In this document: one piece after another, positions 1 to 64,000 of the stretch
Numbering within the stretch: the first letter of the stretch is position 1
Layout: the number at the start of each line of letters is the position of its first letter
From: a virus
Length of the DNA stretch: 64,000 bases
Virus record (IMG/VR): IMGVR_UViG_3300037247_001118
Location: 1-64,000 of that record
Reading direction: 5' to 3' (one strand)
Program-made: the position numbers and the translations under genes
The notes under the pieces: model-generated
Databases searched by the model: none
What the model was told of the DNA's origin: nothing
What the model saw: the letters and a program-made list of their open reading frames with translations, nothing else

Positions 1-2
1 TT

Positions 3-1634
3 GTCAAAGTCTTCAACGCGTTCTTCAAGAACTGCCGCAGCCCCAAGATCGGGGGTGTCGGCTCTGTGGAGAAGTGCGAGGGCGCGGCCATGAAGGTCGC
101 CAACTCGGCGGTGAAGACGAAGGAGGTTTACATGGACCCAACCGACGAGTCCGTTACGCCTGCGCCCGATGACGAGTCCACGGAGGATGGCGAGAAGTGT
201 AGCGACGTGCCGATGTACGTAAAACCTGTCTACTTCGGTGGAGCCATCAGCTTCGACGACGTTGACAAGTACCGCGAGGCGCAGGAGTTTGACCAGAACA
301 TCGAAAGCCAGAAATGGACCTTCGACGAAATCTTCCGCAACATTATGGCACAGGAGCCGACGGAAGTGACGCTAGAGCAGAAGCTCGCACAGGTAAAGTC
401 CGCTGTTGATGAGTTCGCCGCTCGGTCGGAGGACCCGCCCGAGCACTGCAAGGAGACCGGCGGCCTAGTCGGCAGAGCGGTCGATGCGGCCAAGCGCCTG
501 CTCGGCGGCGACAAGGATGCTGCGCCTGAGCGCATCGGCTACGCCGAGTTCGGTGACGGCGGCAGCTTCGTCATCACGCGGGACAAGGAGACGGGCGCCC
601 TGCGGTGGACGGCATTCGTCACTAACAAGTTCAAGGACCGCGACGGCGAGATATTCTCCGAGGCCTCCCACCAGGAGTTCACGGACTGGGCCAACCGCAC
701 GAAGGCGTACTCAGTCCTCCGCCTGGTACACGTGCCCGGCTCCGAGATCGGCAAGGAAGATTTCACGGCCTACACCGACGGTTTCGTGATCTCCTCCGGC
801 ACGTTCAACGAGGGCATGGAGGACGTGGCCGAGTCGCTGGCAGCCTCTAAGGAGGCGTTGGGAATCAGCCACGGTTACTACTACAGATTGAAGGACCTCC
901 GAGACGATGTGTACCACCGGTACCGTCGCTTCGAGATCACAGTCACACCAGCGAGCAGAGCGGCAAACTCGTGGACCGATATCGAGTTCACGAAGGAAGC
1001 CATGAGAAAGGAGGTGCTTAACATGCCGCTTACAGACACGCAGAAGGAGTTCCTTACACAGCACCTAGGTAAGGAGCGAACCGCCAGTATCGAGGAGAAG
1101 GCCGCGACCTGGAGCAAGGAGCTCGAAGAGGATGGTATCGGCTTCAAGGAACTGGCCGACATTCTGGCTGGCACCAAGGAAGAGGCACCTGCCGGCGAGA
1201 AGCCTGCGGACGACCCGGCCGCAGACGACGATCCGGCAACCGACCCGCCCGCCACCAGCGAGAATGCCGACGACGACCCCGGTGCGGGGGACCCGCCGGC
1301 GGTGACCAAGGAGCTAGCGCCGCTAGCAGCGTTCATCGGTAGCGCGATTACTGAGGCTGTCAAGCCGATGCAGGAGCAGGTCGACGCTATCGCTGGCCAG
1401 GTCAAGGAGCTGTCGAAGTCGGACGACGACAAGGTCGCCGACAAGATGGCGCCGAAGACCAAGGCCGCTGCCGCTAACGGTGACCGCCCCACGGACGCCA
1501 AGGGCAACGTCATCGACGGCAAGGAGGCAGCCGAGAAGGGCGCCACGGATGGCCCCGAAGAGCCCGAGAGCTTGAAGCGTGCCCGCGAGTACGCTGACAT
1601 GATGACCGGAGCCGATAGGCTGCCGCAGGGTTAG
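3..1634 (+). CDS. Capsid maturation (prohead) protease with scaffold-like C-terminus, 5' partial
   Basis: The frame is open from the left edge, with strong GC at third codon positions, so it continues outside the window. A strong ribosome site (AAGGAGG, 120-126) precedes an in-frame ATG at 132, which could start a separate 500-residue protein. Numbered from that ATG, residues about 140-285 look like an XkdF/HK97-type prohead serine protease: candidate catalytic His200 (RLVHVPGS) and Ser246 (GISHGY), then the strand FEITVTPASRAANS, which matches the usual end of the family. The last 190 residues are acidic and Ala/Pro-rich with a predicted helix, as in scaffold domains removed during head maturation. 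It lies directly before the capsid gene, the usual position. The family is fairly sure, the catalytic residues are inferred, and the true start is open. Confidence 0.7.
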   Translation, partial: VKVFNAFFKNCRSPKIGGVGSVEKCEGAAMKVANSAVKTKEVYMDPTDESVTPAPDDESTEDGEKCSDVPMYVKPVYFGGAISFDDVDKYREAQEFDQNIESQKWTFDEIFRNIMAQEPTEVTLEQKLAQVKSAVDEFAARSEDPPEHCKETGGLVGRAVDAAKRLLGGDKDAAPERIGYAEFGDGGSFVITRDKETGALRWTAFVTNKFKDRDGEIFSEASHQEFTDWANRTKAYSVLRLVHVPGSEIGKEDFTAYTDGFVISSGTFNEGMEDVAESLAASKEALGISHGYYYRLKDLRDDVYHRYRRFEITVTPASRAANSWTDIEFTKEAMRKEVLNMPLTDTQKEFLTQHLGKERTASIEEKAATWSKELEEDGIGFKELADILAGTKEEAPAGEKPADDPAADDDPATDPPATSENADDDPGAGDPPAVTKELAPLAAFIGSAITEAVKPMQEQVDAIAGQVKELSKSDDDKVADKMAPKTKAAAANGDRPTDAKGNVIDGKEAAEKGATDGPEEPESLKRAREYADMMTGADRLPQG

Positions 1635-1672
1635 CCGACGCTCACATAAGAACGGAAGGAGGTACCATTCCA

Positions 1673-3118
1673 ATGACCACGGAAATCCTAGAAGCTCTGG
1701 CCGAAGCGCTGGGTCCCGCACTGGACAAGCAGCGCGAAGGTCAGAAGCACAGTGCCTCCGGGACGCCAATTTCAGTGGGCTACGCCCACGGCCCCGGTGG
1801 TCTCCTGACCTTCCCGGGTGTGGACCCTGCGGTGTTCCACACCATCATGGGGAATACGTCGATTCTCGGCATGCTCCCCACCACCCCGAGCCTCTACACT
1901 AACCCCACGTACTACACCATCACCGGTGTCCAGGACGTGAGCGGCAGCGAGGCAGACGGGAACTGCGATGCGGCTCCGACCGCTGGCCTGAAAAAGGCGT
2001 GCCTGACGACCTCCGTGTTCGGACGGTACAAGAGGGCGACCCCGGAGCTTGAATTGAACCGGGTCGGGCAGCGGATCGACCGCGCGGACCCGATAGACCT
2101 GACGCTGATCGGTTCGCCCATCCACGGCTCTGGCGTCTTCGCACAGGGCCCCGGCGACCCGTCCGTTCCCGGCGACCTCTTCGTCAACGAGGTCTCGCAG
2201 AAGATGTGGGAGCTGGGCGTGGCGATGCATCGTCTCCTGAGCCAGGAGCTCTGGATTGCGAACCCGCAGAACGATGCGGGCGAGCAGGGCTCCAAAAAGC
2301 AGATGACGGGCTTCGACGTTCTCATCAACACAGGCTACGTGGACGCCGAGACAGGCACCGCCTGCCCCTCGCTGGACTCATTCCTGCTCGACGCCAACTA
2401 CAAGCGCGTCGACGACGATGGCGCCGACCTCGTTGCCTGGGTTACGGCCCTGTACCACGAGATCAAGCGTCGTGCAGAGATGTCCGGTGTGATGCCGGTA
2501 CGGTGGGTGTTCGCCATGCGCCCGCAGCTCTTCTACGAGTTGACCGCCGTGTGGCCGTGTTCCTACTTGACCTATCGCTGCAACCTCAGTGGCAACGAGC
2601 GGATCAACGTCGATGCGCCGGAGCACATTGAGCTGCGCGATGCCATGCGTACCGGCAGGTATCTGCTGGTCGACGGCGAGAAGATTCCTGTTGTCCTTGA
2701 CGACGGGATTGCGGAAGAGGGCGATGCCGACAACGCGAACGTGCCCGCAGGGTGCTTCGCTACCGACATCTACCTGATCCCGATGTCTGTCATCGGCGGG
2801 CGCGCAGTCACCTTCCTGGAATACTTCAACTTCGACAACCCCGCACTCAAGGACGGTCTTGGCAACATGGTCCTGGGGAAGGTCGAGGGAGCGTTCCTCA
2901 CGGTGCCGCTACAGCTCAGGCAGTGCTTCTCCTACGAGACGAAGATCGAGCCGCGCCTAGTGCTGCGGACTCCGTGGCTGGCAGGGCGCCTACAGAACGT
3001 CCTGTACTGCCCGGTCCAGCACGAGAGGGACCCGTTCCCTGGTGGCGACTACCACGTCGATGGTGGACGGACGAGCAGGCCTGGCCCGAGCCTCTTCTCG
3101 ATCTGGCAGAGCGCGTAG
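1673..3118 (+). CDS. Major capsid protein
   Basis: A 481-residue protein starts at an ATG behind a strong site (GGAAGGAGG, 1654-1662). It follows the protease/scaffold gene, the standard place for the HK97-fold capsid subunit. I see no enzyme motif. It has the mix of beta-rich segments and long Gly/Pro/Asn loops expected of a capsid subunit, and a short charged N-terminal helix. The C-terminal 60 residues (after about 420) are rich in Arg, Gly and Pro. The assignment rests on order, size and composition rather than on a motif, so a related head protein is possible, but no other candidate is present. Confidence 0.72.
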   Translation: MTTEILEALAEALGPALDKQREGQKHSASGTPISVGYAHGPGGLLTFPGVDPAVFHTIMGNTSILGMLPTTPSLYTNPTYYTITGVQDVSGSEADGNCDAAPTAGLKKACLTTSVFGRYKRATPELELNRVGQRIDRADPIDLTLIGSPIHGSGVFAQGPGDPSVPGDLFVNEVSQKMWELGVAMHRLLSQELWIANPQNDAGEQGSKKQMTGFDVLINTGYVDAETGTACPSLDSFLLDANYKRVDDDGADLVAWVTALYHEIKRRAEMSGVMPVRWVFAMRPQLFYELTAVWPCSYLTYRCNLSGNERINVDAPEHIELRDAMRTGRYLLVDGEKIPVVLDDGIAEEGDADNANVPAGCFATDIYLIPMSVIGGRAVTFLEYFNFDNPALKDGLGNMVLGKVEGAFLTVPLQLRQCFSYETKIEPRLVLRTPWLAGRLQNVLYCPVQHERDPFPGGDYHVDGGRTSRPGPSLFSIWQSA

Positions 3119-3185
3119 AGCTAGTAACAATCACCGTGTTGGTGGGGAGGCGGCGGCCTCTCCCCAGCACGAGCAGGAGGAGAGA

Positions 3186-4127
3186 ATGGCTAGCCCGAAA
3201 GTCCTTATCACTGGAGGAGCCGGGTTCTTGGGACGCGGAGTTCTACGCCGCATCAAGCGTGGCGGGCTGGACTGGGACCCCATCGTATTCAGCAGGGATG
3301 AGACGAAGCAGGACGTGTGCCGACAGCAGTACCCATTCGCTAAGTACATCCTCGGCGATGTCCGCGATGCCGACCGCCTGACCGCTGCTATGGAGGGTGT
3401 GGATATCGTAGTCCACGCCGCGGCGCTGAAGTACATCCCGGAGGCCGAGCTCAACGCGGCCGAGTGCCTCGCTGTCAACATCGATGGCGCCCGCACGGTG
3501 GCCAACGCAGCGCTCCACGCGGGGGTACCTCGGGTCATCGGCATCTCGACCGACAAGGCCGTGCAGCCGGTCAATGTCTACGGCTGCTCCAAGATGGCGA
3601 TGGAGCGCCTGTTCGCCGAGATCTCCGGCTACGGTACCACCTTCACCTGTGTCCGATACGGCAACGTCATCGGCAGCACAGGCTCGGTCATCCCACTCTT
3701 CCGCCGGCAGTTCGCGGAGACGGGCACCGTCAAGGTGACGGATCCGAAGATGACACGTTTCTGGATGGGTGTGGACGAGGCTATCGACCTCATCCTTACC
3801 GGTCTCGAAGCGTCCCCCGGCTCGATAGCGATCCCGCTGGTGCGCGCGATGACATTGGTGGACACCGTGCGCGCCGCGGTGGGCGACGACGCTCCGATAG
3901 AGATCACCGGCACCCGCCCCGGCGAGAAGATGCACGAGGCGCTGCTGCACTACCAGGAGTCGGTGCGTGTGGTGCGACATAAGGATCATCTAGAGCTGCT
4001 ACCTGTAGGGCGCACGGGAGCATCCGCAGCGGGCAGCGATCCCTTCACGCTCGCATCGCACACACCGCACTATCGCATGGAGGTCGACGAGATGCGGCGG
4101 CTGATCGCTGACACTGAGGAGCTCTAG
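3186..4127 (+). CDS. NAD(P)-dependent sugar-nucleotide dehydratase/epimerase (PseB/FlaA1-like)
   Basis: A 313-residue extended short-chain dehydrogenase. The Rossmann nucleotide motif TGGAGFLG is at 9-16, the STDK segment at 121-124, and the catalytic pair Tyr132/Lys136 in VYGCSK. The segment around AAALKYIPEAE and the STDKAVQPVNVYG stretch resemble the inverting UDP-GlcNAc 4,6-dehydratases (PseB, FlaA1) more than GalE. That family makes 4-keto-6-deoxy sugars for protein or surface glycans. The ATG at 3186 is chosen because GGAGGAG stands just upstream; the longer frame from 3042 overlaps the capsid gene. It opens the sugar island and likely supplies an activated deoxy-sugar precursor. The exact substrate is not readable from sequence. 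Confidence 0.8.
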   Translation: MASPKVLITGGAGFLGRGVLRRIKRGGLDWDPIVFSRDETKQDVCRQQYPFAKYILGDVRDADRLTAAMEGVDIVVHAAALKYIPEAELNAAECLAVNIDGARTVANAALHAGVPRVIGISTDKAVQPVNVYGCSKMAMERLFAEISGYGTTFTCVRYGNVIGSTGSVIPLFRRQFAETGTVKVTDPKMTRFWMGVDEAIDLILTGLEASPGSIAIPLVRAMTLVDTVRAAVGDDAPIEITGTRPGEKMHEALLHYQESVRVVRHKDHLELLPVGRTGASAAGSDPFTLASHTPHYRMEVDEMRRLIADTEEL

Positions 4128-4137
4128 GAGGCGCCCG

Positions 4138-4368
4138 ATGACTGAGAGCACGATCAAGCTACTATTCGCTGGCGCGCTTGCGCTGGGAGGTCTCACCGCA
4201 ATGCTGGTGACGACGCTTGTGGGCATGAGCGCCGACTGGTCGGTCGCGCAGATCATGGCGGTAAACGTCGTGTTCTCTAACGTTGTGATGGCAGGCCTCG
4301 CCTTCTTCTTCGGTCACCAGAACGGCTACAAGAACGGGTACAAGAACGGGGGCTCGAAGCAGTCATGA
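4138..4368 (+). CDS. Small two-helix membrane protein
   Basis: A 76-residue protein with two hydrophobic segments (about 6-29 and 37-58) joined by a short polar turn, then a hydrophilic tail with the repeat NGYKNGYKNG and terminal Ser/Lys. The size and hairpin topology fit a holin or another small inner-membrane protein, but it sits in the sugar island, away from the lysin at 45 kb. It starts 10 nt after the dehydratase stop and its stop overlaps the next start (ATGA). Function unknown; holin is only one possibility. Confidence 0.65.
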   Translation: MTESTIKLLFAGALALGGLTAMLVTTLVGMSADWSVAQIMAVNVVFSNVVMAGLAFFFGHQNGYKNGYKNGGSKQS

Positions 4369-4991
4369 GCTGTCCAGCACATGACCTCGCCGCAAGCCGC
4401 AACTTCCTAGTGGCTGCTGACGTCGACCTCATCCGCGAGCTCGTTCAGCGACTGCGCAAGCAGGACCCTCGCGGGCGCTTGCAGGTCATAGACATCGGAG
4501 CGGGCAGCGGCACTACGGCGCTCTCTGTGCTGGCGGAGGAAAGTGACCGCATCACGATCACTACGATAGACAACGACGCCCGGGCGCTACAGTACACTAA
4601 GGCGGCCATCAGCTACTACGGTCACCTGCGCAACTGGCGCGGGCGCCAGAGCGACTCGGCGCGGGCCATCTACAATCACGGCGGACAGGACATCGACCTT
4701 CTACTGATAGACGCAGGACATACCTACAAGGAAGTCAGAGCCGATCTGGAGGCCTGGCTACCGCGGCTGCGCACCACCGGCTTCGTCTGGGTCCACGACT
4801 ATGGCGATCCGAGAGCGCTCGGGGTGAGGAAGTCCCCCGGCGTCAAGCGCGCTATCAACGAGCTGTTACGCCGGCGCGAGCTGAGCGTTGTCAAGATTGC
4901 CGGCCTCGGGTGGTCCGGCCAGCGGTATGTCGAGCAGGAGGAGAGGGTCGATGATAATCTGGGTACCAGGCGCTCGCGGACTACTCGGTAG
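4365..4991 (+). CDS. Class I SAM-dependent methyltransferase
   Basis: A 208-residue protein with the Rossmann SAM-binding motif VIDIGAGSGTT near residue 42, an acidic motif II (TTIDND) about 20 residues later, and DIDLLLIDAGHTYKEVRADLE, typical of the Methyltransf_24 group. It lacks the DPPY or PCQ motifs of DNA methylases, so a small molecule, a sugar or a glycan is the likelier target. It is coupled to its neighbours by an ATGA overlap upstream and a 41-nt overlap downstream. In the island it may O- or N-methylate a sugar; that role is inferred from context. Confidence 0.75.
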   Translation: MSCPAHDLAASRNFLVAADVDLIRELVQRLRKQDPRGRLQVIDIGAGSGTTALSVLAEESDRITITTIDNDARALQYTKAAISYYGHLRNWRGRQSDSARAIYNHGGQDIDLLLIDAGHTYKEVRADLEAWLPRLRTTGFVWVHDYGDPRALGVRKSPGVKRAINELLRRRELSVVKIAGLGWSGQRYVEQEERVDDNLGTRRSRTTR

Positions 4992-5751
4992 GGCGGTAGT
5001 CGAGGCAGCGGACACACGTAGGCATACAGTCATTGGCCCACCCCACAGCCGAGTTCCAATAGAGAATTGGCACCGCGTTCTTACGGGCTCCCCCGCTGCT
5101 TGGGCAGCGGAGCGCTCCGGCTCCGACTGGTCCGGACCCCCACTAGACGCTATCATCAACTGTGCTGGCATCCTGCCCGGACGTGGCTACCAAGAGACCA
5201 TCCTAACCAACGCCCTCGGCCCGCACAACCTCGCTCGCCTCGGCATCCGCCTCGTCCACATGAGCACCGACTGTGTGTTCTCCGGCCGCAAGTACCCCAC
5301 TAGCAATGGCTACGGGCTGGACTCCGGCCTGACGCCGGACCCGATAGACCTCTACGGCCGCACCAAGCTAGCCGGCGAGCCGAGCGGCGACCATGTGCTC
5401 GTCGTGCGCGGCAGCTTCATCGGCGAGGGTGCCGGTTTCCTCGGGTGGCTGCTGTCCGCGAAGGGCCAGGTAGACGCCTGGGAGCGCGCCCACTGGAACG
5501 GCACGAGCGTGGACATCATGGCCGAGCAGCTCGTCATCCTAGCGGAGGGGCGACGCACAGGCGTTGTCCACGTCGCATCGCCTACGGAGGTCACGAAGGC
5601 GTTCATGATAACGTACCTCAAGGAGCAGCTTGGCCTGCCCATCGAGCCGGTCGCCATCGCAGAGCCCGCCATCTGGCGCGTGCTCTGGCCGGACATCGAA
5701 GTGCCGCCGGTAGAGGATATGCTACACTGGCTGGTGGAGTCCATCCGATGA
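4951..5751 (+). CDS. RmlD-like dTDP-4-dehydrorhamnose reductase family protein
   Basis: A 266-residue short-chain dehydrogenase. The nucleotide motif GARGLLG is at 7-13, MSTDCVFSG surrounds residues 104-112, and the catalytic Tyr135/Lys139 lie in YGRTKLAGE. STDxVF(S/D)G and the YGxTKxxGE signature are characteristic of RmlD/SUBF reductases, which finish activated 6-deoxyhexoses such as rhamnose. The ATG at 4951 is preferred over the upstream frame because GAGGAG precedes it and the Rossmann strand begins at once (MIIWVPG). With the PseB-like gene it forms a sugar-nucleotide synthesis pair. Its stop overlaps the next start (ATGA). Confidence 0.78.
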   Translation: MIIWVPGARGLLGRAVVEAADTRRHTVIGPPHSRVPIENWHRVLTGSPAAWAAERSGSDWSGPPLDAIINCAGILPGRGYQETILTNALGPHNLARLGIRLVHMSTDCVFSGRKYPTSNGYGLDSGLTPDPIDLYGRTKLAGEPSGDHVLVVRGSFIGEGAGFLGWLLSAKGQVDAWERAHWNGTSVDIMAEQLVILAEGRRTGVVHVASPTEVTKAFMITYLKEQLGLPIEPVAIAEPAIWRVLWPDIEVPPVEDMLHWLVESIR

Positions 5752-6422
5752 GTGGCATAACCGTCGTCATCCCGGTCGGCCCCGCGCCACATCACCAACA
5801 GTGGCTGCATGAGTGCCTGGACAGCATGCGCGCCCAGACCCGCCAGCCGAACGAGGTGCTGCTCATCGACGACATGGCAGACCTGTCCCCGGAGCTGGTA
5901 CGCCACGATGCTGGCTGGCGCGTCTGGCGATCCCCTTGGCGGCTGGACGTGCCCAACGCCTTCAACGTCGGTGTGGGGCTGGCCCGCAACGACCTCGTAT
6001 TCATGGTCGGCGCCGATGACTGGCTGGAGCCGAATTGCCTTGAGCTCTGCATCACGGCCTGGGAGAAGAACAAGAATCGGGACGCCTACTACTATGTGGG
6101 CGTACGCTACACCGACGGCCGCGAAGATCAGACCGTACCCTGCAACGGAGCGATGGTCACGAAGGGGCTATGGCGGATGACCGGAGGCTTCCCTCCCGAG
6201 TCGGCGTCTGGCGCCTGTGACGCGGCTCTGATCTCGATCCTCATGAAGCACCACCCCAGACTGCTTATACCCGTAGCTGACGGTGTGCCGCTCTACAACT
6301 ATCGTGTCCATACTGAAAGCGACACGGGGGTACGAGGGGGGAGTTGGCAGGGGGTCATCTTGCCGACGAGGGACATCCTGACGCGGACCTGGGTACAGCC
6401 ACACTGGGGGCGAATGTGTTAG
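5748..6422 (+). CDS. Family 2 (GT-A) glycosyltransferase
   Basis: A 224-residue protein beginning with the GT2 strand ITVVIPVG, then EVLLIDD near residue 37 (nucleotide-sugar binding) and the DxD-type motif GADDWLEP near 85, which usually holds the metal and UDP or dTDP sugar. The segment KGLWRMTGGFPPE matches the acceptor-side loop common in this family. The ATGA start overlaps the RmlD-like stop. It likely transfers one sugar in the pathway built by this island; donor and acceptor are unknown. The length is short, which is usual for phage GT2 enzymes with only the catalytic core. Confidence 0.78.
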   Translation: MSGITVVIPVGPAPHHQQWLHECLDSMRAQTRQPNEVLLIDDMADLSPELVRHDAGWRVWRSPWRLDVPNAFNVGVGLARNDLVFMVGADDWLEPNCLELCITAWEKNKNRDAYYYVGVRYTDGREDQTVPCNGAMVTKGLWRMTGGFPPESASGACDAALISILMKHHPRLLIPVADGVPLYNYRVHTESDTGVRGGSWQGVILPTRDILTRTWVQPHWGRMC

Positions 6423-6447
6423 CATATAGTATGCAGGAGGAGTTGCC

Positions 6448-7131
6448 GTGCAGCTAGCCATTCTAATCACTGCCTACCTACCGCCCGGCGGAGAGTGCCG
6501 GCAAGCCGTCGCTATCAAGACGGTAGAGAGCTGGAAGAAGCACTTGAGATTCGACGGTGATCTACACGTTCATGTTGCGGACGACGGGACACCTCCCAGC
6601 ATGGAACAGGTATACGGTCAAGCCTTTTGGAGGCACCTCGTGGGATCGTGGGCGACATTCAGCTACAGCCGACAGGAGCGCCGGGGCGTCGGTGCCTCCC
6701 TGAATCGCGGATTTGATCTATGCAATCGCCAGACCCCGTTTGTGCTATACGCGGTGGATGATTGGGAGCTAGTGGCTCCCCTCAACGTCACTCCGTGGGT
6801 GGATGTCCTGGCGACGGAGCAGAGCATCGGCTGCATTCGGTTGGGGGCGGTCAATCCGTTCATGCGTAATGGTGAACTACTACGTTTCCTGTCCGCCGGC
6901 TACGCTATTCGCTGGGAGCGATACTCCTACTACTGGAGCCAGCGCCCGGCCGTGTATCATTCCCGATTCAGAGACGCCTACGGGCCGTTTCCAGAGAACG
7001 TTGATGCGCTAGTGGTAGACCGGCAATACAACGAGCATATATGCGCCTCCGATGGCCCTGACGTTGTGCTGGTACTACATGAACCGTGGATCCATCAGGA
7101 ATCTATTGAGTTAGGGGACATTACCCCATGA
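6448..7131 (+). CDS. GT2-like glycosyltransferase
   Basis: A 227-residue protein starting at a GTG 8 nt after AGGAGG. It begins with a hydrophobic strand (LAILITAYLPP), has VADDGTPP near residue 47 and a DDWE motif near 100, as in GT-A enzymes. The following gene has the same layout (LTCDRPKER, ADDGSDPE, EDDWELLRPFD), so the two look like diverged copies. A TATAGT hexamer (6425-6430) lies in the 25-nt gap before it but lacks a good -35 partner. Its stop overlaps the next ATG. Substrate unknown. Confidence 0.66.
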   Translation: MQLAILITAYLPPGGECRQAVAIKTVESWKKHLRFDGDLHVHVADDGTPPSMEQVYGQAFWRHLVGSWATFSYSRQERRGVGASLNRGFDLCNRQTPFVLYAVDDWELVAPLNVTPWVDVLATEQSIGCIRLGAVNPFMRNGELLRFLSAGYAIRWERYSYYWSQRPAVYHSRFRDAYGPFPENVDALVVDRQYNEHICASDGPDVVLVLHEPWIHQESIELGDITP

Positions 7132-7862
7132 TCGCTATCGTGCTGCTAACCTGCGACCGCCCGAAGGAGCGGGAGGAGTACGCGTTCAAGACGCTCGACG
7201 CGCTCAAGAATCTTTCAGCCGCCGGCGACGACCTCTGGATGCACATAGCCGATGATGGCTCCGATCCTGAGTTCCGCGAGGAGATGGTGAGACGTGCCCG
7301 TGAGCAGTACGGCGACCGCACGAGCGTCTCGAACAGTGAGGAGCGCGGCTATGGAGGAAATTACAATCTAGCGTCGCAAGCGGTTCACCAGGCTGCGGAC
7401 CTTGTACTGCCACTGGAGGATGACTGGGAACTCTTGCGCCCGTTTGATCTGGCGCCCATAGCGACCGCACTTCGAGCCGGCGTGTTCCGCTGTGTCCGAA
7501 TGGCATACATCGGCTATACAGAAGAGCTGCGCGGGACATTTATCTGGAGCGGGGGTGTTCACTGGCTGGCACTGGATCCGGCCTCCCCTGAGCGCCATGT
7601 CTTCTCGGGCGGACCGCGTTTGGAGACAGTGGCTTTCGAGCGTGACGTGGGGCTCTGGCCGGAGAACCTGAACCAAGGACAGACTGAGATGGATGTTGCC
7701 AGCAGAGCAGAAGCACGAACTGGCGTGGCGTGGCCAGTAGAGCTTATCAAACCGACCGGTGATCTGTTCGCTCACATCGGAACGGCCAAGGCCGGCGAGG
7801 ATGAACCAGGCGCTAGAGGCAGTGCGTCATCAATGCAGGGGGAGGAGGCTTCCAATGACTGA
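7128..7862 (+). CDS. GT2-like glycosyltransferase, paralogue of the preceding gene
   Basis: A 244-residue protein with the GT-A features AIVLLTCDRPKER at the N-terminus, HIADDGSDPE near 40 and the DxD-type EDDWELLRPFD near 100. The middle (FIWSGGVHWLALDP) and the Glu/Asp-rich segment around LNQGQTEMDV resemble the acceptor half of these enzymes. The last 25 residues are Gly/Ser/Glu-rich and probably disordered; they overlap the start of the next gene by 8 nt. Start and stop are both overlapped, so translation is likely coupled. Donor and acceptor unknown. Confidence 0.66.
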   Translation: MIAIVLLTCDRPKEREEYAFKTLDALKNLSAAGDDLWMHIADDGSDPEFREEMVRRAREQYGDRTSVSNSEERGYGGNYNLASQAVHQAADLVLPLEDDWELLRPFDLAPIATALRAGVFRCVRMAYIGYTEELRGTFIWSGGVHWLALDPASPERHVFSGGPRLETVAFERDVGLWPENLNQGQTEMDVASRAEARTGVAWPVELIKPTGDLFAHIGTAKAGEDEPGARGSASSMQGEEASND

Positions 7863-8952
7863 TACACCAGCCGAGCCCGTCTATGTCGGAGGCCACTACG
7901 GTCTTGAGGTCAGACATGAGAACGGTGTCATCGTCAAGCGCGCCACCTTCGATGGCGTGCGCGAGGTGGATGGGCACTTGTGGGAGAACAAAAAGGCGAT
8001 TGCCAATGAGGCACGAATGCTCAAGCGATTGGCTGGTACTGGGATTGCTCCTGAGCTGATCGAGGAGCACGAGGATTATATCGTAGAGGAGTATATCGAG
8101 GCGGCGCCATGTGAAGATGGGGAGCAGTTCCGTCGGAACATCGCTCGTCTACTGTGGACCCTGCGCTGCCTTGAGATCCATCACGGGGACATGGTTAGAC
8201 AGAATATGGTCGTGCGTACCAATTCGGTGCCGATTGCGCTCGACTGGCATGGGGCGCACTTTTTCAATGAACCGTGTTTGCCGACGCGCATCGTCCCGGA
8301 TATTCATCTTCTCCTACCGTGGGCTGCTACGGTACCGTCGGAGATGCACCTCGCGCCGGATTATCCGCGAGTCATCCGTCGATGGCACGCTGTCTGTGGC
8401 AGTCTCTATACCGCCCCCAGTGGGGGACTGATTGGGAACATACACCAAGGACTTACGGACAGGACGCTGCTCGATCTCGGCTGTTTCCAGGGAGACTTCT
8501 GTGCGCTGGCGGCCGCCGAGGGGATGCACGCTACCGGTGTCGATGGCGGCGGATTCCGAACCGGCGAGGACTCGATCCAGATTGCGCGGGCGCTATGGGC
8601 AGGCCAGAGTGGCCGCATGGCCTTCAAGAAGATGGATATCATGGACGTTGATGATTTCCGCTATGATGCAGTTCTGCTCTTCTCGACCTGGCCCTATATC
8701 GTACAGACGCATGGAAGGGCTGCTGCGCTGGACTTGCTAAAACGCATCATGCAGCAATTATCGCGGAAGCGGCCGAATCCTGGCAAACTGTTCTTTGAAA
8801 CGCAACTCTACGGAGACGGACCGGGCCCCGACTTCCTCCGTACCGAGGACGACATCCAAGCAATGCTCGCAACCGTTGGTACTCCGAAGGCGCTAGTCAG
8901 GACACATGTAACTAATCGCCCGGCACACCGAACAGTCTGGGAGGTCACATGA
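7855..8952 (+). CDS. Kinase-like domain fused to SAM methyltransferase
   Basis: A 365-residue protein. Residues 1-140 have small-molecule kinase (APH/Bud32-like) signatures: VKRA with Lys28, Glu52, and the catalytic loop HGDMVRQN (His110, Asp112, Asn117) followed by IALDWHG (Asp130) in place of the usual DFG-type strand. From about 195 the protein changes to a class I methyltransferase with LLDLGCFQGDF (motif I), TGVDGG and MDIMDVDD. The ATG at 7855 has GGAGGAGG upstream; the longer frame from 7759 overlaps the previous gene. It could phosphorylate and methylate a sugar or lipid-linked acceptor. The pairing is clear; the reaction is inference. Confidence 0.7.
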   Translation: MTDTPAEPVYVGGHYGLEVRHENGVIVKRATFDGVREVDGHLWENKKAIANEARMLKRLAGTGIAPELIEEHEDYIVEEYIEAAPCEDGEQFRRNIARLLWTLRCLEIHHGDMVRQNMVVRTNSVPIALDWHGAHFFNEPCLPTRIVPDIHLLLPWAATVPSEMHLAPDYPRVIRRWHAVCGSLYTAPSGGLIGNIHQGLTDRTLLDLGCFQGDFCALAAAEGMHATGVDGGGFRTGEDSIQIARALWAGQSGRMAFKKMDIMDVDDFRYDAVLLFSTWPYIVQTHGRAAALDLLKRIMQQLSRKRPNPGKLFFETQLYGDGPGPDFLRTEDDIQAMLATVGTPKALVRTHVTNRPAHRTVWEVT

Positions 8953-9623
8953 TCTTTATCACTGGTCTGGGCAAGTGCGGGACTTCGTTCGTCGCCGAAT
9001 GCTTTCTAAAGCTAGGACTCGATCCCAGTGGGAGTTTCGATCTGACTATGAATGCCGGGTGGGAACACGTCCAGACACATGTCCTGTGTCGAGAGCTTCT
9101 CTTCGGCCCGACGCAGGCTCGATTCGTAACGTGCCGGCGAGCCGAGAAGTTGATGAAAAAGCCGATCTCTAAACGGGATCCGCGACCACTGAGACAGCGC
9201 CTATTGGAGTCCCTGCCCCCGCCAACCTGCGTGGTCAAGTCCCCATTGATCTTGCCACTACTAGAGCTGTGGATACATGCGGGGCTGGTAAGTCGCATTG
9301 TCTGGCCTCAGCGTCCGCTGGCACAGATTGCACGCTCGTGGGCGGCATGGGATCCGCGTGGCCTTCGGGGCATTTACACTGTCGGAGAAGGTGAAGACCC
9401 GGCGGAAATCCAGCGGGCGGCGCTTGACTATGGACGGCAGGCATGTGATCGCCACCACATCCCAGTATGCACGTTCCGCTTTCCCGAGGTACTCACTCCA
9501 GGAACCGAGGATGCTGAACTATTCCTAGGGGAGTTGATGTTCACTACGGGAAAGGGACGCAGTGAAGTAGTCGCGGCCGTGGCCGCTGTGAGTCGACCAG
9601 AGACGATGCGCGTTGGGAGGTAA
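8949..9623 (+). CDS. Sulfotransferase-like P-loop protein
   Basis: A 224-residue protein beginning IFITGLGKCGTSFVAE, a P-loop (residues 6-14) of the type that binds the 5'-phosphosulfate group of PAPS in sulfotransferases. CVVKSPLILPLLELW and the following RIVWPQRPLAQIARSW resemble the 3'-phosphate-binding helix with its Arg and Ser. These are the two signatures of the family. It lies between a kinase-methyltransferase and a glycosyltransferase, so a sugar hydroxyl is a sensible acceptor. An ATGA overlap couples it to the upstream gene. An unrelated small NTPase is possible but less likely. Confidence 0.62.
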   Translation: MIFITGLGKCGTSFVAECFLKLGLDPSGSFDLTMNAGWEHVQTHVLCRELLFGPTQARFVTCRRAEKLMKKPISKRDPRPLRQRLLESLPPPTCVVKSPLILPLLELWIHAGLVSRIVWPQRPLAQIARSWAAWDPRGLRGIYTVGEGEDPAEIQRAALDYGRQACDRHHIPVCTFRFPEVLTPGTEDAELFLGELMFTTGKGRSEVVAAVAAVSRPETMRVGR

Positions 9624-9624
9624 C

Positions 9625-12321
9625 ATGACGATTAAGGTCTTTCTACACCCCGACTTCACTGGTACGGACAAGGGCGATGGTGGCATTAGGCGCGTTGTTG
9701 AGGCACAGCGTCGGCACCTTCCAGATCACGGGATCGAGCTCGTCGACGATGTCCAGAAAGCGGATCTGATTGCTACACACATCCTTGTTGACAAGCCAAT
9801 CCTGCGAACCGACACACGTGTACCTCTCGTCGTCCACAATCACGGCCTGTACTGGACCGAGTACGACTGGGATGAGGGCATCAAGCCCGAATACGCGAAT
9901 TGGTGCATCAAGGTCAACGCTGAGTGTCTGAAGGCGATCCGCATGGCGGATGCGGTTACGAGTCCCAGCGAGTGGGTAGCACAGGCGCTCCGCCGTAGCA
10001 GTCTACGTCGGGTCGTTCCTATCGGGCATGGTATCGAGGCGAAGGAGTGGCCGGCGCCACGACCGCGGAAGCAGGCCAGTTACGTGCTGTGGAACAAGAC
10101 GCGACCCGATGCTGTTTGCGACCCGGAGCCGGTCAACATCCTCGCCAAACGCGTGCCCGGCGTGAAGTTCGTCACCACCTTCGGTGATAAGAGTCTAGCG
10201 AATGTCGAGGTGACCGGCCGCGTTCCGTACGAGCGTGCCAAGCAGTACGTGCGCAAAGCTAGCGTCTATCTCTGCACACCACGCGAGACCTTCGGCATCG
10301 GCACCATCGAGGCGATGGCTGCCGGCGTGCCGATCCTCGGCTGGCGCTGGGGTGGTCAGGCGGAGTTTATCGAGCACAAGGTCACTGGCTGGCTCTCCAA
10401 GCCCGGCGATTACGACGACCTCATGCGCGGGCTCTCCTACTGTCTGGAGCATCGCGTTAGGATGGGGCAGGCCGCCCGCAAGGTGGCGTTGGCCCAATAT
10501 CAGTGGAAGGACATCATTGGTGCCTATGCTGACCTGTACAGGGAGACGCTTGAGGCCACGCGCCGTGAGCATCCGAAGATATCCGTCATCCTCCCAGCCT
10601 ATAAGCTGGCCGAGCATCTCCCTGCTGCGATTGCGTCCGTACGAGCTCAGACCGAGCAGGATTGGGAGTGCATCATCGTCGACGACGCCTCCCCGGACAA
10701 GTGCGGCGAGATTGCCGATGCGGCTGCTGCGGATGATCCACGATTCAAGGTCGTTCACAATGAGGAGAATCTGCACGTAGCCGGAACACTCAATGCCGGC
10801 GCAGCGGTGTCAACAGGTCGGTACCTTCTGCCCCTTGACGCCGACAATACCCTCCCTCGCCGAACGCTGGAATATCTCGCGCGAGCGCTTGACAAGGACC
10901 GCGCTATTGACATCGCGTACGGAAACGTCCTATTCCGAGATCTCGATGGGAAGGAATGGCATTCGGGCTGGCCACCCGAGTTCGTGGCAGAGCAGCAGGT
11001 GCTGAAGTTGACGAAGCCTGGCCAGATACCTGCTAACCTCATCCCCTCGACGGCACTATTCCGCCGCCGCGTCTGGGAACTCACGGGGGGTTGGCGACGG
11101 CGCCGCCGGAACGGAGAGGATCCCGACTTCTGGATGCGTGCGACTAGCTACGGATTCGTGGCTAAGCGCGTGACCGAGGCGGATACGTTGGTGTACCTGA
11201 ACCGGCCGGACTCTCTGAGCCGAACCGAAACCCTTACCGATTGGACCACATGGTTTCCTTGGGCACGCCAACTGGCACCGCCGCCGTCGGCAATTGACTT
11301 CGATGGAGAGGTGCTCGTCCCGTCCTACGAGCCGCTGCTGGTGAGCGTCATTATTCCCGTCGGGCCCGGGCACGAGGAGTTGGTGATCGATGCGCTCGAC
11401 AGCGTTGACGCACAGACCTTCCGCCTGTGGGAGTGCATCGTGGTCAACGATACTGGCAAGCCGTTGCGCTATACGCCGTCATGGGCGCGAGTCATCAACA
11501 CGCCCGGCAAGGTAGGTGTGGGTGCGGCGCGCAACCGCGGCATCGCCGCGTCGAAAGCGGCACTCTTCCTGCCGCTGGACGCTGACGATACGCTTGAGCC
11601 GGACGCGCTCACTTACCTGTACGCCGCCCACAAAGAGGTCGGCGGCGTTGTCTACTCCGACTGGTACGAGCGGTGGGAGGGCCAGCCTGTCAAGGTCTGG
11701 CAGACTCCCGAGTACGACGCCAAGGACCTCCTGGCTAAGGGCTGCATCCACGCCATCACAGCGCTGTACGTGAAGGCGGACTGGGAACGCGTCGGTGGCT
11801 TCGATGAGAAGGTGCCTGCATGGGAGGACTGGGACTACCAGCTCAAGATGGCCGAGATCGGCGTCTGCGGTACTCGCATTCCGCAGCCGCTCTTTACCTA
11901 CCGCAAGGACGAGGGGATGCGCCGGGAAGACAACTACGCGCGCTTCCAGGAGAACAAGGAGGTACTGGGCAAGAAGTGGGCCAAGTACGTAGACGGAAAG
12001 GAGACACTCATGGCATGCAGAAGTTGCTCGAAGAAGAAGGTGAAGGCTCTCGCCGGCGACGTTTCCGCAGGGCCGACAGCCGCTCAGCGAGTGCGGGCAG
12101 CTACCGCGAACGGCGGCGCGGGCGCTGAGGGGGGCGAGTATGCTATCATAGAGTACGTGGGGCGCAAGCGCGGATCACAGAACTTCCGTGGCCCCAGCGG
12201 GACTCAATACCGGTTCGCCGCCGACGGTCCCGACCAGGTCAAGTACGTGCTCGCGGCAGACGCGGCCTACTTCCTGGCCAAGATAGACTTCCGCCGAGGC
12301 GAAGTTCGACAGGAGGCATAG
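9625..12321 (+). CDS. Three-module glycosyltransferase (GT4-GT2-GT2) with a small C-terminal domain
   Basis: An 898-residue protein. Residues 1-310 are a GT-B enzyme of GT4 type: NHGLYWTEYDWDEG, SPSEWVAQAL, and the donor-site pattern ETFGIGTIEAMAAG with paired Glu. Residues about 315-560 are a GT2 domain (ISVILPAYK, IIVDDAS, LPLDADN). Residues about 570-795 are a second GT2 domain (VSVIIPVGPG, IVVNDTG, LPLDADDT, and WEDWDYQ for the catalytic end). The last 103 residues begin MACRSCSKKK at an in-frame ATG (12010) behind AAGGAGA and end in a domain with YRFAADG and LAADAAYFLAKIDF, similar in style to small phage head-adaptor proteins. The start at 9625 has GGGAGG upstream. It could build a short oligosaccharide on its own. 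Confidence 0.82.
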   Translation: MTIKVFLHPDFTGTDKGDGGIRRVVEAQRRHLPDHGIELVDDVQKADLIATHILVDKPILRTDTRVPLVVHNHGLYWTEYDWDEGIKPEYANWCIKVNAECLKAIRMADAVTSPSEWVAQALRRSSLRRVVPIGHGIEAKEWPAPRPRKQASYVLWNKTRPDAVCDPEPVNILAKRVPGVKFVTTFGDKSLANVEVTGRVPYERAKQYVRKASVYLCTPRETFGIGTIEAMAAGVPILGWRWGGQAEFIEHKVTGWLSKPGDYDDLMRGLSYCLEHRVRMGQAARKVALAQYQWKDIIGAYADLYRETLEATRREHPKISVILPAYKLAEHLPAAIASVRAQTEQDWECIIVDDASPDKCGEIADAAAADDPRFKVVHNEENLHVAGTLNAGAAVSTGRYLLPLDADNTLPRRTLEYLARALDKDRAIDIAYGNVLFRDLDGKEWHSGWPPEFVAEQQVLKLTKPGQIPANLIPSTALFRRRVWELTGGWRRRRRNGEDPDFWMRATSYGFVAKRVTEADTLVYLNRPDSLSRTETLTDWTTWFPWARQLAPPPSAIDFDGEVLVPSYEPLLVSVIIPVGPGHEELVIDALDSVDAQTFRLWECIVVNDTGKPLRYTPSWARVINTPGKVGVGAARNRGIAASKAALFLPLDADDTLEPDALTYLYAAHKEVGGVVYSDWYERWEGQPVKVWQTPEYDAKDLLAKGCIHAITALYVKADWERVGGFDEKVPAWEDWDYQLKMAEIGVCGTRIPQPLFTYRKDEGMRREDNYARFQENKEVLGKKWAKYVDGKETLMACRSCSKKKVKALAGDVSAGPTAAQRVRAATANGGAGAEGGEYAIIEYVGRKRGSQNFRGPSGTQYRFAADGPDQVKYVLAADAAYFLAKIDFRRGEVRQEA

Positions 12322-12323
12322 AC

Positions 12324-12542
12324 ATGGCTAGCGTGACCGTAGACTTTGAGGACAAGGACACAGTGGCAATCCGCATCGACGACAGCGGCTTCTTCGGCTT
12401 GGCCACAGACAAGTTCGATGTCGAGTTCGAGGAGCGGGGGATGCAAGGCGGTGCCGTTACCGTTGCCGAGCTGAGCCTCCGTCCAGCTACCGCCCGTGCG
12501 CTTTTCCTCCGCCTTGCCGAGGCGCTCACAGAGGAAGTGTAG
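12324..12542 (+). CDS. Small conserved-style phage protein, unknown
   Basis: A 72-residue acidic protein (MASVTVDFEDKD...) with alternating strands and a C-terminal helix (PATARALFLRLAEALTEEV). No known motif. It follows the large glycosyltransferase by 2 nt, with AGGAGG upstream of its ATG, and directly abuts the next gene. It opens a run of small genes between capsid and tail tube where head-completion and connector proteins usually lie; a structural role is only positional inference. Confidence 0.6.
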   Translation: MASVTVDFEDKDTVAIRIDDSGFFGLATDKFDVEFEERGMQGGAVTVAELSLRPATARALFLRLAEALTEEV

Positions 12543-12851
12543 ATGGGCATCGAGCAAGCCATCCTCATCGGACTTGCCGCGTGGCGCCTGACGGCTCTTC
12601 TCTCCTATGAGCGGGGTCCCTTCGACGTATTCGTACGACTGCGCACCCTGCTCGGCTTCGAGCACGACGACGAAGGGCGTCCCGACTCGTGGCCGAGCGG
12701 AGTGCTGCGAGACGTGATCGCCTGCCCCTGGTGCCTCGGCCTCCCGATGGCCGCTGTAGCGTTCGGCCTCTGGCAGGCCGTGCCGCTCGCCGTCATCGTA
12801 CTGGCCGCCGCGACGGTGGTCGTGGCTGTGGAGAGGTGGACGAACTCATGA
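12543..12851 (+). CDS. DUF1360-like small membrane protein
   Basis: A 102-residue protein with the pattern of DUF1360: an N-terminal AAWRLTALLSYERGPFDVFVRLR segment split by the conserved ERGPFD, then DVIACPWCLGLPMA with CxxC (61 and 64), followed by a long hydrophobic stretch (about 66-95) ending ERW. DUF1360 proteins occur in phages and Firmicutes and have no established function. The two Cys may bind metal or form a disulfide near the membrane. It begins right after the previous stop and overlaps the next start (ATGA). Confidence 0.72.
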   Translation: MGIEQAILIGLAAWRLTALLSYERGPFDVFVRLRTLLGFEHDDEGRPDSWPSGVLRDVIACPWCLGLPMAAVAFGLWQAVPLAVIVLAAATVVVAVERWTNS

Positions 12852-13009
12852 CGTCGAAAGTAACCCTGTGGGAGTTGATAAGTAGGCCGCCCTATCCTTC
12901 TGCGGTCATCTCCGACCCGCCGAGCGGTAGCCACATGGTAACGAGCATCTACGTGGACAGTGACAAAAAGCTAGTGATCGCATACAGCGATATTCCGAGA
13001 GGAGACTGA
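12848..13009 (+). CDS. Very small protein, unknown
   Basis: A 53-residue frame starting at an ATG overlapping the DUF1360 stop. The sequence has a helix (LWELISRPPYP) and a C-terminal pair of strands (SIYVDSDKKLVIAYSD). The latter resembles the tails of small phage structural proteins, but I recognise no family. The tight coupling, and the next gene starting 3 nt after its stop, support a real gene. Confidence 0.5.
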   Translation: MTSKVTLWELISRPPYPSAVISDPPSGSHMVTSIYVDSDKKLVIAYSDIPRGD

Positions 13010-13012
13010 CCT

Positions 13013-13336
13013 ATGGCCATCGCAACGTTGACCATAGACCCAGGCGCAGCGGCTCTGACACCTAATGAGCATGTTGCGGCGATCAACTCAGCGACTGCTG
13101 TGATTGACCGAGCAAGTTCTGTAGACCCGGCCGCCAGACCGATTGCGCCTGGCGAGATAACTATTGCCGAGTTAGCGAGTGCAGCGGCCAAGGGCAACTT
13201 GGACGCCATGCCCGACGTGGATCGCGGCTATATTCAGACTCGTCCGGTGGCCACTAGCGGCGATTTCAAGGTCATCGCGCTCAAGAGGACATCAGTCGGA
13301 CTGGTCGAGGTCGAGTACGACGACGTCGCCGTCTAG
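13013..13336 (+). CDS. Hypothetical protein in the head-tail connector region
   Basis: A 107-residue protein with AGAGGAG before its ATG. It is Ala-rich and helical in the middle (EHVAAINSATAVIDRAS, IAELASAAAKGNLDAM) and ends in strands (GDFKVIALKRTSVGLVEVEYDDV). No recognisable motif. Position after the capsid gene and before the 418-residue protein suggests a connector or head decoration role, by order only. Confidence 0.58.
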   Translation: MAIATLTIDPGAAALTPNEHVAAINSATAVIDRASSVDPAARPIAPGEITIAELASAAAKGNLDAMPDVDRGYIQTRPVATSGDFKVIALKRTSVGLVEVEYDDVAV

Positions 13337-13354
13337 GGTATTGGAGTTGTTCTG

Positions 13355-14611
13355 ATGGCTAGAGCAGAGACAAAGACGAAGCTCCCCCTCGACCGCTGGG
13401 CGCAGATTGTCGGCATCAATCCGATGCACTTCAACGGCGTCTACGTCCGCGCTCCCACAACTTGTGCCGAACCGTGGCTCCAATTCCCGTACCAGACCGC
13501 CGACCGCGTGAGCCGTGAGGAGGTGGCGATTGCCATCGCGCACGCTGAGGCCATGTGCGAGCGGTTCCTCCGATACCGACTGCTCCCCACATGGGAGACC
13601 GACGAGTGGCACGAGAGCATCCGGCCGAATCTGCCCGAGCTCCACAACATCAGCGTCAGCGATCTGCGAGGGTATTCGCAGACGGTGCAGGCCAAGCACG
13701 GACACTTCCTCTCAGGAGGAATCCGAGCGTCGACGCTCATTGAGGCGGACACCGCCGTCGCATACACCGACCCGGACGGCGACAGCTACGACGAGGTCGC
13801 TACGGTCACCGTCACGGTAGATGTGGGACAGAGCGGCTGCGAGCTGCGCGTCTACTTCCCCGTCTCCAACACCATGGTAGCCACCGGAGGCGAGGACCAG
13901 TGGGAGATCAAGCCCATCAGCGTCTCGGTCAGTGGCACGACCGCGACCATTACCTTCCGGCGCGAGCAGGCAGTCCTGCCGCAGCTACAGGTAGACCTGG
14001 TGCCGCCGACGGACGACAGCCACCTTCGCGGTGTGGACGGCGCAGACGCTGCCAACTTCCTTGACGAGGTCGATGTCTACCGCGTCTACAACGACCCGCA
14101 GACACAGGCCACATTCCTGTGGGAGCCGTTCGAGTGCGACGACGCTGCGCTAGGCTCGTATATAGCGCAGACGGGGTTCCTGATGATACGCGACGATCCG
14201 CGGCTGAGCCGTGTTGGCTACCGCGCTGGCACATGGGACTCTGCGACCTCAGCGTTCGTAGCGGTGGAGTGGGCACGCCAGCGGTCGCCGGACATCGTGC
14301 GGCTCTGGTACTACGCAGGCCTGCGCACCAAGAACCTTGACTGTCCGACGGTGGCGATGGATCCCGACTGGGAGCGCACCGTCGCCTACTTCGCGGCGGC
14401 GCTGCTGGACCGCCCCATTTGCGAGTGCAACAACGTCCAGGCGTGGGTGGCGCACTGGCAGCGCGACCTGGCGATTGCCGGCGAGGAGGAGGGGCTATCC
14501 ATCTCTCCCGCCGATCTAGACAGCGAGTTCGGAACACGACGCGGAGCGGTCGCAGCATGGCGGCGCGTGATCGGCGAGGACGGCGCGGTAGGGCATGGAG
14601 TGTCCCCATAG
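13355..14611 (+). CDS. Putative head-tail connector/structural protein
   Basis: A 418-residue protein, the largest between the capsid and tail tube genes. The N-terminal 90 residues are helical with VSREEVAIAIAHAEAMCERFL, reminiscent of the start of head-completion adaptors. The middle (about 130-230) is a beta domain rich in Thr/Val, and the C-terminal third has helices and a Cys cluster (RPICECNNVQAW). No enzyme motif was seen. The position where adaptor and stopper genes occur supports a virion role. A family name cannot be given. Confidence 0.6.
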   Translation: MARAETKTKLPLDRWAQIVGINPMHFNGVYVRAPTTCAEPWLQFPYQTADRVSREEVAIAIAHAEAMCERFLRYRLLPTWETDEWHESIRPNLPELHNISVSDLRGYSQTVQAKHGHFLSGGIRASTLIEADTAVAYTDPDGDSYDEVATVTVTVDVGQSGCELRVYFPVSNTMVATGGEDQWEIKPISVSVSGTTATITFRREQAVLPQLQVDLVPPTDDSHLRGVDGADAANFLDEVDVYRVYNDPQTQATFLWEPFECDDAALGSYIAQTGFLMIRDDPRLSRVGYRAGTWDSATSAFVAVEWARQRSPDIVRLWYYAGLRTKNLDCPTVAMDPDWERTVAYFAAALLDRPICECNNVQAWVAHWQRDLAIAGEEEGLSISPADLDSEFGTRRGAVAAWRRVIGEDGAVGHGVSP

Positions 14612-14619
14612 GATGCGTC

Positions 14620-14799
14620 ATGTACGCCCAGATCAGCCTACGCTCTCATGTTGCCAAAGGCTCGGCGAGCTTTCTGGCCGCAGCGGTAACTCTGGCGATG
14701 GCTCAGGAGTGGGCCACGTGGGCGTTGGCACAGCGCAAGTGGTGGAAGCTGATCCCTGCCTACGTCCTGGCCACCTTCGCCCTTTTCGAGGCGCACTAA
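14620..14799 (+). CDS. Small membrane-associated protein
   Basis: A 59-residue frame with a hydrophobic, Ala/Trp-rich sequence: KGSASFLAAAVTLAMAQEWATWALAQ followed by KLIPAYVLATFALFEAH, giving one or two possible membrane segments. The ATG at 14620 is the last in a longer frame that overlaps the preceding gene in another phase; the short version is preferred because coding begins only after the upstream stop at 14611. No function assigned. Confidence 0.48.
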   Translation: MYAQISLRSHVAKGSASFLAAAVTLAMAQEWATWALAQRKWWKLIPAYVLATFALFEAH

Positions 14800-14837
14800 G
14801 TCTGGATCCGGGTCGAGACGATTGCGGGGTGGCGTAG

Positions 14838-15134
14838 ATGAGACAGGCCAGACATACCGACGACAAGGGCCGCATCCATGTCGTGCTCCTACCTGACGAT
14901 GCACCCGACAGCCACGCCGCATTGGGCATTCCGGTCGGCCCACCCTCGCTGAAGTCGCTGGGGTTGCCGGAGGAAATCGAGACGCGCCTACACAACCAGC
15001 TCGTCGCCCGACGCATCCTGACGGCAGCCGACGCGAAGGCACACCGAACCGACGTTTTCGGCGCCTTGCAGAAGGCGCTATCAGTGGATATCAACCGGGT
15101 CATAACGTGCTATAATGAGGATGCAACCGAATAG
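14838..15134 (+). CDS. Hypothetical protein before the tail tube gene
   Basis: A 98-residue protein. The middle is helical (LGLPEEIETRLHNQLVARRILTAADAKAHRTD) and preceded by a proline-rich segment (GIPVGPPSLKSL), a pattern seen in small head-tail or tail-completion proteins. No motif decides it. Its 3' end contains an extended -10 element (TGCTATAAT) that may serve the next gene. Confidence 0.58.
   Translation: MRQARHTDDKGRIHVVLLPDDAPDSHAALGIPVGPPSLKSLGLPEEIETRLHNQLVARRILTAADAKAHRTDVFGALQKALSVDINRVITCYNEDATE
15108..15116 (+). promoter_or_regulatory. Extended -10 promoter element before tail tube gene
   Basis: The sequence TGCTATAAT is a consensus extended -10 (TGnTATAAT). No good -35 hexamer lies 17 nt upstream, but extended -10 promoters tolerate that. 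The tail tube start is 49 nt downstream, after AAGGAGG. The same nonamer recurs at 60860. Extra transcription of the abundant tube protein would make sense; that is inference. Confidence 0.45.
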
Positions 15135-15164
15135 CATACACCCTCAGAAGGAGGTTACCTAGAC

Positions 15165-16661
15165 ATGCCACCTGTACGAAGCCCATTCTCCCGTGTCTTC
15201 ACAATTGAAGACCGCGCTGGCCCGGCAAACGTGCCGGTCTACCTTGGCGAGGGTCGCGCCATGGGTCCCAGTTGGGGATTCGGCGACCGCACCCCGATCC
15301 GAAAGCCAGACCCGAACCGCTACGGCGCGTTCACCATCGTCGACGCTATCAAGGCTGAGCGTGGCCTTCCCGCCCTGAGCATCGAGAACCGCTACCAGTA
15401 CACCATTTCGGACTTCCTCCGAATGGCGCGGCGCGGCTGCGCGATTGACCTGCAAGTCCACTTTGGCCAGTGCGCAGATCCGCGCGACTTCAATGGCGGC
15501 TGGGACAAGATTCTGGTACTGGAAGGGGCGGACTTCTCCAACTTCAACACAAACGAGTTGGGAGCGCTTGAGCAGGGCGAGGACGCCGTCGTCAACGAGA
15601 CCGTTGACTTCAACGGCCTCGACATGTACGAGATCCTGAAGATCTCCTTCGCCGAGTTGGCGAGTACCGAGGTCATGGGTCAAGTGTATGCGGTCGTGAT
15701 CTGCGACTCCGTAACCTGTGGCGAGTGTGGATTGCCGTCTACAGGCTGCCAGCGCATCTTCGCCGTTACCGAACTTCAGCTCGGATCACCGGGACTGCCG
15801 GCTGAGTTGATCTTCAGCTCAGATGGGGGCGATACCATCGGCGAGACAAACATCTCGACACTGGGCCCGACCGAAGACCCGAGTGGTATGGCGTGTGTGG
15901 GGACGAACCTAGTAGTCGTCTCGAACGACTCCTGCTCGATCCACTATGCGCCCATCGCGGATATCCTTGATGGGATCGAGACCTGGACGGAGATTGCGAC
16001 CGGGCTCACGTGTGCCGCGGGCGCCCCGAACGCCATCTTCAGCCTTGGGAGCCGGTTCACCTGGATCGTCGGCGATGGTGGGTACATCTACTTCACCAAC
16101 GACATCACGGCCGGCGTTGATACACAGGATGCCGGGGTGGCGGTCACTGATGACCTGAACGACATCCACGGCTTTGACGAGCTCAACCTCGTAGCGGTAG
16201 GCGACGCTGGCGCGGTTGTCGTCACCAGGAACGGCGGCGAAACGTGGGCAACGGCTGCCAGCGAGCCGCCCGGAAACCTAGAACTTACGACCGTGTGGAT
16301 GCGGAGCGCAGACGAGTGGTTCGTCGGCACGGCCACTGGGCTCCTGTTCTACACCCGCAACGCGGGAACCACGTGGGTAGCGAAGGCATTCCCTGGCTCT
16401 GGTGCTGGCCAAGTCCGAGATATCGTCTTCGCAACGCCGACTGTCGGTTACCTCGCGCACGATACTATCGCGCCGCTCGGCCGGATTCTCCGTACCATTG
16501 ATGGAGGCCAGAGCTGGTACGTGCTGCCCGAAGGAACGGGCGCCATTCCCACTAACGCTCAAATCAATTCGCTTGCTGCTTGCGCCGAAGATGTAAACAT
16601 CGTTTACGGTGGTGGTCTCGGGGCCGGCGACGACGGGTTCCTCGTGAAGGCATCAGCGTAA
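15165..16661 (+). CDS. Probable major tail (tube) protein fused to a beta-propeller with Asp-box repeats
   Basis: A 498-residue protein with a strong ribosome site (AAGGAGG, 15148-15154). It lies directly before the two tail-chaperone frames and the tape measure, the classic slot of the major tail protein. Residues 1-205 would be the tube domain, ending in a Cys-rich turn (CDSVTCGECGLPSTGC). Residues about 215-498 carry repeated blades with Asp-box/Ycf48-like motifs: TRNGGETW, TRNAGTTW and TIDGGQSW, each preceded by a hydrophobic GLLFYT-type strand. Tail tube proteins often carry a surface add-on domain, but this one would be large. The propeller could instead make this a different tail protein. 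Confidence 0.65.
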   Translation: MPPVRSPFSRVFTIEDRAGPANVPVYLGEGRAMGPSWGFGDRTPIRKPDPNRYGAFTIVDAIKAERGLPALSIENRYQYTISDFLRMARRGCAIDLQVHFGQCADPRDFNGGWDKILVLEGADFSNFNTNELGALEQGEDAVVNETVDFNGLDMYEILKISFAELASTEVMGQVYAVVICDSVTCGECGLPSTGCQRIFAVTELQLGSPGLPAELIFSSDGGDTIGETNISTLGPTEDPSGMACVGTNLVVVSNDSCSIHYAPIADILDGIETWTEIATGLTCAAGAPNAIFSLGSRFTWIVGDGGYIYFTNDITAGVDTQDAGVAVTDDLNDIHGFDELNLVAVGDAGAVVVTRNGGETWATAASEPPGNLELTTVWMRSADEWFVGTATGLLFYTRNAGTTWVAKAFPGSGAGQVRDIVFATPTVGYLAHDTIAPLGRILRTIDGGQSWYVLPEGTGAIPTNAQINSLAACAEDVNIVYGGGLGAGDDGFLVKASA

Positions 16662-16679
16662 TGGGAAAGGTAGAGGTGT

Positions 16680-17327
16680 ATGCCAGCGAAGAGAAAGGCC
16701 AAAGCTAGCCAAAGGGCATTCGATGCAGCTGTAGGCGGCAGCAGCGTCGCACCAGAGGCGGCGCCGACAACTGTCACCCTAAGTTGCGGGGTGGTTCTGC
16801 GGTTCAAGCCAGTACCGAGCCTCGCTATCCGCGAGGCCGCGATGCGTATTGAGGCGCCAGCGGTGCCTACAGTTCACATCGAGGACAAAGGGCGCGACGA
16901 GGAGAATCCCAACGACCCGGCCTATAAGTGGGCGGTTGCTGAGTTTGAGGCGGCTCGGGCGATGGTCGCCAACGACGTCATCCTTCTCTTGGGCAACGAG
17001 ATCGAGTCGGTACCCGAGGACGTGGCAGCCATACAGGATCAGAGCTGGATCGAAGACCTACAGGCAGTCGGCATCGAGTTCGACGCCGAGAACCGAGCAG
17101 CCCGCAAACTGGCCTGGCTCAAGTTCTACGTCCTCCGCACAGACGCGGACTCGCTGAAGGCGCTCATGGGACCGATGCGCTCGGCCGGAGTGGGGGAGGT
17201 GGACGTGGCGAAAGCCATGGACTCCTTTCGGGATCGAGAGGAACGGTCGGCCGATAACGGAGCTGGGCTTCCGGACGGTGGCGACGGGGCTGACGATACC
17301 GAGCCAAGTGCCGGGGCTGGTGCCTGA
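16680..17327 (+). CDS. Tail assembly chaperone, upstream frame (gpG-like)
   Basis: A 215-residue protein between tail tube and tape measure, the site of lambda G/GT-type chaperones. The N-terminus is basic and Ala-rich; residues 35-180 are mixed strands and helices with no catalytic motif. At 17223-17229 the frame reads TCC TTT CGG, and beyond it GC at third positions drops in this frame and rises in the +1 frame. So the last 32 residues (Gly/Asp-rich, DGGDGADDTEPSAGAGA) may be made only when the ribosome does not shift. The start has the weaker site GGTAGAGGTG. Confidence 0.72.
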   Translation: MPAKRKAKASQRAFDAAVGGSSVAPEAAPTTVTLSCGVVLRFKPVPSLAIREAAMRIEAPAVPTVHIEDKGRDEENPNDPAYKWAVAEFEAARAMVANDVILLLGNEIESVPEDVAAIQDQSWIEDLQAVGIEFDAENRAARKLAWLKFYVLRTDADSLKALMGPMRSAGVGEVDVAKAMDSFRDREERSADNGAGLPDGGDGADDTEPSAGAGA

Positions 17328-17505
17328 GTTCGAGGAGCGCGAGGCAGCTACCGCAGGGAGGTACACGTGGACAGATTGGCAGCAGCTCCCCTACGCGGAG
17401 CGTGTGGATGGAGTCGCTCACTACCGACTCCATCTCTTGATATCTCTACACCGGCAGGACGCATCCGACCGGCACACGGCACAGAGGCAGAAGAGGCATA
17501 AGTAG
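17230..17505 (+). CDS. Tail assembly chaperone extension (gpT-like), read by likely +1 frameshift
   Basis: The +1 frame relative to the upstream chaperone is open from 17158 to its stop at 17503. From 17227 onward it has strong third-position GC. The product after the shift would begin GIERNGRPITELGF and end with YTWTDWQQLPYAERVDG and VAHYRLHLLISLHRQDA, the W...ER...AHYRLH..I..H pattern common in second chaperone frames of siphoviruses. A fusion made at TTT (17226-17228) would be 274 residues. A GTG at 17278 could be an independent start, but no ribosome site is evident there. The tape measure starts right after its stop. Confidence 0.65.
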   Translation, partial: GIERNGRPITELGFRTVATGLTIPSQVPGLVPEFEEREAATAGRYTWTDWQQLPYAERVDGVAHYRLHLLISLHRQDASDRHTAQRQKRHK

Positions 17506-20148
17506 ATGGCCCTAGAAGACGTTGGGGTACGCGCGGTCGTTCAGGGGATCGGCCCCTACGAGCGCAATGCCAAGAAGGTCCAGAAGGCGCAGCAGCGCAT
17601 GGGCGATAGTGCTGTCAAGGCAGCTAAGCAGTCGGGCTTCCTGAGCAAGGCGCTCGGCCAGGTCGCCTCCACTGCCGGCGGTTTCCTTGTCGCCCGTGGG
17701 GTGATGGCTATCCCACAGATACTTGGTGGCATCCTGAGTACGTCACGCGACCTTGAGCTCCAGATGAAGAAGGCGAACATCGTCTTCGGCGACCAGATCG
17801 ATATCGTCAAGGAGTGGGCGAAGACGAACGCGAAGGCGATGGGCCTCTCCGCGTCCGCGGCTACGAACCTCGCAGCGCGCTTCGGTGACATCCTCATTCC
17901 GATGGGGTTCGCTCGGGATGTTGCGGCCGAGATGTCCACAGAGGTTGTGGGCCTGGCCGGCGCCCTGTCCGAGTGGTCTGGTGGCCAGCGGTCGGCAGCC
18001 GAGGTGGCGGACACCCTTGCTAAGGCGATGACCGGAGAGCGTGAGGCGCTGAAGGGTCTGGGAGTCGTCATCACCGAGGCAGATGTCACTGCCAAGCTAG
18101 CGGCTCGTGGCTTCACCGACCTTGCCGGCGCTCAGCTTCAGCAGGCTCGGGCCACGGTCACACAGGAGCTCATCTTCGAGAAGTCCACAGACGCACAGGC
18201 AGCCTACGCCGACGGCGCCGGCACTGCCGCGAGGAAGCAGGCAGAGTTGTCTGCTGCGATGGCGGAGGCGAAGGAGACCATCTCTCTAGCTCTGACCCCA
18301 GCTCTCTTGGCAGTGACGGGTGTGGTAGCTGAGAAACTCGTACCCGGCCTACTCATGGCTGCTGCCGGCATCGGGAAGTTCATTGATGCTGCTGGTGCGA
18401 TGGCTGATCGTGTGAAGGAGAATAAGGATCTCCTCGTAACGTTCGCCGTCGTCTCCCTCGCCGCAGTGTTGATTCCCACTATCGTTAGGGCCGTCACGGC
18501 TCTATGGCAGTTGCATGAAGTTTTCCAGGCGTTGGCGATCGCACGAAACATATCGATCTTCGAGGCTGCTATCCGCAGCTTGACCTTGCCTACCATCGGT
18601 CTGCCAATGCTCGCCATCGGTGCGGTGGCCGCGGGGCTCGCCATCTTCGGGCTCGCTCGCCATTTCCTCCGTGGTAAGAGCGCTGCCGACGAGTTCAAAC
18701 AGGCTCAGTCCGAGCTACAAGAGACACTCGCCGAAACGGCACGTATTGCGCGGTTCGCAGGAATGGATGAGGGTGCTCGTACGGTGGCGGCATTAAGTGC
18801 AGAGTTCCTGGATCTTGAGACCTCGGTGCAGACGGCGAATGATCACATCCGCGAGAATAAAGCGAGAGTCGTTGCTGCCTTCCAGACATACGGCCCTATG
18901 AGTGATGAGGTCCGAAACGCAGCGGAGGCAGTTGCTAAGTGGCGGGGGCAGCTAGAGGACCTTGAGCCTAAGATGGCGGCAGTGAGTGCGGAGGCGAAGA
19001 CGCTGGGGGCCGACACGGAGGATGTGCGGTTGGCTGCTGAGGCCTTGGGCGTGCCAATCGAGGACTTGGTGGGCCTGTTCCCAGCGTTAGGGCTTGCGGC
19101 TGCCGAAGCCAACCAGGATGTTGGCGAGTTCGCAGACGAGGCCGCGACGGATCTTACAGAGGAAGCTAAGAATCTCGGCGACGCGCTGGGAGGCGTCGTA
19201 GATGCGCTCAGCGGAATCCGCTCCGAAATCTCCAAGTTGCTGGGTGTGGAGACGAAGGAGGAGGCTGCGCTGCGCCTCCAGATCAGCTCCCGTGAATTGA
19301 CCATCGCCAAGGCCAAGGAGTGGGTGCGTGTAATAGGCCGTGAGCTGACACCTGCTGAGGAGAAAAGTCTCGAAGTGGTTGGTCTGGAGATCGATGCTCT
19401 GAAGGAGCAGCTAGACCTTATCGGGCTGACGAAGGACGTCACCGAAGACTATGCGGTGGTGATGAATAGTGACTTGCAGCCAGCTCTGGAGGATATCCTT
19501 GATGTAACAGGGGACGTTGCGAAGGGGCTCCAGGATGAGGTTGTCCAGAGTGATATTGCGGCGATTCGTGCTGCTGTTCTGCGAGACGCCGTTGACAAGC
19601 TGAGGGAGGAAGGATTCAATGAGGCGGCTAAGGATTTGGAGGATGGGCTCCTCGCTGATCTCGAAACGCTTGCGGGCATCGATATTGAGACGGAGGTAAA
19701 TGTAGACACAGATAGGGCGAAGCAGATGGTACGCGAGTTTCTGCTTCTGGCTGGAGAAATACCTGATGCCCTCGATGTAGCACTTGTGCTAGCGACGGGA
19801 GAGGCTGAGCGAGAATTGCGGAACTTTGCCCGCCAGAGAGACACACTCTTGCGGCAGCAGGGGGGGTCGGAGGCTGTCACCTCATACCAGTCTGGAGGCA
19901 TCGTCCCGGGCCCCGTCGGCCAGCCTACGCTGGCACTTGTGCACGGCGGCGAGCGCGTGACGCCTGCTGCCAGTGCCGGCGGTGGGCAGTCCATCGCCGT
20001 GACAGTGAACGCGCCAGTCTCCATGCAGGATCAGATGGACTGGTCATCGGTGCGGCGAGCAGTCCACCAGGAAGTCGATGACGCGCTTGACCAGGCACGG
20101 AGCCAGGCGCTCCGGTCGGGGGCGCCTCTGAAATCGGAGATTGGATAA
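17506..20148 (+). CDS. Tail tape measure protein
   Basis: An 880-residue protein starting immediately after the chaperone stop. The N-terminus is a coiled region (ERNAKKVQKAQQRMGDSAVKAAK), followed by the phage tail tape-measure signature region around MKKANIVFGDQID and MAKAMTGEREALKGLGV. Hydrophobic segments lie near 260-380 (LLVTFAVVSLAAVLIPTIV, LPMLAIGAVAAGLAIFGLA), and long helices fill 400-800. The end has TSYQSGGIVPGP and LVHGGERVTP, the usual C-terminal motif of tape measures. It sets tail length. At about 0.15 nm per residue it would suggest a tail near 130 nm, an estimate from the known rule only. Confidence 0.9.
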   Translation: MALEDVGVRAVVQGIGPYERNAKKVQKAQQRMGDSAVKAAKQSGFLSKALGQVASTAGGFLVARGVMAIPQILGGILSTSRDLELQMKKANIVFGDQIDIVKEWAKTNAKAMGLSASAATNLAARFGDILIPMGFARDVAAEMSTEVVGLAGALSEWSGGQRSAAEVADTLAKAMTGEREALKGLGVVITEADVTAKLAARGFTDLAGAQLQQARATVTQELIFEKSTDAQAAYADGAGTAARKQAELSAAMAEAKETISLALTPALLAVTGVVAEKLVPGLLMAAAGIGKFIDAAGAMADRVKENKDLLVTFAVVSLAAVLIPTIVRAVTALWQLHEVFQALAIARNISIFEAAIRSLTLPTIGLPMLAIGAVAAGLAIFGLARHFLRGKSAADEFKQAQSELQETLAETARIARFAGMDEGARTVAALSAEFLDLETSVQTANDHIRENKARVVAAFQTYGPMSDEVRNAAEAVAKWRGQLEDLEPKMAAVSAEAKTLGADTEDVRLAAEALGVPIEDLVGLFPALGLAAAEANQDVGEFADEAATDLTEEAKNLGDALGGVVDALSGIRSEISKLLGVETKEEAALRLQISSRELTIAKAKEWVRVIGRELTPAEEKSLEVVGLEIDALKEQLDLIGLTKDVTEDYAVVMNSDLQPALEDILDVTGDVAKGLQDEVVQSDIAAIRAAVLRDAVDKLREEGFNEAAKDLEDGLLADLETLAGIDIETEVNVDTDRAKQMVREFLLLAGEIPDALDVALVLATGEAERELRNFARQRDTLLRQQGGSEAVTSYQSGGIVPGPVGQPTLALVHGGERVTPAASAGGGQSIAVTVNAPVSMQDQMDWSSVRRAVHQEVDDALDQARSQALRSGAPLKSEIG

Positions 20149-20528
20149 TGGCCTACCCCTGGCCCGGCTTTAGTTCGATCCTGTTCTCCCGCGAGGAGAT
20201 CCCGATCTTCGGCACCGATATGGGCTGGCAGCGCTTGCCCAGCATCGACCGCGCGCGCCCGCTCGGCTCGGCTACCGACAGCATCGTGACTACCGCGGCT
20301 GGCTCTGCCACCCGGGCGTTTGAGCTCTACCTCAGCCCCACACGGTTGGCCGCGTTGGAGGCTCTGGTCAATACGACAGCAACATTCACCGACTGGGAGC
20401 GCCCTACGCCCGATAGCCGCTCGGCGTTCCTGCGGGCCCTGCTCAACCTAGAGCGGCTCGCTGTGAAGTGCCACGACGGCGTGACGCGACAGCGCTTCCG
20501 CGTTCGTGTAGAGCTAATTAGTCAGTAG
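20148..20528 (+). CDS. Small tail protein (distal tail region)
   Basis: A 126-residue protein whose ATG overlaps the tape measure stop (TAATG). It lies where distal tail or tail-tip adaptor genes occur. Features include RAFELYLSPTRLAALEALVNT and a basic end (RQRFRVRVELISQ) with beta character. No decisive motif. The next gene is the large hub, so a Dit-like or adaptor role is likely on position. Confidence 0.66.
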   Translation: MAYPWPGFSSILFSREEIPIFGTDMGWQRLPSIDRARPLGSATDSIVTTAAGSATRAFELYLSPTRLAALEALVNTTATFTDWERPTPDSRSAFLRALLNLERLAVKCHDGVTRQRFRVRVELISQ

Positions 20529-20532
20529 CCCC

Positions 20533-23500
20533 ATGCCTACTCTCTCTGACATCTACGAAGAGAACGATACGCGCCGCGTGGCGCACCGCGTAGTCATTGC
20601 TGGCGTCGAGGAGCTGCCCGGCGTCCAGGAGCTCGACATCCAGTTCGCGCCGGCCAAGGTGCCGACGGCGACCGTGCGGATCGCACACCCGACTCCGGCC
20701 TCAGCCGTCTTCTTCTCAGACATCTACATCGACCTTGGATTCGATGGCATTGCCCCGCGCGCCTTCACAGGGAAGATCTGGAATGTGCGCAACGACGCCG
20801 GCGGCACCGTCCTCAAGTGCGTAGGCAAGTCCTGGCCGCTCGACACCGACTACCGCAAGGTTGTCGTCACACTGGACAGCACGACCTCCGCAGCGGCCGT
20901 GGCCGCCCTTCTGAACGAGCTCGGCATCACCGACTACAATATTGACATCACGGCATGGACTATCGCCACTATCGATCCGGTGACGTTGAAGTTCAGCACC
21001 TACGGCGAGGCCATCATGCATATCGTAGAGGTCGGTGGTGGCAAGTGGTGGGAAGCACCGACCGGGACGGTCATGGTAACGGAGTGGGATGAGATTCCTA
21101 GTGCCGACGCCGCTCGGTCCTACTTCTCCATGGAGTTGACAGGTCTGGTGGAGGCATACCCTACAGGGTCAGGTATCAGCGCTGGGCGTCCGCGTATCCG
21201 ACGCGCTCGCCAAATCGAGCAGGTCGAGGACGTGAAGAACCGCGTCTTCGTCCGCGGCGCGGCTATCACCACTGTTGACGGTGATGGGGTGGAAAACACA
21301 GCGGATATCGAGGTCTCGGCATCAGCTCCCAGCGAGTGGGTTCTACACGCCGACGGCAGCCAGTCGTACAACGACCTCCTCTTCGCCAACGAGCTGATCG
21401 AGACGGAGGCGAAGGCAGTAACCGAGGCAGCACGGCTGGTGACCCTCCGCAACCGACTCGGCGTGTTGGGCTCGGTTGTGATCGATGGTGACCCTCGGCT
21501 GAAGCTATCGGAAACGATCCAAGTCGAGGACCCAGCCTACTCCGGCATGAGCGGGAACTGGTTCGTCGAAGCCTACAGTCTGGTACTTACGCCCGCCGCC
21601 TTCGTCGCGGAGCTTGAGCTCCTGGGTGGGGATGAGATCGGGAGTACGGTCAACATCGCGCCGATCCCGCTCTTCGACTACAAGGTCGAGCGCGAGGTCA
21701 TCGGTGACCGCGTGTGGGCCGTCGTGACCTTCAACGCCACAACCAGCCACGACTCGGACGGATCCATTGCAACCTATGCCTGGACAGATAATCAGGCTCC
21801 TCCCCTCGCTACTGGTAGCGACGCGATCTTTTCAATCCGAGTCGATCCTAGCACGCTCTCCGAACCGTGGGACGTGTCGCTCACAGTAACCGACAACGAC
21901 GGAGAATCGGTCACGCTGACTCGAACCGTCGACATCGGCCAAGGCGAGGAGGACGTCTTTATCCCGGTCGTCTATACCGCGTTCGACATCGCGTTCAGTT
22001 GCACGCCAGATGGCGGAGCGACTTGGAATGACCAGGCCTACCCTGCTGGGGGGGTTATCAGCGTCGCTTGCTGGCCGAACGCCATACCGGGACGTGCGTG
22101 CTTCGGGACGGATGATGGCCAGATTTACCTCACCGACGACTTCTGCGAGACCGCGCTGGACCAGCGCCTTGCGGTTTTCGGAAGTGACAATGCCATCGTC
22201 TATATCGTATGGGACTGGAGGGATCCTAACCTCGTATGGGCAGTGACACAAGGGGGGCGCCTGTACCTCTCCCAAGACAGCGGCACTACCTGGAACCTCT
22301 ATACAAACCTACGCGAGCGGCTTGACATCCCCGGCCTGCGCGTCAATCACATGGGGCTCCCCGGAGAGGGAGGCGTGTGGGTCTATGGAGGGAACGGCGC
22401 GGGCATCCCGGTCATAGCCTTCCTACGCAACGTAGGGGGGCAGGAGTGGGGATTGGTGGCGCTCGGAGGTGACCTACTCGAAGACGTGATCGGAACGCTG
22501 ACTGCCGATCTCCACATCGCAGACGCGGCCGACCGCGGGAGCGGCTTGGCGATCATCCTCAACAGTGCCACTTTTACACCGTCGGTCTACTTCAACGACG
22601 ACCCGCACGGTGATGGCTCCCACTGGACTCGGGCCACGGGGCTGCCGGCCAAGAGTCAGGGAGTCTGGATCGACTACGACTTGCAGGATGACCGCTTCGC
22701 TTTCCAGTACAAGGACCGCGTAGTCTACTTGGGTGATGTGAACTTCGGCGTCGACCCAGCTGTGATGGCCGCATCCGCCGCAGCGGGCACGCTTGACGCT
22801 GGCGACGAACCCAATCATGGGATGGCGCTGACGACCGCATTCGGCAACCCGTTCAGCGGCGCATACCTCGTCTCAGGCGAGGGTGCGGTCGACGGGACTC
22901 TCTACAAGACATGGGATCGCTTCACCACGGTCGCCAAGCTCCGACCGGCGACTGGCTTCCCTGTATCGCCAGCGGGCAGTAACGCGAAGATGAGCGCCAT
23001 CGGTCGGCGTGTGCTTCTAGCCGACGTAGATGAGCGGGTTCTGGCGATTGCGTCCGACGGCGGCACACCAAAGGAGACAGCACTCCTCAGTGCTGACGGC
23101 ACCTGGACCGCTCCCGATGTGGTCGGGGCCGGGCTGGGTATTGCGCCGAGAATCTACCCTATGACCGACCAGCTCTGGTTCGCGGTCAACGGGACAGGGA
23201 GCGCTCAGCAGGCTTCGGGTCCGGGTAGGCGCACAGAGGATGGAGGCGATACGTGGGGGGCCACTCCCGATCCTCGCCCTGCCGGAAACGGCGTGGTAGC
23301 CTTCGCACGTGATGCAGGCGGGCGTGTCTGGTGTGTAGTATTCCACTCGACGATTGACAACGCGTACGTCTACTGGAGCAGCGACGACGGAGACAACTGG
23401 AATCTATCGCGGACGATCAGTAATGGGCTGGTCGACGCTGTGTGGAAGATTCTGCCCCATCCTTCCAATCAGAATACGCTAGCCGTCATTAGCTACAGCA

Positions 23501-24129
23501 CTGTCTCCAGCAAGGGATCAATCGACTACACACTTGACCGAGGAACTAGCTGGAATGTCAACAACAGTATCGAACTCTACCGGTGGGCTGCGAGTACCCA
23601 GCTATACTACGATGCCGTGCTGCTCAGCAACAACCGCATCGTCGCCATCGGCCCGCTCGCCGCGAGTGGTGGCTCCCCCCTCTGGCGGGCGATTTACAGC
23701 GACGATTGGGGGGCCAACTGGTCAGTAGCATTCTCGGTAGCCGGCGCCAACGTACGCTTCAGCAACCTCTTCGCCAACTCGGGAGGCACGCGGCTTGGCT
23801 TCGTTTACGTCGAGGATCGCACAGCGTCCCCAGGTGATTGGCACCTCGCACTTTCGACCAACGGAGGAAACTCATTCACCGTAACTGCTCTGGCTGCGGA
23901 ATTGGAAACGCTCTGGACAACGGATGTTGACAACGACGGCTTCTTGTCAACCATGTCGCCCGAGCGCGATGCAATCTATTGCATTCTTCGCAAGACCAAT
24001 ACCCCCAAAGCCTTCAGGCTTACACCCATCAGCGCGGCCGGAGTGTGGGCGGACATCACCAGCGATCTGGATGCTGCTCTGGACTACAATATCAAGGGCA
24101 TGGCGGTCATCCCACGGGTGGGTGCCTAA
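20533..24129 (+). CDS. Large tail tip protein: hub domain, PKD domain, Asp-box beta-propeller
   Basis: A 1198-residue protein. Residues 1-385 look like a baseplate hub (gpD/XkdQ style): beta-rich with FTGKIWNVRND, LKLSETIQVEDPAYSG and GNWFVEAYSLVLTPAAFVAELEL. Residues about 390-470 form a PKD-like fold (ATTSHDSDGSIATYAW, WDVSLTVTDNDGESVT). From about 475 to the end are repeated blades with Asp-box motifs: SQDSGTTW, TEDGGDTW, SSDDGDNW, TLDRGTSW, SDDWGANW, STNGGNSF. Such repeats occur in sialidases and in sugar-binding propellers. It is the best candidate for receptor contact or surface-glycan binding. I see no complete sialidase active site. The stop overlaps the next ATG. Confidence 0.8.
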   Translation: MPTLSDIYEENDTRRVAHRVVIAGVEELPGVQELDIQFAPAKVPTATVRIAHPTPASAVFFSDIYIDLGFDGIAPRAFTGKIWNVRNDAGGTVLKCVGKSWPLDTDYRKVVVTLDSTTSAAAVAALLNELGITDYNIDITAWTIATIDPVTLKFSTYGEAIMHIVEVGGGKWWEAPTGTVMVTEWDEIPSADAARSYFSMELTGLVEAYPTGSGISAGRPRIRRARQIEQVEDVKNRVFVRGAAITTVDGDGVENTADIEVSASAPSEWVLHADGSQSYNDLLFANELIETEAKAVTEAARLVTLRNRLGVLGSVVIDGDPRLKLSETIQVEDPAYSGMSGNWFVEAYSLVLTPAAFVAELELLGGDEIGSTVNIAPIPLFDYKVEREVIGDRVWAVVTFNATTSHDSDGSIATYAWTDNQAPPLATGSDAIFSIRVDPSTLSEPWDVSLTVTDNDGESVTLTRTVDIGQGEEDVFIPVVYTAFDIAFSCTPDGGATWNDQAYPAGGVISVACWPNAIPGRACFGTDDGQIYLTDDFCETALDQRLAVFGSDNAIVYIVWDWRDPNLVWAVTQGGRLYLSQDSGTTWNLYTNLRERLDIPGLRVNHMGLPGEGGVWVYGGNGAGIPVIAFLRNVGGQEWGLVALGGDLLEDVIGTLTADLHIADAADRGSGLAIILNSATFTPSVYFNDDPHGDGSHWTRATGLPAKSQGVWIDYDLQDDRFAFQYKDRVVYLGDVNFGVDPAVMAASAAAGTLDAGDEPNHGMALTTAFGNPFSGAYLVSGEGAVDGTLYKTWDRFTTVAKLRPATGFPVSPAGSNAKMSAIGRRVLLADVDERVLAIASDGGTPKETALLSADGTWTAPDVVGAGLGIAPRIYPMTDQLWFAVNGTGSAQQASGPGRRTEDGGDTWGATPDPRPAGNGVVAFARDAGGRVWCVVFHSTIDNAYVYWSSDDGDNWNLSRTISNGLVDAVWKILPHPSNQNTLAVISYSTVSSKGSIDYTLDRGTSWNVNNSIELYRWAASTQLYYDAVLLSNNRIVAIGPLAASGGSPLWRAIYSDDWGANWSVAFSVAGANVRFSNLFANSGGTRLGFVYVEDRTASPGDWHLALSTNGGNSFTVTALAAELETLWTTDVDNDGFLSTMSPERDAIYCILRKTNTPKAFRLTPISAAGVWADITSDLDAALDYNIKGMAVIPRVGA

Positions 24130-25793
24130 TGTCGGAAATCCAACGAATCCGCGACGACGTCCTTGAACTGGATCGACAGATCCGCCGGCTGCGTGCTCAG
24201 CAGCAGCAGCGCGGAGCTGGGGACTTCGTTCGTGCTAACGCGATTGTCGGCGTTCTCCCGTCGGCCAACGTCCCAGCGCACGGCAGCATCGGCCTGTGGA
24301 CAAACCAGTCCGGCGGCGCGTTGGGCATTGGTGCCGTGGTCGTCCAGAACGGCGATCGCCAATTTGGCACGACCACCACCGCAGATGATCTAGATGTAAT
24401 AGGTGTGCTAACTGAGGCCGTTGCCGATACCGCAGAGGGCCGCCTTCGCCATCAGGGCTATCACCCCAGTGTCATCGTAGAGGGAGCAGTCGTCGCCGGC
24501 CAATTCCTGCGAACGAGCACGACGGCTGGTGCGGCCGAGGATGCAGGCGCGACGCCCACCTCCGGCGCCTTCGGCATGGCGCTCACTACCTTTGCAGGTC
24601 CGGGTGCCGGAACCGTTGCTGCTTACCTGTTCGGCGCGGTCATGGGGGGAGGAGGTCCCTCCCAGGACTTAGACTTTTTCAACGGCACGTTTGTGGAGAC
24701 GCTTGATGCGGATGTGAGCGAGGCCGCCGGCGTAGTCACTCTCTCTCTCCAACAGGAGGGAGGTGGCGATCTCACCATGCGGTTCAGTGACGGGCTGACT
24801 GTTCTCTCCACACCGGTGACAATCGCCCTGACCGTAGGCGACGATGACTCACCCCAGACAAATTACATATACATCCCGATAGCTACGAAAGTACTCACCA
24901 AGTCCACAACTCAGTGGCCCGCGACCGAGCATATCAAGGTCGGCTACTACCTCGTCCCCTCGGCAGCCTTCGTAGCCGCCAACGGGTGCTACATCCAGCA
25001 GCAGTGGAACGATCACCGGATGGGGACCGACAATATGGGCCACCTGGCCCACATGGCCGCACGTCAACGCCTAACGCCAGCGCGGTACTTCGATGGCATC
25101 GACCCTAACGGTACGACGAGCTACCTGACCATCGTAGGTGCCACTGTCGATTACAAGGCCACCTCAGGCGTGATCTTCCAGATGCACGATCATGCTTCCC
25201 CGGCCGTTGACACCTCTGCCGGAGACAAGGTGCTCGTCGTCAATTGGAGCGGCGATGCGTTCCACGACATCACGAACCTATTCGATATCATACGCGACTC
25301 CGGCGGGAACCTGATCGGCAACAACAAGTGGTTCAACCTCGTCATCTGGGGGGTGGCGAACAAGTCCGGCACGTACGAGCCCACGATGATCAACCTTCCG
25401 GGCGGCTTCTACAACACTCAGGCTAGCGCGGAGCAGGACATCTCAGGCTTCGACAACTTCGACCTGCCCCGTGAGTTCGACCTCGAATCCTCAACGGCGT
25501 TCCTCATTGCTAGGCTGACCATCCAGAAACAGGCGGGCACTTGGGCCTTTGGCTCAGTTGTGGACCTGCGAAGAGGAGACCTCCTGGGAGCCAGGGGCGG
25601 CGCTTCCTCGTCTGAGACAGAGTTTCCCGATAACACGTTCAACATCTTCGATGCGACGGACAACACCAAGGTAATCGACTTCCAGGCCGACCAGATCGCG
25701 ACGGGCACAACACGGACGATTACTATGCCGGATGAAGATGTTGCGCTCGTAGCCCATCCCTCAGACAGGACCTTTGTGATTGCAATGTCATGA
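24129..25793 (+). CDS. Tail fibre/tail tip protein
   Basis: A 554-residue protein starting at TAATG. Residues 1-28 are a charged coiled coil (IQRIRDDVLELDRQIRRLRAQQQQR), likely a trimerisation or docking segment. Residues 35-175 are Gly/Ala/Thr-rich with VIVEGAVVAGQFLRTS, similar to capsid or fibre decoration folds. The central part is beta-rich (YIYIPIATKVL, GYYLVPSAAFVAANGCY), and the C-terminal 70 residues end DRTFVIAMS. No enzyme site seen. Position after the hub and before a collagen-like fibre supports a fibre component. Confidence 0.65.
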   Translation: MSEIQRIRDDVLELDRQIRRLRAQQQQRGAGDFVRANAIVGVLPSANVPAHGSIGLWTNQSGGALGIGAVVVQNGDRQFGTTTTADDLDVIGVLTEAVADTAEGRLRHQGYHPSVIVEGAVVAGQFLRTSTTAGAAEDAGATPTSGAFGMALTTFAGPGAGTVAAYLFGAVMGGGGPSQDLDFFNGTFVETLDADVSEAAGVVTLSLQQEGGGDLTMRFSDGLTVLSTPVTIALTVGDDDSPQTNYIYIPIATKVLTKSTTQWPATEHIKVGYYLVPSAAFVAANGCYIQQQWNDHRMGTDNMGHLAHMAARQRLTPARYFDGIDPNGTTSYLTIVGATVDYKATSGVIFQMHDHASPAVDTSAGDKVLVVNWSGDAFHDITNLFDIIRDSGGNLIGNNKWFNLVIWGVANKSGTYEPTMINLPGGFYNTQASAEQDISGFDNFDLPREFDLESSTAFLIARLTIQKQAGTWAFGSVVDLRRGDLLGARGGASSSETEFPDNTFNIFDATDNTKVIDFQADQIATGTTRTITMPDEDVALVAHPSDRTFVIAMS

Positions 25794-26113
25794 CAGATGC
25801 GTACAAGAAACTCGCCCAGGTAGAACTCGCCCAGGACCCGGCGACGACGACGATCTACACCGTGCCAGGTGCCACTCAGACTATTGTGAAGCACATGACG
25901 GTGGTGAACTCGACTGGTGGGCCCGTAACCTTCAAACTTTGGCGCGATGGAGTGGCTGATGTTAACCTTATCACCGTGGAGGTGATCCTAAAATCTGGTG
26001 CTTTTGGGGAGTGGGATGGTACAATATTTATGGAGGCGGGTGATACGTTGGTCGGCCAGTCGGACACAGCTTCGGCAGTGACCATCACTGTCGACGGGGA
26101 TGAGGTAACATAG
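25790..26113 (+). CDS. Small beta-sandwich fibre-associated protein
   Basis: A 107-residue protein with an ATGA overlap. It is beta-rich throughout: VKHMTVVNSTGGPVTFKLW, NLITVEVILKSGAFGEWDG, SAVTITVDGDEVT. Similar small proteins are common beside phage fibres and may sit on or between them, but no function can be assigned from sequence alone. It directly abuts the collagen-like gene. Confidence 0.6.
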   Translation: MTDAYKKLAQVELAQDPATTTIYTVPGATQTIVKHMTVVNSTGGPVTFKLWRDGVADVNLITVEVILKSGAFGEWDGTIFMEAGDTLVGQSDTASAVTITVDGDEVT

Positions 26114-27310
26114 ATGGCTTGGGAGTTCTACGCCGCTACGAGCGCTACCGGCCCTACCGGCCCCACCGGACCGCAGGGAACGGCAGGAACCTCTGGTACT
26201 GCCGGTACTGGCCCAACAGGCCCAACAGGACCAACAGGCCCTACTGGGCCACAAGGGACGGCGGGCACGTCGGGAACTGCTGGCACTGGGCCAACCGGGC
26301 CAACGGGGCCGACTGGACCAACAGGCTCACAGGGGACGGCAGGGACAGCGGGCACGGGCCCTACCGGTCCCACTGGCCCTACCGGACCTACAGGCCCGCA
26401 GGGTACGGCGGCACAACTGACAGGTCCTACGGGTCCTACGGGTCCTACAGGCCCGACAGGTCCTCAAGGAACGGCCGCGCAGCTAACTGGGCCTACTGGG
26501 CCCACTGGCCCTACGGGCCCGACTGGGGCTCAAGGCACAGCGGCGCAACAAACCGGTCCAACGGGACCAACTGGCCCGACCGGGCCGACTGGCGCCCAGG
26601 GTACGGCAGCACAGCAGACTGGGCCTACCGGCCCGACGGGACCTACGGGAAGCCAGGGAACTCAAGGGACGGCTGGCGCAGCCGGCTCTACGGGCCCTAC
26701 AGGGCCTACCGGGTCGCAGGGAACTCAAGGAACCGCTGGTGCCCAAGGTACGCAAGGAACCGCTGGGGCCACGGGCCCCACAGGCCCCACGGGAAGCCAA
26801 GGTACGGCTGGCACTGTAGGCGCAACCGGTCCTACCGGACCAACAGGGCCTACGGGGCCACAAGGGACTTCCGGGACGGCAGGCACGGGGCCAACAGGTC
26901 CTACCGGACCTACGGGGCCGACAGGATCACAGGGAACAGCAGGCGCGAGCACGCGCAAAATCCTCATCGTCATGGACGGTGGCGGTAGTGTGCTCGAAAC
27001 CGGCACCCGGCCGCCAATCGACATGCCAAACGTGGCACTCACCTTGAAGCGTGGGCGGCTTCTGGCTGACGTGACCGGCAGTATCAAGGTGGACATCTTC
27101 GTTGATAGCTTCGCGAACCATCCGCCCGTCGATGCCGACTCAATCTGCGCCGGCCATGAGCTGGAAATCTCAGGCGCTATCAAGGACGAAGATCAGACGC
27201 TCACAGGATGGGAAACGACGCTGGCGGCGCGTGCCGTCATGCGGGTCAACATAGATAGCGTTTCAACCATCACCCAATGTACAGTGACTCTAGAGGCTGA
27301 CCCCACATGA
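26114..27310 (+). CDS. Collagen-like fibre protein with Gly-Pro-Thr repeats
   Basis: A 398-residue protein. Residues about 12-276 are nearly unbroken Gly-X-Y triplets, mainly GPT with interspersed GTA, GTS, PQG and GAQ blocks, the signature of a collagen-like triple helix. Residues 277-398 form a globular C-terminal domain ([51 protein letters not shown]), perhaps for trimer nucleation or receptor contact. Many synonymous codons are used in the repeats, so the coding is less repetitive than the protein. Threonine-rich GPT repeats in Bacillus BclA are known to carry O-glycans, and the next gene encodes a glycosyltransferase. The stop overlaps that gene's start (ATGA). Confidence 0.88.
26140..26944 (+). 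repeat. Collagen-type Gly-X-Y coding repeat
   Basis: Tandem 9-nt triplet-coding units (Gly-Pro-Thr and variants) are grouped in blocks of about 25-35 residues, each ending in a PQG/AQG/SQG break followed by TAGT or TAAQ. The blocks are similar but not identical in DNA, because Pro, Thr and Gly codons vary. This argues for long selection rather than recent expansion, though recombination could still change the number of blocks. Confidence 0.9.
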
Positions 27311-28926
27311 TGAAGAACGCCTCCTACTACGACAAGGTGTACCGGGGCGAGTACGCGGTGGACGAGAAGCGCGTCCAGTTCGTGGCCGAGCTCTGCCGTG
27401 GCCGCGTGCTCGATGTGGGCTGCGGTGATGGGGCCTTGGCAGCGGCGCTGGGCGACGGGCGGCAACAATTCTATGTGGGCGTGGACTTCTCGCGGGAAGC
27501 CTGCCGCCGTGCCCAGGAGCGAGCACCTAGCTTCTCGCACCAGTTCATCGTCCGCGACTTCCTAGGCGAGGGGCTGCCTAGCCCAAGGGGTCCGTGGGAT
27601 ACGATTGTACTTGGCGAACTTCTCGAACACCTGGACGATGCGGCAGAGGCTAAGCTCCTCAAGAAGGTCCAGCGTGCTCTAGCGCCGAACGGCCGGCTGA
27701 TCGTCACAACGCCTAACGGCGACGCAGTGCCCGATGTCGCCCACGTCCGAACCTTCCACCTCAACGGCATGACGGAGAAGCTGGGGCCCTTCGGTGAGGT
27801 GTGTGGCCACGCCTACTCGGACAGGTACGTGATCGCCTCGGCGCACCCGGCGGGCCGGCCCAAGCTCACTGTCGTGCTCATCACCAAGAATGAGGAGGAG
27901 CTGCTGGGCCAGTGCCTTGAGTCATTGGAAGGGGTCTGGGACGAACTGGTAATCGTGGACACAGGCTCGACGGACAGAACGATTGAGATCGCCGAATCCT
28001 TCGGTGCCCACATCGGTCACTTCCCCTGGGTTGACGACTTTGCGGCGGCCCGCAACTACGCCGAGAGCCTATGCTCGGGCCAGTACGTCTACTGGCAGGA
28101 CGCCGACGAGATTCTGCTTGAGGGCAAGGAGGCTATTCGCGGGGTCGTAGAAGAGGGCAAGCAGGATGGCCTCTCTCCGAAGCTCATCTTCAAGCGCGAT
28201 GCAAGCGGCGCACCCATCAATGAGTTCCTTCGCCAGGAGATGCTTCACAAGCACAACGGCGAGTGGCGCTGGGAAGGCGCCGCTCACAATTGGCTATGCG
28301 GCCCGGTCAGAACGGCGGCCCCGCAGATTCTGGTTGAGCACCTTGATCGCCCCAGCGGGGACCGGCCCAACCATACAGACATCTTCGTGGCGCTGCGGAG
28401 CAACCTGAAGATCGAGGGCGCACCAGAAGAGCGCAGCCTCTTCTACCTGGCCCGAGAACATTACAACAAGGGGCACTACCACGAGGCAATCGGCACCATT
28501 GGCCTCATGCTTCAGTCGCCCATTTCCTGGCCGGTGCAGAGGTCGAGAGGGTGCCTCATTGCCGGCCACTGCCAGCAGGCGTTAAAGAACCAAGAGGCGG
28601 CCGCGCAGGCGTACCTCAAGGCCATCGAGGTATGCCCAACGGTGGCAGAGGGCTACTACTATCTGGGCAAGCTGCGCTATGAACAGCAGCGGTACGAGGA
28701 AGGGGCGACGTGGTTCAAGGCGGCCACGGTGCCCGGCCCGAAAGGCTTCTTCGATGACCTGGACATCTACGAGTGGCGCCGGTACGACCTCCTGGCCGTC
28801 TGCCTCCACAAGATGGGGCGTTCGGAGGAGGCGCGGGTCTACGGGGCGAAGGCGCTTTTGGTCCGTCCGAATGACGAACGGCTGAAGAAGAACATGGAAT
28901 ACTACGATGCTGCAATCGCTCGCTGA
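27307..28926 (+). CDS. Methyltransferase-glycosyltransferase (GT2)-TPR fusion protein
   Basis: A 539-residue protein. Residues 1-175 are a class I SAM methyltransferase ([11 protein letters not shown] at 35-45, [20 protein letters not shown]). Residues about 186-385 are a GT2 domain of the WaaE/SunS-like kind: [38 protein letters not shown] near 218, and the metal motif WQDADE near 263. Residues 385-535 are TPR-like helical repeats ([34 protein letters not shown]). TPR-bearing GT2 enzymes modify proteins or surface polymers. Direct coupling to the GPT-repeat collagen gene suggests that fibre as the acceptor, with methylation of the sugar or protein. This is inference from context. Confidence 0.8.
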
Positions 28927-29149
28927 CTTCAACACCTACGTCGATGACCGCCCCGGCACGGTGGCCGACAAGGACGCGATCAAGACAGGGGGCGCTACTC
29001 TCGCCCGTGCTGCTGTGGCTGAGGCGGTAGCCCACGCCAACAAGCACCTGAACGCCGTGATGGGCGACAACCCCGCCGACCTAGAGATGACAGGGCGGGT
29101 CTTCATGCTGCAACGCTACTTGGACTCAGTGGAGGCTTCTGATGGTTAG
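28907..29149 (+). CDS. Small helical protein, first of a related pair
   Basis: An 80-residue protein overlapping the previous gene by 20 nt. It starts [26 protein letters not shown] and continues helical. The gene at 29284 starts GLAAFDAYVDTRSATKAAKAALKARG, so the two look like diverged copies with the same F-x-YVD-R spacing. Role unknown; its position among fibre genes suggests a tail-associated or assembly function. Confidence 0.55.
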   Translation: MLQSLADFNTYVDDRPGTVADKDAIKTGGATLARAAVAEAVAHANKHLNAVMGDNPADLEMTGRVFMLQRYLDSVEASDG

Positions 29150-29291
29150 GCTCCTGTGGCACAGGCACTTCGGTCATGGAAAGCGCCGACTCACGCCAGG
29201 TATAGATGATGGCTGGGGTAAGCCCAGGAACGCTTGGCCCCTCTGTCTCTGTGGAGTGGAACTCAAGTGGGAGCTGATGTCTAATGGCTAG
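29142..29291 (+). CDS. Very small protein between the paralogue pair
   Basis: A 49-residue frame starting MVRLLWHRHFGHGKRR and ending with a Cys pair and Trp (LCLCGVELKWELM). Its ATG overlaps the preceding stop region by 8 nt and its stop overlaps the next start by 8 nt, the packing seen elsewhere in the operon. The sequence is His/Trp/Cys-rich and could bind metal. Real but low evidence. Confidence 0.42.
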   Translation: MVRLLWHRHFGHGKRRLTPGIDDGWGKPRNAWPLCLCGVELKWELMSNG

Positions 29292-29571
29292 TCCGGGCCT
29301 CGCCGCCTTCGACGCCTACGTGGACACCCGCTCGGCCACGAAAGCCGCCAAGGCGGCCCTGAAGGCCCGTGGCGAGCAACTGTACCTCGATGTCTACCGC
29401 GAACTGCCTGACCTTCTGGACAAGCTGGGCGATGCAGATGTTGCGGCGAACATTGGCGACGTTGACCTCGCCACCCGGCAGACGTTGTTCAAAGGCTGGT
29501 GGGCTGAGATGCGGGCTGAGGACGGCATGATCCAGCAGGATATCATCGACCGCTTAGAGGGCAAAGTCTGA
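29284..29571 (+). CDS. Small helical protein, second of a related pair
   Basis: A 95-residue protein related to the one at 28907 (shared LA.F..YVD.R..T..K.A.K..G start). It then differs: a helical body with LPDLLDKLGDADVAANIGDVDLATRQTLFKGWW and an acidic end. No known motif. The stop overlaps the next ATG (TGATG). Confidence 0.58.
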   Translation: MASPGLAAFDAYVDTRSATKAAKAALKARGEQLYLDVYRELPDLLDKLGDADVAANIGDVDLATRQTLFKGWWAEMRAEDGMIQQDIIDRLEGKV

Positions 29572-30788
29572 TGGCTGATGTCGCAGTAGAAACAGGCGCG
29601 TTTGGGGCATCCCACATCAGGGCTCAGCGGTCAGGCCCCGTCTGGACCGATGAGAACACCGGCTACATATTCTTTATAAACAGCGCCAACGATGTGCGGT
29701 ATCGGAAAACCACAGATGGCGGCGCGAGCTGGGCTGCCTCTGTGCTGATTGACGGGACCACCGCGACTAGCCTAGATGTCTGGTTCGACAAGTGGACTCC
29801 GGGGGATAGCGGTACGCTCATCCACATCTGGTGGCTTGAAAGCTCTACCGACAATGTTCATTGGCGGAGTCTCGACACGTCATCCGACACGTTGGGGACT
29901 GATAGAACCGTCTTCAGTGGGGCGTCGTTTAGCAGCACTGCCAACAGGCAGTCCCACGCGATTAGTGGGACCAAGGCGGTAGGTGGCAATTTGTATGTGC
30001 AGTTCTGGGGGGATGCTCTTGGTGAGCAGGACTTCTATCGCTCGACTAACGGGGGGACGACGTGGACCAATCGCGCTTCCGGCGGAGATGGTAATGAAGT
30101 GGATGAGATTATTTGTCTTCCTGACGATGACGCTGCCGACAACCAAGACATTGTGATGATCTATTGGGATAGGTCGGCCAACGAGATCAGCATCAAGAAG
30201 TATGATGATTCTGGGGATTCGTGGAGCGAGACTTCTATCTCAGGCAGCATGTTCGACACGAACGCGATCATGCAGATGAGCGCAGTTGTGCGGCACTCGG
30301 ACGGCCATATCATTCTCGCTGCTTGGAGCAATCTGGATAACGCTACAGCCGACCTGAGGGTTTGGGACATCACCCTGGCTACCCCGACGATCACGGCGAA
30401 GACGGACGTGGTCACGGACTCCAGTGATTGTGTGGGAGCGGCCCTCTTTATTGACCAGAACAATGATGATCTCTACTGCGGCTACTTAGGGAATGAGGAC
30501 GGAAGCGAGACATGGCAGGGTGCTACGCCCAATGGCATCACGGCATTCCTCAAGAAGTCTATTGATGGCGCTGCTACATGGGGCGCGCAGACGGCTTACC
30601 AAGAGGCAGCGGCTGCCGATGCGAGATACATTGACGCAGGCCATTCTACTCCCGGCAGTGCGGCAGGGCGCTTCGAGCCGGTGTGGTTCGATGCTGACCT
30701 CTTTGACCTGTTCGTCAACAAGGTCAACTCGGTGGAGATCACGGTAGCGGTAGCAGGCTTCGCCCACAGCTATGCGGTGATCATCTGA
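29571..30788 (+). CDS. Sialidase-like (Asp-box) beta-propeller tail protein
   Basis: A 405-residue protein made of repeated blades with Asp-box motifs: TTDGGASW near 45, STNGGTTW near 160, YDDSGDSW near 205 and SIDGAATW near 327. WWLESSTDNVHWRS and similar strands lie between them. This is the fold of sialidases and related sugar-recognising proteins; I do not see the full Arg triad and Tyr/Glu needed for sialidase catalysis. It ends the structural operon, where receptor-binding or glycan-binding fibres often lie. It is the third Asp-box propeller in the virion region. Confidence 0.7.
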   Translation: MADVAVETGAFGASHIRAQRSGPVWTDENTGYIFFINSANDVRYRKTTDGGASWAASVLIDGTTATSLDVWFDKWTPGDSGTLIHIWWLESSTDNVHWRSLDTSSDTLGTDRTVFSGASFSSTANRQSHAISGTKAVGGNLYVQFWGDALGEQDFYRSTNGGTTWTNRASGGDGNEVDEIICLPDDDAADNQDIVMIYWDRSANEISIKKYDDSGDSWSETSISGSMFDTNAIMQMSAVVRHSDGHIILAAWSNLDNATADLRVWDITLATPTITAKTDVVTDSSDCVGAALFIDQNNDDLYCGYLGNEDGSETWQGATPNGITAFLKKSIDGAATWGAQTAYQEAAAADARYIDAGHSTPGSAAGRFEPVWFDADLFDLFVNKVNSVEITVAVAGFAHSYAVII

Positions 30789-30809
30789 TGGGCGCGCGTG
30801 AGCATTGTC

Positions 30810-30838
30810 TTGACAATGATTAACACCTGTGCTATGCT
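30810..30838 (+). promoter_or_regulatory. Sigma-70 promoter with internal TGATTAA, before the clamp gene
   Basis: TTGACA (30810-30815) and TATGCT (30833-30838) are separated by 17 nt, close to the sigma-70 consensus. TGATTAA lies just after the -35 (30817-30823) and the sequence GTGC precedes the -10. The same arrangement recurs at 46064, 58201 and 59186. It lies in the first sizeable gap after the structural operon and should drive the replication genes. Confidence 0.8.
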
Positions 30839-30879
30839 CAGCATGTGACCCAATACGTCCACACTGTAGGAGGAGACAC

Positions 30880-31950
30880 ATGAAGGTAGCAGACTTCGGG
30901 GCGTTCGTGCGCCTCACAGCACTCGCGGACCTTGACCCCGGCGCGGCCCAGCTCGGATTCAGAGGCAAGCCGCGGCTGCTCGCTTGGTATCAGGGGCAGC
31001 ACCTTGGCGCGGTAACTGCTGCTGAGAGCGCTGTCACCATCAAAGGGCTCTCGGGCGAGAACGCATCCTGTGCCGTTGATACAGTACGCCTCGCAGCCGC
31101 GCTGCGGCTCTTCCCCGACGCCGACGCGCCACTCACGGTGACGTTCACACCGCCGGACCTGACGCTCTCTGTACCGGGCATGCGCCTCGCGCTCCGCACG
31201 ATAGCGGACTCCACACCGCCTCAGATGGGCAGTAAGGGTGCCGACCAGATGTTCACCGTCGCCGAGACCGACCGGGCGTTGCTGAGCACGGCTCTGGGCA
31301 TCCTCAGCGACGTGTCGGGAACGCGTCCGCTCAAGCCGGTGCTAGCCGGCACGCTGGCGTCCGTCAAGGATGGCACGCTACGGCTGGCAGCGACGGACGC
31401 CATATCGGCTGCCATCGTGGAGATACCAGTTGAGGGTGCAGACGGTGACTACGGTATCATCCCCATCGCTGACCTACGCGCTGCGTTGGCTACCTTTGGC
31501 GACGAGAAGCTGAAAGTCGGCTTGCAGGGCGGGCGTGTTGACCTAACGTGTGGTAGGACGCGGATCCGGCTGGCGCTGTTCAACGACACGTTCCCCGACA
31601 TCCTAGCCGCTACGCCAGCGAAATACGCACAGATCGTTGAGCTCTCGGCGCAAGCTGTCGCTACAGCAGCCAAGGCTGCGACGGTACTGGGCACCACATC
31701 ACAGGTGATACTCAAGGCGAGGCAGGGTAAGATCGTACTCCTAGTCAACACCCAGGAGGTCGGCTCCTTCCAGACGGTCGGTGGCGCCGGCGCACTGGAC
31801 TGCGAGCTCACGCTCGGCAGTAGCTATTTGGAGAAGGCTCGCGCGTTCGGTGACACGCTCAAGCTACACCTGAACGACGCGAAGTCAACGATCATGATCG
31901 AGGGCGAGCACCCCGGCTGGCGCTACTGGCTTGCGCCGATATCGCGCTAG
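30880..31950 (+). CDS. DNA polymerase sliding clamp (beta-clamp/DnaN-like)
   Basis: A 356-residue protein of the usual beta-clamp length (about 360-380) with three similar domains. Recognisable elements are VAETDRALLSTALGILSDVSGTRPLKPVLAGTLASV with the following LRLAATD at the start of domain 2, and GIIPIADLRAALATFGDEK. Sequence conservation to DnaN is low, as is usual for phage clamps. It would ring DNA and tether the polymerase at 34 kb. A GGAGGAG ribosome site precedes the ATG, and a strong promoter lies 42 nt upstream. Confidence 0.75.
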   Translation: MKVADFGAFVRLTALADLDPGAAQLGFRGKPRLLAWYQGQHLGAVTAAESAVTIKGLSGENASCAVDTVRLAAALRLFPDADAPLTVTFTPPDLTLSVPGMRLALRTIADSTPPQMGSKGADQMFTVAETDRALLSTALGILSDVSGTRPLKPVLAGTLASVKDGTLRLAATDAISAAIVEIPVEGADGDYGIIPIADLRAALATFGDEKLKVGLQGGRVDLTCGRTRIRLALFNDTFPDILAATPAKYAQIVELSAQAVATAAKAATVLGTTSQVILKARQGKIVLLVNTQEVGSFQTVGGAGALDCELTLGSSYLEKARAFGDTLKLHLNDAKSTIMIEGEHPGWRYWLAPISR

Positions 31951-31958
31951 CCCACTGA

Positions 31959-33338
31959 ATGTCTGATCTCTACCCCTATCAGACGCGGGCGGCCCAGAAG
32001 CTCATTCGGCTGGACGGGCGTGGCGGCCTCTTTCTCGATATGGGTACTGGCAAGACGCGCACGGCACTAGCCATCGCCTGGCACCTCCGCTGTCGCAGGC
32101 TCCTCATCGTAGTCCCGCTCTCAGCAGTCGGCGTGTGGCAGGCAGAGGCTGCACTCTTCTGGCCGAAGCTACGCGTGTGCGACGCCACAGTAGGCACCAT
32201 CGCCAAGCGTGCCGCCTGCGTTCAGGAGGGCGAGTGCCACGCATACCTCGTCGGCTACGAGACGTTCTGGCGCGAGCCGCTGCGGAGCGCGATCCTGAAG
32301 TGGCATCCCCACATGGTGATCTACGACGAGGCCCACCGGCTCAAGGGGCGGTCGTCGAAGCAGTCGCGGTTCGCCGGGCGGCTGGTGGAGATCGTGCCCC
32401 GGCGCCTTGCGCTGACGGGGACGCCGATGCCGAACGGGCCCGAGGACCTGTATGGCCTCTACCGCGCCATCGACCCCGCCATCTTCGGCTCGCGTTGGGC
32501 GGACTTCGAGCGCCAGTACCTCATAAAAGGCGGCTACCTCAACTACCAGACGGTAGGCTACAGGAACGTCCACGAGATCAAGCAGAAGCTGAGGGCTACC
32601 TCGGCGCGGGTAACGAAGGCGAACGCGCTGGACCTCCCGCCGCAGGTCGACGTCACCGTGCCGGTCACGCTCGACCGCGCTACGCGCGAGCTCTACGATG
32701 AGATGCGCAAGAAGGCCATCGCCGAAGTAGAGGGCTACGCCGGTGGCAAGACGGTCGCCGGCATCACACTGGCGCGGAGCGTGCTGACGAACATCCTCCG
32801 GCTACAGACCATCACGGGCGGCTGGACGAAGCTGGCCAGCGGCGAGATCGTGGACCTGTCCTACGAGAAGCAGAAGCTGCTCCTGGACCTGCTCAGCGAC
32901 GCCGTACCACAGGTTGGTCGCGTGGTCATCTTCTGCCGTTTCCGCCACGACATCGACCGGCTGACCGAGGCGCTGATGGGTAAGGAGTACACCTTCGTCC
33001 TGGACGGGCGGACGCCTCCTGCGGCTCGGGCGGAGCTGCTGGACAAGTTCCGTGCTGTCAAGTATGGGTATCTCATCGCACAGGTCGCTGTCGCATCACT
33101 CAGCATCGACTTGACATGCTCGCATCTAGGAGTGTTCTACAGCAGCGACTACAGCTTCGCCAATTACGAGCAGTGCCGCAATCGCCTCCACAGACACGGG
33201 CAGGAGCAGAAGGTCACCTACCACTCGCTCGTCGCCACAGACACGGTTGACGAGCGCATCTACAAGGCGCTCCAGGACAAGGCCGAGCTGTCGAAGTCGA
33301 TCCTGGACGTAGACTCGGCGAGGGAGCTGTTCGGGTGA
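31959..33338 (+). CDS. SNF2-like superfamily 2 helicase
   Basis: A 459-residue protein beginning LYPYQTRAAQKLI (Q-type motif). It has Walker A MGTGKT at 28-33, VVPLSAVGVWQ (Ia), DEAH at 122-125, and TGTPMPNGPEDLYGL (III), the combination of SNF2-type phage helicases. Motifs IV-VI appear as VVIFCRFRHD, IAQVAVASLSIDLT and YEQCRNRLHRHGQEQKV. Motif VI with RxxRxGQ is intact, so it should be an active ATPase. It lies 8 nt after the clamp and is coupled to the DNA methyltransferase. Probable role: remodelling or unwinding DNA during replication or repair. Confidence 0.88.
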   Translation: MSDLYPYQTRAAQKLIRLDGRGGLFLDMGTGKTRTALAIAWHLRCRRLLIVVPLSAVGVWQAEAALFWPKLRVCDATVGTIAKRAACVQEGECHAYLVGYETFWREPLRSAILKWHPHMVIYDEAHRLKGRSSKQSRFAGRLVEIVPRRLALTGTPMPNGPEDLYGLYRAIDPAIFGSRWADFERQYLIKGGYLNYQTVGYRNVHEIKQKLRATSARVTKANALDLPPQVDVTVPVTLDRATRELYDEMRKKAIAEVEGYAGGKTVAGITLARSVLTNILRLQTITGGWTKLASGEIVDLSYEKQKLLLDLLSDAVPQVGRVVIFCRFRHDIDRLTEALMGKEYTFVLDGRTPPAARAELLDKFRAVKYGYLIAQVAVASLSIDLTCSHLGVFYSSDYSFANYEQCRNRLHRHGQEQKVTYHSLVATDTVDERIYKALQDKAELSKSILDVDSARELFG

Positions 33339-34036
33339 AACCCTACTATCAAGACGCCTCCGTGAAAATCTACCATGCGGATTGCCGCGAGATGCTCGCC
33401 GCGATGAAGCCGAGCAGCGTTGATCTGGTGCTGACGGACCCTCCGTATGGCGTGCAGCGGGATAAGGGGTTCGGGGGGTTCGGGGGGTTCGGGGGGTTCG
33501 GGAAGCCGATAGCCCGGCGACAATACGGCGATGATTGGGACGTCGCACGACCAGATGCCACATGCTTCGCAGCCATCGTTGCGGTGGGGAAGCAGACCAT
33601 CGTTTTCGGCGGGAACTTCTTCGCCGATCTGCTGCCACCATCCACACACTGGATCGTGTGGGACAAGCTCAACACCATGCCCACCTTTGGCGATTGTGAG
33701 CTGCTGTGGACGAACGTGGATCGTAAGTCAGTGAAGAAGGTAACGGTACAGTACAACGGGCTGCTGGGGAAGGAGCAGCATCGTTGGCACCCAACACAGA
33801 AGCCTCTGAAGTTGCTGCATTGGTGCGTTGACCACTACTCAGCGGTCGGAGACCGCATCCTCGATCCCTTCATGGGCTCAGGTACGACGCTCCGTGCCGC
33901 AAAGGACTTAGGCCGGAAGGCTGTCGGCATCGAGATCGAAGAACGCTACTGCGAGGTCGCTGCCAAACGCATGGAGCAGAGCACGTTGGGATTCGCTCTT
34001 GACCAAGCAGACACAGAGGATCAGGAGGAGGAATGA
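33335..34036 (+). CDS. DNA N4-cytosine/N6-adenine methyltransferase
   Basis: A 233-residue protein with a GTG start overlapping the helicase stop. Motif IV DPPY is near residue 35 and motif I DPFMGSGTTLRAA near 180, the order of the beta-class methylases. HPTQKPLKLLHW precedes motif I, as in many phage enzymes. Between them lies FGGFGGFGGFGK, coded by a tandem 9-nt repeat (33470-33502). It likely modifies the phage's own DNA against restriction; the target sequence is unreadable. ATGA overlap with the polymerase gene. Confidence 0.85.
   Translation: MKPYYQDASVKIYHADCREMLAAMKPSSVDLVLTDPPYGVQRDKGFGGFGGFGGFGKPIARRQYGDDWDVARPDATCFAAIVAVGKQTIVFGGNFFADLLPPSTHWIVWDKLNTMPTFGDCELLWTNVDRKSVKKVTVQYNGLLGKEQHRWHPTQKPLKLLHWCVDHYSAVGDRILDPFMGSGTTLRAAKDLGRKAVGIEIEERYCEVAAKRMEQSTLGFALDQADTEDQEEE
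33470..33502 (+). repeat. Tandem 9-nt repeat in the methyltransferase gene
   Basis: Three complete units of TTCGGGGGG plus a partial TTCGGG code for repeated Phe-Gly-Gly in the loop after DPPY. The unit is a multiple of three, so copy change alters length without shifting the frame, but slippage in the six-G runs would shift it. Confidence 0.9.
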
Positions 34037-36453
34037 CCCTCCGCTTCGACCCAGCCTGTACGCGGTGCCTGCTCTCTGCGTGCCCACGCTCGGCTGGCGC
34101 ACACGTCTGCGTCCCCGGCATGGGCGCTGTCCCGTCCGGCATCCTGGCCTACGGTGAGGCGCCAGGGGCCAAGGAGGAACAGGATGGACTTCCCTTCCAG
34201 GGGAACGCCGGTGGGCTGCTGGACGAGATTCTCGGCATGGCCGGCATGACGCGCAGCGATCTCTACATCGGCAACGTAGCGCGGTGCCGGCCTCCGGGGA
34301 ACCGCAATCCCAGCACCGACGAGTTGGAAGCCTGTCGGCTCTACACGTCGCGGGAGCTTGAGGCGGTCCAGCCGAAGGTGATCGTCTCACTCGGTGGCGT
34401 GCCGCTGAAGGCACTCACCGGCAAGACAGCCATCGGCGAGAACCGGGGCAAGCTGCTCCCGCTGCTGCCCGCCTACCGCTCGAACGTCCGCGTCATCCCA
34501 TCCTACCACCCGGCGTCGATCCTGCACCAGCCGTCGATCCGCGCCGTGCGGATGCAGCAGATCGCCGACGACCTGAAGCTGGCCAAGAAGTTCACGACCG
34601 GCGGCGTGTGGGACGCGACGATAGTGATCAACCCCGCGAAGGTGCCGAAGGCGCTCGACCTGCTACAGCGCTGCGACCGCCTAGCCTGCGATCTCGAATG
34701 GGAGGTGTTCCCGGGACGGAAGACGACCTGGCCCTGGTCGCGGCAGGATGGAGGCGCGCCGCGGCTGGTGAGCTATGGCCTCGCGGGGCGTGTGGACGGG
34801 CGGCTGCTGGCGTGCTCGTTTGACGCCGCCGACACTCCCGATCTTGTCAAGGAGATGCTGGCACGGATACCCACTATCTACCACAACGCTGTCGCCGACG
34901 TAATCTGGCTGCTCTCTCGTGGCATCCACCCGATCATCGCTGGCGACACCTGGATTCGCGCCTTCCTCCTGAACATCCAGTCGTCGCTGAGCCTCAAGGC
35001 GCTCGCACCGACGCTGACCTCGGTCCCCGCCGGCTGGGGCGACGAGATGGGAGACCTGCTCGGGAAAGTGCCGGAGACGCCCGAGGAGTGGCAGCAGACC
35101 AAGGAGTACAACGCCAAGGACGCGGTGGCCACGTTCTTGCTTGACGAGGAGCTTGAGACGCGCTCGGAGGGGAAGCCGTTCATGCCCCTGTACCGTGAGG
35201 TCCTGCTGCCAGCCGCTCTGCGCCTGTCGGAGGCCAGCCTCGCCGGCGTCCCGTTCGACACCAAGCGGCTGCACGAGCTGGCGGAGGCGGCGAAGGGGCG
35301 CATCGAGACGCTGACCGCACGGATCCGTGACACGGTGGGGAGTTCGCGGCAATCAGATATCGCTCACGCCGTCGAGCGCGTTGCGGGAATTATGCTACCA
35401 CGGACGGAGAAGACGCAGCAGCCCTCAATAGCCGAGGAGGCGCTGTTGCCGTACCGGGATCGGCATCCGTTAGTGAAGGACATACTCACCGCCGGCAAGC
35501 TCAAGAAACTGGACGGGACGTATCTGCGCCCGTGGGGGCAGTCGCTTGCGGAACAGGGCGACCACCGGCTCCATACCCTCTACCGCCTTGCCGGGCCACG
35601 CACCGGGCGGACGGCGGCTGAGCAGGAGCAGGGCGGTACAGTCCAGCAGTACCCCCGCTGGCAGCCGCTGAGGGAGTGTGTCAAGGTACCAGACGGCTGG
35701 AAGCTGATCTCCGCCGATCAATCAATGATAGAGATGCGTATTGCGGCTTGGATAGCACAAGACCAGCAGCTACTCGCATTCTTTCAGGAAGGGCGCGATG
35801 TCCACGTCTGTACTGCCTCATGGATCAGAGCTCTTGCGGCTGGCTGCTCGCTGGCCGAGTGGAAGCGAGATATGGATGCGTGGATGGCCAAGGTGACAGC
35901 CGCCGATAGGTACGCAGCGAAGGCGCCCAACTTCGGCTTCCTTTTCGGGCTACGCGAGGAGGGATTCATCAAGCAGGCACTGAAGAAGTACGGCATCACC
36001 TTCACGATGGACACCGCTGCTCAGGCACGGGCTGGCTACTTTGAGCTGTACGCCGACCTTCTGTCCTGGCACGAGGACTCGTGGAAGTGGGTACACCTGG
36101 GCTACGTGGACACTGCCACGGGGCGGCGGCGGATGCTCGGCGGCGAGGACGAGAACGCGCTGCACCGGAAGGCGATCAACACTCCGATCCAGGGACCGGC
36201 GTCGGACCTCTCAATTGCAGGTGGCGTCAAGGCCTGCCAGCGACTTGAGGACGAGGGGCTACTGGGAGACTCCGTGCTCTACCTCGGCTTCATTCACGAC
36301 GACAACCTCTTTATGGCCAAGGACGCGGCCGTGCCGGGAGCCGTCGAGATCATCGAGCACGAGATGGAGCACCCCGGCCTGGACCGCATTGGCATGGGCG
36401 ACTTCGACGTGCCGCTGGTGGTCAAAGCTAAGGTCGGACAGACGTGGAGTTGA
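34033..36453 (+). CDS. Uracil-DNA glycosylase fused to family A DNA polymerase with 3'-5' exonuclease
   Basis: An 806-residue protein with three parts. Residues 1-185 match family 4 uracil-DNA glycosylase: GEAPGAKEEQDGLPFQGNAG at 41-60, YHPASIL near 159, and Cys9/12/85/101 in the 4Fe-4S spacing CX2C...CX15C. Residues 215-375 match the DnaQ-type exonuclease: DLE (Asp220, Glu222), Asp289 and YNAKD (Tyr359, Asp363). Residues 390-806 are PolA: motif A with Asp562 and Glu567, motif B with Lys630/Phe634/Phe638, motif C IHDD (His755-Asp757). Motif C has Asp where Pol I has Glu, and Phe638 replaces the usual Tyr. The phage replicase is likely linked to uracil removal. Confidence 0.9.
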   Translation: MTLRFDPACTRCLLSACPRSAGAHVCVPGMGAVPSGILAYGEAPGAKEEQDGLPFQGNAGGLLDEILGMAGMTRSDLYIGNVARCRPPGNRNPSTDELEACRLYTSRELEAVQPKVIVSLGGVPLKALTGKTAIGENRGKLLPLLPAYRSNVRVIPSYHPASILHQPSIRAVRMQQIADDLKLAKKFTTGGVWDATIVINPAKVPKALDLLQRCDRLACDLEWEVFPGRKTTWPWSRQDGGAPRLVSYGLAGRVDGRLLACSFDAADTPDLVKEMLARIPTIYHNAVADVIWLLSRGIHPIIAGDTWIRAFLLNIQSSLSLKALAPTLTSVPAGWGDEMGDLLGKVPETPEEWQQTKEYNAKDAVATFLLDEELETRSEGKPFMPLYREVLLPAALRLSEASLAGVPFDTKRLHELAEAAKGRIETLTARIRDTVGSSRQSDIAHAVERVAGIMLPRTEKTQQPSIAEEALLPYRDRHPLVKDILTAGKLKKLDGTYLRPWGQSLAEQGDHRLHTLYRLAGPRTGRTAAEQEQGGTVQQYPRWQPLRECVKVPDGWKLISADQSMIEMRIAAWIAQDQQLLAFFQEGRDVHVCTASWIRALAAGCSLAEWKRDMDAWMAKVTAADRYAAKAPNFGFLFGLREEGFIKQALKKYGITFTMDTAAQARAGYFELYADLLSWHEDSWKWVHLGYVDTATGRRRMLGGEDENALHRKAINTPIQGPASDLSIAGGVKACQRLEDEGLLGDSVLYLGFIHDDNLFMAKDAAVPGAVEIIEHEMEHPGLDRIGMGDFDVPLVVKAKVGQTWS

Positions 36454-36479
36454 CAACAGTGGGCGCGGTGCCGTATGAT
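36450..36479 (+). promoter_or_regulatory. Sigma-70 promoter with TGATTAA over the -10
   Basis: TTGACA (36450-36455) overlaps the polymerase stop codon region and TATGAT (36474-36479) follows after 18 nt. TGATTAA (36476-36482) overlaps the -10 instead of lying between the hexamers. It should drive the small gene at 36508 and the recombination genes. The ribosome site AGGAGGAGGAG begins 16 nt after the -10. Confidence 0.68.
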
Positions 36480-36507
36480 TAACACACATGTACAGGAGGA
36501 GGAGAGA

Positions 36508-36843
36508 ATGATGAAATTCTGTCTATATCGCTGGGGCTTCGCATTGGGGACTAAACGCTGGAGCTACTACATCACTTGGCGTCGAGGCAGCCTCGGCTTT
36601 CACATCGGTCACCTTCAGTTGGTCACCCTATGGTACTGGAAGCCACGATGGCCGCACTTCCTTGACACAGAGCGATTTGTGCAGCGGCTTCTCGGCTCCA
36701 ATGGGCGCTGGACCTCGCGCAATATGAAGCTATCGGTGTGGCCAGTCATCGTCAGCCTTTATTGGCACGCAACCTGCCCCGGCTGTGTCAAGGAATACAG
36801 CCTGGATTACGACGTGTACCAGCAGCTCCAAGAGAGCCGGTAG
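36508..36843 (+). CDS. Hypothetical protein, Trp/Tyr-rich
   Basis: A 111-residue protein (MMKFCLYRWGFALG...) starting behind AGGAGGAGGAG. It is unusually rich in Trp, Tyr and Arg, with WSYYITWRRGSLGFHIG and WYWKPRWPHFLD, and ends with CPGC (ATCPGCVKEYSLDYD). No motif recognised; a nucleic-acid-binding or membrane-edge role cannot be separated. A promoter lies directly upstream. Confidence 0.6.
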   Translation: MMKFCLYRWGFALGTKRWSYYITWRRGSLGFHIGHLQLVTLWYWKPRWPHFLDTERFVQRLLGSNGRWTSRNMKLSVWPVIVSLYWHATCPGCVKEYSLDYDVYQQLQESR

Positions 36844-36854
36844 GAGGAGGTCAA

Positions 36855-37892
36855 TTGAGGATCACATTCTCATCTGCCACTAGCTGGCGGCGCTGCCAGC
36901 AGGCTTACTTCTACGAGTACGTCGAAGGGCTCAAGCCGAAGCAGGAGTTCGCGCCACCGCTCCAACTGGGGCGTGTGGTTCACCGCTACCTTGAGAGCTT
37001 CTACGGGGCGCTGATCTCCAAGCGGAAGACGCCAATCAAGCCGTCGACGCGCCACGCCAACGCGCTCATGCAGATCGACCACGAGTTCACCGAGCCGACG
37101 CGGCAGCTCGCCGTCGCGGCACAGGTGGCCGGCGAGGACGAGCTCGGCAAGGAACTGCTCGGGCTGGTACCGAAGGCGGCGCGGCTCTGCCAGGCGTACT
37201 TCGAGCTGCGCGGCGGCCGCGACACGCATCGCGTTCTCTTATGTGAGGAGTACGTCCGGTTCCCGCTCACCGACAAGGACGAGGTAGTGGCCGTCATCGA
37301 CCTGGTGACACAGGACGAAGACGGCAGCGTATACATCTGGGAGCACAAGACGACCAAGAACGTGCCCATGCAGGGACGGCGCCTACGCGACCTACAGACG
37401 ATCCTCGGCGCGGTGCTCCTGGAGGAAGTGCATGGTCTGAAGCCGGTCGGTGTCATCTGGAATTACTTCCGCACGCAGGAGCCCACTGAGCCGCGGCTGC
37501 TCAAGGACGGTACGCTAAGCCGGGCGAAGCAGGACACTACGTGGCGGGCGTACGAGCGGGCGCTCCAGGCTCACCAGCTCGACCACGCTGACTACAAGGA
37601 GATGTATCACATCCTGGCCGACAAGGAGGAGAAGGTCTTCTTCCCGCGCATGCAGATGCAGCTCTTCCAGTCGGAGGCGGTGCTGCTGCGCGACCTCCTC
37701 TCGACATGCGGCGAGATTCGCGCAGCCGTCAGCGATCCGGGATTCGTCCCGGTGCGGAACATCGGACAGAACTGCGACTGGTGTCGCTTCAACAAAGTCT
37801 GCGAGGCGGCGCTGCTGGGCGGAGACGAGGCCGAGCTCAAGAGAATGCTGTTCGTAGCGAAGGGAGTACGAGATGGCTACAGCGCCGACTAG
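36855..37892 (+). CDS. PD-(D/E)XK exonuclease, Cas4/RecB-like, with Fe-S cysteines
   Basis: A 345-residue protein starting at a TTG after GGAGGAGG. The nuclease core shows GRVVHRYLE (His), AVIDLV (Asp) and, near residue 163, WEHKTTK (Glu-X-Lys), the Cas4/PDDEXK_1 signature. Cys14 (SWRRC) pairs with a C-terminal CDWCRFNKVC cluster, the split 4Fe-4S arrangement of Cas4 and AddB. It likely resects DNA ends for the recombination system formed with the two genes after it. It overlaps the next ATG by 20 nt. Confidence 0.82.
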   Translation: MRITFSSATSWRRCQQAYFYEYVEGLKPKQEFAPPLQLGRVVHRYLESFYGALISKRKTPIKPSTRHANALMQIDHEFTEPTRQLAVAAQVAGEDELGKELLGLVPKAARLCQAYFELRGGRDTHRVLLCEEYVRFPLTDKDEVVAVIDLVTQDEDGSVYIWEHKTTKNVPMQGRRLRDLQTILGAVLLEEVHGLKPVGVIWNYFRTQEPTEPRLLKDGTLSRAKQDTTWRAYERALQAHQLDHADYKEMYHILADKEEKVFFPRMQMQLFQSEAVLLRDLLSTCGEIRAAVSDPGFVPVRNIGQNCDWCRFNKVCEAALLGGDEAELKRMLFVAKGVRDGYSAD

Positions 37893-38691
37893 CGCATCGA
37901 AAAGCATCGCCGACAGGATCGCCAAGCCGTCGGGGCAGATGGGGTATGTGGGAGCGACGATCTTCGGCAAGGGAGGCGTAGGCAAAACGACGCTCCTGGG
38001 AACTATGCCGGGAATGGGCGTCGTCATCGACATCCCGCAAGTCGAGGGAGGCACCTGCGTCCTGGTGGATCAGGTTGACCACGTGCGCGTCCTGCCCGTC
38101 ACGACCTGGGATGATCTGGACGCTGCCCACAAGTACCTCCGCGACGAGAAGCATGGCTTCAAATGGTACGCCATTGACACGGTCACGGCCACGCAGGAGT
38201 TGGCGAAGCGAAAGACGCTGAAGGAACGTGATCTCTCGGGTGACCCGCGCATCATTGATCGGCAGGACTGGGGCAAGATCGGCGAGTTGCAGAAGTCGCT
38301 GTTCTACAGCTTCCGCTCCCTGCCGATGCACGGCATCTTCCTTGCGCAGGAGAAGTTGCGTGAGGGCGGCGAGGGTGGTGCGCTTGAGTACCAGCCCGAC
38401 GTATCGCCGGCGTCCCTGAGTGGACTGGTGCCCTCCATGTTCTTGATCGGTCGCATGTTCACGCGGGAGATCGAAGACCCGAAGGCAAAGGAATTGGTGA
38501 TAGAGAGGAGGCTGCGAGTCGGCACACAGACGCTGTCGGTTGCCAAGGTTCGAGCACTACCCACCCGACAGCTTCCCCCGGTGCTCAAGAATCCGCACCT
38601 AGGCCGGATCTTCGCCTGGCTACTCGGGAGCCCGAAAGCGACGTGCCCCGAGGCAGCAGGCGCAGACCCGGACCTGTTCGCTGGCGGCTAG
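37873..38691 (+). CDS. RecA-like AAA ATPase (Sak4-type single-strand annealing/recombination)
   Basis: A 272-residue protein with Walker A FGKGGVGKTT (31-40) and the Walker B strand WYAIDTVTA near 105. It has the length and layout of the AAA_24/Sak4 phage recombinases. It follows a Cas4-like nuclease and precedes an SSB-like gene, a set that forms phage recombination modules. The C-terminal tail ends DPDLFAGG, echoing the tail of the next protein. Confidence 0.78.
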   Translation: MATAPTSASKSIADRIAKPSGQMGYVGATIFGKGGVGKTTLLGTMPGMGVVIDIPQVEGGTCVLVDQVDHVRVLPVTTWDDLDAAHKYLRDEKHGFKWYAIDTVTATQELAKRKTLKERDLSGDPRIIDRQDWGKIGELQKSLFYSFRSLPMHGIFLAQEKLREGGEGGALEYQPDVSPASLSGLVPSMFLIGRMFTREIEDPKAKELVIERRLRVGTQTLSVAKVRALPTRQLPPVLKNPHLGRIFAWLLGSPKATCPEAAGADPDLFAGG

Positions 38692-38721
38692 CCACAAGAG
38701 GGATTCACAGAAGGAGACACT

Positions 38722-39309
38722 ATGGCCAACACAATGGAGTTTGACTTTACCGGAGCGCCTCCGGTGCAGGGGAAGGTCGGAGGCGATAGGATCGCACCCG
38801 GCACATATCTGCTTGAGATCGGCAAGCTGGATCCGACACCGGCCAAATCCGGTCGGGCGATGATCACCGCCACATTGGTGGTGAAGAACGACGGCCCCTA
38901 CGTGGGCAAGAAGCTGGTCGAGCGGTTCTCGTTTCCGAGGCCGGGCAGCGATGACTCTTCCTTCCCCCTCCAACGCTGGCACGCCTTCCTGGTGGCCATC
39001 GGCATGAAGGAGCGGAAGGGCAAGCTGTCGTTGGACATCGACACGCTCATCGGCAAGGAGATAGTGGCCGAGGTCGACGACGAGTTCCAGGAAGCCAAGG
39101 ACAACTTCCCCGCACGCACAGTGTCGCGTCCGATGGCGTTCCACCGCACGAAGTCGCCGGAAGCCGAAAACGTCGGCCAGACGACCGCCGTGCCGGCCGC
39201 CGCTCCGGCACCGGCACCCGCTGCCGCAGCCGAGGCACCTGCCGTTGCCGAGGCACCTGCGGAGGCAGAGGCAGCGGACGAGGACCTCTTCGCTGGCCTA
39301 GAGGACTAG
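38722..39309 (+). CDS. SSB-like single-stranded DNA binding protein (DUF669-type)
   Basis: A 195-residue protein. Residues 1-140 are a beta-rich OB-like domain (GTYLLEIGKLDPTPAKSG, MITATLVVKNDGPYVGKKL, LIGKEIVAEVDDEFQ). Residues 150-185 are an Ala/Pro-rich linker and the end is acidic, DEDLFAGLED, similar in kind to the acidic tip that SSB proteins use to recruit partners. Position after the RecA-like ATPase supports a single-stranded-DNA role. A GAAGGAG site precedes the ATG. Confidence 0.7.
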   Translation: MANTMEFDFTGAPPVQGKVGGDRIAPGTYLLEIGKLDPTPAKSGRAMITATLVVKNDGPYVGKKLVERFSFPRPGSDDSSFPLQRWHAFLVAIGMKERKGKLSLDIDTLIGKEIVAEVDDEFQEAKDNFPARTVSRPMAFHRTKSPEAENVGQTTAVPAAAPAPAPAAAAEAPAVAEAPAEAEAADEDLFAGLED

Positions 39310-39379
39310 GCAGACCGCACCTGATACCCTGGGGCGCTCTCGTGTGAGGGCGCTCCAGGCTGAGGAGGAACAGATAGAA

Positions 39380-39631
39380 ATGCCACCACGACGCGGGCCC
39401 CAATGCAGCCTACTATGCAGCGAGCCGGTGACCTACTCGGAGCGTGGTCACCCCCTCGCCGGTGACTACTGTGACAAGCACGGCTTAGCCGTCCACCGGC
39501 TGCGGCGCGGTTCGCCCTGCCCCTGCGGGCACTGCGATGGCGCTCGTGGGCGGGTACAGCGAAAGATCGAGCGGGAGGCCGTGGAGCAGGCGGCGGAGCC
39601 GAACCGTGCAGAGGAGCCCGATGCCGACTGA
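39380..39631 (+). CDS. Small Cys-rich (zinc-binding) protein
   Basis: An 83-residue protein whose ATG follows GAGGAGGA. It has several Cys and His: CSLLCSE, YCDKHGLAVH, CPCGHCDGAR, suggesting one or two zinc sites, and a basic-to-acidic helical end. No named family. The stop overlaps the VRR nuclease start region by 11 nt. Confidence 0.55.
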   Translation: MPPRRGPQCSLLCSEPVTYSERGHPLAGDYCDKHGLAVHRLRRGSPCPCGHCDGARGRVQRKIEREAVEQAAEPNRAEEPDAD

Positions 39632-39914
39632 GACACAGCTCGTCGCACGGATCATGCTCATGCTGGAACGGCGCGGTGCCTACGCCAACAAGAACCACGG
39701 CAGTCCGTTTCAGCGCCTGGGTCGGCCCGACATTGAGGGGTGCCTGGATGGGAGCTTCTTTGCCTTCGAGGTCAAGCTGCCGGGCAAGAAGCACTCCCTC
39801 ACACGGCTGCAAGTACAGGCACTGATCGAGATTCGAGAGGCTGGAGGATGCGCCGAAGTTGTCGAGAGCGTGCAAGAGGCAGAGGATTTGCTGCGTGCCT
39901 GGAACCTCGCCTAA
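39621..39914 (+). CDS. VRR-NUC domain nuclease
   Basis: A 97-residue protein: TETQLVARIMLMLERRG, then NKNHGSPFQRLGRPDIEG (Asp), FFAFEVKLPGK (Glu-X-Lys) and TRLQVQALIEI, the standard VRR-NUC order. These small phage nucleases are structure-specific, often acting on Holliday junctions or flaps. It sits in the recombination and replication block. Start chosen at the ATG overlapping the preceding gene. Confidence 0.82.
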   Translation: MPTETQLVARIMLMLERRGAYANKNHGSPFQRLGRPDIEGCLDGSFFAFEVKLPGKKHSLTRLQVQALIEIREAGGCAEVVESVQEAEDLLRAWNLA

Positions 39915-40122
39915 CCCTCGCCTCGCTCAGGCCCGCGATATTATCCGCCGGAAGGCCAAAGCGGTGGGCGAGATGGGGCTGTTCGACGCCGTCCACACGC
40001 TCGGCTGGTTCGACCAGATACACTACGACGAGGAGTGTGTCCTGCAAATACGAGACCTCGGAGACTTGCAGACGGTGGCGCTGGCCGCTGCGCTGATCGC
40101 CTACGCGGAGGGGATGCGTTGA
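39895..40122 (+). CDS. Hypothetical protein before the primase
   Basis: A 75-residue frame starting at a GTG within the end of the VRR gene. The sequence is helical (RLAQARDIIRRKAKAVGEMGLFDAVH, LQTVALAAALIAYAEG). Its stop overlaps the primase TTG start. No function recognised; the exact start is uncertain. Confidence 0.5.
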   Translation: MPGTSPNPRLAQARDIIRRKAKAVGEMGLFDAVHTLGWFDQIHYDEECVLQIRDLGDLQTVALAAALIAYAEGMR

Positions 40123-42971
40123 CCAAGATCAAGACCGCCGCACTACAATTCGCCGACGCAGGCCTACCCGTCCTGGCGATTCACCTGCCGGACGGCACGG
40201 ACGGCTGCACGTGCTCGAACCCCGACTGCGCCAGTCCCGGCAAGCATCCGCGGGCGGATCTGTGCCCGCACGGTGTGCTGGACGCGACGACGGACGCGGA
40301 GGTGATCTCCGGCTGGCCTGACGATATCAACATCGGTGTGGCTCTCGGCGCGGCCGCTAGTGGCGTCATGGTGTTCGACGTTGACCACTTGGAGATCGCC
40401 GCACGCTTCCTCGACCCCGAGTACGGCATACCCGACCAAACTGCCATCGCGTCCAGCGGGCGCCTCGGGGCGCACATCTGGTTCCGCACGACGGGCCCGA
40501 CTAAGACGTTCCACCTCCGCGCTGCGACAGGTGAGAAGATCGGCGAGGTACGCGGTGACGGTGCCTACGTCGTCGTCCCGCCATCGCTGGCGATAACCGG
40601 TAGGCGCTACCAGTGGGTAGGACAGCCCGCTAGAGTGGACGTTACGCGCTTCCACGCCACAGACGACCCCCGAAGCTACATAGAGGGCCTCCTGGCCGAC
40701 GTGGGGACCGCTGTAGGCGACGGTGGGGGTGGTGCGGCCACCTCGACGCCGGACAAGTACCGCCAGCTGCCACTTGCAGCTATCGACATTCCCGAGCGGA
40801 TCGTCAAGCACTCGCTCATGCAGCGCTTACGGCAGCAGCTAGCCGGTCACCACACGAAGCCCGCCGGCAAGTCCGACCCGGACCGCTCCAAGCGTCTGAT
40901 GGGCGTCGGCTTCGCCGCACGCGACGCTGCGAAGGAGATGGGCCAGCCACTCACAGTAGAGGAGTGCGCAGGCATCGTCAAGATGGCCGTCATCGGATGG
41001 TATGGCAAATACGACGAGGGGCGCTCCGACATGGACTTCCGGTGCTGGGAGATCGCCTGGAAGGCGTTCGATGAGATCGGCGTCACTGAGACGGGCATTC
41101 CGGCGGTGACTACGGGCGGACCGAAGTACAGCGCCGACAATTACTTCTGGGACGAGTCGGACGGCAAAGTCTACAAGCGGATTCACCGCAAGGACGGTGA
41201 GGATGCGCAGGAAATCTGCAACTTCCTCCCCGAGATCATCGAGGACATTGAGCTCGACGCCGGCGGCACCACCGACGAGGGCGAGCGCGTCTGGCGCGTG
41301 CGCTTCACCCGCCCGGGCAGCGTCCACGAGCTGGTGCTGCGCGTTGACGACCGCACGCGCAAGAAGGGACGGCTAGAGGCGGCGCTGGCCGGCAGTCTCC
41401 TGCCAAGCGACTTCATTGTCTGCGCGCGGCATGCGCCCGAGGTGCGCGAGGCGATGCAGGCGCTGAGCGATCCCGAGCGGCGCAAGGCGTTCGCGGTCAC
41501 CGGCTGGATGGACGACCACACCGTCTACGTGCTCCCCGGTGCCGACGGCGGTATCTCGGCGCAGGGAGTGGACGAGTTGCGGCGGATCGACCCAGACCGG
41601 CTGCCCACCGGCGCCATTGTGATCCGCTCCGAGCTCATGCTCTACGGACAGGGGGTACGGCCACCGACGACTCCCGAGGAGCGGGCAGCGGCGTGGCAGG
41701 CGTTCCGCACCCTGATCGGCGTGGCACCCCCCCGCGTGTCCGTCCCTGTTGTCCTACAGGTGCTTGCCGGCCCCCTGGCGTCGAGCGGTATCGGGGCCGT
41801 GCCGCCGCTGGTACACGTCATGGGCAAGACCGGCATTCTCAAGACGAGCTTCTGCCTCGCAGCGCTCTCGCTCTTCGGGAAGTTCAAGAACAACGCGCCC
41901 ACACCGTGGACCTCGACGACGACGTTCCTCACCTCGTTCCTTCACACCGCCAAGGACCTGACGGTGCTGGTAGACGACTACAAGCGCAGCGTCGTCAAGC
42001 CGACCGAGTTCACCGCGTTCATTCAGAACTACGCCGACCGTACAGGCCGTGGCCGCGGCAACCCGGACGGTACGGCGCGCGTCACACAGATCGCACGTGG
42101 GCTGATGCTGAGCACCGGCGAGGACAAGTGGGAGGGCGAGGCGTCCGTAGAGGCGCGTACCATCATCGTCCCGCTACAGGGTGGCGACATTGATCTTGAG
42201 CGGCTGAGCGCCACCCAGGCGCTGGTACAGCGGCAGGAGCTCCAGCTCTTCGGCGGTGCGTACCTACTGTGGCTGGCTAAGCACGGCAAGCTACTGGGAG
42301 AGAATGCGTTGGACGACACCTGCGAGCGGTGGCGCCTCAAGCTAGTAAAGGCCACAGGCCAGGGCGATGGCATACACTTGCGTATTCTCAGCTCCTACGC
42401 CTCGCTGCTAGCTGCCGGCGAGGTCGTCGTGCGGTTCGTCCGCGCCACCTTCGGCAAGGAGGCCGGGCAGGAAGTCATGGACTGGATCAGGGAGGCCACG
42501 AAGGCGCTGGTCGCCGGAGCCGAGGAACAGGCCAAGGACATCGCCAGCTCGTCGCCGTACCGGAAGATGGCGACGGCGCTCTCCGAAGGCCTGGCGGCGC
42601 GCAAGATCCGCCTCATGCCGGCGGTAGGTGTCGACGCGTCACACTCCGCCCACCCGGACAGTGCACCGGCTGCTGAGACGGTAGGGTACTGGGAAGAGAA
42701 GCACGGCGTCGTGTTCGCGCTGCTCACCCGGGAGAGCACCTACGGCTGGTACGAAGGCGTCCAGGTCCGGCGCGGCAGCCGCGTTGGCTTCTCCTGGGCG
42801 GCGGTGTTGAAGGAGGCGGTGGACGAGTTTGGTGGAGAACGCGTCGAACGAAAGCGGGTAAGGGTGGGGGATAAGACCTCACAACTCAGCGGCGTCCTTG
42901 TCCCGCTGGACACCCTCACTCAAGAAAACGACTCACAAGAATCACTAGACTCACAGCTAGATCGTAGCTAG
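40119..42971 (+). CDS. Primase-polymerase/helicase (PrimPol with C-terminal ATPase)
   Basis: A 950-residue protein starting at TTG (TTGA overlap). Residues 1-190 are a PrimPol domain: a Cys/His cluster (CTCSNPDCASPGKHP), the metal motif VMVFDVDH near 88, SGRLGAHIWF and EVRGDGAYVVVPPS. Residues about 360-760 have a DUF927-type ATPase: HVMGKTGILKTS (Walker A, near 566-574) and LTVLVDDYKRS (Walker B, near 615). The last 100 residues hold helices and KRVRVGDKT. It should prime and unwind at the fork. Immediately downstream is an AT-rich repeat region, as found beside replication-initiation genes. Confidence 0.82.
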   Translation: MTKIKTAALQFADAGLPVLAIHLPDGTDGCTCSNPDCASPGKHPRADLCPHGVLDATTDAEVISGWPDDINIGVALGAAASGVMVFDVDHLEIAARFLDPEYGIPDQTAIASSGRLGAHIWFRTTGPTKTFHLRAATGEKIGEVRGDGAYVVVPPSLAITGRRYQWVGQPARVDVTRFHATDDPRSYIEGLLADVGTAVGDGGGGAATSTPDKYRQLPLAAIDIPERIVKHSLMQRLRQQLAGHHTKPAGKSDPDRSKRLMGVGFAARDAAKEMGQPLTVEECAGIVKMAVIGWYGKYDEGRSDMDFRCWEIAWKAFDEIGVTETGIPAVTTGGPKYSADNYFWDESDGKVYKRIHRKDGEDAQEICNFLPEIIEDIELDAGGTTDEGERVWRVRFTRPGSVHELVLRVDDRTRKKGRLEAALAGSLLPSDFIVCARHAPEVREAMQALSDPERRKAFAVTGWMDDHTVYVLPGADGGISAQGVDELRRIDPDRLPTGAIVIRSELMLYGQGVRPPTTPEERAAAWQAFRTLIGVAPPRVSVPVVLQVLAGPLASSGIGAVPPLVHVMGKTGILKTSFCLAALSLFGKFKNNAPTPWTSTTTFLTSFLHTAKDLTVLVDDYKRSVVKPTEFTAFIQNYADRTGRGRGNPDGTARVTQIARGLMLSTGEDKWEGEASVEARTIIVPLQGGDIDLERLSATQALVQRQELQLFGGAYLLWLAKHGKLLGENALDDTCERWRLKLVKATGQGDGIHLRILSSYASLLAAGEVVVRFVRATFGKEAGQEVMDWIREATKALVAGAEEQAKDIASSSPYRKMATALSEGLAARKIRLMPAVGVDASHSAHPDSAPAAETVGYWEEKHGVVFALLTRESTYGWYEGVQVRRGSRVGFSWAAVLKEAVDEFGGERVERKRVRVGDKTSQLSGVLVPLDTLTQENDSQESLDSQLDRS

Positions 42972-43171
42972 GGTGAGTGTTGTGAGTGGTGTGAGTAGAG
43001 AAAAATATATATATATATAGGAGAGAATTGGAGTGTTCGTTCAGACGCGTCAGAAATATTTGGGGGATCAGAATCTCTATACATACATGTGTAGCCCCAA
43101 ACGCCGTCACATCCCTCACATCCGTCCCTTTCGTATCTGAAAACGTGTGAGACAGGGTGTGAGTGTTGTGA
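42931..43171 (+). other. AT-rich, repeat-bearing region, candidate replication origin
   Basis: In this GC-rich genome the gap after the primase has an AT tract of 19 bases (43001-43019, alternating A/T) and repeated TGTGAGT or its complement ACTCACA. These are at 42931-42937, 42949-42955, 42981-42987, 42990-42996 and 43158-43164, with related TGTGAG at 43146 and CTCACA at 43117. A 13-nt repeat (GTGAGTGTTGTGA) flanks the tract at 42973-42985 and 43159-43171. Iteron-like repeats around an easily melted tract next to the primase fit an origin. No gene was found from 42972 to 43188. Confidence 0.5.
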
Positions 43172-43188
43172 TAGAAGGAGAAAGTGCC

Positions 43189-43392
43189 ATGCCTGAACAA
43201 AATGACCAGCCCGAGAACACAGTAGGCGACGAGCCGACCTGCCCTTGGTGCGGCGAGCCCATAGGCGACGAGCCCTTTATCGCTCCGCCCGAAGTCCGTT
43301 CCCCCCAGAACCGCATCCACCTGCGCTGTACGTCGCCCATGATCGCCGAACTAGAGGAGAAGCTGGCGGCGTTGGAGGCGGCGACAGAGTGA
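43189..43392 (+). CDS. Small Zn-ribbon-like protein
   Basis: A 67-residue protein after GAAGGAG. It has CPWCGEPIGDEPF and a later HLRC, making a possible zinc site, and ends in a coiled helix (AELEEKLAALEAATE). It is the first gene after the candidate origin. No family. Confidence 0.58.
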   Translation: MPEQNDQPENTVGDEPTCPWCGEPIGDEPFIAPPEVRSPQNRIHLRCTSPMIAELEEKLAALEAATE

Positions 43393-43421
43393 GGATTCAG
43401 GAGCAGAAAGGACAAGACAAC

Positions 43422-44456
43422 ATGGCAAAGGTGAAGAAGACAGGCACGAAGTTCCAGCTCTTCCCCGCGTTGCGGCCTGACGAGTACGATGCGCTGAAGG
43501 CGGACATCGCTGAGCGCGGCGTCCTTGTCCCCGTGGAGATCGATCAGGATGGGCAGATGCTTGATGGCCACCACCGGCTGAAGATCGCCGGCGAGCTGGG
43601 GATCGAGGCGCCGACGGTACAGCGAGAGTTCACAGATGACGACGCGCGGATGGCGCATGTGATCGCCCTGAACCTCAAGCGGCGACATCTGGATGCCGTG
43701 ACATGGGGCGAGATGTTCATTCGCTATGCAGAGGCGCGAGGTGTGCGGCTCGGAACCCAAGGGAGGCAATCGGAGAAAACGGACACAGTGTCCGTTTTAG
43801 CATCCGAACTGGGTGTGGAGGAGCGGACGGCAAGACGCCATGTTGAAGCTGCCCACCTGTCCGAGCCCATGAAGGAAGCGGTACGTTCTGGTGCAAAGAC
43901 GGTCTCTACCGCAAAGCGTGAAGCCAAGCGTACCGAACGCCGTGAGTCTGATCCCGGCCCACCGCCGACGGGCACCTTCCGAACCATCGTCATTGATCCG
44001 CCCTGGGATTACGGTGACCATTCCGTGCGTGGTGCCGCTGCTACTCACTACGCCGTCATGTCACTGGCGGACATCACAGCGCTGCCCGTCAAGGACATGG
44101 CCGGCGAGGAGGCACACCTCTACCTGTGGGTGACGAACCCACACATGCCCATCATCTGGGACATCATCGAAGCCTGGGGCTTTGACTACAAGACCATGCT
44201 GACCTGGGTGAAGCCACAGATGGGCACTGGCCACTACTTCCGAGGTGCGACCGAGCATGTTGCCTTCTGTACACGGGGCAACCTGCCGTTGCGGAAGGCC
44301 AACATCCGCAACTGGTTTGAGGCAGATCGTACCAAGCACAGTGCGAAGCCCGAGAAGTTCTACAAGCTAGTTGAGGAGGCCAGTCACGGCCCGTATGTGG
44401 AACTGTTTGCGCGAACACGGCGCGAAGGATGGGAGGGGTGGGGCGATGAGCTTTGA
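43422..44456 (+). CDS. ParB-like domain fused to MT-A70-type N6-adenine methyltransferase
   Basis: A 344-residue protein. Residues 10-165 resemble the ParB/Srx nuclease fold: LRPDEYDALKADIAERGVLVPVEID, then LDGHHRLKIA (GHHR at 49-52), and a helix-turn-helix (ELGVEERTARRHVEAAHL). Residues 180-340 are MT-A70: DPPW at 192-195, LYLWVTNPHMPIIWDIIEAWGF and HSAKPEKFYKLVEEASHG. The combination of a DNA-recognition head and an adenine methylase is known in phages. A perfect hairpin lies in its coding sequence at 43776-43798. It likely methylates phage DNA. Confidence 0.85.
   Translation: MAKVKKTGTKFQLFPALRPDEYDALKADIAERGVLVPVEIDQDGQMLDGHHRLKIAGELGIEAPTVQREFTDDDARMAHVIALNLKRRHLDAVTWGEMFIRYAEARGVRLGTQGRQSEKTDTVSVLASELGVEERTARRHVEAAHLSEPMKEAVRSGAKTVSTAKREAKRTERRESDPGPPPTGTFRTIVIDPPWDYGDHSVRGAAATHYAVMSLADITALPVKDMAGEEAHLYLWVTNPHMPIIWDIIEAWGFDYKTMLTWVKPQMGTGHYFRGATEHVAFCTRGNLPLRKANIRNWFEADRTKHSAKPEKFYKLVEEASHGPYVELFARTRREGWEGWGDEL
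43776..43798 (+). other. Perfect inverted repeat inside the ParB-MT-A70 gene
   Basis: Arms of 11 nt, AAAACGGACAC and GTGTCCGTTTT, are separated by a single A. In the protein it codes for KTDTVSV at the junction before the helix-turn-helix. It could be a binding site for the encoded protein or an RNA hairpin. The run of T at the end gives a weak terminator look, but it is inside the gene. Confidence 0.75.
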
Positions 44457-44961
44457 CTGGGACGGGGACGTGAAAGGAAGTAGCGGGGCTGAGAAGCTGA
44501 CCGTCGGCATTCTTCAGAGCGGCTGGCGCGGTGCGCGCGATGTGCGAAACATCAGCGACCATCACCTCCCGTGGGATCACGAGGCGTTTCTTCCAGAGTT
44601 CGGGCGTGTCGTTCGCATTGATACGAAGGCGGTGAAGAAGACTTACCCGGCGATCTTCTGGGAGACGCGGCATGAGGGAATTGAGACTCCCAGTTGGGGC
44701 ACCGAGGAGCGACTGGACCTAATTTTCTATTACATGCCGACCCGCTGCTACGTGCTCGATGTGGCGAAAGCCCGCAGCCTGATCGATGGGCACTTCGTAG
44801 AGATGCGCCTGTCCCAACCGACAGTTAGAGCCGAGCGCTCCTGGTACACGTTCGGCTGTGTCGTACCTATTGAGCGCATACGAAGCGCACTGGTGGCAGA
44901 CTTTGGGCCACCGGGACCTGAGCCAGAAGAGGAACCATCGGGACCCGAGTGGGAAACGTAA
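44446..44961 (+). CDS. Hypothetical protein
   Basis: A 171-residue protein overlapping the MT-A70 gene by 11 nt. It has DHHLPWDHEAFLPEFGRVVRIDTK, LIFYYMPTRCYVLDVAKARSL and an acidic, Pro-rich tail (GPPGPEPEEEPSG). No motif recognised. Coupling to the methylase suggests a shared unit, nothing more. Confidence 0.55.
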   Translation: MSFDWDGDVKGSSGAEKLTVGILQSGWRGARDVRNISDHHLPWDHEAFLPEFGRVVRIDTKAVKKTYPAIFWETRHEGIETPSWGTEERLDLIFYYMPTRCYVLDVAKARSLIDGHFVEMRLSQPTVRAERSWYTFGCVVPIERIRSALVADFGPPGPEPEEEPSGPEWET

Positions 44962-44979
44962 GGAACTAGGAGGTACCCC

Positions 44980-45180
44980 ATGACCAAGCGACAGAAGACC
45001 TGGACCTCGACGGCGATCAAGCGCCTGCGCAAGCGTCGGCGCGCGTCGCAGACGGCCTTCGGCATATTGCTCGGCGTGTCGATCATGACCGTCTCGCGCT
45101 GGGAGCGCGGCGTCTCAGTGCCGGCGCCACAACAGCGGACGGCGCTGGACAAGCTAATGGGAGAGCCGTCCAATGGCTGA
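44980..45180 (+). CDS. XRE/Cro-type DNA-binding regulator
   Basis: A 66-residue basic protein with a helix-turn-helix: IKRLRKRRRASQTAFGILLGVSIMTVSRWERG is the XRE pattern (Q-x3-F-G-x-L-x-GVS-x2-TVSRWERG). The size is that of Cro or other small phage repressors. GGAGG precedes the ATG. It is the only clear small regulator seen and a candidate for binding the repeated TGATTAA sites. Confidence 0.82.
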   Translation: MTKRQKTWTSTAIKRLRKRRRASQTAFGILLGVSIMTVSRWERGVSVPAPQQRTALDKLMGEPSNG

Positions 45181-46039
45181 TCTCATTCGAGTAGTAGACG
45201 TCAGCGAGTTCACCACGACGATCCCGCACTCGTGGTGGCGAGACCTGCGCGACAGGCTCGGCGTCAAGGCCGCCGTGATTCAGGCGTGGGGTGGCGGCTA
45301 CGTCCCGGGACGCCGCAACGAGCACTTCGCACAGCACGTCGAAGGCGCACTCCGCGCCGGCATGAGCGTCGCTGCCTACGTGTGGCCCCCAGACGAGTAC
45401 GTGGATGCCTTCCGCTGGATCGAGCAGTCTGGCTACAAGTCCGAGCTCGCGTTCTACGCCCACGACGTGGAGCAGGGTGCCGGCGTCACACAGCAATACG
45501 TCGAGGCCGCGGACCAGTGGCTCGGCCGGCCGTCGTGGATTTACGCGTCGCCCGGTTCGTGGCGGAATATCCAGAGCGCCACTCAGCGGAGCCAACTCCT
45601 GTGGTACGCCGACCACCCGCTGTGGCTGGCACGCTACCCGCTGTCACCGGAGCGCCTCGGCGGCAACACCGTCTGGTGGCCGCGTGACGAAGCCGACCCA
45701 TTCGGCGGCTTTGAGGTCGGCGCCTGGCGCGAAGCCCGCGGCTGGCAATTCCAGGGGACGACGCGGATCGGCAACGAGACCTGCGACCTCAACCTATTCC
45801 ACGCCGACGCGTTCGACATTCAGCAGCAAGGAGAAGATGACATGTCAACACCTGAGTACGACGAACTGAAGTCCCGCCTGGACGGCTTGCAGGCCCTGGT
45901 CCGCGCCTCCGCTAACAATCTCCACGCCCGTGTGGGAGACCTAGAGGACGGCGACCTGGAAGTGCTTATCTGGCCGGTGGGGCTGGTGGAACTGCGGACG
46001 CTGCGCCACCGCGCCTACTACAGCAAGCAGGCCGACTAG
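45173..46039 (+). CDS. GH25-like muramidase endolysin
   Basis: A 288-residue protein with a catalytic domain at 1-215. It begins IRVVDVSEF (Asp9), then has FYAHDVEQGAG (Asp98 and Glu100, the expected proton donor), with KAAVIQAWGGGY, WIYASPGSW and CDLNLFHADAF as further GH25 landmarks (ending in the usual D-x-N strand). Residues 215-288 are helical (YDELKSRLDGLQALVRASANNLHARV) and may bind the cell wall or oligomerise. It should cleave peptidoglycan at the end of infection. The ATG overlaps the XRE gene stop. Confidence 0.82.
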   Translation: MADLIRVVDVSEFTTTIPHSWWRDLRDRLGVKAAVIQAWGGGYVPGRRNEHFAQHVEGALRAGMSVAAYVWPPDEYVDAFRWIEQSGYKSELAFYAHDVEQGAGVTQQYVEAADQWLGRPSWIYASPGSWRNIQSATQRSQLLWYADHPLWLARYPLSPERLGGNTVWWPRDEADPFGGFEVGAWREARGWQFQGTTRIGNETCDLNLFHADAFDIQQQGEDDMSTPEYDELKSRLDGLQALVRASANNLHARVGDLEDGDLEVLIWPVGLVELRTLRHRAYYSKQAD

Positions 46040-46063
46040 CACTACCGCCGCAGCATAGCGCGC

Positions 46064-46092
46064 TTGACAAGCATGATTAAACGTGCTATGCT
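46064..46092 (+). promoter_or_regulatory. Sigma-70 promoter with TGATTAA, before a membrane protein gene
   Basis: TTGACA (46064-46069) and TATGCT (46087-46092), 17 nt apart, with TGATTAA (46074-46080) between and GTGC before the -10. It is closely like the sites at 58201 and 59186. GGGGGAGGAGGAG and the ATG follow. Confidence 0.82.
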
Positions 46093-46113
46093 GCGGGGGA
46101 GGAGGAGAGTACA

Positions 46114-46344
46114 ATGATCCCACTGATTCTTATCGGAGCAGCCATCGTGTATGCGGTATGTAGCCTGTTGGCGTACAAAGCGACATTCGCGTACTTTCAG
46201 AAAGAGTACCCCCGTATCGCCGAGTCCACAAGGGGCAGCGATAGAGCTATCGCGGGATTCATGGCAGCGATTGGTCCTCTGGGTCTGGCCATTGCCGCTA
46301 CGCATGGAGGCTTCTTCAAGCACGGTTTCACGACGAAGTCATGA
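46114..46344 (+). CDS. Small two-helix membrane protein, holin candidate
   Basis: A 76-residue protein with hydrophobic segments at about 3-25 and 45-66 separated by a charged loop, and a short basic end. It follows the lysin and has its own promoter. A holin is a reasonable guess because of size, topology and neighbour, but lysis genes normally share one transcript, so this is uncertain. The stop overlaps the next ATG (ATGA). Confidence 0.6.
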   Translation: MIPLILIGAAIVYAVCSLLAYKATFAYFQKEYPRIAESTRGSDRAIAGFMAAIGPLGLAIAATHGGFFKHGFTTKS

Positions 46345-46646
46345 CCAACCCTACTCTACAGGACGCACCCGACGCCACGGCGGATCGCGGCACGCTGCTT
46401 GCGTGGTACCGTGACGTAGTGCAGACCTTCGCCGCCTGTCACCACTACGAAGCCTTCAGGGGGCTGTGCTACTGGTGCCTCGGAGAAGAGCAGCAGTTTC
46501 GGGCGCGCGGTGCCCGCCGAGACGACACTGTCAAGTATTGCTCCACCCGCTGCGTTGACGCCGCCGACGCATACCGCACCAAGGTTCTGCACGGCGGCAA
46601 GACGCCGGCGCTAGACGCCGAGAACGAGGCAGGGGACGTAGCATGA
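46341..46646 (+). CDS. Cys-rich hypothetical protein
   Basis: A 101-residue protein with a zinc-type arrangement: LCYWCLGEEQ and, about 25 residues later, KYCSTRCVDAADAYR, forming two CxxC/CxxxC pairs. The N-terminal part is helical (LLAWYRDVVQTFAACHHYEAF). No family named. ATGA overlaps at both ends. Confidence 0.58.
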   Translation: MTNPTLQDAPDATADRGTLLAWYRDVVQTFAACHHYEAFRGLCYWCLGEEQQFRARGARRDDTVKYCSTRCVDAADAYRTKVLHGGKTPALDAENEAGDVA

Positions 46647-47362
46647 CCGACCGCGACAGCATCATCGAGAAGGTCCAGGCGATGCTGGAGAAGGTGCCCG
46701 AGCGCGGCGCGACAGAGGCTGAGGCCGCGACGGCGCTAGAGATGGCGCATCGGCTCTTGGTCAAGCACAACCTGTCGATGGCGGAGGTCGAGACGATCAC
46801 GGAGGAGGCCGGCCAGGTCGTGGAGGAATGCGATCTGGGGATAGGCGCTAATGGCGCCCTTCTGCGCAATACACGGCAGAGTTGGCAGGGCGCATTGGCG
46901 GCGGTGATCGGTCGCCACTTCTTCGTCCAGGTACTCTGCTTCCACGGGACGCTGATCTTCATCGGTCGGGCCGACAACGTCGCCACTGTCCGGGAACTGA
47001 ATGCCTGGATCGTCGGCCAGGTATCGCGGCTGGCGCTTGAGGCATGCCACGAGGAGGGGCGGGTGGCGCGCTACGAGAAGACCTGGATTCGGTCGTGCCG
47101 GATCGGTATCGTGATGCGCATTCACGAGCGGTTAGAGGCGCTGGTCGCGGCGCAGGCGGCGAAGGATGTGAAGCTGCGCGCACTGGTCGTGCGCTACGAT
47201 GACGAGAACGCCAAGTATGTCAAGGACCGATATGGCAAGCCGCAGTCAGCGCCGCCACTGGGCGGCATCAATCCCGAAGCAGTCGAGGCCGGCCTAGAGA
47301 CCGGCGACCGCGTTAGCCTTCACCCGGCGGCACATCAGGTACAAGGAGGATCGCAGCAGTGA
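46643..47362 (+). CDS. DUF2786-containing protein
   Basis: A 239-residue protein. Its N-terminus, SIIEKVQAMLEKVPERGATEAEAATALEMAHRLLVKHNLSMAEVE, matches the DUF2786 pattern (K-x-x-x-L..A......A..A...A..L+.KH.L). The rest, with SWQGALAAVIGRHFFVQVL and TLIFIGRADNVATVRE, resembles the second domain usually linked to it. Function unknown; such proteins are common in phages and plasmids. Confidence 0.78.
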   Translation: MTDRDSIIEKVQAMLEKVPERGATEAEAATALEMAHRLLVKHNLSMAEVETITEEAGQVVEECDLGIGANGALLRNTRQSWQGALAAVIGRHFFVQVLCFHGTLIFIGRADNVATVRELNAWIVGQVSRLALEACHEEGRVARYEKTWIRSCRIGIVMRIHERLEALVAAQAAKDVKLRALVVRYDDENAKYVKDRYGKPQSAPPLGGINPEAVEAGLETGDRVSLHPAAHQVQGGSQQ

Positions 47363-47574
47363 CCACCATCGTAGGGCCAGTAGTGACAGAGGTGTCAGGG
47401 GAGAAGTGGCCGGGGGGCGCGACGAGCTCCTCGTTAGTTTTCCTCCCCCTTCCATTGCGGCCACAGCATAATTGGACAGCGGTGACGATCCCGCAACTGG
47501 CCCCCACCCTTCAGATTCTTGGCGTCGTGCCGATGCTAGTGGAGGAGGAGTACTATGCCCCAACAGGTCGGTAA
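47359..47574 (+). CDS. Hypothetical small protein
   Basis: A 71-residue frame with a GTG start overlapping the previous stop (GTGA). It is Pro/Leu/Val-rich (FLPLPLRPQHN, APTLQILGVVPML). Third-position GC is lower than in neighbours, so the evidence is weaker, but coupling at both ends supports it. No function. Confidence 0.42.
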   Translation: MTTIVGPVVTEVSGEKWPGGATSSSLVFLPLPLRPQHNWTAVTIPQLAPTLQILGVVPMLVEEEYYAPTGR

Positions 47575-47746
47575 GCAGTGCCCGCGCTGCCGCGGCGCGA
47601 TGATGCCCGAGCGCGACTTCCACGGTGAGTACCTGACCTGCCTTCAGTGCGGCCACGCCGTTGACATGCTGCACGGTAGCGAAGTCAAGCCTGCGTCGCG
47701 GGAAGAGCTCGGCTACGCCCGACCGAGACGGAGCTCGTACCGATAA
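47555..47746 (+). CDS. Small zinc-ribbon protein
   Basis: A 63-residue protein after GGAGGAGGAG with two Cys pairs: CPRCRGAMMPERD and LTCLQCGHAVD, the CxxC-X16-CxxC spacing of a zinc ribbon. The tail is basic (ARPRRSSYR). It may regulate transcription or stabilise a protein; unknown. TAATG overlap with the next gene. Confidence 0.62.
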   Translation: MPQQVGKQCPRCRGAMMPERDFHGEYLTCLQCGHAVDMLHGSEVKPASREELGYARPRRSSYR

Positions 47747-47952
47747 TGAGCAAGCGAAACTGCACTCACTGGTGGAAGGTGCCGGCGCAGCACCTGGGCC
47801 CGGACGCGCCGGCTACCTGCAAGCGCTGTGGGGCGACGCGAGTGTTCCCCCGGACGCTGCCTTCACAGACGTGGTGTCTGCGCCGGAAGTCATGGCGCGG
47901 TCAGATCCAGGACATGCAGGATCGCCTGCACGAAGCGGAGAACGTACAGTAG
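47746..47952 (+). CDS. Small Cys-containing protein
   Basis: A 68-residue protein with CTHWWKVP, CKRCGATRVFPR and WCLRRKSW, then a charged helix (QIQDMQDRLHEAEN). The CxxC plus outer Cys/His could bind zinc. Starts at TAATG. Function unknown. Confidence 0.56.
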   Translation: MSKRNCTHWWKVPAQHLGPDAPATCKRCGATRVFPRTLPSQTWCLRRKSWRGQIQDMQDRLHEAENVQ

Positions 47953-47967
47953 AGGAGGAGATTCACG

Positions 47968-48693
47968 ATGACACTAGCGAAGCAGTTACCGGAAGTACTA
48001 CAGAACGAAGCGGTCGTCTTGGCGACGCAGGCTGTCGAGCGTGAGGAGGCGACGAGCATTAGGTTCGCTTCCACGGTGGAGCGCCTAACGATCAAGACTC
48101 CTAAGGAGTTGGAGGCCAGCACCGATCTGCTCGCGACTGTCAAGGCTCGGCAGAAGATACTGACAGATTCGCGCCTGTCGATCACCCGACCGATGGACGA
48201 AGCTAAGAAGCAAGTCATGGCGCTATTCCAGCCCGCCGTAGACCGGCTAGCGACCGCCGAGCAGACCATCAAGGCGGCGGTGCTCACCTACACCCAGGAG
48301 CAGCGGCACCTACAGGCTGAGGCGCAGGCGCAGCTCGACGCGGAGGCGGACCGTGAGCGGCTGCGCCTAGCAACCCTTGCGGAGAAGCAGCGCGGTGCCG
48401 GCAGGGACAACCGCGCCGAGGCGACCGAGGAACGGGCCGCAGATGTCCAGGCACCTACCGTAGCAGCAGCAGAGGCGCCGACTGGAGCCGTCCACGTCCG
48501 TACGACCTGGCACGCTGAGGTGACGGATCTCGCGGCGTTGGCACTTGCGTGTGTGAAGCAGCAGCAATCGCTCACATTGATCCAGCCCAACATGGCCGAG
48601 TTGAACGCATTGGCGCGGACGATAAAGGGAGGCCTTGCCATCCCCGGCGTCAAGGCGGTGTCGGAGGAAGGAGTCTCGGCGCGAGCCGGGTAG
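47968..48693 (+). CDS. Coiled-coil phage protein, recombination-associated type
   Basis: A 241-residue protein. Residues 60-160 are long charged helices (LATVKARQKILTDSRLSITRPMDEAKKQVMALF, HLQAEAQAQLDAEADRERLRLATLAEKQR). The C-terminus has TTWHAEVTDLAALALACV and LIQPNMAELNALARTIKG, then IPGVKAVSEEGVSARAG, a pattern common in phage proteins annotated near recombination genes. I cannot name a reaction. AGGAGGAG precedes the ATG. Confidence 0.6.
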   Translation: MTLAKQLPEVLQNEAVVLATQAVEREEATSIRFASTVERLTIKTPKELEASTDLLATVKARQKILTDSRLSITRPMDEAKKQVMALFQPAVDRLATAEQTIKAAVLTYTQEQRHLQAEAQAQLDAEADRERLRLATLAEKQRGAGRDNRAEATEERAADVQAPTVAAAEAPTGAVHVRTTWHAEVTDLAALALACVKQQQSLTLIQPNMAELNALARTIKGGLAIPGVKAVSEEGVSARAG

Positions 48694-48695
48694 TC

Positions 48696-48842
48696 ATGAT
48701 TACCGTCGGACCCCCAGCGTCACCGATCAGCTCGCTCTGGTGCGACGCCTGCGCCGAAGGTCGGCACGCCGACTGCGTGCGGCTCTGGGAGTGTACATGC
48801 TGGGCGTACGCCCGATGCTCCAAGGAGAAGCCCCGTGTCTAA
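48696..48842 (+). CDS. Cys-rich micro-protein
   Basis: A 48-residue protein with six Cys and one His (CDACAEGRHADCVRLWECTCWAYARC), likely one or two zinc sites. The ATG overlaps the region just after the previous stop, and its stop overlaps the next GTG start. One of many tiny Cys-rich genes in this block. Confidence 0.48.
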   Translation: MITVGPPASPISSLWCDACAEGRHADCVRLWECTCWAYARCSKEKPRV

Positions 48843-49128
48843 CGTCGGCCGCGAGAACTTCTACACGTGCGACGTCTGCGGCACCGTCATGGTGACCGTG
48901 GACGTGGACGAGGGCACGACGCCGATGCTGACCGACTGCCGCGCTGGTAGCTGCGACGGCATAGCGCACTCGGGCTGGTACGAGCCGAAGCCGGTAGGTG
49001 CCAGCACTGTCAAGTGGGAGTGGTACCGCCCGGCCAAGAAGACGACGCGCGGCCTGAGCACCGAGGACAAGCTGCACGTGTCGCTCGGCGGGCTGCTGCT
49101 GCGCCCGCGAAGTGGAGGAGGAGCATGA
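48835..49128 (+). CDS. Small Cys-containing protein
   Basis: A 97-residue protein from a GTG after AAGGAGAAG. The N-terminus has YTCDVCGTVMVTVD and DCRAGSCDG, then IAHSGWYEPKPV. The Cys pairs suggest a zinc ribbon. The C-terminus is basic and Gly-rich. Function unknown. ATGA overlap with the next gene. Confidence 0.55.
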   Translation: MSNVGRENFYTCDVCGTVMVTVDVDEGTTPMLTDCRAGSCDGIAHSGWYEPKPVGASTVKWEWYRPAKKTTRGLSTEDKLHVSLGGLLLRPRSGGGA

Positions 49129-49346
49129 CCAACGGATGCACCGTCACCTACAGCCGAGGCTGCCTGCAAGGCACCTGTCGGTACTCTTCGGGACTTCAGA
49201 AGTCGAATCGGTGGGCGGCACTGAAGTTCGCCTGGCACACACTGTTCTGCCGCTGGGCACGGTGGCCGGAGCACAAGTCGCTACCGCCGGCACCGAGGCG
49301 CTTCTACGTGTCCGATCCGAAGGGCCAGGACGAGGAGACGCCGTGA
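49125..49346 (+). CDS. Small basic Cys/Trp-rich protein
   Basis: A 73-residue protein with GCTVTYSRGCLQGTCRY and AALKFAWHTLFCRWARW, four Cys and four Trp. It ends RRFYVSDPKGQDEETP. No family. The ATG overlaps the upstream stop and the stop overlaps the next GTG. Confidence 0.5.
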   Translation: MTNGCTVTYSRGCLQGTCRYSSGLQKSNRWAALKFAWHTLFCRWARWPEHKSLPPAPRRFYVSDPKGQDEETP

Positions 49347-49651
49347 CCAACCCGAACCTGCTGCTGCGCCTCGCGGTCATGGTCATTAGCGCCCCTAGCC
49401 GTGAGCACGCCGTTCAATTCTTCAGGGCGCTCTGCACCACGGACGCGGATGCGGCCGCGAGGTTGGGGGATTTCTTGATACAGGTGGTGCCCGATCTGGA
49501 GGCGCTGCTGATGCCGATCTTCATGGAGGTGGTTGCGCAGCAGCCTCTCCCGCCGCCGTTCCTCTGGACCGACGCGGACTCGGCGGACACCGCAGAGTCC
49601 ATCGACGCGCACCTACACGAAGGAGGAGACCATGGTCCAGCCACCCAGTGA
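49343..49651 (+). CDS. Hypothetical helical protein
   Basis: A 102-residue protein, GTG start (GTGA). It is helical and hydrophobic (LLLRLAVMVISAPSREHAVQFFRAL, LEALLMPIFMEVVAQQ) with an acidic end. No motif recognised. Overlaps the next gene by 20 nt. Confidence 0.52.
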   Translation: MTNPNLLLRLAVMVISAPSREHAVQFFRALCTTDADAAARLGDFLIQVVPDLEALLMPIFMEVVAQQPLPPPFLWTDADSADTAESIDAHLHEGGDHGPATQ

Positions 49652-49955
49652 CAGCCTCATTCTCCCGCCCGGCATCCGGCCGCCGAAGGCGATCCCGAAG
49701 TGCCCCGGCTGCCAGGAGGAGTTCACACCCGGCCAGCTCATCGTCCACTTCATCGGTGCGGTGGCGCCGGGTGCGCTAAAGACAGCGCCGATTCACTTCG
49801 GCTGTGCTCTAGCGGCGGCGCAAGCCGCGGCTCAGCAGGCGGAGGAGGCGGAGGATGCGGAAGTGGCGCAGGAAGTAGAGGCGGGAGTAGAGGAGGCTAA
49901 GGCATGGGTACACGGCGACGTGGGAGCGGAGGCGGAGGCAGAGGAGTCTGACTAG
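49632..49955 (+). CDS. Small protein with Cys pair and acidic tail
   Basis: A 107-residue protein after GGAGGAG. KCPGCQEEFTPGQLIVHF and a later HFGCALAAAQ make a possible zinc site. The last 45 residues are Ala/Glu-rich and helical (AEEAEDAEVAQEVEAGVEEA). Function unknown. Confidence 0.56.
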   Translation: MVQPPSDSLILPPGIRPPKAIPKCPGCQEEFTPGQLIVHFIGAVAPGALKTAPIHFGCALAAAQAAAQQAEEAEDAEVAQEVEAGVEEAKAWVHGDVGAEAEAEESD

Positions 49956-49959
49956 CCCC

Positions 49960-50304
49960 ATGCGGTACCACGAGCACAGAATCACACTTGACGACCGGGA
50001 GCGCCTTGCGCTTGACGTACTACTTGAGTCGCGGAAGGATGATTCGATGACTCCGCAGGCGGCGCGAGTTCTGCTGGGAATCCGATTTGGGGAGTTCATG
50101 GACTGCCTTGATGCCGCTAGGCGGAGGACAGATACCCGATCTATCAAAGGCCTCCCGCCCAAGGCGCTTGAACGCCTCAACGAGGCGATGGATCGCGCCG
50201 ACGAGTACGACGACGCTGGGCGACATGTGGGCAGCCCGGCGATACGCAACCGGTTCGAGTACGACGAGGAGCGCGGGATGTCGGCGATCCTGCCGCTGAA
50301 GTAG
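49960..50304 (+). CDS. Hypothetical protein, possible DNA-binding helices
   Basis: A 114-residue protein starting MRYHEHRITLDDRERL. The middle, TPQAARVLLGIRFGEFMDCLDAARRR, has the look of a helix-turn-helix but is not decisive. It ends with ERGMSAILPLK. No family named. Confidence 0.52.
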   Translation: MRYHEHRITLDDRERLALDVLLESRKDDSMTPQAARVLLGIRFGEFMDCLDAARRRTDTRSIKGLPPKALERLNEAMDRADEYDDAGRHVGSPAIRNRFEYDEERGMSAILPLK

Positions 50305-50313
50305 GAGGACGAG

Positions 50314-50508
50314 ATGCCGATCTACGAGTTTCTATGTGAGGACCCAGGGTGTCGGCACCACAAGGAGCGCTTTGACATGCTGAACATTGCCCCACGGAAT
50401 ACGCTCGCGTGGTTTCGGCGAGCACCGTGCCCAGCCTGCGGCGGGCCCACGATACGTTGCGAGGTGCCATCGTCGCCGGCGTCGTTTCGGATGGGAGGTG
50501 CCAAGTGA
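50314..50508 (+). CDS. FmdB-like zinc-ribbon protein
   Basis: A 64-residue protein starting MPIYEFLCEDPGC, the strand-and-Cys start of FmdB/regulatory zinc ribbons, with APCPACGGPTIRCEVP as the second Cys pair and SFRMGG near the end. Such proteins may act as small regulators. GGAGGA precedes the ATG. Confidence 0.7.
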   Translation: MPIYEFLCEDPGCRHHKERFDMLNIAPRNTLAWFRRAPCPACGGPTIRCEVPSSPASFRMGGAK

Positions 50509-50822
50509 ACGTCTATTTCGTCAACGCAGGCGAGGTCACGACCTACGAGCGCATTGCTGCCGACCTTCACGTGCCCGAGACGGGCTGCCTCGTTGAGCTC
50601 GTCGCGGCGCCTACGCGCAGCGCAGCCACCTACGCTATGTGGAAAGAGCACGAGCGCGACCTCGGTGACCTGCGCGACCAGCGCTGGGAGACGAAGCTGA
50701 TCGCCAAGGGTGTGGACCGCGAGCGCGGCATCCTGCCGTACAACGATCCGCTGTGGCGGTCGCCGAAGCTCTGCGGGGCGGACTGCGAACCAGACTGCGT
50801 ACCGGAGGAGGCAGTAGTATGA
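50505..50822 (+). CDS. Hypothetical protein
   Basis: A 105-residue protein from a GTG overlapping the FmdB-like stop (GTGA), with GGGAGG upstream. It begins with a strand (NVYFVNAGEVTTYERIA), has long charged helices and ends with a Cys pair (LCGADCEPDC). No motif. ATGA overlap downstream. Confidence 0.54.
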   Translation: MNVYFVNAGEVTTYERIAADLHVPETGCLVELVAAPTRSAATYAMWKEHERDLGDLRDQRWETKLIAKGVDRERGILPYNDPLWRSPKLCGADCEPDCVPEEAVV

Positions 50823-51181
50823 CCAACCGATTCTACATCGGCAAGAAGGACCAGGCGGACTGCGAGTACTTGGAGGAGTGGATCGCGGACAAGATTCCGC
50901 ACCCATCTGCTGGCCAAAAGTGTGAGTGTGACAAGGATATCCACGCGCACGAGTCGGAGCCCGATGCTGAAGGTAAGGTTGAGATTGTGGACTGTCCAGA
51001 GCTGGCCACGGCGCATCTCTACCAGATCAAAGGCGACCACGTTTGCTACACTTTCGTCTGTCAGGACTGCTGCGAGGCGAATGCCTCTGAGGAGTACCTC
51101 GATGACCGGGAGTACCTCGATGACCGGGAGTACCCCGTCACCGGCAGTGGCCACGCGGTGACGCCGAGGCACTGCGCGTGA
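50819..51181 (+). CDS. Cys-rich hypothetical protein with a duplicated segment
   Basis: A 120-residue protein with KCECDKDIHAHESE and CYTFVCQDCCEANA suggesting metal binding. Near the end, EYLDDREYLDDREYP comes from an 18-nt tandem duplication. Acidic overall. No family named. Confidence 0.55.
   Translation: MTNRFYIGKKDQADCEYLEEWIADKIPHPSAGQKCECDKDIHAHESEPDAEGKVEIVDCPELATAHLYQIKGDHVCYTFVCQDCCEANASEEYLDDREYLDDREYPVTGSGHAVTPRHCA
51092..51134 (+). repeat. 18-nt tandem duplication
   Basis: Two identical 18-nt units (51092-51109 and 51110-51127, starting GAGTACCTCGATG) plus a 7-nt third start, inside the preceding gene. Coding is kept in frame. Perfect identity suggests a recent slip event. Confidence 0.9.
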
Positions 51182-51672
51182 TGGCCAAGCTGTACCTGAT
51201 CGGCTCACTGCGGAACCCCGAAGTCCCGCTCCTGGCCAACCGCATCCAGGACCTCGGCTTCGATGTGTTCTCAGATTGGTACGCTGCTGGAGAGCGGGCC
51301 GACGACTGCTGGCAGGACTACGAGACGGTACGTGGCCGTTCCTACGCTGAGGCGCTGCGCGGCTACGCTGCCAGGCACGTGTTTGACTTCGATCACCACC
51401 ACCTGGATACCTCGGACGCCGCAGTGCTGCTACTGCCGGCCGGCAAGTCGGGGCACCTTGAGCTCGGCTACATCCGCGGCCAGGGCAAGCCCGGGTACGT
51501 GCTGTTCGACGCCGTCCCCGACCGGTGGGACGTGCTCTACCAGCTAGCGACGGACGTGTTCTTCGAGCAGGAGGCGCTGCTCGGCGCGCTGACCGCGCTG
51601 CTGGCGTCGACCAACGTGCGGGACTGGCAGGCGTCGGAGGCTCAACGAGAAGGAGGATTTTATGTCAGCTGA
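51181..51672 (+). CDS. Nucleoside 2-deoxyribosyltransferase-like protein
   Basis: A 163-residue protein beginning LYLIGSLRNPEVPLLANRI, with a central DTSDAAVLLLPAGKSGHLELGYIRGQGKPGYVLF. The latter matches the NDT active-site pattern (Asp, then Glu on the E-x-G-x-A/Y-x-x-x-G-K segment). NDTs cleave and transfer deoxyribose between bases; the fold is shared with TIR- and SLOG-like signal enzymes. In a phage it could alter nucleotide pools or counter nucleotide-signal defences, which is speculative. GTG at 51178 is an alternative start. Confidence 0.7.
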   Translation: MAKLYLIGSLRNPEVPLLANRIQDLGFDVFSDWYAAGERADDCWQDYETVRGRSYAEALRGYAARHVFDFDHHHLDTSDAAVLLLPAGKSGHLELGYIRGQGKPGYVLFDAVPDRWDVLYQLATDVFFEQEALLGALTALLASTNVRDWQASEAQREGGFYVS

Positions 51673-52048
51673 AGAAGACGCACGACAAGACGTACTCGAC
51701 GCGGTCGAGCGGCTCCGGGGGCCCGCGAGCCTACTGCCCCCGGTGCGGGTCCAGCGCCAGTACGAGTTCGAGCGCTTGCTGGACGCGTATGTGGAGGTGG
51801 CTACTGAGGACGCGTTTAACGGTGGCGTCTCGGCCGGCAAGAGCGACGGCTTCGATATCGGCAAGGACGAAGGCCACAATGAGGGCATCGTGGAGGGCAG
51901 GGAAGAGGGCGAGCGGGAAGGCGACGCGGCCGGCTACGCTCGGGGATACGATCAGGGGAAGGCGGAGGGCTCCCGCTTGGGCGACGAGGAGGGCTACGCG
52001 CGCGGCTACCGAACCGGCTTTGATGCGGCGGAGAGGGGGAGGCTGTAG
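51662..52048 (+). CDS. Protein with a periodic Gly-x3-Gly helix
   Basis: A 128-residue protein. From about 54 to 123, glycine recurs every fourth residue (for example EGREEGEREGDAAGYARG), over more than 15 turns, mixed with Glu, Asp, Arg and Tyr. That spacing would line Gly along one helix face, perhaps for close helix packing or a beta-solenoid-like form. Upstream residues are ordinary helices. No family. Overlaps the previous gene by 11 nt. Confidence 0.55.
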   Translation: MSAEEDARQDVLDAVERLRGPASLLPPVRVQRQYEFERLLDAYVEVATEDAFNGGVSAGKSDGFDIGKDEGHNEGIVEGREEGEREGDAAGYARGYDQGKAEGSRLGDEEGYARGYRTGFDAAERGRL

Positions 52049-52049
52049 C

Positions 52050-52517
52050 ATGACCGCAGTAATCGCAATCGCCGGAATCCTAGTTCTGATAGGCGCGTGG
52101 CTGCGTCCCGAGCCCCGTCGGCTGCCAGAACCCTGCCCATGCAAGCACCTGCCCTACGAGACACTGGTGGACGATCTGGAGCGGTGCCACGAGGAGCGGC
52201 TGCGCGTCCTGGCGGAGAACGAGCGGCTGGCGGCTGTGAAGAACGACATGTACGGTCACCCGATTTGGTTACTGGGAGACACAGGGTACGGTGTCAGCGT
52301 TTCGGTCTACACTCAGGGGGATGGTCCGCCTACGCCCGATTTCACGCTCTTCCACCACAGCGATGGCTTTCGGCAGGCGCTGTTCTCAGTAACCGCACGC
52401 GGGATGTTTTCGGAGAGGCGGGGTCCAGAGGTCCATAACGTCTTCGAGCACCGCGTGGCTGGCGTGCTGGCGGTAGCCGAGGAGTGTTCCGCTGAAGCAG
52501 CGGAGGAGGACCGTTAG
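52050..52517 (+). CDS. Membrane-anchored protein with coiled coil
   Basis: A 155-residue protein with an N-terminal transmembrane segment (AVIAIAGILVLIGAWL, about 2-18), then a Pro/Cys stretch and a coiled coil (LVDDLERCHEERLRVLAENERLAAVK), followed by a beta-rich domain (GYGVSVSVYTQGDG). The topology resembles an i-spanin, but the globular C-terminus is unusual and it is far from the lysin. Function uncertain. Confidence 0.56.
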   Translation: MTAVIAIAGILVLIGAWLRPEPRRLPEPCPCKHLPYETLVDDLERCHEERLRVLAENERLAAVKNDMYGHPIWLLGDTGYGVSVSVYTQGDGPPTPDFTLFHHSDGFRQALFSVTARGMFSERRGPEVHNVFEHRVAGVLAVAEECSAEAAEEDR

Positions 52518-52519
52518 CC

Positions 52520-52615
52520 ATGATAACACACTGCCCACGTTGCGGACGCAAGAGCTTAGTGATGACTGACGGGCGCAGCTACTGCGTGCGCGCTGCGTGC
52601 GGGTACAGCTCGTGA
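52520..52615 (+). CDS. 31-residue zinc-ribbon micro-protein
   Basis: Begins MITHCPRCGRKSL and ends SYCVRAACGYSS: two pairs (CxxC, CxxxxC) in 31 residues, the minimal zinc-ribbon pattern. The stop overlaps the next GTG start (GTGA). Short, but the motif supports it. Confidence 0.52.
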   Translation: MITHCPRCGRKSLVMTDGRSYCVRAACGYSS

Positions 52616-53013
52616 GGCGACTCACCGACAAGCAGCAGGCGAAGCGCATCGGCCGCATCATGGAGCGATGGCTCCGGCGCCTGGATTTATACAACACGTG
52701 GGCCGTCAGTGTCGAGGTAGTGTGCCCATCCGACCTTCCTAAAGACGCACTTGCGTCAGTTGACCTCAGCCTGCCCTACCAGCGGGCGACGATCAAGGTC
52801 AACCGCAGCTACCTGGCCAAGGCTCCCGACGGCGACCTAGAGCACAATCTGCTGCACGAGCTGGTACATCTCGTGCTCCAGCCACTCACCATCGTGGCTG
52901 AGAAGCACATCCCGAAGGACACCAAGGCGCAGTTCCAGTACGCCCACGAGTCGGTGACGGACGCGATTACGCACCTGCTACTGTGGGACAGCAAAGGCGA
53001 GCGCAACCGATGA
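52612..53013 (+). CDS. Putative zinc metallopeptidase
   Basis: A 133-residue protein with NLLHELVHLVLQP, an HExxH motif (His82, Glu83, His86), and a further helix (HESVTDAITHLLLW) that could give the third ligand. The start is a GTG overlapping the micro-protein stop. SprT-like or phage toxin-type metallopeptidases have this size. It could cleave a host or phage protein; the substrate is unknown. Confidence 0.7.
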   Translation: MRRLTDKQQAKRIGRIMERWLRRLDLYNTWAVSVEVVCPSDLPKDALASVDLSLPYQRATIKVNRSYLAKAPDGDLEHNLLHELVHLVLQPLTIVAEKHIPKDTKAQFQYAHESVTDAITHLLLWDSKGERNR

Positions 53014-54965
53014 CTCAGGGACTCATCATCGTAGGCGACGTCCTCGACGGCCTAGCGCGGCTGGACGACAACTCGGTTGATGTTGTCGTTACGGATCCGC
53101 CGTACGAGCTCGCCTTCATGGGGTCCAAGTGGGATGCGACGGGAGTGGCCTTCCGCCAGGAGACCTGGGAGGCGTGCCTGCGCGTCCTGAAGCCTGGCGG
53201 GCACCTGATCGCATTCGGCGGCACCCGCACGCATCACCGGATGTGGTGTGCCATCGAGGACGCGGGCTTCGAGGTACGGGACATGTTGACCTGGATGTAC
53301 GGTACAGGATTTCCGAAGTCGCTGGACGTGAGCAAGGCTATCGATAAGGCGGCAGGGGCGGAGCGGAAGGTGATTGGGGTGAATCCGCACCATAGACCTC
53401 GTAGTCACATGGAGGAAAATACTTGGCGTCAGGCAGAGGGTCGAGGTGCCAGTCCTATGAGTTCGCCAGACCTCACCACCCCGGCTACCGACGAAGCCAA
53501 GCAGTGGGAGGGATATGGCACGGCGCTCAAGCCCGCTGTCGAGCCCATCCTGTTGGCGCGGAAGCCGCTGTCGGAGCCGACGGTCGCGGTCAACGTCCTC
53601 AAGTGGGGGACTGGAGCCTTGGCGATTGACGCGACGAGGATTGGGACGGAAAAGATCACACAGCACGGTCGGGATGATAGTGAGAATCGTGCGATGTCTG
53701 GACGCAATTACGCCGAACCTGCGGGTCGTGAATGGGTTGGGCGCTGGCCCGCGAACGTGATCTTCGAGTGTACCTGCGACGACCCCCAGCCGTTGCCGGA
53801 GAAGGCGCGCGAGCGCAAGGGCGAGCCGACGCAGAGCAAGCTGTACAAGGACGCGGGCGCTACCAACTTCGCCGCCAAGCCAGGAGCCGTACGCCGCGAA
53901 GGCGGCGGCTTCGTCCACCAGCCGGACTGTCCGGCGGGGATGCTGGACGCGCAGAGTGGGAAACTGCATGCTCCTGTTAGTAGTGGTCGGAAGGGTGCTG
54001 CCTCGGCGAGCGGATTCCTCGGTGAACTCGGCGCTCAGTCACAGGAGCGTAACTATGATGACTCCGGCGGCGCCTCCCGGTTCTTCTTCACTGCCCGATC
54101 CTCTCAGGACGAGTTGCTTCTTTGCCGAGCAAAGGCTATAATGGAGGCATGGAATCCCGACCTTGCGAACACTGTGGACAGCTCTTCTTGCCTGTCAAGC
54201 GAAGCCGTCGTTTCTGCTCTAAGCGATGCAGTGGTCGTGGCCAGTTGCGGGGAAATGCGCGTAAACGAATGCCAGGTACCTTCTACAGGCGCAACGCCGA
54301 GCGCGTTAAGGCGGCTATGCGAAAACGCTATCATTCTGACCCTGAGTACCGAGCCAAAATCCTTGCCCGCGTCATTTCGTATCGACACGGTACCATCGAA
54401 GGTCAGCCGTGCGAAACGTGCGGCGCGGAAAAAGCCGACCGGCACCACGACGACTACTCCAAGCCGCACGAGTTCCGATGGCTATGCCGTCGTTGTCACA
54501 TTGGCTACCATCGGAAGCAGTACGGAAGCTGGGGCAGCGGGCTCCGCAACAAGGTTCCGCTACGCGGCGAAAGCGTCACGCGCTGAGCGCGAACGCGGCC
54601 TGGAGGACTTCGAGCCGGTCACAGGCGCAGAGGCGGTCAACCGCAAGCCCGACACCGCCGGCCTGAAGTCGCCGCGTGCTGGCGCTGGACGGTCAGCTAA
54701 GGAGATTCGCAACACGCATAATACGGTCAAACCTATCGCCCTGATGCGCTGGCTGGTGCGGCTGGTCACGCCACCAGGCGGTTTGGTACTCGACCCCTTC
54801 TGCGGTAGCGGCTCGACGCTGATCGCCGCCCGCGAGGAGGGGCACGACTTCGTCGGCATCGACCTCAGCCCTGAGTATTGCCGCATCGCCGAGGCGCGAG
54901 TAGGCGGCGCAGAGCTAGTGGCGGTGGAGACATCAGAGGACACGGACCCGGAGTGGGAGGAGTAG
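53010..54965 (+). CDS. DNA methyltransferase (N4/N6 type) interrupted by an HNH insertion
   Basis: A 651-residue frame. The N-terminal part has motif IV DPPYELAFMGSKWD near 29 and GGHLIAFGGTRTHHRM. The C-terminus has KPIALMRWLVRLV and motif I DPFCGSGSTLIAAREEGHDFVGIDLS, as in phage beta-class methylases. Between about 54096 and 54551 the frame reads low-complexity Ser/Thr/Ala sequence, while another frame encodes an HNH protein (54149-54586). The flanking text GASRFFFTA before and ATRFRYAAKASRAERERG after look like two copies of the same methylase segment, so the element seems to have inserted and carried a second copy. The frame remains open, adding about 158 residues; the enzyme may be inactive or may tolerate it. 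Confidence 0.78.
   Translation: MTQGLIIVGDVLDGLARLDDNSVDVVVTDPPYELAFMGSKWDATGVAFRQETWEACLRVLKPGGHLIAFGGTRTHHRMWCAIEDAGFEVRDMLTWMYGTGFPKSLDVSKAIDKAAGAERKVIGVNPHHRPRSHMEENTWRQAEGRGASPMSSPDLTTPATDEAKQWEGYGTALKPAVEPILLARKPLSEPTVAVNVLKWGTGALAIDATRIGTEKITQHGRDDSENRAMSGRNYAEPAGREWVGRWPANVIFECTCDDPQPLPEKARERKGEPTQSKLYKDAGATNFAAKPGAVRREGGGFVHQPDCPAGMLDAQSGKLHAPVSSGRKGAASASGFLGELGAQSQERNYDDSGGASRFFFTARSSQDELLLCRAKAIMEAWNPDLANTVDSSSCLSSEAVVSALSDAVVVASCGEMRVNECQVPSTGATPSALRRLCENAIILTLSTEPKSLPASFRIDTVPSKVSRAKRAARKKPTGTTTTTPSRTSSDGYAVVVTLATIGSSTEAGAAGSATRFRYAAKASRAERERGLEDFEPVTGAEAVNRKPDTAGLKSPRAGAGRSAKEIRNTHNTVKPIALMRWLVRLVTPPGGLVLDPFCGSGSTLIAAREEGHDFVGIDLSPEYCRIAEARVGGAELVAVETSEDTDPEWEE
54114..54142 (+). 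promoter_or_regulatory. Possible promoter inside the HNH insertion
   Basis: TTGCTT (54114-54119) and a perfect TATAAT (54137-54142) are 17 nt apart, just upstream of the HNH start. It could give the inserted gene its own transcript. The -35 is weak. Confidence 0.42.
54149..54586 (+). CDS. HNH-type homing endonuclease-like protein nested in the methyltransferase gene
   Basis: A 145-residue protein in a different frame from the methyltransferase. Residues 6-27 form a zinc motif (CEHC...RFCSKRC). Residues 88-121 form the HNH part: CETC, DRHHDDYSKP (His99-His100-Asp101), WLCRRCHIGYH. The stand-alone phage HNH class with CxxC...HHDDY...WLCxxCHxxxH is a strong match. Its last 11 residues overlap the resumed methyltransferase segment. 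The ATG at 54149 has GGAGG but only 1 nt away, so an upstream TTG (54122) is possible. It would spread by homing into methyltransferase genes. Confidence 0.78.
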   Translation: MESRPCEHCGQLFLPVKRSRRFCSKRCSGRGQLRGNARKRMPGTFYRRNAERVKAAMRKRYHSDPEYRAKILARVISYRHGTIEGQPCETCGAEKADRHHDDYSKPHEFRWLCRRCHIGYHRKQYGSWGSGLRNKVPLRGESVTR

Positions 54966-54968
54966 ATC

Positions 54969-55361
54969 ATGAGAGTGATAGTATGCGGTGATCGACGCTG
55001 GGACCTGCCCCGAGTTATCCAGGCGCGCCTGTTGAAGTTGCCGCTGTTCGCGGTTGTGATTCACGGGGCGGCGCCCGGTGCGGATACTGCTGGGGGACAG
55101 ATTGCCGCTGCGTGCGGGTTCGGAGTTGAGCCGTACCCGGCGCATTGGCGACACACCGAGGACTGCCCACCGAACTGTTCTGAGTATGTGGGTCCAGGCG
55201 CCGGCCCAATCCGCAATCGGCGGATGCTCGCGGCGAAGCCGGATCTCGTCCTGGCGTTCCACGCCGACCTTGCGCACAGCAAGGGGACGAAGCACATGGT
55301 GGGCATCGCCCGAAAGGCTGGGATTCCGGTAGAGATCATTACGGGGATGGAGGAGGAGTAG
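54969..55361 (+). CDS. SLOG-family protein (YspA/DUF2493-like)
   Basis: A 130-residue protein beginning VIVCGDRRWDLPRV, with VVIHGAAPGADTAGGQIAAACG, a Pro-Ala-His-Trp segment and GPIRNRRMLAAKPDLVLAFHAD, the DUF2493/YspA pattern. SLOG proteins bind or process nucleotide or ADP-ribose-like ligands. A role in infection is unknown. It lies 3 nt after the methyltransferase. Confidence 0.82.
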   Translation: MRVIVCGDRRWDLPRVIQARLLKLPLFAVVIHGAAPGADTAGGQIAAACGFGVEPYPAHWRHTEDCPPNCSEYVGPGAGPIRNRRMLAAKPDLVLAFHADLAHSKGTKHMVGIARKAGIPVEIITGMEEE

Positions 55362-55363
55362 AT

Positions 55364-55636
55364 ATGACCGCAATTGAACGAGCCGAAGCACTGCTGGCGG
55401 AGAACGATCTTGAGTGTACGGGAGTGGCATACTGTACGCCGTGTCAGCGTGCGGAGAGGGCCGACAGCACGATTAAGGAGGAGGCAATCGCCACTCTACG
55501 CGGCTACATCGGTGCTGTCAAGGCGTTGGAGGCGTGGGAGTCGGGTGGCTACATCGCAGAGTGGAAGCGCCTGCGCGGCGAGGCCATCGCCGACTTCGAG
55601 CGCCTCTTCCCGGAGGCGCCGGCGAGCGCCGATTGA
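55364..55636 (+). CDS. Hypothetical helical protein
   Basis: A 90-residue protein starting MTAIERAEALLAEND, with GVAYCTPCQRAERAD (a Cys pair) and a helical body. No family recognised. A promoter-like TTGACA overlaps its end. GGAGGAG precedes the ATG. Confidence 0.54.
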   Translation: MTAIERAEALLAENDLECTGVAYCTPCQRAERADSTIKEEAIATLRGYIGAVKALEAWESGGYIAEWKRLRGEAIADFERLFPEAPASAD

Positions 55637-55662
55637 CAGGCGGGGTTAATCAGGGGTATACT
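55633..55662 (+). promoter_or_regulatory. Sigma-70 promoter before the cytosine methyltransferase
   Basis: TTGACA (55633-55638) and TATACT (55657-55662) are 18 nt apart, with TTAATC (the complement of GATTAA) between them. The ATG at 55673 is only 11 nt after the -10, so the transcript would start within a few bases of the start codon and may be leaderless. No ribosome site is evident. Confidence 0.65.
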
Positions 55663-55672
55663 ATAGGGCACC

Positions 55673-56572
55673 ATGCGAGTCGGTAGTCTCTTCTCAGGTA
55701 TCGGCGGGATCGATCTTGGCCTTGAGCGGGCGGGCATGGAGGTCGTCTGGCAGTGCGAGATCGACTCCTACTGCCGCAAGGTGCTGGCTAAGCACTGGCC
55801 TGACGTACACTGCTACGAGGATGTGAGGACGCTCGATGACACTACGCCGAAAGTTGACATCATCTGCGGAGGATTCCCCTGCCAGCCGGTCTCACATGCG
55901 GGTCGGCGCAAAGGGATGCAAGACGACCGCTGGCTCTGGCCCGAGTTTGTGCGAGTCATACGCGCAGTTAGGCCCCGATGGGTCCTGGCTGAAAATGTAC
56001 CAGGACTCCTTTCAATTGAAACTGGACGGCTCTTCGGTGGAGTGCTCAGAGACTTGGCCGAGAGCGGGTATGATGCGGAATGGGACTGCATACCGGCGGC
56101 AGCCCTTGGTGCCCCGCACATCCGCGAGAGGGTCTTTCTCATTGCCCACACCGACAGCGATAGGGATGCAGCGCGGCAGCAAGAGCACACGCCCGCACGG
56201 CAATCTACACGACTTGGCGCGGACGGGGATGTGGCCCACGCCAGATACGGCTTTAGGGCCCCATGGGCCAAGGGGAGGGCGCACGAATCAGAGGGGGCAT
56301 CAAGAGACGCTTCAAGACGCGGTGAAGCGCTGGCCAACGCCGCAGCAGAGCGATTGGAAGGGCCCCAACTATTCGGGCAGCGGCTCTCAGAGCAGCGAGG
56401 GCCTGAGCACCAAGGCTGGTGGGCAACTGAACCCGACGTGGGTCGAGTGGCTCATGGGGTTCCCGCCCGGGTGGACAGACTTAGAGGACTCGGCAACGCC
56501 GTCGTGCCCCAGGTCGCCGAGTACGTCGGACGGATGATCATGGAGGCTGACGCGAGTAGGAGGGTACGATGA
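55673..56572 (+). CDS. DNA cytosine-5 methyltransferase (Dcm type)
   Basis: A 299-residue protein with C5-methylase motifs: LFSGIGGIDLGLERAG (I), GGFPCQPVSHAG (IV, catalytic Cys70), LAENVPGLL (VI), IRERVFLIAH (VIII) and RLRGLGNAVVPQVAEYVG (IX/X). The target recognition region is short and Arg/Ala-rich. Much of the gene is overlapped by a second frame (55836-56537) that also reads as protein. The leaderless-type promoter is just upstream. It would protect phage DNA or mimic host methylation. Confidence 0.85.
   Translation: MRVGSLFSGIGGIDLGLERAGMEVVWQCEIDSYCRKVLAKHWPDVHCYEDVRTLDDTTPKVDIICGGFPCQPVSHAGRRKGMQDDRWLWPEFVRVIRAVRPRWVLAENVPGLLSIETGRLFGGVLRDLAESGYDAEWDCIPAAALGAPHIRERVFLIAHTDSDRDAARQQEHTPARQSTRLGADGDVAHARYGFRAPWAKGRAHESEGASRDASRRGEALANAAAERLEGPQLFGQRLSEQRGPEHQGWWATEPDVGRVAHGVPARVDRLRGLGNAVVPQVAEYVGRMIMEADASRRVR
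55836..56537 (+). CDS. Overlapping frame resembling the DNA-methylase accessory/C-terminal segment
   Basis: A 233-residue frame inside the cytosine methylase gene in another phase. From about residue 45 it reads sensibly: GSWLKMYQDSFQLKLDGS, CSETWPRAGMMRNGTAYRR, SLPTPTA, TGMWPTPDTALG, RWPTPQQSDWKGPNY, and finally LNPTWVEWLMGFPPGWTDL. These WPTP and NPxWVEWLMGFPxGWT motifs are, from memory, a recurring pattern in phage proteins linked to C5 methylases. Its first 45 residues overlap the invariant PCQ region and are probably not used; ATGs at 55896 and 55995 are other starts. Dual coding is likely but unproven. Confidence 0.45.
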   Translation: MTLRRKLTSSAEDSPASRSHMRVGAKGCKTTAGSGPSLCESYAQLGPDGSWLKMYQDSFQLKLDGSSVECSETWPRAGMMRNGTAYRRQPLVPRTSARGSFSLPTPTAIGMQRGSKSTRPHGNLHDLARTGMWPTPDTALGPHGPRGGRTNQRGHQETLQDAVKRWPTPQQSDWKGPNYSGSGSQSSEGLSTKAGGQLNPTWVEWLMGFPPGWTDLEDSATPSCPRSPSTSDG

Positions 56573-56958
56573 CACGACTATTGACAGTTACGACCGACAT
56601 AGAACTGGAGACTGAGGAGTGCTCCGAGTGTGGAATCGTCTTCGCCATGCCGGCGAGGTTTCGCCAAGAGCGCGAGCGGAAGAAGGACGACTTCTACTGC
56701 CCCGCAGGTCACTCCCAGGCCTATCAAGGAGTGGCCCAAGCGGAGAAGCTGCGTCGGGCTGAGGCACATGCCCGGGACCTGAGCATTGACAACACGCGAC
56801 TCGCCGACGACAACATGGACCTGGCTAGGAAGAGCACGGCGCTACGCCGGAGGAACACCGACCTCCGCAAGCGCGCCAAGAACGGGACGTGTGCGTTCTG
56901 CCGCCGGACGTTTCGCAATGTGCAGGCGCACGTCGAGCGTCAGCATCCGGACGCCTAG
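56569..56958 (+). CDS. Zinc-finger coiled-coil protein
   Basis: A 129-residue protein. The N-terminal part has EECSECGIVFAMPARF and YCPAGHSQAY (a CxxC...CxxxH zinc site). Then a long coiled coil (EKLRRAEAHARDLSIDNTRLADDNMDLARK). The end, CAFCRRTFRNVQAHVERQH, is a classic C2H2 finger. Such proteins are common in phages and are thought to bind DNA or RNA. ATGA overlap with the methylase. Confidence 0.72.
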   Translation: MTRLLTVTTDIELETEECSECGIVFAMPARFRQERERKKDDFYCPAGHSQAYQGVAQAEKLRRAEAHARDLSIDNTRLADDNMDLARKSTALRRRNTDLRKRAKNGTCAFCRRTFRNVQAHVERQHPDA

Positions 56959-56970
56959 GAGGGCGCTGAG

Positions 56971-57411
56971 GTGATGGAGACGATAGCAACGTGTATGATG
57001 TGCGAGCAGGTGTTGACAGGCGGGCGGTGTACGAACGGAATGTGCCCAGGCTATGCGCCGCTGGAAGAGGCCGAGCACGAGGAGTGCCATACGCACCTCG
57101 CCGAGCTAAGGGCTGAGGTGGAGATGGCGAACCTGCGAGTGGACGCCTGGTACGGCAACTCTGACGACTGGCAGGAGGAGAACGAGCGGCTGCCGTGCGG
57201 GTGTAGAGTTGATGGCGTCCCTTGGGCACACACAGCACTACACGCATCCGCAAGCGAGCCGCCAGGGGTGGGAGCAGTGCTCGTTGGCAGAGTGTGTGTC
57301 AGCCCGAAAGGTCCTCGCGCCGAGGGCCGATGCCTAGCCGCGCTAGGTATAGCAGCGATAGGTATAATCACCGACCGCGACTTCGTATCGAGTGATGTGG
57401 AGATTAACTAG
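56971..57411 (+). CDS. Hypothetical Cys-containing protein
   Basis: A 146-residue protein. The N-terminus has ATCMMCEQVLTGGRCTNGMCPG, a metal-type Cys group, followed by a coiled segment and LPCGCRVDGVPWAHTALH. The last 50 residues are Gly/Ala/Val-rich. The GTG is 8 nt after AGGAGG and is preferred to the ATG one codon later. No family. Confidence 0.52.
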   Translation: MMETIATCMMCEQVLTGGRCTNGMCPGYAPLEEAEHEECHTHLAELRAEVEMANLRVDAWYGNSDDWQEENERLPCGCRVDGVPWAHTALHASASEPPGVGAVLVGRVCVSPKGPRAEGRCLAALGIAAIGIITDRDFVSSDVEIN

Positions 57412-57995
57412 TGGCTACGAAGAGGAAGCCGTCGAAGAAGCAGAACGCAGCCGCTCGGCTCCGAGCACGGTCGCAGAGGGCGGCCAAGGTGTGGGATCTC
57501 TTCATGCGCGGGGTGCCGATGTCAACCATCGCTACCACTGTGGGCTGCGCACCGCAGACGGTCAAGAATGACATCACGGACACAGAGCAGGCGCTCAAGG
57601 AGCTTGATGCTCTGCGGGCTACGGACACCCGGGAGCGGGCGGTCGATAAGCGGCGCCACCTTCAGGGGCTTGCGTTGAAGAGTAGCGAGGAGGCGGATCC
57701 GAAGGATCGCGCTCCGCTGTATGGCGAGGTCCGCAAGAACCAGGACGGCATCGAGAAGCTGCAAGGCCTGGATCCGGACGAGCCGGGACCACCACAGGCC
57801 AACGTGTACCTCTTCCCGCTGGGCGACGGCTCCTCTCCGAAGATGGATGAGCTGACTCGGGAAGAGCGTGCGGCGGCCAAACTCCAGATCGACGCCGAGC
57901 TGGAGGCACTGCCCGAGCCGTCCGCGGAGGAGCCAGCGGCCGAGTACACGCCGGTGGAGGAGCCGACAGAGCCCCCTCCCGAAACTCCCTCCTAG
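57411..57995 (+). CDS. Probable terminase small subunit-like DNA-binding protein
   Basis: A 194-residue protein with a basic start, then LFMRGVPMSTIATTVGCAPQTVKNDITD, a helix-turn-helix, and long helices (ALKELDALRATDTRERAVDKRRHLQ), followed by a Pro/Glu-rich tail. Small terminases have an N-terminal helix-turn-helix and an oligomerising helical core of this size. TerL lies 4.4 kb downstream, not adjacent, so a plain DNA-binding regulator is possible. Confidence 0.55.
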   Translation: MATKRKPSKKQNAAARLRARSQRAAKVWDLFMRGVPMSTIATTVGCAPQTVKNDITDTEQALKELDALRATDTRERAVDKRRHLQGLALKSSEEADPKDRAPLYGEVRKNQDGIEKLQGLDPDEPGPPQANVYLFPLGDGSSPKMDELTREERAAAKLQIDAELEALPEPSAEEPAAEYTPVEEPTEPPPETPS

Positions 57996-58005
57996 CCCTT
58001 CAGGG

Positions 58006-58025
58006 TATCGGTGGTAGTGCCGATA
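58006..58025 (+). other. Small inverted repeat between genes
   Basis: TATCGG (58006-58011) and CCGATA (58020-58025) form 6-bp arms with an 8-nt loop. There is no T run after it, so it is not a convincing terminator. It may mark a binding site or a weak hairpin before the next small gene. Confidence 0.35.
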
Positions 58026-58042
58026 ATACTATGGAGGACCAA

Positions 58043-58186
58043 ATGATTAACGCAACGCAGACCACGCCCCCGACCGAGAAGACCCCCGGCGTCCCGTGCC
58101 AGCACTGCGGCGAGCAGGTCAAGCTGAACGAGATCGTTCGCTCGGCGACCCATGACCTCGGCTGCAAGCACTGCTTTCGGAGCTAG
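58043..58186 (+). CDS. 47-residue zinc-type micro-protein
   Basis: A frame starting MINATQTTPP with VPCQHCGEQVKL and, near the end, LGCKHCFRS: two CxxC pairs, a compact zinc ribbon. GGAGG (58033-58037) lies upstream of the ATG, and TGATTAA overlaps the start codon. Stop at 58184. Confidence 0.52.
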   Translation: MINATQTTPPTEKTPGVPCQHCGEQVKLNEIVRSATHDLGCKHCFRS

Positions 58187-58200
58187 CAGCGGATCGCTAG

Positions 58201-58229
58201 TTGACAGCCATGATTAAACATGCTACACT
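58201..58229 (+). promoter_or_regulatory. Sigma-70 promoter with TGATTAA
   Basis: TTGACA (58201-58206) and TACACT (58224-58229) with 17 nt between. TGATTAA lies at 58211-58217 and TGC before the -10. Layout closely like 46064 and 59186. Drives the genes from 58253. Confidence 0.8.
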
Positions 58230-58252
58230 AGGAAGTGAAGGAGGAGACGAAG

Positions 58253-58540
58253 ATGAGAACGCTACGCAGAACGATTGATATCCTTCCAGACAGGGAGATT
58301 TTCTGGCACGACAATTACCCCGAGCCGCCAGCACCAGTGAGCCGCTGCACTTCCAGCAGACCGCAGGCGGTCTGCACCTGTGAGAAGTACAACCTGAAGT
58401 GGGAAGACCGGTGGCCTGACGAGCGCGCCGACGCCGAACGCGAACAGGCCCGCGCCGAGCATCTCGGCGAGCTGGCGGCGGAGCGCGAGATGGTGCAGGC
58501 GCAGACGCCTGTGGTGAACGTGCAGGAGGCGGCTGAGTGA
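58253..58540 (+). CDS. Hypothetical protein
   Basis: A 95-residue protein after GGAGGAG. It starts MRTLRRTIDILPDREIFWHDN, has a Cys group (SRCTSSRPQAVCTCEKY) and a charged helix (DEERADAEREQARAEHL-like, Ala/Glu-rich). No family. A promoter lies 24 nt upstream. Confidence 0.54.
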   Translation: MRTLRRTIDILPDREIFWHDNYPEPPAPVSRCTSSRPQAVCTCEKYNLKWEDRWPDERADAEREQARAEHLGELAAEREMVQAQTPVVNVQEAAE

Positions 58541-58665
58541 TGGAGAGTCCGGCAACCAGTATCGCGGCTGCGAAGAGGCACCATAAGCGCCACGGGGACA
58601 TGGACGGGCACACGTGCCTGCTGTCGGCTTGCGCTCTGCACTATCCGAAGGTAGTGAAGCAGTGA
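58540..58665 (+). CDS. 41-residue micro-protein
   Basis: A frame starting MESPATSIAAAKRHHKRHGD, with HTCLLSACALHYP. The ATG overlaps the previous stop (TGATG) and the stop overlaps the next GTG. Basic and His-rich; possible metal site. Weak but consistent with packing. Confidence 0.45.
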   Translation: MESPATSIAAAKRHHKRHGDMDGHTCLLSACALHYPKVVKQ

Positions 58666-58832
58666 CCACCATCGCAGCCGTCCGCGCAGCAGTAGCCCGA
58701 GCACTAGCGCCGGCACCTATACCGCGGTGCCACTGCGGCCTGGCGGTGGGCGGACCGAACCCGGTGCGGGGCCGGGTAGGCGACATCATCATAGGCTGCG
58801 CCACATGCAGCCCGGAGAGGAGACGAGAATGA
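58662..58832 (+). CDS. Small Cys-containing protein
   Basis: A 56-residue protein from a GTG (GTGA overlap). A helix (VRAAVARALAP) is followed by CHCGLAVGGPNP and CATCSPERRR, two CxC/CxxC groups. No family. Confidence 0.46.
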   Translation: MTTIAAVRAAVARALAPAPIPRCHCGLAVGGPNPVRGRVGDIIIGCATCSPERRRE

Positions 58833-59020
58833 GCGACGAGAAGACATGCGAGCGAGTGACCAAGAGCGAGACGCGTCAGGACGTGGAGCCGGAGCTATGT
58901 GGGAAGGCGCACGCGCACTTCTGGGTACACTTCGGGCTCGTGCTCTGCCACGATTGCGGTACCGAGATGGCGCGGGCGGATGAGCTCTCACCGCTAACGC
59001 GCTATGGGAGAACACTATGA
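58829..59020 (+). CDS. Small Cys/His-containing protein
   Basis: A 63-residue protein with CERVTKSE, LCGKAHAHFWVHFGLVLCHDCGTEM, a Cys/His-rich centre that could hold zinc. The ATG follows GAGGAGA and overlaps the previous stop. Confidence 0.48.
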   Translation: MSDEKTCERVTKSETRQDVEPELCGKAHAHFWVHFGLVLCHDCGTEMARADELSPLTRYGRTL

Positions 59021-59175
59021 GAACCCCCATCGACATCCGCCGCAAGCGCGACGCCCGCAAGCCATGCAAGCGCGACCACAGTGAGTGCTGCGAGTACGTC
59101 CAGTGCATCGTCTGGACTAAGGAGCTGCCGCCGTTCCTGGAGCGCGGTCGCACCGACGTCCAGCAGATCAGGTAG
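59017..59175 (+). CDS. 52-residue basic micro-protein
   Basis: A frame starting MRTPIDIRRKRDARKPCKRDHSE with CCEYVQC, then TKELPPFLERGRTD. Basic with four Cys. ATGA overlap upstream; ends before the next promoter. Confidence 0.46.
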   Translation: MRTPIDIRRKRDARKPCKRDHSECCEYVQCIVWTKELPPFLERGRTDVQQIR

Positions 59176-59185
59176 TCGCTGGCGC

Positions 59186-59214
59186 TTGACAAACGTGATT
59201 AACCGTGCTACACT
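59186..59214 (+). promoter_or_regulatory. Sigma-70 promoter with TGATTAA
   Basis: TTGACA (59186-59191) and TACACT (59209-59214), 17 nt apart. TGATTAA at 59196-59202 and GTGC before the -10. Followed by GAAGGAGGAG and the ATG at 59237. Confidence 0.82.
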
Positions 59215-59236
59215 GAGCACGAAGGAGGAGAGCAAG

Positions 59237-60358
59237 ATGACAGACTTCACATCAGCGAATCGGGCTCTACACGACGCGATTTGCCAGTACACGAATGCGC
59301 GGGAGGCGCATGACGGTGGGGAGGCGGCGAAGGCGACCTGGGCAATCAATGATGCCATCACCGCACTCGACAACGCAGCCTACGACCGGGCGTACGAGCA
59401 GGCGCAGGAGGCGTGCCCAACGCCCCTACAGGTGCGCATGGATTTGGTCAACGCTCGCACGGAGAGTCTGCGGCTGAAGCAGCAGCTAGAGCTTGCGGAG
59501 CAGCAGCGAAGGCGGTGGGAGGATGATGCAGTCCGGCTGCTACGGGAGCGCGATGAGGAGCGCCAGCGCACCACGGTAATGACGCTGGCCAACGACGACA
59601 AGCGCCAGGAGCTTCGGCGCCTCAAGCAGGATCTGGAGTTCGCGGAACATCGACGGGAGCAGGCAGAGAAGGAGCTTCGGCGCCTCCAGACAGCCTACGG
59701 CGGGGAGCGGAGGGCGGTGGTATGGCTACGGCGGAAGTACCACGAGGCTCGAACGGAACTCTCCGACGCGCGCGATACGACTCGGCGGCTTGCGGATGCG
59801 CATGCGGATGTCTTTGCTACGTCCCTCAGCCTCCGCGCCGCCTTGGAGACGCTGGCCGACAGGTACCACGCGCAATGCTGCTACAAGAACCGCCGCAGTC
59901 AGCACTCGCGGCACGGCTGCTCACATGTGCTCGCGGTGCAGGACGCCAACGAGGCGCTCGCTGGCGAGTCGGAGGAGCGGCGGACGGAGACATTTGAGGA
60001 CGCGACGGAACGGAGAGCACAGGACGAGGCGCTTGCTGGGGAAGTGGAGACGCCGCGCGACCGGGCTGCTCGGTACCGCGCGCAGGCATCTTATCGCTGT
60101 TTCCCTGCACCGAAGGCGCAGCCCGAGATCGAGGCGGTGCTGATGGGCAATGCGATCACTTGCTACCTGGGCTGTGGCTGCGGCCGCGTCGTGGGCGCTG
60201 GCCAGTGCGCGTATCGGTACCCGAGGACGCAGAGCCAGTGGATGCAGCCGCTGTACGCGTCGGAGGCGTGCGCGCGGAAGGCGGCGCGTCCTAAGGCGCG
60301 GACCTACCCTCCCTACGCGGCCTATACGGACGCGATGCGACGGGAGAACTCGGAATGA
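59237..60358 (+). CDS. Large coiled-coil protein with Cys-rich end
   Basis: A 373-residue protein. Residues 60-200 are a long charged coiled coil (LRLKQQLELAEQQRRRW, LRRLKQDLEFAEHRREQAEKEL). The C-terminal half has RYHAQCCYKNRRSQHSRHGC and AITCYLGCGCGRVVGAGQC, suggesting metal sites. It could be a scaffold or host-interaction protein; no family is recognised. Own promoter upstream. Confidence 0.6.
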   Translation: MTDFTSANRALHDAICQYTNAREAHDGGEAAKATWAINDAITALDNAAYDRAYEQAQEACPTPLQVRMDLVNARTESLRLKQQLELAEQQRRRWEDDAVRLLRERDEERQRTTVMTLANDDKRQELRRLKQDLEFAEHRREQAEKELRRLQTAYGGERRAVVWLRRKYHEARTELSDARDTTRRLADAHADVFATSLSLRAALETLADRYHAQCCYKNRRSQHSRHGCSHVLAVQDANEALAGESEERRTETFEDATERRAQDEALAGEVETPRDRAARYRAQASYRCFPAPKAQPEIEAVLMGNAITCYLGCGCGRVVGAGQCAYRYPRTQSQWMQPLYASEACARKAARPKARTYPPYAAYTDAMRRENSE

Positions 60359-60564
60359 CCGCACTACGCCTACTCGTTGACCTGCTACTCATCGCCCCGC
60401 GGCTGGCGCTAGCCTGGCTCAAGACGAAACTGCCGAGCCGGCGCGTGATAATGCGCTCCCGACACTGTCTCTGGTGCGGGTGGAGCTTCTGGTGGGAACC
60501 GGGGGCGCCGGTCGTATGTGCTGGCTGCCGAGACGAGCAGGAACGGGTAAAGGAGGACGCATGA
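60355..60564 (+). CDS. Small hydrophobic protein with Cys pairs
   Basis: A 69-residue protein. The N-terminal helix (RLLVDLLLIAPRLALAWL) is hydrophobic, then CLWCGWSFWW and CAGCRDEQERV give two CxxC. A membrane-edge zinc protein is possible. ATGA overlap with the coiled-coil gene. Confidence 0.52.
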   Translation: MTALRLLVDLLLIAPRLALAWLKTKLPSRRVIMRSRHCLWCGWSFWWEPGAPVVCAGCRDEQERVKEDA

Positions 60565-60686
60565 ACCCACTACGCCGACTCGCACTCTGGGTGTTCTGGA
60601 ATGTCCCCCTGCCCGACTCGCTGGCACCGCACGTGCTGGGCTTCGCGTTGGGGAGTAGGGCGCGGAGGGTGCGAGAGGAGGACTAG
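60561..60686 (+). CDS. 41-residue small hydrophobic protein
   Basis: Starts MNPLRRLALWVFWNVPLPDSL, continues HVLGFALGSRARRV. ATGA overlap upstream, AGGAGGA before the ATG. Possibly membrane-associated. Function unknown. Confidence 0.46.
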   Translation: MNPLRRLALWVFWNVPLPDSLAPHVLGFALGSRARRVREED

Positions 60687-60687
60687 A

Positions 60688-60846
60688 TTGCGATTTTCAA
60701 ATTACGGCTACGACCGACCTAAGCATTGTCGGAGTTTCTGGCGCTGGCTTTTCTGGTGTTGGCAATGGAGCTCCCTGCCTCCGGGGCGGACTGGGTGGGG
60801 ACTTAGGATTTTCGGGTACTGGCTCAGCGTTAGCTGGAGGTCATAG
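60688..60846 (+). CDS. Trp-rich micro-protein from a TTG start
   Basis: A 52-residue frame starting TTG, 7 nt after GAGGAG. It has seven Trp within about 25 residues (SFWRWLFWCWQWSSLP), a likely membrane-active or interfacial segment. TTG starts are used elsewhere in this genome (36855, 40119). The gene is uncertain. Confidence 0.4.
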   Translation: MRFSNYGYDRPKHCRSFWRWLFWCWQWSSLPPGRTGWGLRIFGYWLSVSWRS

Positions 60847-60859
60847 TCCTAGCCATCTG

Positions 60860-60868
60860 TGCTATAAT
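60860..60868 (+). promoter_or_regulatory. Extended -10 promoter element
   Basis: TGCTATAAT (60860-60868), consensus extended -10, identical to that at 15108. The -35 region is weak. It precedes the small gene at 60895, after AAGGAGG. Confidence 0.5.
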
Positions 60869-60894
60869 GCCCCCATAGGACAAGGAGGCACCAC

Positions 60895-61029
60895 ATGCCG
60901 CAGAAGACGCAGACCCCCACCAGGACGCCGACGCGTACCGAGCCGGCGATTGACCCCGACCCGTACTACAACCCGGAGCGGCTCTGCCCATCGCAGCGCG
61001 AGGACGCGGAACGGCGCAGCAGGCCGTAG
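60895..61029 (+). CDS. 44-residue hydrophilic micro-protein
   Basis: Starts MPQKTQTPTRTPTRTEPAI and continues DPYYNPERLCPSQRED. Thr/Pro/Arg-rich, disordered-looking. AAGGAGG lies upstream. No function. Confidence 0.46.
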   Translation: MPQKTQTPTRTPTRTEPAIDPDPYYNPERLCPSQREDAERRSRP

Positions 61030-61030
61030 T

Positions 61031-61204
61031 ATGCTGGCCATCGGTCGCAAATATGGAGTGCGAGTAGACCGCTTTGTTGGCTGGTGGGCGGCACTCGGCA
61101 TCCACATCCACTTCTGGCCACCACACAAGGCACACCTAGACCTGCACCTGCTGCATTTGCTGATCACGTTCGGCCGACACTATGCTGGGCCGAGAGAACA
61201 TTAG
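61031..61204 (+). CDS. 57-residue His-rich protein
   Basis: Frame starting MLAIGRKYGVRVDRFVGWW, with nine His, mostly in IHIHFWPPHKAHLDLHLLHLL. It may bind metal. Starts 1 nt after the previous stop. Real but low evidence. Confidence 0.46.
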   Translation: MLAIGRKYGVRVDRFVGWWAALGIHIHFWPPHKAHLDLHLLHLLITFGRHYAGPREH

Positions 61205-61213
61205 GACTCCACA

Positions 61214-61963
61214 ATGTCACGCGAAGAAGTCACACCGCCGCGGACGCTCGCTGACGAGCACACGCTGATCGCTCAGCGGTACGCCGGCGCGCTCGTAGGC
61301 CACCCGTACCGCAATGACCAGCAGAGCACCGTCATCACCGTGGACCGGGCTCACCCCTGGCGGGAGCCGGCCGTCGTCAGCGACAACTGCCTCTTCTGCG
61401 TGCGGCTGACCGACGAGGAGGCCATCCGCCGCGTCGAGGGCTTCCAGCACCAGATCGATATCGAGGCGACGCGGGTGAAGTACCAGTACCTGACGCGGTG
61501 GCTGGAGAAGGGCTCGCCGGACGTGCCGAACCCCGGGCACGACCATCGCAACCGCGCCAACCTGCGGCGCTTCTGCGAGCTGTTCCAGGACATGCCGACC
61601 GAGAGGCGCCCCAACGGCTGGCGCACCAAGCCGTTCCCGATGGTGGCGCTACCGCTCCGGCTCAAGCGGAAGATGTGCGTTGAGTGGAACCACCTGTACC
61701 TACGCTGGATGGAGGAGAACGGGCTCCAGTACGATTGGGAGCAGCACGTGTTCTGGCACGAGGTCGAGTCCCTGTCTGAGGTAACGTTTCCTATATGCAC
61801 AGCCTGTGCGGCGGAGTTGGGTCCCGATGCCGAGCACGCCGACGGCTGTACGGGCGTGGCCGGGGAGCCGATTCGCCGCCCGCCGGGGGCACATCCGCCC
61901 GCTGACCTCTCAACGTGGATGGGCTACGGCGGCTACGCGCCGGCGGAGGACTGCCACTCATGA
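61214..61963 (+). CDS. Hypothetical protein
   Basis: A 249-residue protein. It has SDNCLFCVRLTDEEAIRR in the N-terminal third, a helical centre (GFQHQIDIEATRVKYQYLTRWL) and CTACAAELGPDAEHADGC near the end, so possible metal binding at both sites. No family. The start overlaps nothing but lies 9 nt after the previous stop. Confidence 0.58.
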   Translation: MSREEVTPPRTLADEHTLIAQRYAGALVGHPYRNDQQSTVITVDRAHPWREPAVVSDNCLFCVRLTDEEAIRRVEGFQHQIDIEATRVKYQYLTRWLEKGSPDVPNPGHDHRNRANLRRFCELFQDMPTERRPNGWRTKPFPMVALPLRLKRKMCVEWNHLYLRWMEENGLQYDWEQHVFWHEVESLSEVTFPICTACAAELGPDAEHADGCTGVAGEPIRRPPGAHPPADLSTWMGYGGYAPAEDCHS

Positions 61964-62367
61964 GCGGCGACGGCCGGCAATTCCTCCACCTGCGGCTGAC
62001 GCTGCAACACTGCGCGGGGCTGCGCGAGGCGATCAGTCCCCTGGAGCCATGTGCGCTAGAGCAGTCGCAGATCGTCAACTTCTGCGCTCGGCTCTACATT
62101 GCCTACTACGCGCTGGAGGCGGATCCTGACCTTGAGGTGGTTCCCTTCCCAGCGGATCACGCCGACATCATGCTCATCAACAACTTCCTCTCAGCGGAGG
62201 AGGGCGACTGGGCCAAGGACCTGCTGCACCAAACGCGCCAGGTGCTCTTCGAGCTGCACACTGGCAAGGAGGCGGTCAAGCTCGCGTCGTCTGAGGACAC
62301 GCACGCGCTCTTCCAAGATGTGGCGCTTGAGGGTGACAATCCGCCGGCGGTAGACGAGAAGCTGTGA
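61960..62367 (+). CDS. Hypothetical protein before TerL
   Basis: A 135-residue helical protein (LRLTLQHCAGLREAI, IVNFCARLYIAYYALEADPDLEV, WAKDLLHQTRQVLFELHTGKEAV). ATGA overlap upstream; its stop overlaps the TerL GTG. Adjacent to TerL, so a packaging helper is possible, but there is no helix-turn-helix or other TerS feature. Function unknown. Confidence 0.56.
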   Translation: MSGDGRQFLHLRLTLQHCAGLREAISPLEPCALEQSQIVNFCARLYIAYYALEADPDLEVVPFPADHADIMLINNFLSAEEGDWAKDLLHQTRQVLFELHTGKEAVKLASSEDTHALFQDVALEGDNPPAVDEKL

Positions 62368-63884
62368 CCACTACCCCTGATCGGGCGGAGCAACTGCGCC
62401 AGGCTCGGCGGGAACTTGATCTCCTAGACGCTAAGGAGGATGCTGCGGCGTCCTTCCGCGCGTTCCTGCCTTACTGGCACTTCAAGAACCGTGAGACTGG
62501 CGTTGTCAAGACCTTCCTGCCGTGCCTCCACGCCGACCCCAACCACCAGAAGCACGAGGCCGAACTCTGGGAAGGACAGGACGCCTTCGTTGAGGCGATG
62601 GCGCAGCACCCGCGGCTCTACGCGCTCAAGGCAGGTAAGCTCGGCTTTACTGAGCTTGAATGCGCCTTCGACGCGTGGGTAGCGCTGTTCCGACAGGCCA
62701 ACGCCCGGGTCCACGTCTTCTCTATGGGTGACCGCGCATCACAGGATGTTCTTACCTATATCCGCTTCGGCCTGACACACCTGCCGGCGTTCCTGCGCCC
62801 TACGCTGTTGGCACGGCCCACACAGGTGACGCAGGATGTCAAGACACGTGGGGACACGATGCACCAGCTCTCGTTTGAGGGGACGGCTGCGCCTGACGAC
62901 GTCCGCATCATCGCGTCCTACCCGGCCGGCGCCAACGTCTCGGTCGACCAGACCTGTCAGCACGCCCACGTCGACGAGATGGCGCGGATGCCGTTCCCCA
63001 AGCAGACGTGGCAGGCGGTTCACTCAACTATCGCACCCGGCGGCTCCTGCCACATCGTTACCCGAGGCGCCGGTGAGGATAACTACGCCGCGGAGCTCTG
63101 GCAGCAGATCGAGGACGGCTCCGGCGAGATGTTCCCCTTCTTCCAGCCGTACACAGCACGCCCCGGGCGGGATGCCGCATGGCGTGCAGAAGTGTCGAAG
63201 CCGATGACGACGCAGGGCATCGCCCACTTCGCACCCGAGACGGTGGCCGACGCGCTGGCCGGCGACGAGCAATCGTCGTTCATTCCCGAGCAGCTCTATG
63301 ACGCCTGCCTGGAGGAGCTGCCGTCCTTCGCGCCTGAGAAGGTGGGGCTGGCGGGGACCAAGGAGCCCGTCGTGCTCGCCGCTGACGCTGGCGTATCCAA
63401 CGACTGCTTCGGCATCGTAGCGGTGACGCGGCATCCGCATCCCTCGCGGCACGCCGACGTCGCCATCCGAGCCATACGGCTATGGGAGCCGCCCAAGGGC
63501 GGGCACATCGACTTCGCGGAGCCGGAGAAGTTCATCCGGGAGGCCTGTCGTCTCTACAATGTCGTGCAGCTTGCCTACGACCCTTACCAGCTCGAGTCCA
63601 TGATGCAGAACCTCACGCGCGACGCGGTGGTCTGGTGCGAGCCATTCAATCAGGGGAAGGACCGCCTGATCGCCGACTCGGAGCTCCGAGACCTCATCGT
63701 CAACCGCCGGCTGGCGCACGACGGCAACCGGTCGCTGCGCGAGCACTTCCTCAACGCGGCCGCTAAGCTCCAGGCGAAGGAGGACTCGCAGATCCGCATC
63801 GTCAAGAAGGCGCCGCACCGGAAGGTGGACCTGGCGGTGGCGACGAGCATGGCTTGCAATCGCTGCCTGTATCTGCTACTATGA
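62364..63884 (+). CDS. terL: Terminase large subunit
   Basis: A 506-residue protein starting at GTG. The ATPase half has LYALKAGKLGFTELE near 85-99 (a degenerate Walker A) and QHAHVDEMARMP with Walker B/catalytic Glu at 202-206. The nuclease half has VVLAADAGVSNDCFGIVAV with Asp341/347, VQLAYDPYQLESMM (Asp406) and KVDLAVATSMAC near the end, the RNase H-like Asp set of phage terminases. It packages DNA into proheads. The Walker A is weaker than usual; the rest is convincing. It lies next to the right edge. Confidence 0.88.
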   Translation: MTTTPDRAEQLRQARRELDLLDAKEDAAASFRAFLPYWHFKNRETGVVKTFLPCLHADPNHQKHEAELWEGQDAFVEAMAQHPRLYALKAGKLGFTELECAFDAWVALFRQANARVHVFSMGDRASQDVLTYIRFGLTHLPAFLRPTLLARPTQVTQDVKTRGDTMHQLSFEGTAAPDDVRIIASYPAGANVSVDQTCQHAHVDEMARMPFPKQTWQAVHSTIAPGGSCHIVTRGAGEDNYAAELWQQIEDGSGEMFPFFQPYTARPGRDAAWRAEVSKPMTTQGIAHFAPETVADALAGDEQSSFIPEQLYDACLEELPSFAPEKVGLAGTKEPVVLAADAGVSNDCFGIVAVTRHPHPSRHADVAIRAIRLWEPPKGGHIDFAEPEKFIREACRLYNVVQLAYDPYQLESMMQNLTRDAVVWCEPFNQGKDRLIADSELRDLIVNRRLAHDGNRSLREHFLNAAAKLQAKEDSQIRIVKKAPHRKVDLAVATSMACNRCLYLLL

Positions 63885-63888
63885 TTAA
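63880..63888 (+). promoter_or_regulatory. TATGATTAA element before the last gene
   Basis: TATGAT (63880-63885) overlaps TGATTAA (63882-63888), the same arrangement as at 36474. The upstream TTGCAA (63854-63859) is 20 nt away, long for a -35. It directly follows the TerL stop region. Promoter is plausible, not strong. Confidence 0.42.
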
Positions 63889-63909
63889 CACAAGTAGGAG
63901 GAGGAGAGC

Positions 63910-64000
63910 ATGAGAGTCTCGGCCCTATTACGCCAAGCCCGCGCATTTCTGACAGGCTACTTCTGGCGACCATGCCCGCTGTGTGGCGAGTACTTCGCGG
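63910..64000 (+). CDS. Small protein, 3' partial at the window edge
   Basis: Starts MRVSALLRQARAFLTGYFWRP after AGGAGGAGGAG, then CPLCGEYFA, so a zinc-type Cys pair appears early. The frame is open to the edge; the full size is unknown. It lies directly after TerL. The portal gene, not seen in the window, may follow further on. Confidence 0.55.
   Translation, partial: MRVSALLRQARAFLTGYFWRPCPLCGEYFA

Follow-up and report, generated by a model that had tools for sequence, protein, structure and literature searches.

In the head operon of phage lambda, the protease gene C carries an in-frame internal start from which its C-terminal part, Nu3, is made as a separate small protein. The overlap of C and nu3 is noted in PMC11739229. 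Glycosylation of phage proteins has so far been known from few cultured phages. Virion glycosylation is described in PMC12619734 and PMC11256854 for Che8 and other mycobacteriophages (Freeman et al. 2023), the glycans of the mycobacteriophage glycosyltransferases being thought or shown to lie on capsid and tail proteins. A further relevant protein is WbdD, a kinase-methyltransferase which caps the O-antigen (PMC3482155).

The locus analyzed here belongs to a stretch of 64,000 nucleotides of viral DNA (the window), in which positions 3186-12321 are filled by ten plus-strand ORFs separated or overlapped by no more than 25 nt, several of the overlaps being of the ATGA type (Table 1). The ten tightly coupled genes of the original prediction were all recovered and form one operon running from the HK97-fold capsid gene to the connector genes; no plus-strand promoter-like or terminator-like site was found between positions 1500 and 16700. 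According to its AlphaFold model (mean pLDDT 74), whose top Foldseek matches in the PDB are HK97-fold capsids, the gene upstream of the island is the capsid gene. The connector label of the gene bounding the island on its right rests on position and conservation, with no family match and none among the PHROGs. Most of the ten island genes are predicted sugar-active or methyl-transfer enzymes, and an eleventh reading, absent from the initial list, is nested in the last of them. We give even chances to the interpretation of this island as a virion-glycosylation module within the head operon, the core gene of which would have two products sharing a domain that docks the enzyme on the head.

Table 1. 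Features of the island and its flanking genes in the window
Feature	Position	Strand	Evidence
Major capsid protein, HK97 fold (modelled)	1673..3118	+	AlphaFold model and Foldseek PDB, E 1e-10
Predicted PseB/FnlA-type UDP-GlcNAc 4,6-dehydratase	3186..4127	+	Polysacc_synt_2 E 2e-74; PDB 2gn4 E 1e-62
Small membrane protein	4138..4368	+	Hydrophobic segments in sequence
SAM methyltransferase MT1	4365..4991	+	Methyltransf_24 E 3e-16
RmlD-type nucleotide-sugar reductase	4951..5751	+	RmlD_sub_bind E 3e-13
GT2 glycosyltransferase GTa	5748..6422	+	PF00535 E 7e-16 (Pfam)
GT2-like protein GTb	6448..7131	+	Homology to GTc only
GT2-type glycosyltransferase GTc	7128..7862	+	PF00535 above cut-off in one-genome search
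Kinase-like domain, then methyltransferase domain	7855..8952	+	Weak: Bud32 E 5e-4, methyltransferase E 1e-4
Protein with P-loop-like N-terminus (initially predicted sulfotransferase)	8949..9623	+	Without family or structure match
GT4-GT2-GT2 polyglycosyltransferase with C-terminal beta domain	9625..12321	+	Pfam GT4 and two GT2
Internal Shine-Dalgarno site AAGGAG	11998..12003	+	Sequence; selection test
Nested in-frame gene, 103 aa, starting MACRSC, beta domain	12010..12321	+	Shine-Dalgarno/start conservation; free copies in L116-L118; model
Conserved small protein 3' of the island, phrog_781	12543..12851	+	PHROG match and conservation
Conserved gene in connector position, right island boundary	13355..14611	+	Position and conservation

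The first island gene encodes a member of the same enzyme family as the PseB, FnlA and CapE dehydratases, with significant matches to the family profile and to solved members, the nearest in a PDB phmmer search being a UDP-GlcNAc C6 dehydratase; it differs from them in scoring under the TIGR03589 equivalog cut-off for PseB (262 bits vs 408) and also under that for FnlA. The reductase matches dTDP-4-dehydrorhamnose reductase in the PDB (E 2e-9), and the PseB-like and RmlD-like labels first given to these two genes are both borne out by their profile and PDB matches. The predicted output of the pair looks like a 6-deoxy-HexNAc nucleotide sugar, and the gene set, as read from its families, is not a complete pseudaminic-acid route. 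The proposal that the island could make, transfer and methylate a sugar chain is reasonable from the families found.

Phage-encoded glycosyltransferase genes, as in known virion-glycosylation systems, were identified by Pfam and by one-genome search, and no signature of a lipid-independent protein O-glycosyltransferase was identified. Among the three small enzymes originally taken as GT2-type, GTa and GTc were recognized by profile, the latter weakly in the Pfam scan, and GTb, which has no profile match, is called GT2-like because it is homologous to GTc. GTc is present in 13 of the 22 islands compared below and MT1, whose profile match agrees with the methyltransferase first proposed, in eight. 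The kinase-methyltransferase assignment stands weakly for both halves of the protein, which has homologues in several further islands. Like WbdD, this protein appears to join kinase-like and methyltransferase domains within a glycan gene cluster, but with the kinase placed first; WbdD is its top PDB profile match, at a non-significant E of 0.09 and over the methyltransferase half only. Support for GTb and the kinase-methyltransferase is weaker, on their matches, than for the other island enzymes. The sulfotransferase, and with it the sulfation step, is unsupported in the window: the protein at 8949-9623 gave no family match in Pfam, PHROGs, NCBIfam or the PDB, was not picked up when the PF13469 and PF00685 profiles were run in one-genome searches, and does not match the unrelated Sulfotransfer_3 protein in the island of one relative (L090); it was found only in the window and in another relative, L003.

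The GT4-GT2-GT2 label of the last gene was confirmed by Pfam. The join between this enzyme and its beta domain carries a conserved start codon (ATG at 12010 in the window), a Shine-Dalgarno site and a Cys motif. Of 26 phages, 22 have a Shine-Dalgarno match of at least 5 nt before the internal start, where synonymous recoding would give 9 (P ~1e-12); once the set is thinned at 60% identity, the count is 21 of 24. As in lambda C/Nu3, an enzyme gene of the head operon has an in-frame internal start for its C-terminal part, here with a Shine-Dalgarno site under selection; the enzyme, however, is a glycosyltransferase instead of a protease, and its C-terminal part, a beta domain bearing a Cys motif, is at most a putative scaffold. 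In the related phages L116-L118, the enzyme gene is followed by free genes for the same small domain, with products that start MGCGC; the enzyme retains its fused copy, which has lost the Cys motif. The small protein appears to be made separately from the internal start, for which the free genes of L116-L118 are indirect evidence, and we infer that one gene has two products, the free small protein and a polyglycosyltransferase bearing that protein as its tail. The fusion is not universal, since in four related phages the junction is broken by an in-frame TGA. Selenocysteine was considered at this TGA and rejected: hairpins are present, the two relatives searched (L096 and L072) gave no Rfam SECIS match, and the tRNA-Sec matches were ordinary tRNA-Leu and tRNA-Glu. 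The small domain returned no known fold or family match, the best PDB matches (GINS subunits, E 0.07) being unconvincing, and its place in the head is for this reason a guess.

In the reading that we prefer, the dehydratase and the reductase would turn host UDP-GlcNAc into UDP-6-deoxy-HexNAc, from which GTa, GTb, GTc and the triple-domain enzyme may assemble a short glycan, attached to a protein of the particle that is encoded on the same transcript, to be decorated or capped by the methyltransferase and the kinase-methyltransferase. Translated in full, the core gene would give the polyglycosyltransferase ending in the small beta domain; ribosomes starting at the selected internal site would make only the small protein, which carries an MxCxxC motif at its N-terminus. 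On the model of lambda C/Nu3, the shared domain probably docks the enzyme at the place that the free small protein occupies in the assembling head, and glycosylation would then happen on the particle. This suggests that the phage uses a head-tethered enzyme to cover its own particle in sugars. Another explanation, rather unlikely in our view, is a virion glycosylation of the mycobacteriophage kind with a fused domain devoid of targeting role: the internal start would yield a small head-operon protein whose gene occupies the 3' end of the glycosyltransferase gene in the same reading frame, the fusion being a tolerated by-product. The operon context and the start-site selection also fit this explanation, and the four phages with a TGA split the domain from the enzyme and keep the latter; retention of the fused domain by the L116-L118 enzyme despite the free copies would, however, be unexpected if the fusion were useless.

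The comparison covered 22 loci, from a capsid-only scan plus the window, counting those that reach the connector. A glycosyltransferase gene lies between the HK97-fold capsid and the connector in all 22, and the full triple-domain enzyme is found in 21, flanked by interchangeable sugar-pathway genes. The glycosyltransferase core and the capsid diverge in parallel (Mantel rho 0.49; the highest value among the permutations was 0.26). The link of the island to virion structural genes, as initially proposed, is strongly supported by this arrangement kept across a wide clade and by the parallel divergence, and the island is, in these loci, a marker of a clade of uncultured phages. The check on relatives lacking the island, which had been recommended with the original prediction, found no sufficiently long relative without a glycosyltransferase gene beside the capsid gene and no clean empty site among the capsid relatives reaching the connector; by this comparison the island is not an insertion cleanly absent from close relatives.

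The same results bear on the possibility that the island alters the host surface glycan during infection, for superinfection exclusion or seroconversion, which we regard as improbable: the PHROGs matched by the GT2 domains include GtrB-like enzymes of O-antigen conversion and the island includes a small membrane protein, but a homologue of the latter was detected only in L003, the ten genes include no visible flippase or polymerase and run with late head genes, and the glycosyltransferase core co-diverges with the capsid. Glycosylation of phage DNA bases against restriction, a well-known activity of phage glycosyltransferases according to work cited in PMC12619734, is more improbable still, given genes placed in the head operon away from replication genes, island domains resembling polysaccharide and teichuronic acid enzymes, and a Pfam scan of ~35 other genes which gave ordinary DNA methyltransferases (MT-A70, C5, N4/N6) and no base-hypermodification enzyme.

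Virion glycosylation is already known, and the fused, nested architecture adds a variant to it. The island, whose role in the virion is a predicted one, shares phage-encoded glycosyltransferases with the mycobacteriophages and differs from them by a capsid-adjacent operon conserved clade-wide, its own nucleotide-sugar pathway genes, and a GT4-GT2-GT2 core with a fused, internally initiated small domain. Extended to the whole clade, our reading is more tentative: a head-docked polyglycosyltransferase, carrying a nested head-operon gene also made free, may glycosylate the particle in place, with a glycan varied by gene swaps. Here glycosylation appears long established and tied to the capsid across a diverse lineage of uncultured phages, and the nested fusion suggests a route to confine it to the phage's own particle amid many host proteins. 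Neither the capsid nor the kinase-methyltransferase nor the protein at 8949-9623 gave a close phage record. A host assignment from genome bins was discarded, since the contigs with capsid matches are phage-like and their bins belong to unrelated phyla, with one contig at identical capsid identity in two bins. The resemblance of the terminase to those of Streptomyces and Mycobacterium phages is weak (~31% identity at best among the matches listed). The accessory genes vary among the islands and include a GHMP kinase, a DegT aminotransferase, a C-methyltransferase, a formyltransferase, PIG-L, a GT10-like protein and a Sulfotransfer_3 protein; such exchangeable sugar pathways could serve as a changing coat. 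In one locus (L007), part of the island sits between the terminase and the portal.

The ten genes of the original prediction were recovered as ten + strand ORFs which fill 3186-12321, with ends overlapping or nearly abutting. As no promoter-like or terminator-like site was found on this strand between 1500 and 16700, the capsid gene through the connector and tail genes look like one transcription unit. The capsid gene had no family match in searches; its AlphaFold model, built from a 25-sequence alignment of relatives (mean pLDDT 74), has HK97-fold phage capsids as best PDB matches (E 1e-10), so that the assignment is tested on a predicted structure rather than assumed. The connector label is putative and relies on position and conservation. 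The window corresponds to bases 1-64000 of a 72,893-base IMG/VR virus record whose ends match each other with 93% identity (window 1-653, record 72238-72893), as might arise if two strains had contributed to the assembly of a circularly permuted genome.

Features of the sugar-modification island and its flanking genes
Position	Feature	Evidence
1673-3118	Capsid gene	
3186-12321	Island	Pfam Polysacc_synt_2, RmlD_sub_bind, Methyltransf_24
3186-4127	PseB-like dehydratase	
4365-4991	Methyltransferase MT1	
4951-5751	RmlD-type reductase	
5748-6422	Glycosyltransferase GTa	Pfam GT2 (5751-6422)
6448-7131	Glycosyltransferase GTb	
7128-7862	Glycosyltransferase GTc	Pfam weak GT2; over cut-off in one-genome search
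7855-8952	Kinase-methyltransferase	
8949-9623	Gene formerly labelled sulfotransferase	
9625-12321	GT4-GT2-GT2 enzyme (GT core)	Pfam GT4, two GT2
12010-12321	Nested gene	In-frame ATG at 12010, AAGGAG six bases upstream
13355-14611	Putative connector gene	

The closest solved structure to the PseB-like protein is a Helicobacter-type PseB (E 1e-62), followed by FnlA-like and CapE enzymes, and its score lies under the PseB equivalog cut-off. Judging from their families, this protein and the RmlD-type reductase should provide a 6-deoxy-HexNAc nucleotide sugar. GTb is related to GTc, and the kinase-methyltransferase displays weak Bud32-like and methyltransferase matches, its best structure match, WbdD, not being significant. 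The sulfotransferase label found no support in Pfam, PHROGs, NCBIfam or PDB, nor when two sulfotransferase families were used in one-genome searches; an N-terminal ITGLGKCGTSF motif is the sole pointer to this function. The proposed sulfation is thus unsupported, the first of two corrections to the original observation; the second is a nested gene that it had missed.

The last ~100 residues of the 898-aa GT core protein make up a domain of their own; 27 distinct sequences of this enzyme end in it, with a conserved MxCxxC or MGCGC motif at the junction. An in-frame start codon is present at this junction in 26 of the 27, preceded by a Shine-Dalgarno match of at least 5 nt in 22/26, against 4.3% of the other start codons within the same ORFs and 0-3/26 when one random internal Met was drawn per ORF. 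Since the conserved residues could themselves create Shine-Dalgarno sites, the eight upstream codons were replaced by each ORF's own synonymous codons, giving ~9/26 expected versus 22 observed (P ~1e-12, assuming an independence that is only partly true); after thinning at 60% identity, 21/24 keep the match. At the sequence level, these counts demonstrate selection on the internal start. In three related contigs (L116, L117 and L118) the Cys motif is missing from the fused copy, directly after which come free genes of the same domain starting with MGCGC (two in L117), a layout indicating that the motif belongs to the free protein; the enzyme retains its own copy of the domain even alongside free ones. 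The small domain models well over residues 41-96, with no family match and no convincing structure match.

In four other relatives, an in-frame TGA ends the GT ORF at the conserved junction Cys position (L072:21107, L077:16186, L086:12248, L096:18962) and the frame runs on into the same small domain. A short GU-loop hairpin lies 12-22 nt downstream in 4/4, versus 2.8% of 786 other TGA stops, by a criterion set after seeing the hairpins. These junctions could reflect selenocysteine insertion or readthrough; searches for a tRNA-Sec gave none, and those of L096 and L072 with the Rfam SECIS models gave no match.

The nearest relative, L003 (capsid protein 93% identical), has the same island, locally rearranged: GTb is at another place, and two unassigned genes separate GTc from the kinase-methyltransferase. 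Two genes within its island (L003:15440-16575), without Pfam match, look by eye like virion decoration proteins. Further phages of the same layout were retrieved with the PseB-like protein and GTc as queries and, because such queries select for sugar genes, the search was repeated with the capsid alone. Among the 22 non-redundant loci reaching the connector, including the window and one genome-bin contig, 21 have a full-length GT4-GT2-GT2 gene between capsid and connector; in L085, the remaining one, the C-terminal domain described above is joined to a shorter glycosyltransferase. Accessory genes are variable: GTc occurs in 13, PseB in 11, MT1 in 8, GTb in 7, RmlD and GTa in 6 each and the kinase-methyltransferase in 2; among these loci only the window encodes the 8949-9623 protein (L003, which ends before the connector, also has one). 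Further genes present in relatives encode GHMP kinase, DegT aminotransferase, C-methyltransferase, formyltransferase, PIG-L, GT10-like and radical SAM proteins, and the L090 island has a real Sulfotransfer_3 protein. This variability, together with the correlation between capsid and GT core distances (rho 0.49; permutation maximum 0.26), argues that the GT core is long established here, diverging with the capsid, and that the sugar-pathway genes are exchangeable. One contig (L007:2622-6135) has its PseB, RmlD, GTa and GTb genes flanked by the terminase and portal genes instead of following the capsid gene; another harbours a NUMOD4/HNH homing endonuclease gene within the island (L045:17948-18520), a possible agent of island gene exchange. 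Relatives of the window capsid protein are encoded by ~80 IMG/VR contigs but were not detected in any GenBank phage record; L003-L118 thus appear to represent a large phage lineage without members among GenBank named phages.

Beside what is established, namely operon position, enzyme families, clade-wide conservation and the selected internal start, we propose that the GT4-GT2-GT2 gene would give two protein products, the small one being a head component, and that the enzyme would dock through the shared domain and glycosylate a virion protein. The nearest parallel in logic is lambda C/Nu3, in which the C-terminal portion of the protease is the scaffold protein, a likeness in working and not in kinship. 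A second well-known use of phage glycosyltransferases is the modification of DNA; Pfam scans of ~35 genes outside the island revealed DNA methyltransferases and no base-hypermodification enzyme. Judged from genomic context, decoration of the virion is the likeliest reading. Phage-encoded virion glycosylation, with capsid and tail-tube glycans, is reported for mycobacteriophages (Freeman et al. 2023, as described in PMC12619734 and PMC11256854). The open-licence papers searched contain no description of this clade, nor of a glycosyltransferase gene with a head gene nested in it. At 26114-28926, a methyltransferase-GT2 fusion (phrog_13126) comes directly after a collagen-like tail fibre gene, and the fusion may be a second, tail-directed glycosylation unit.
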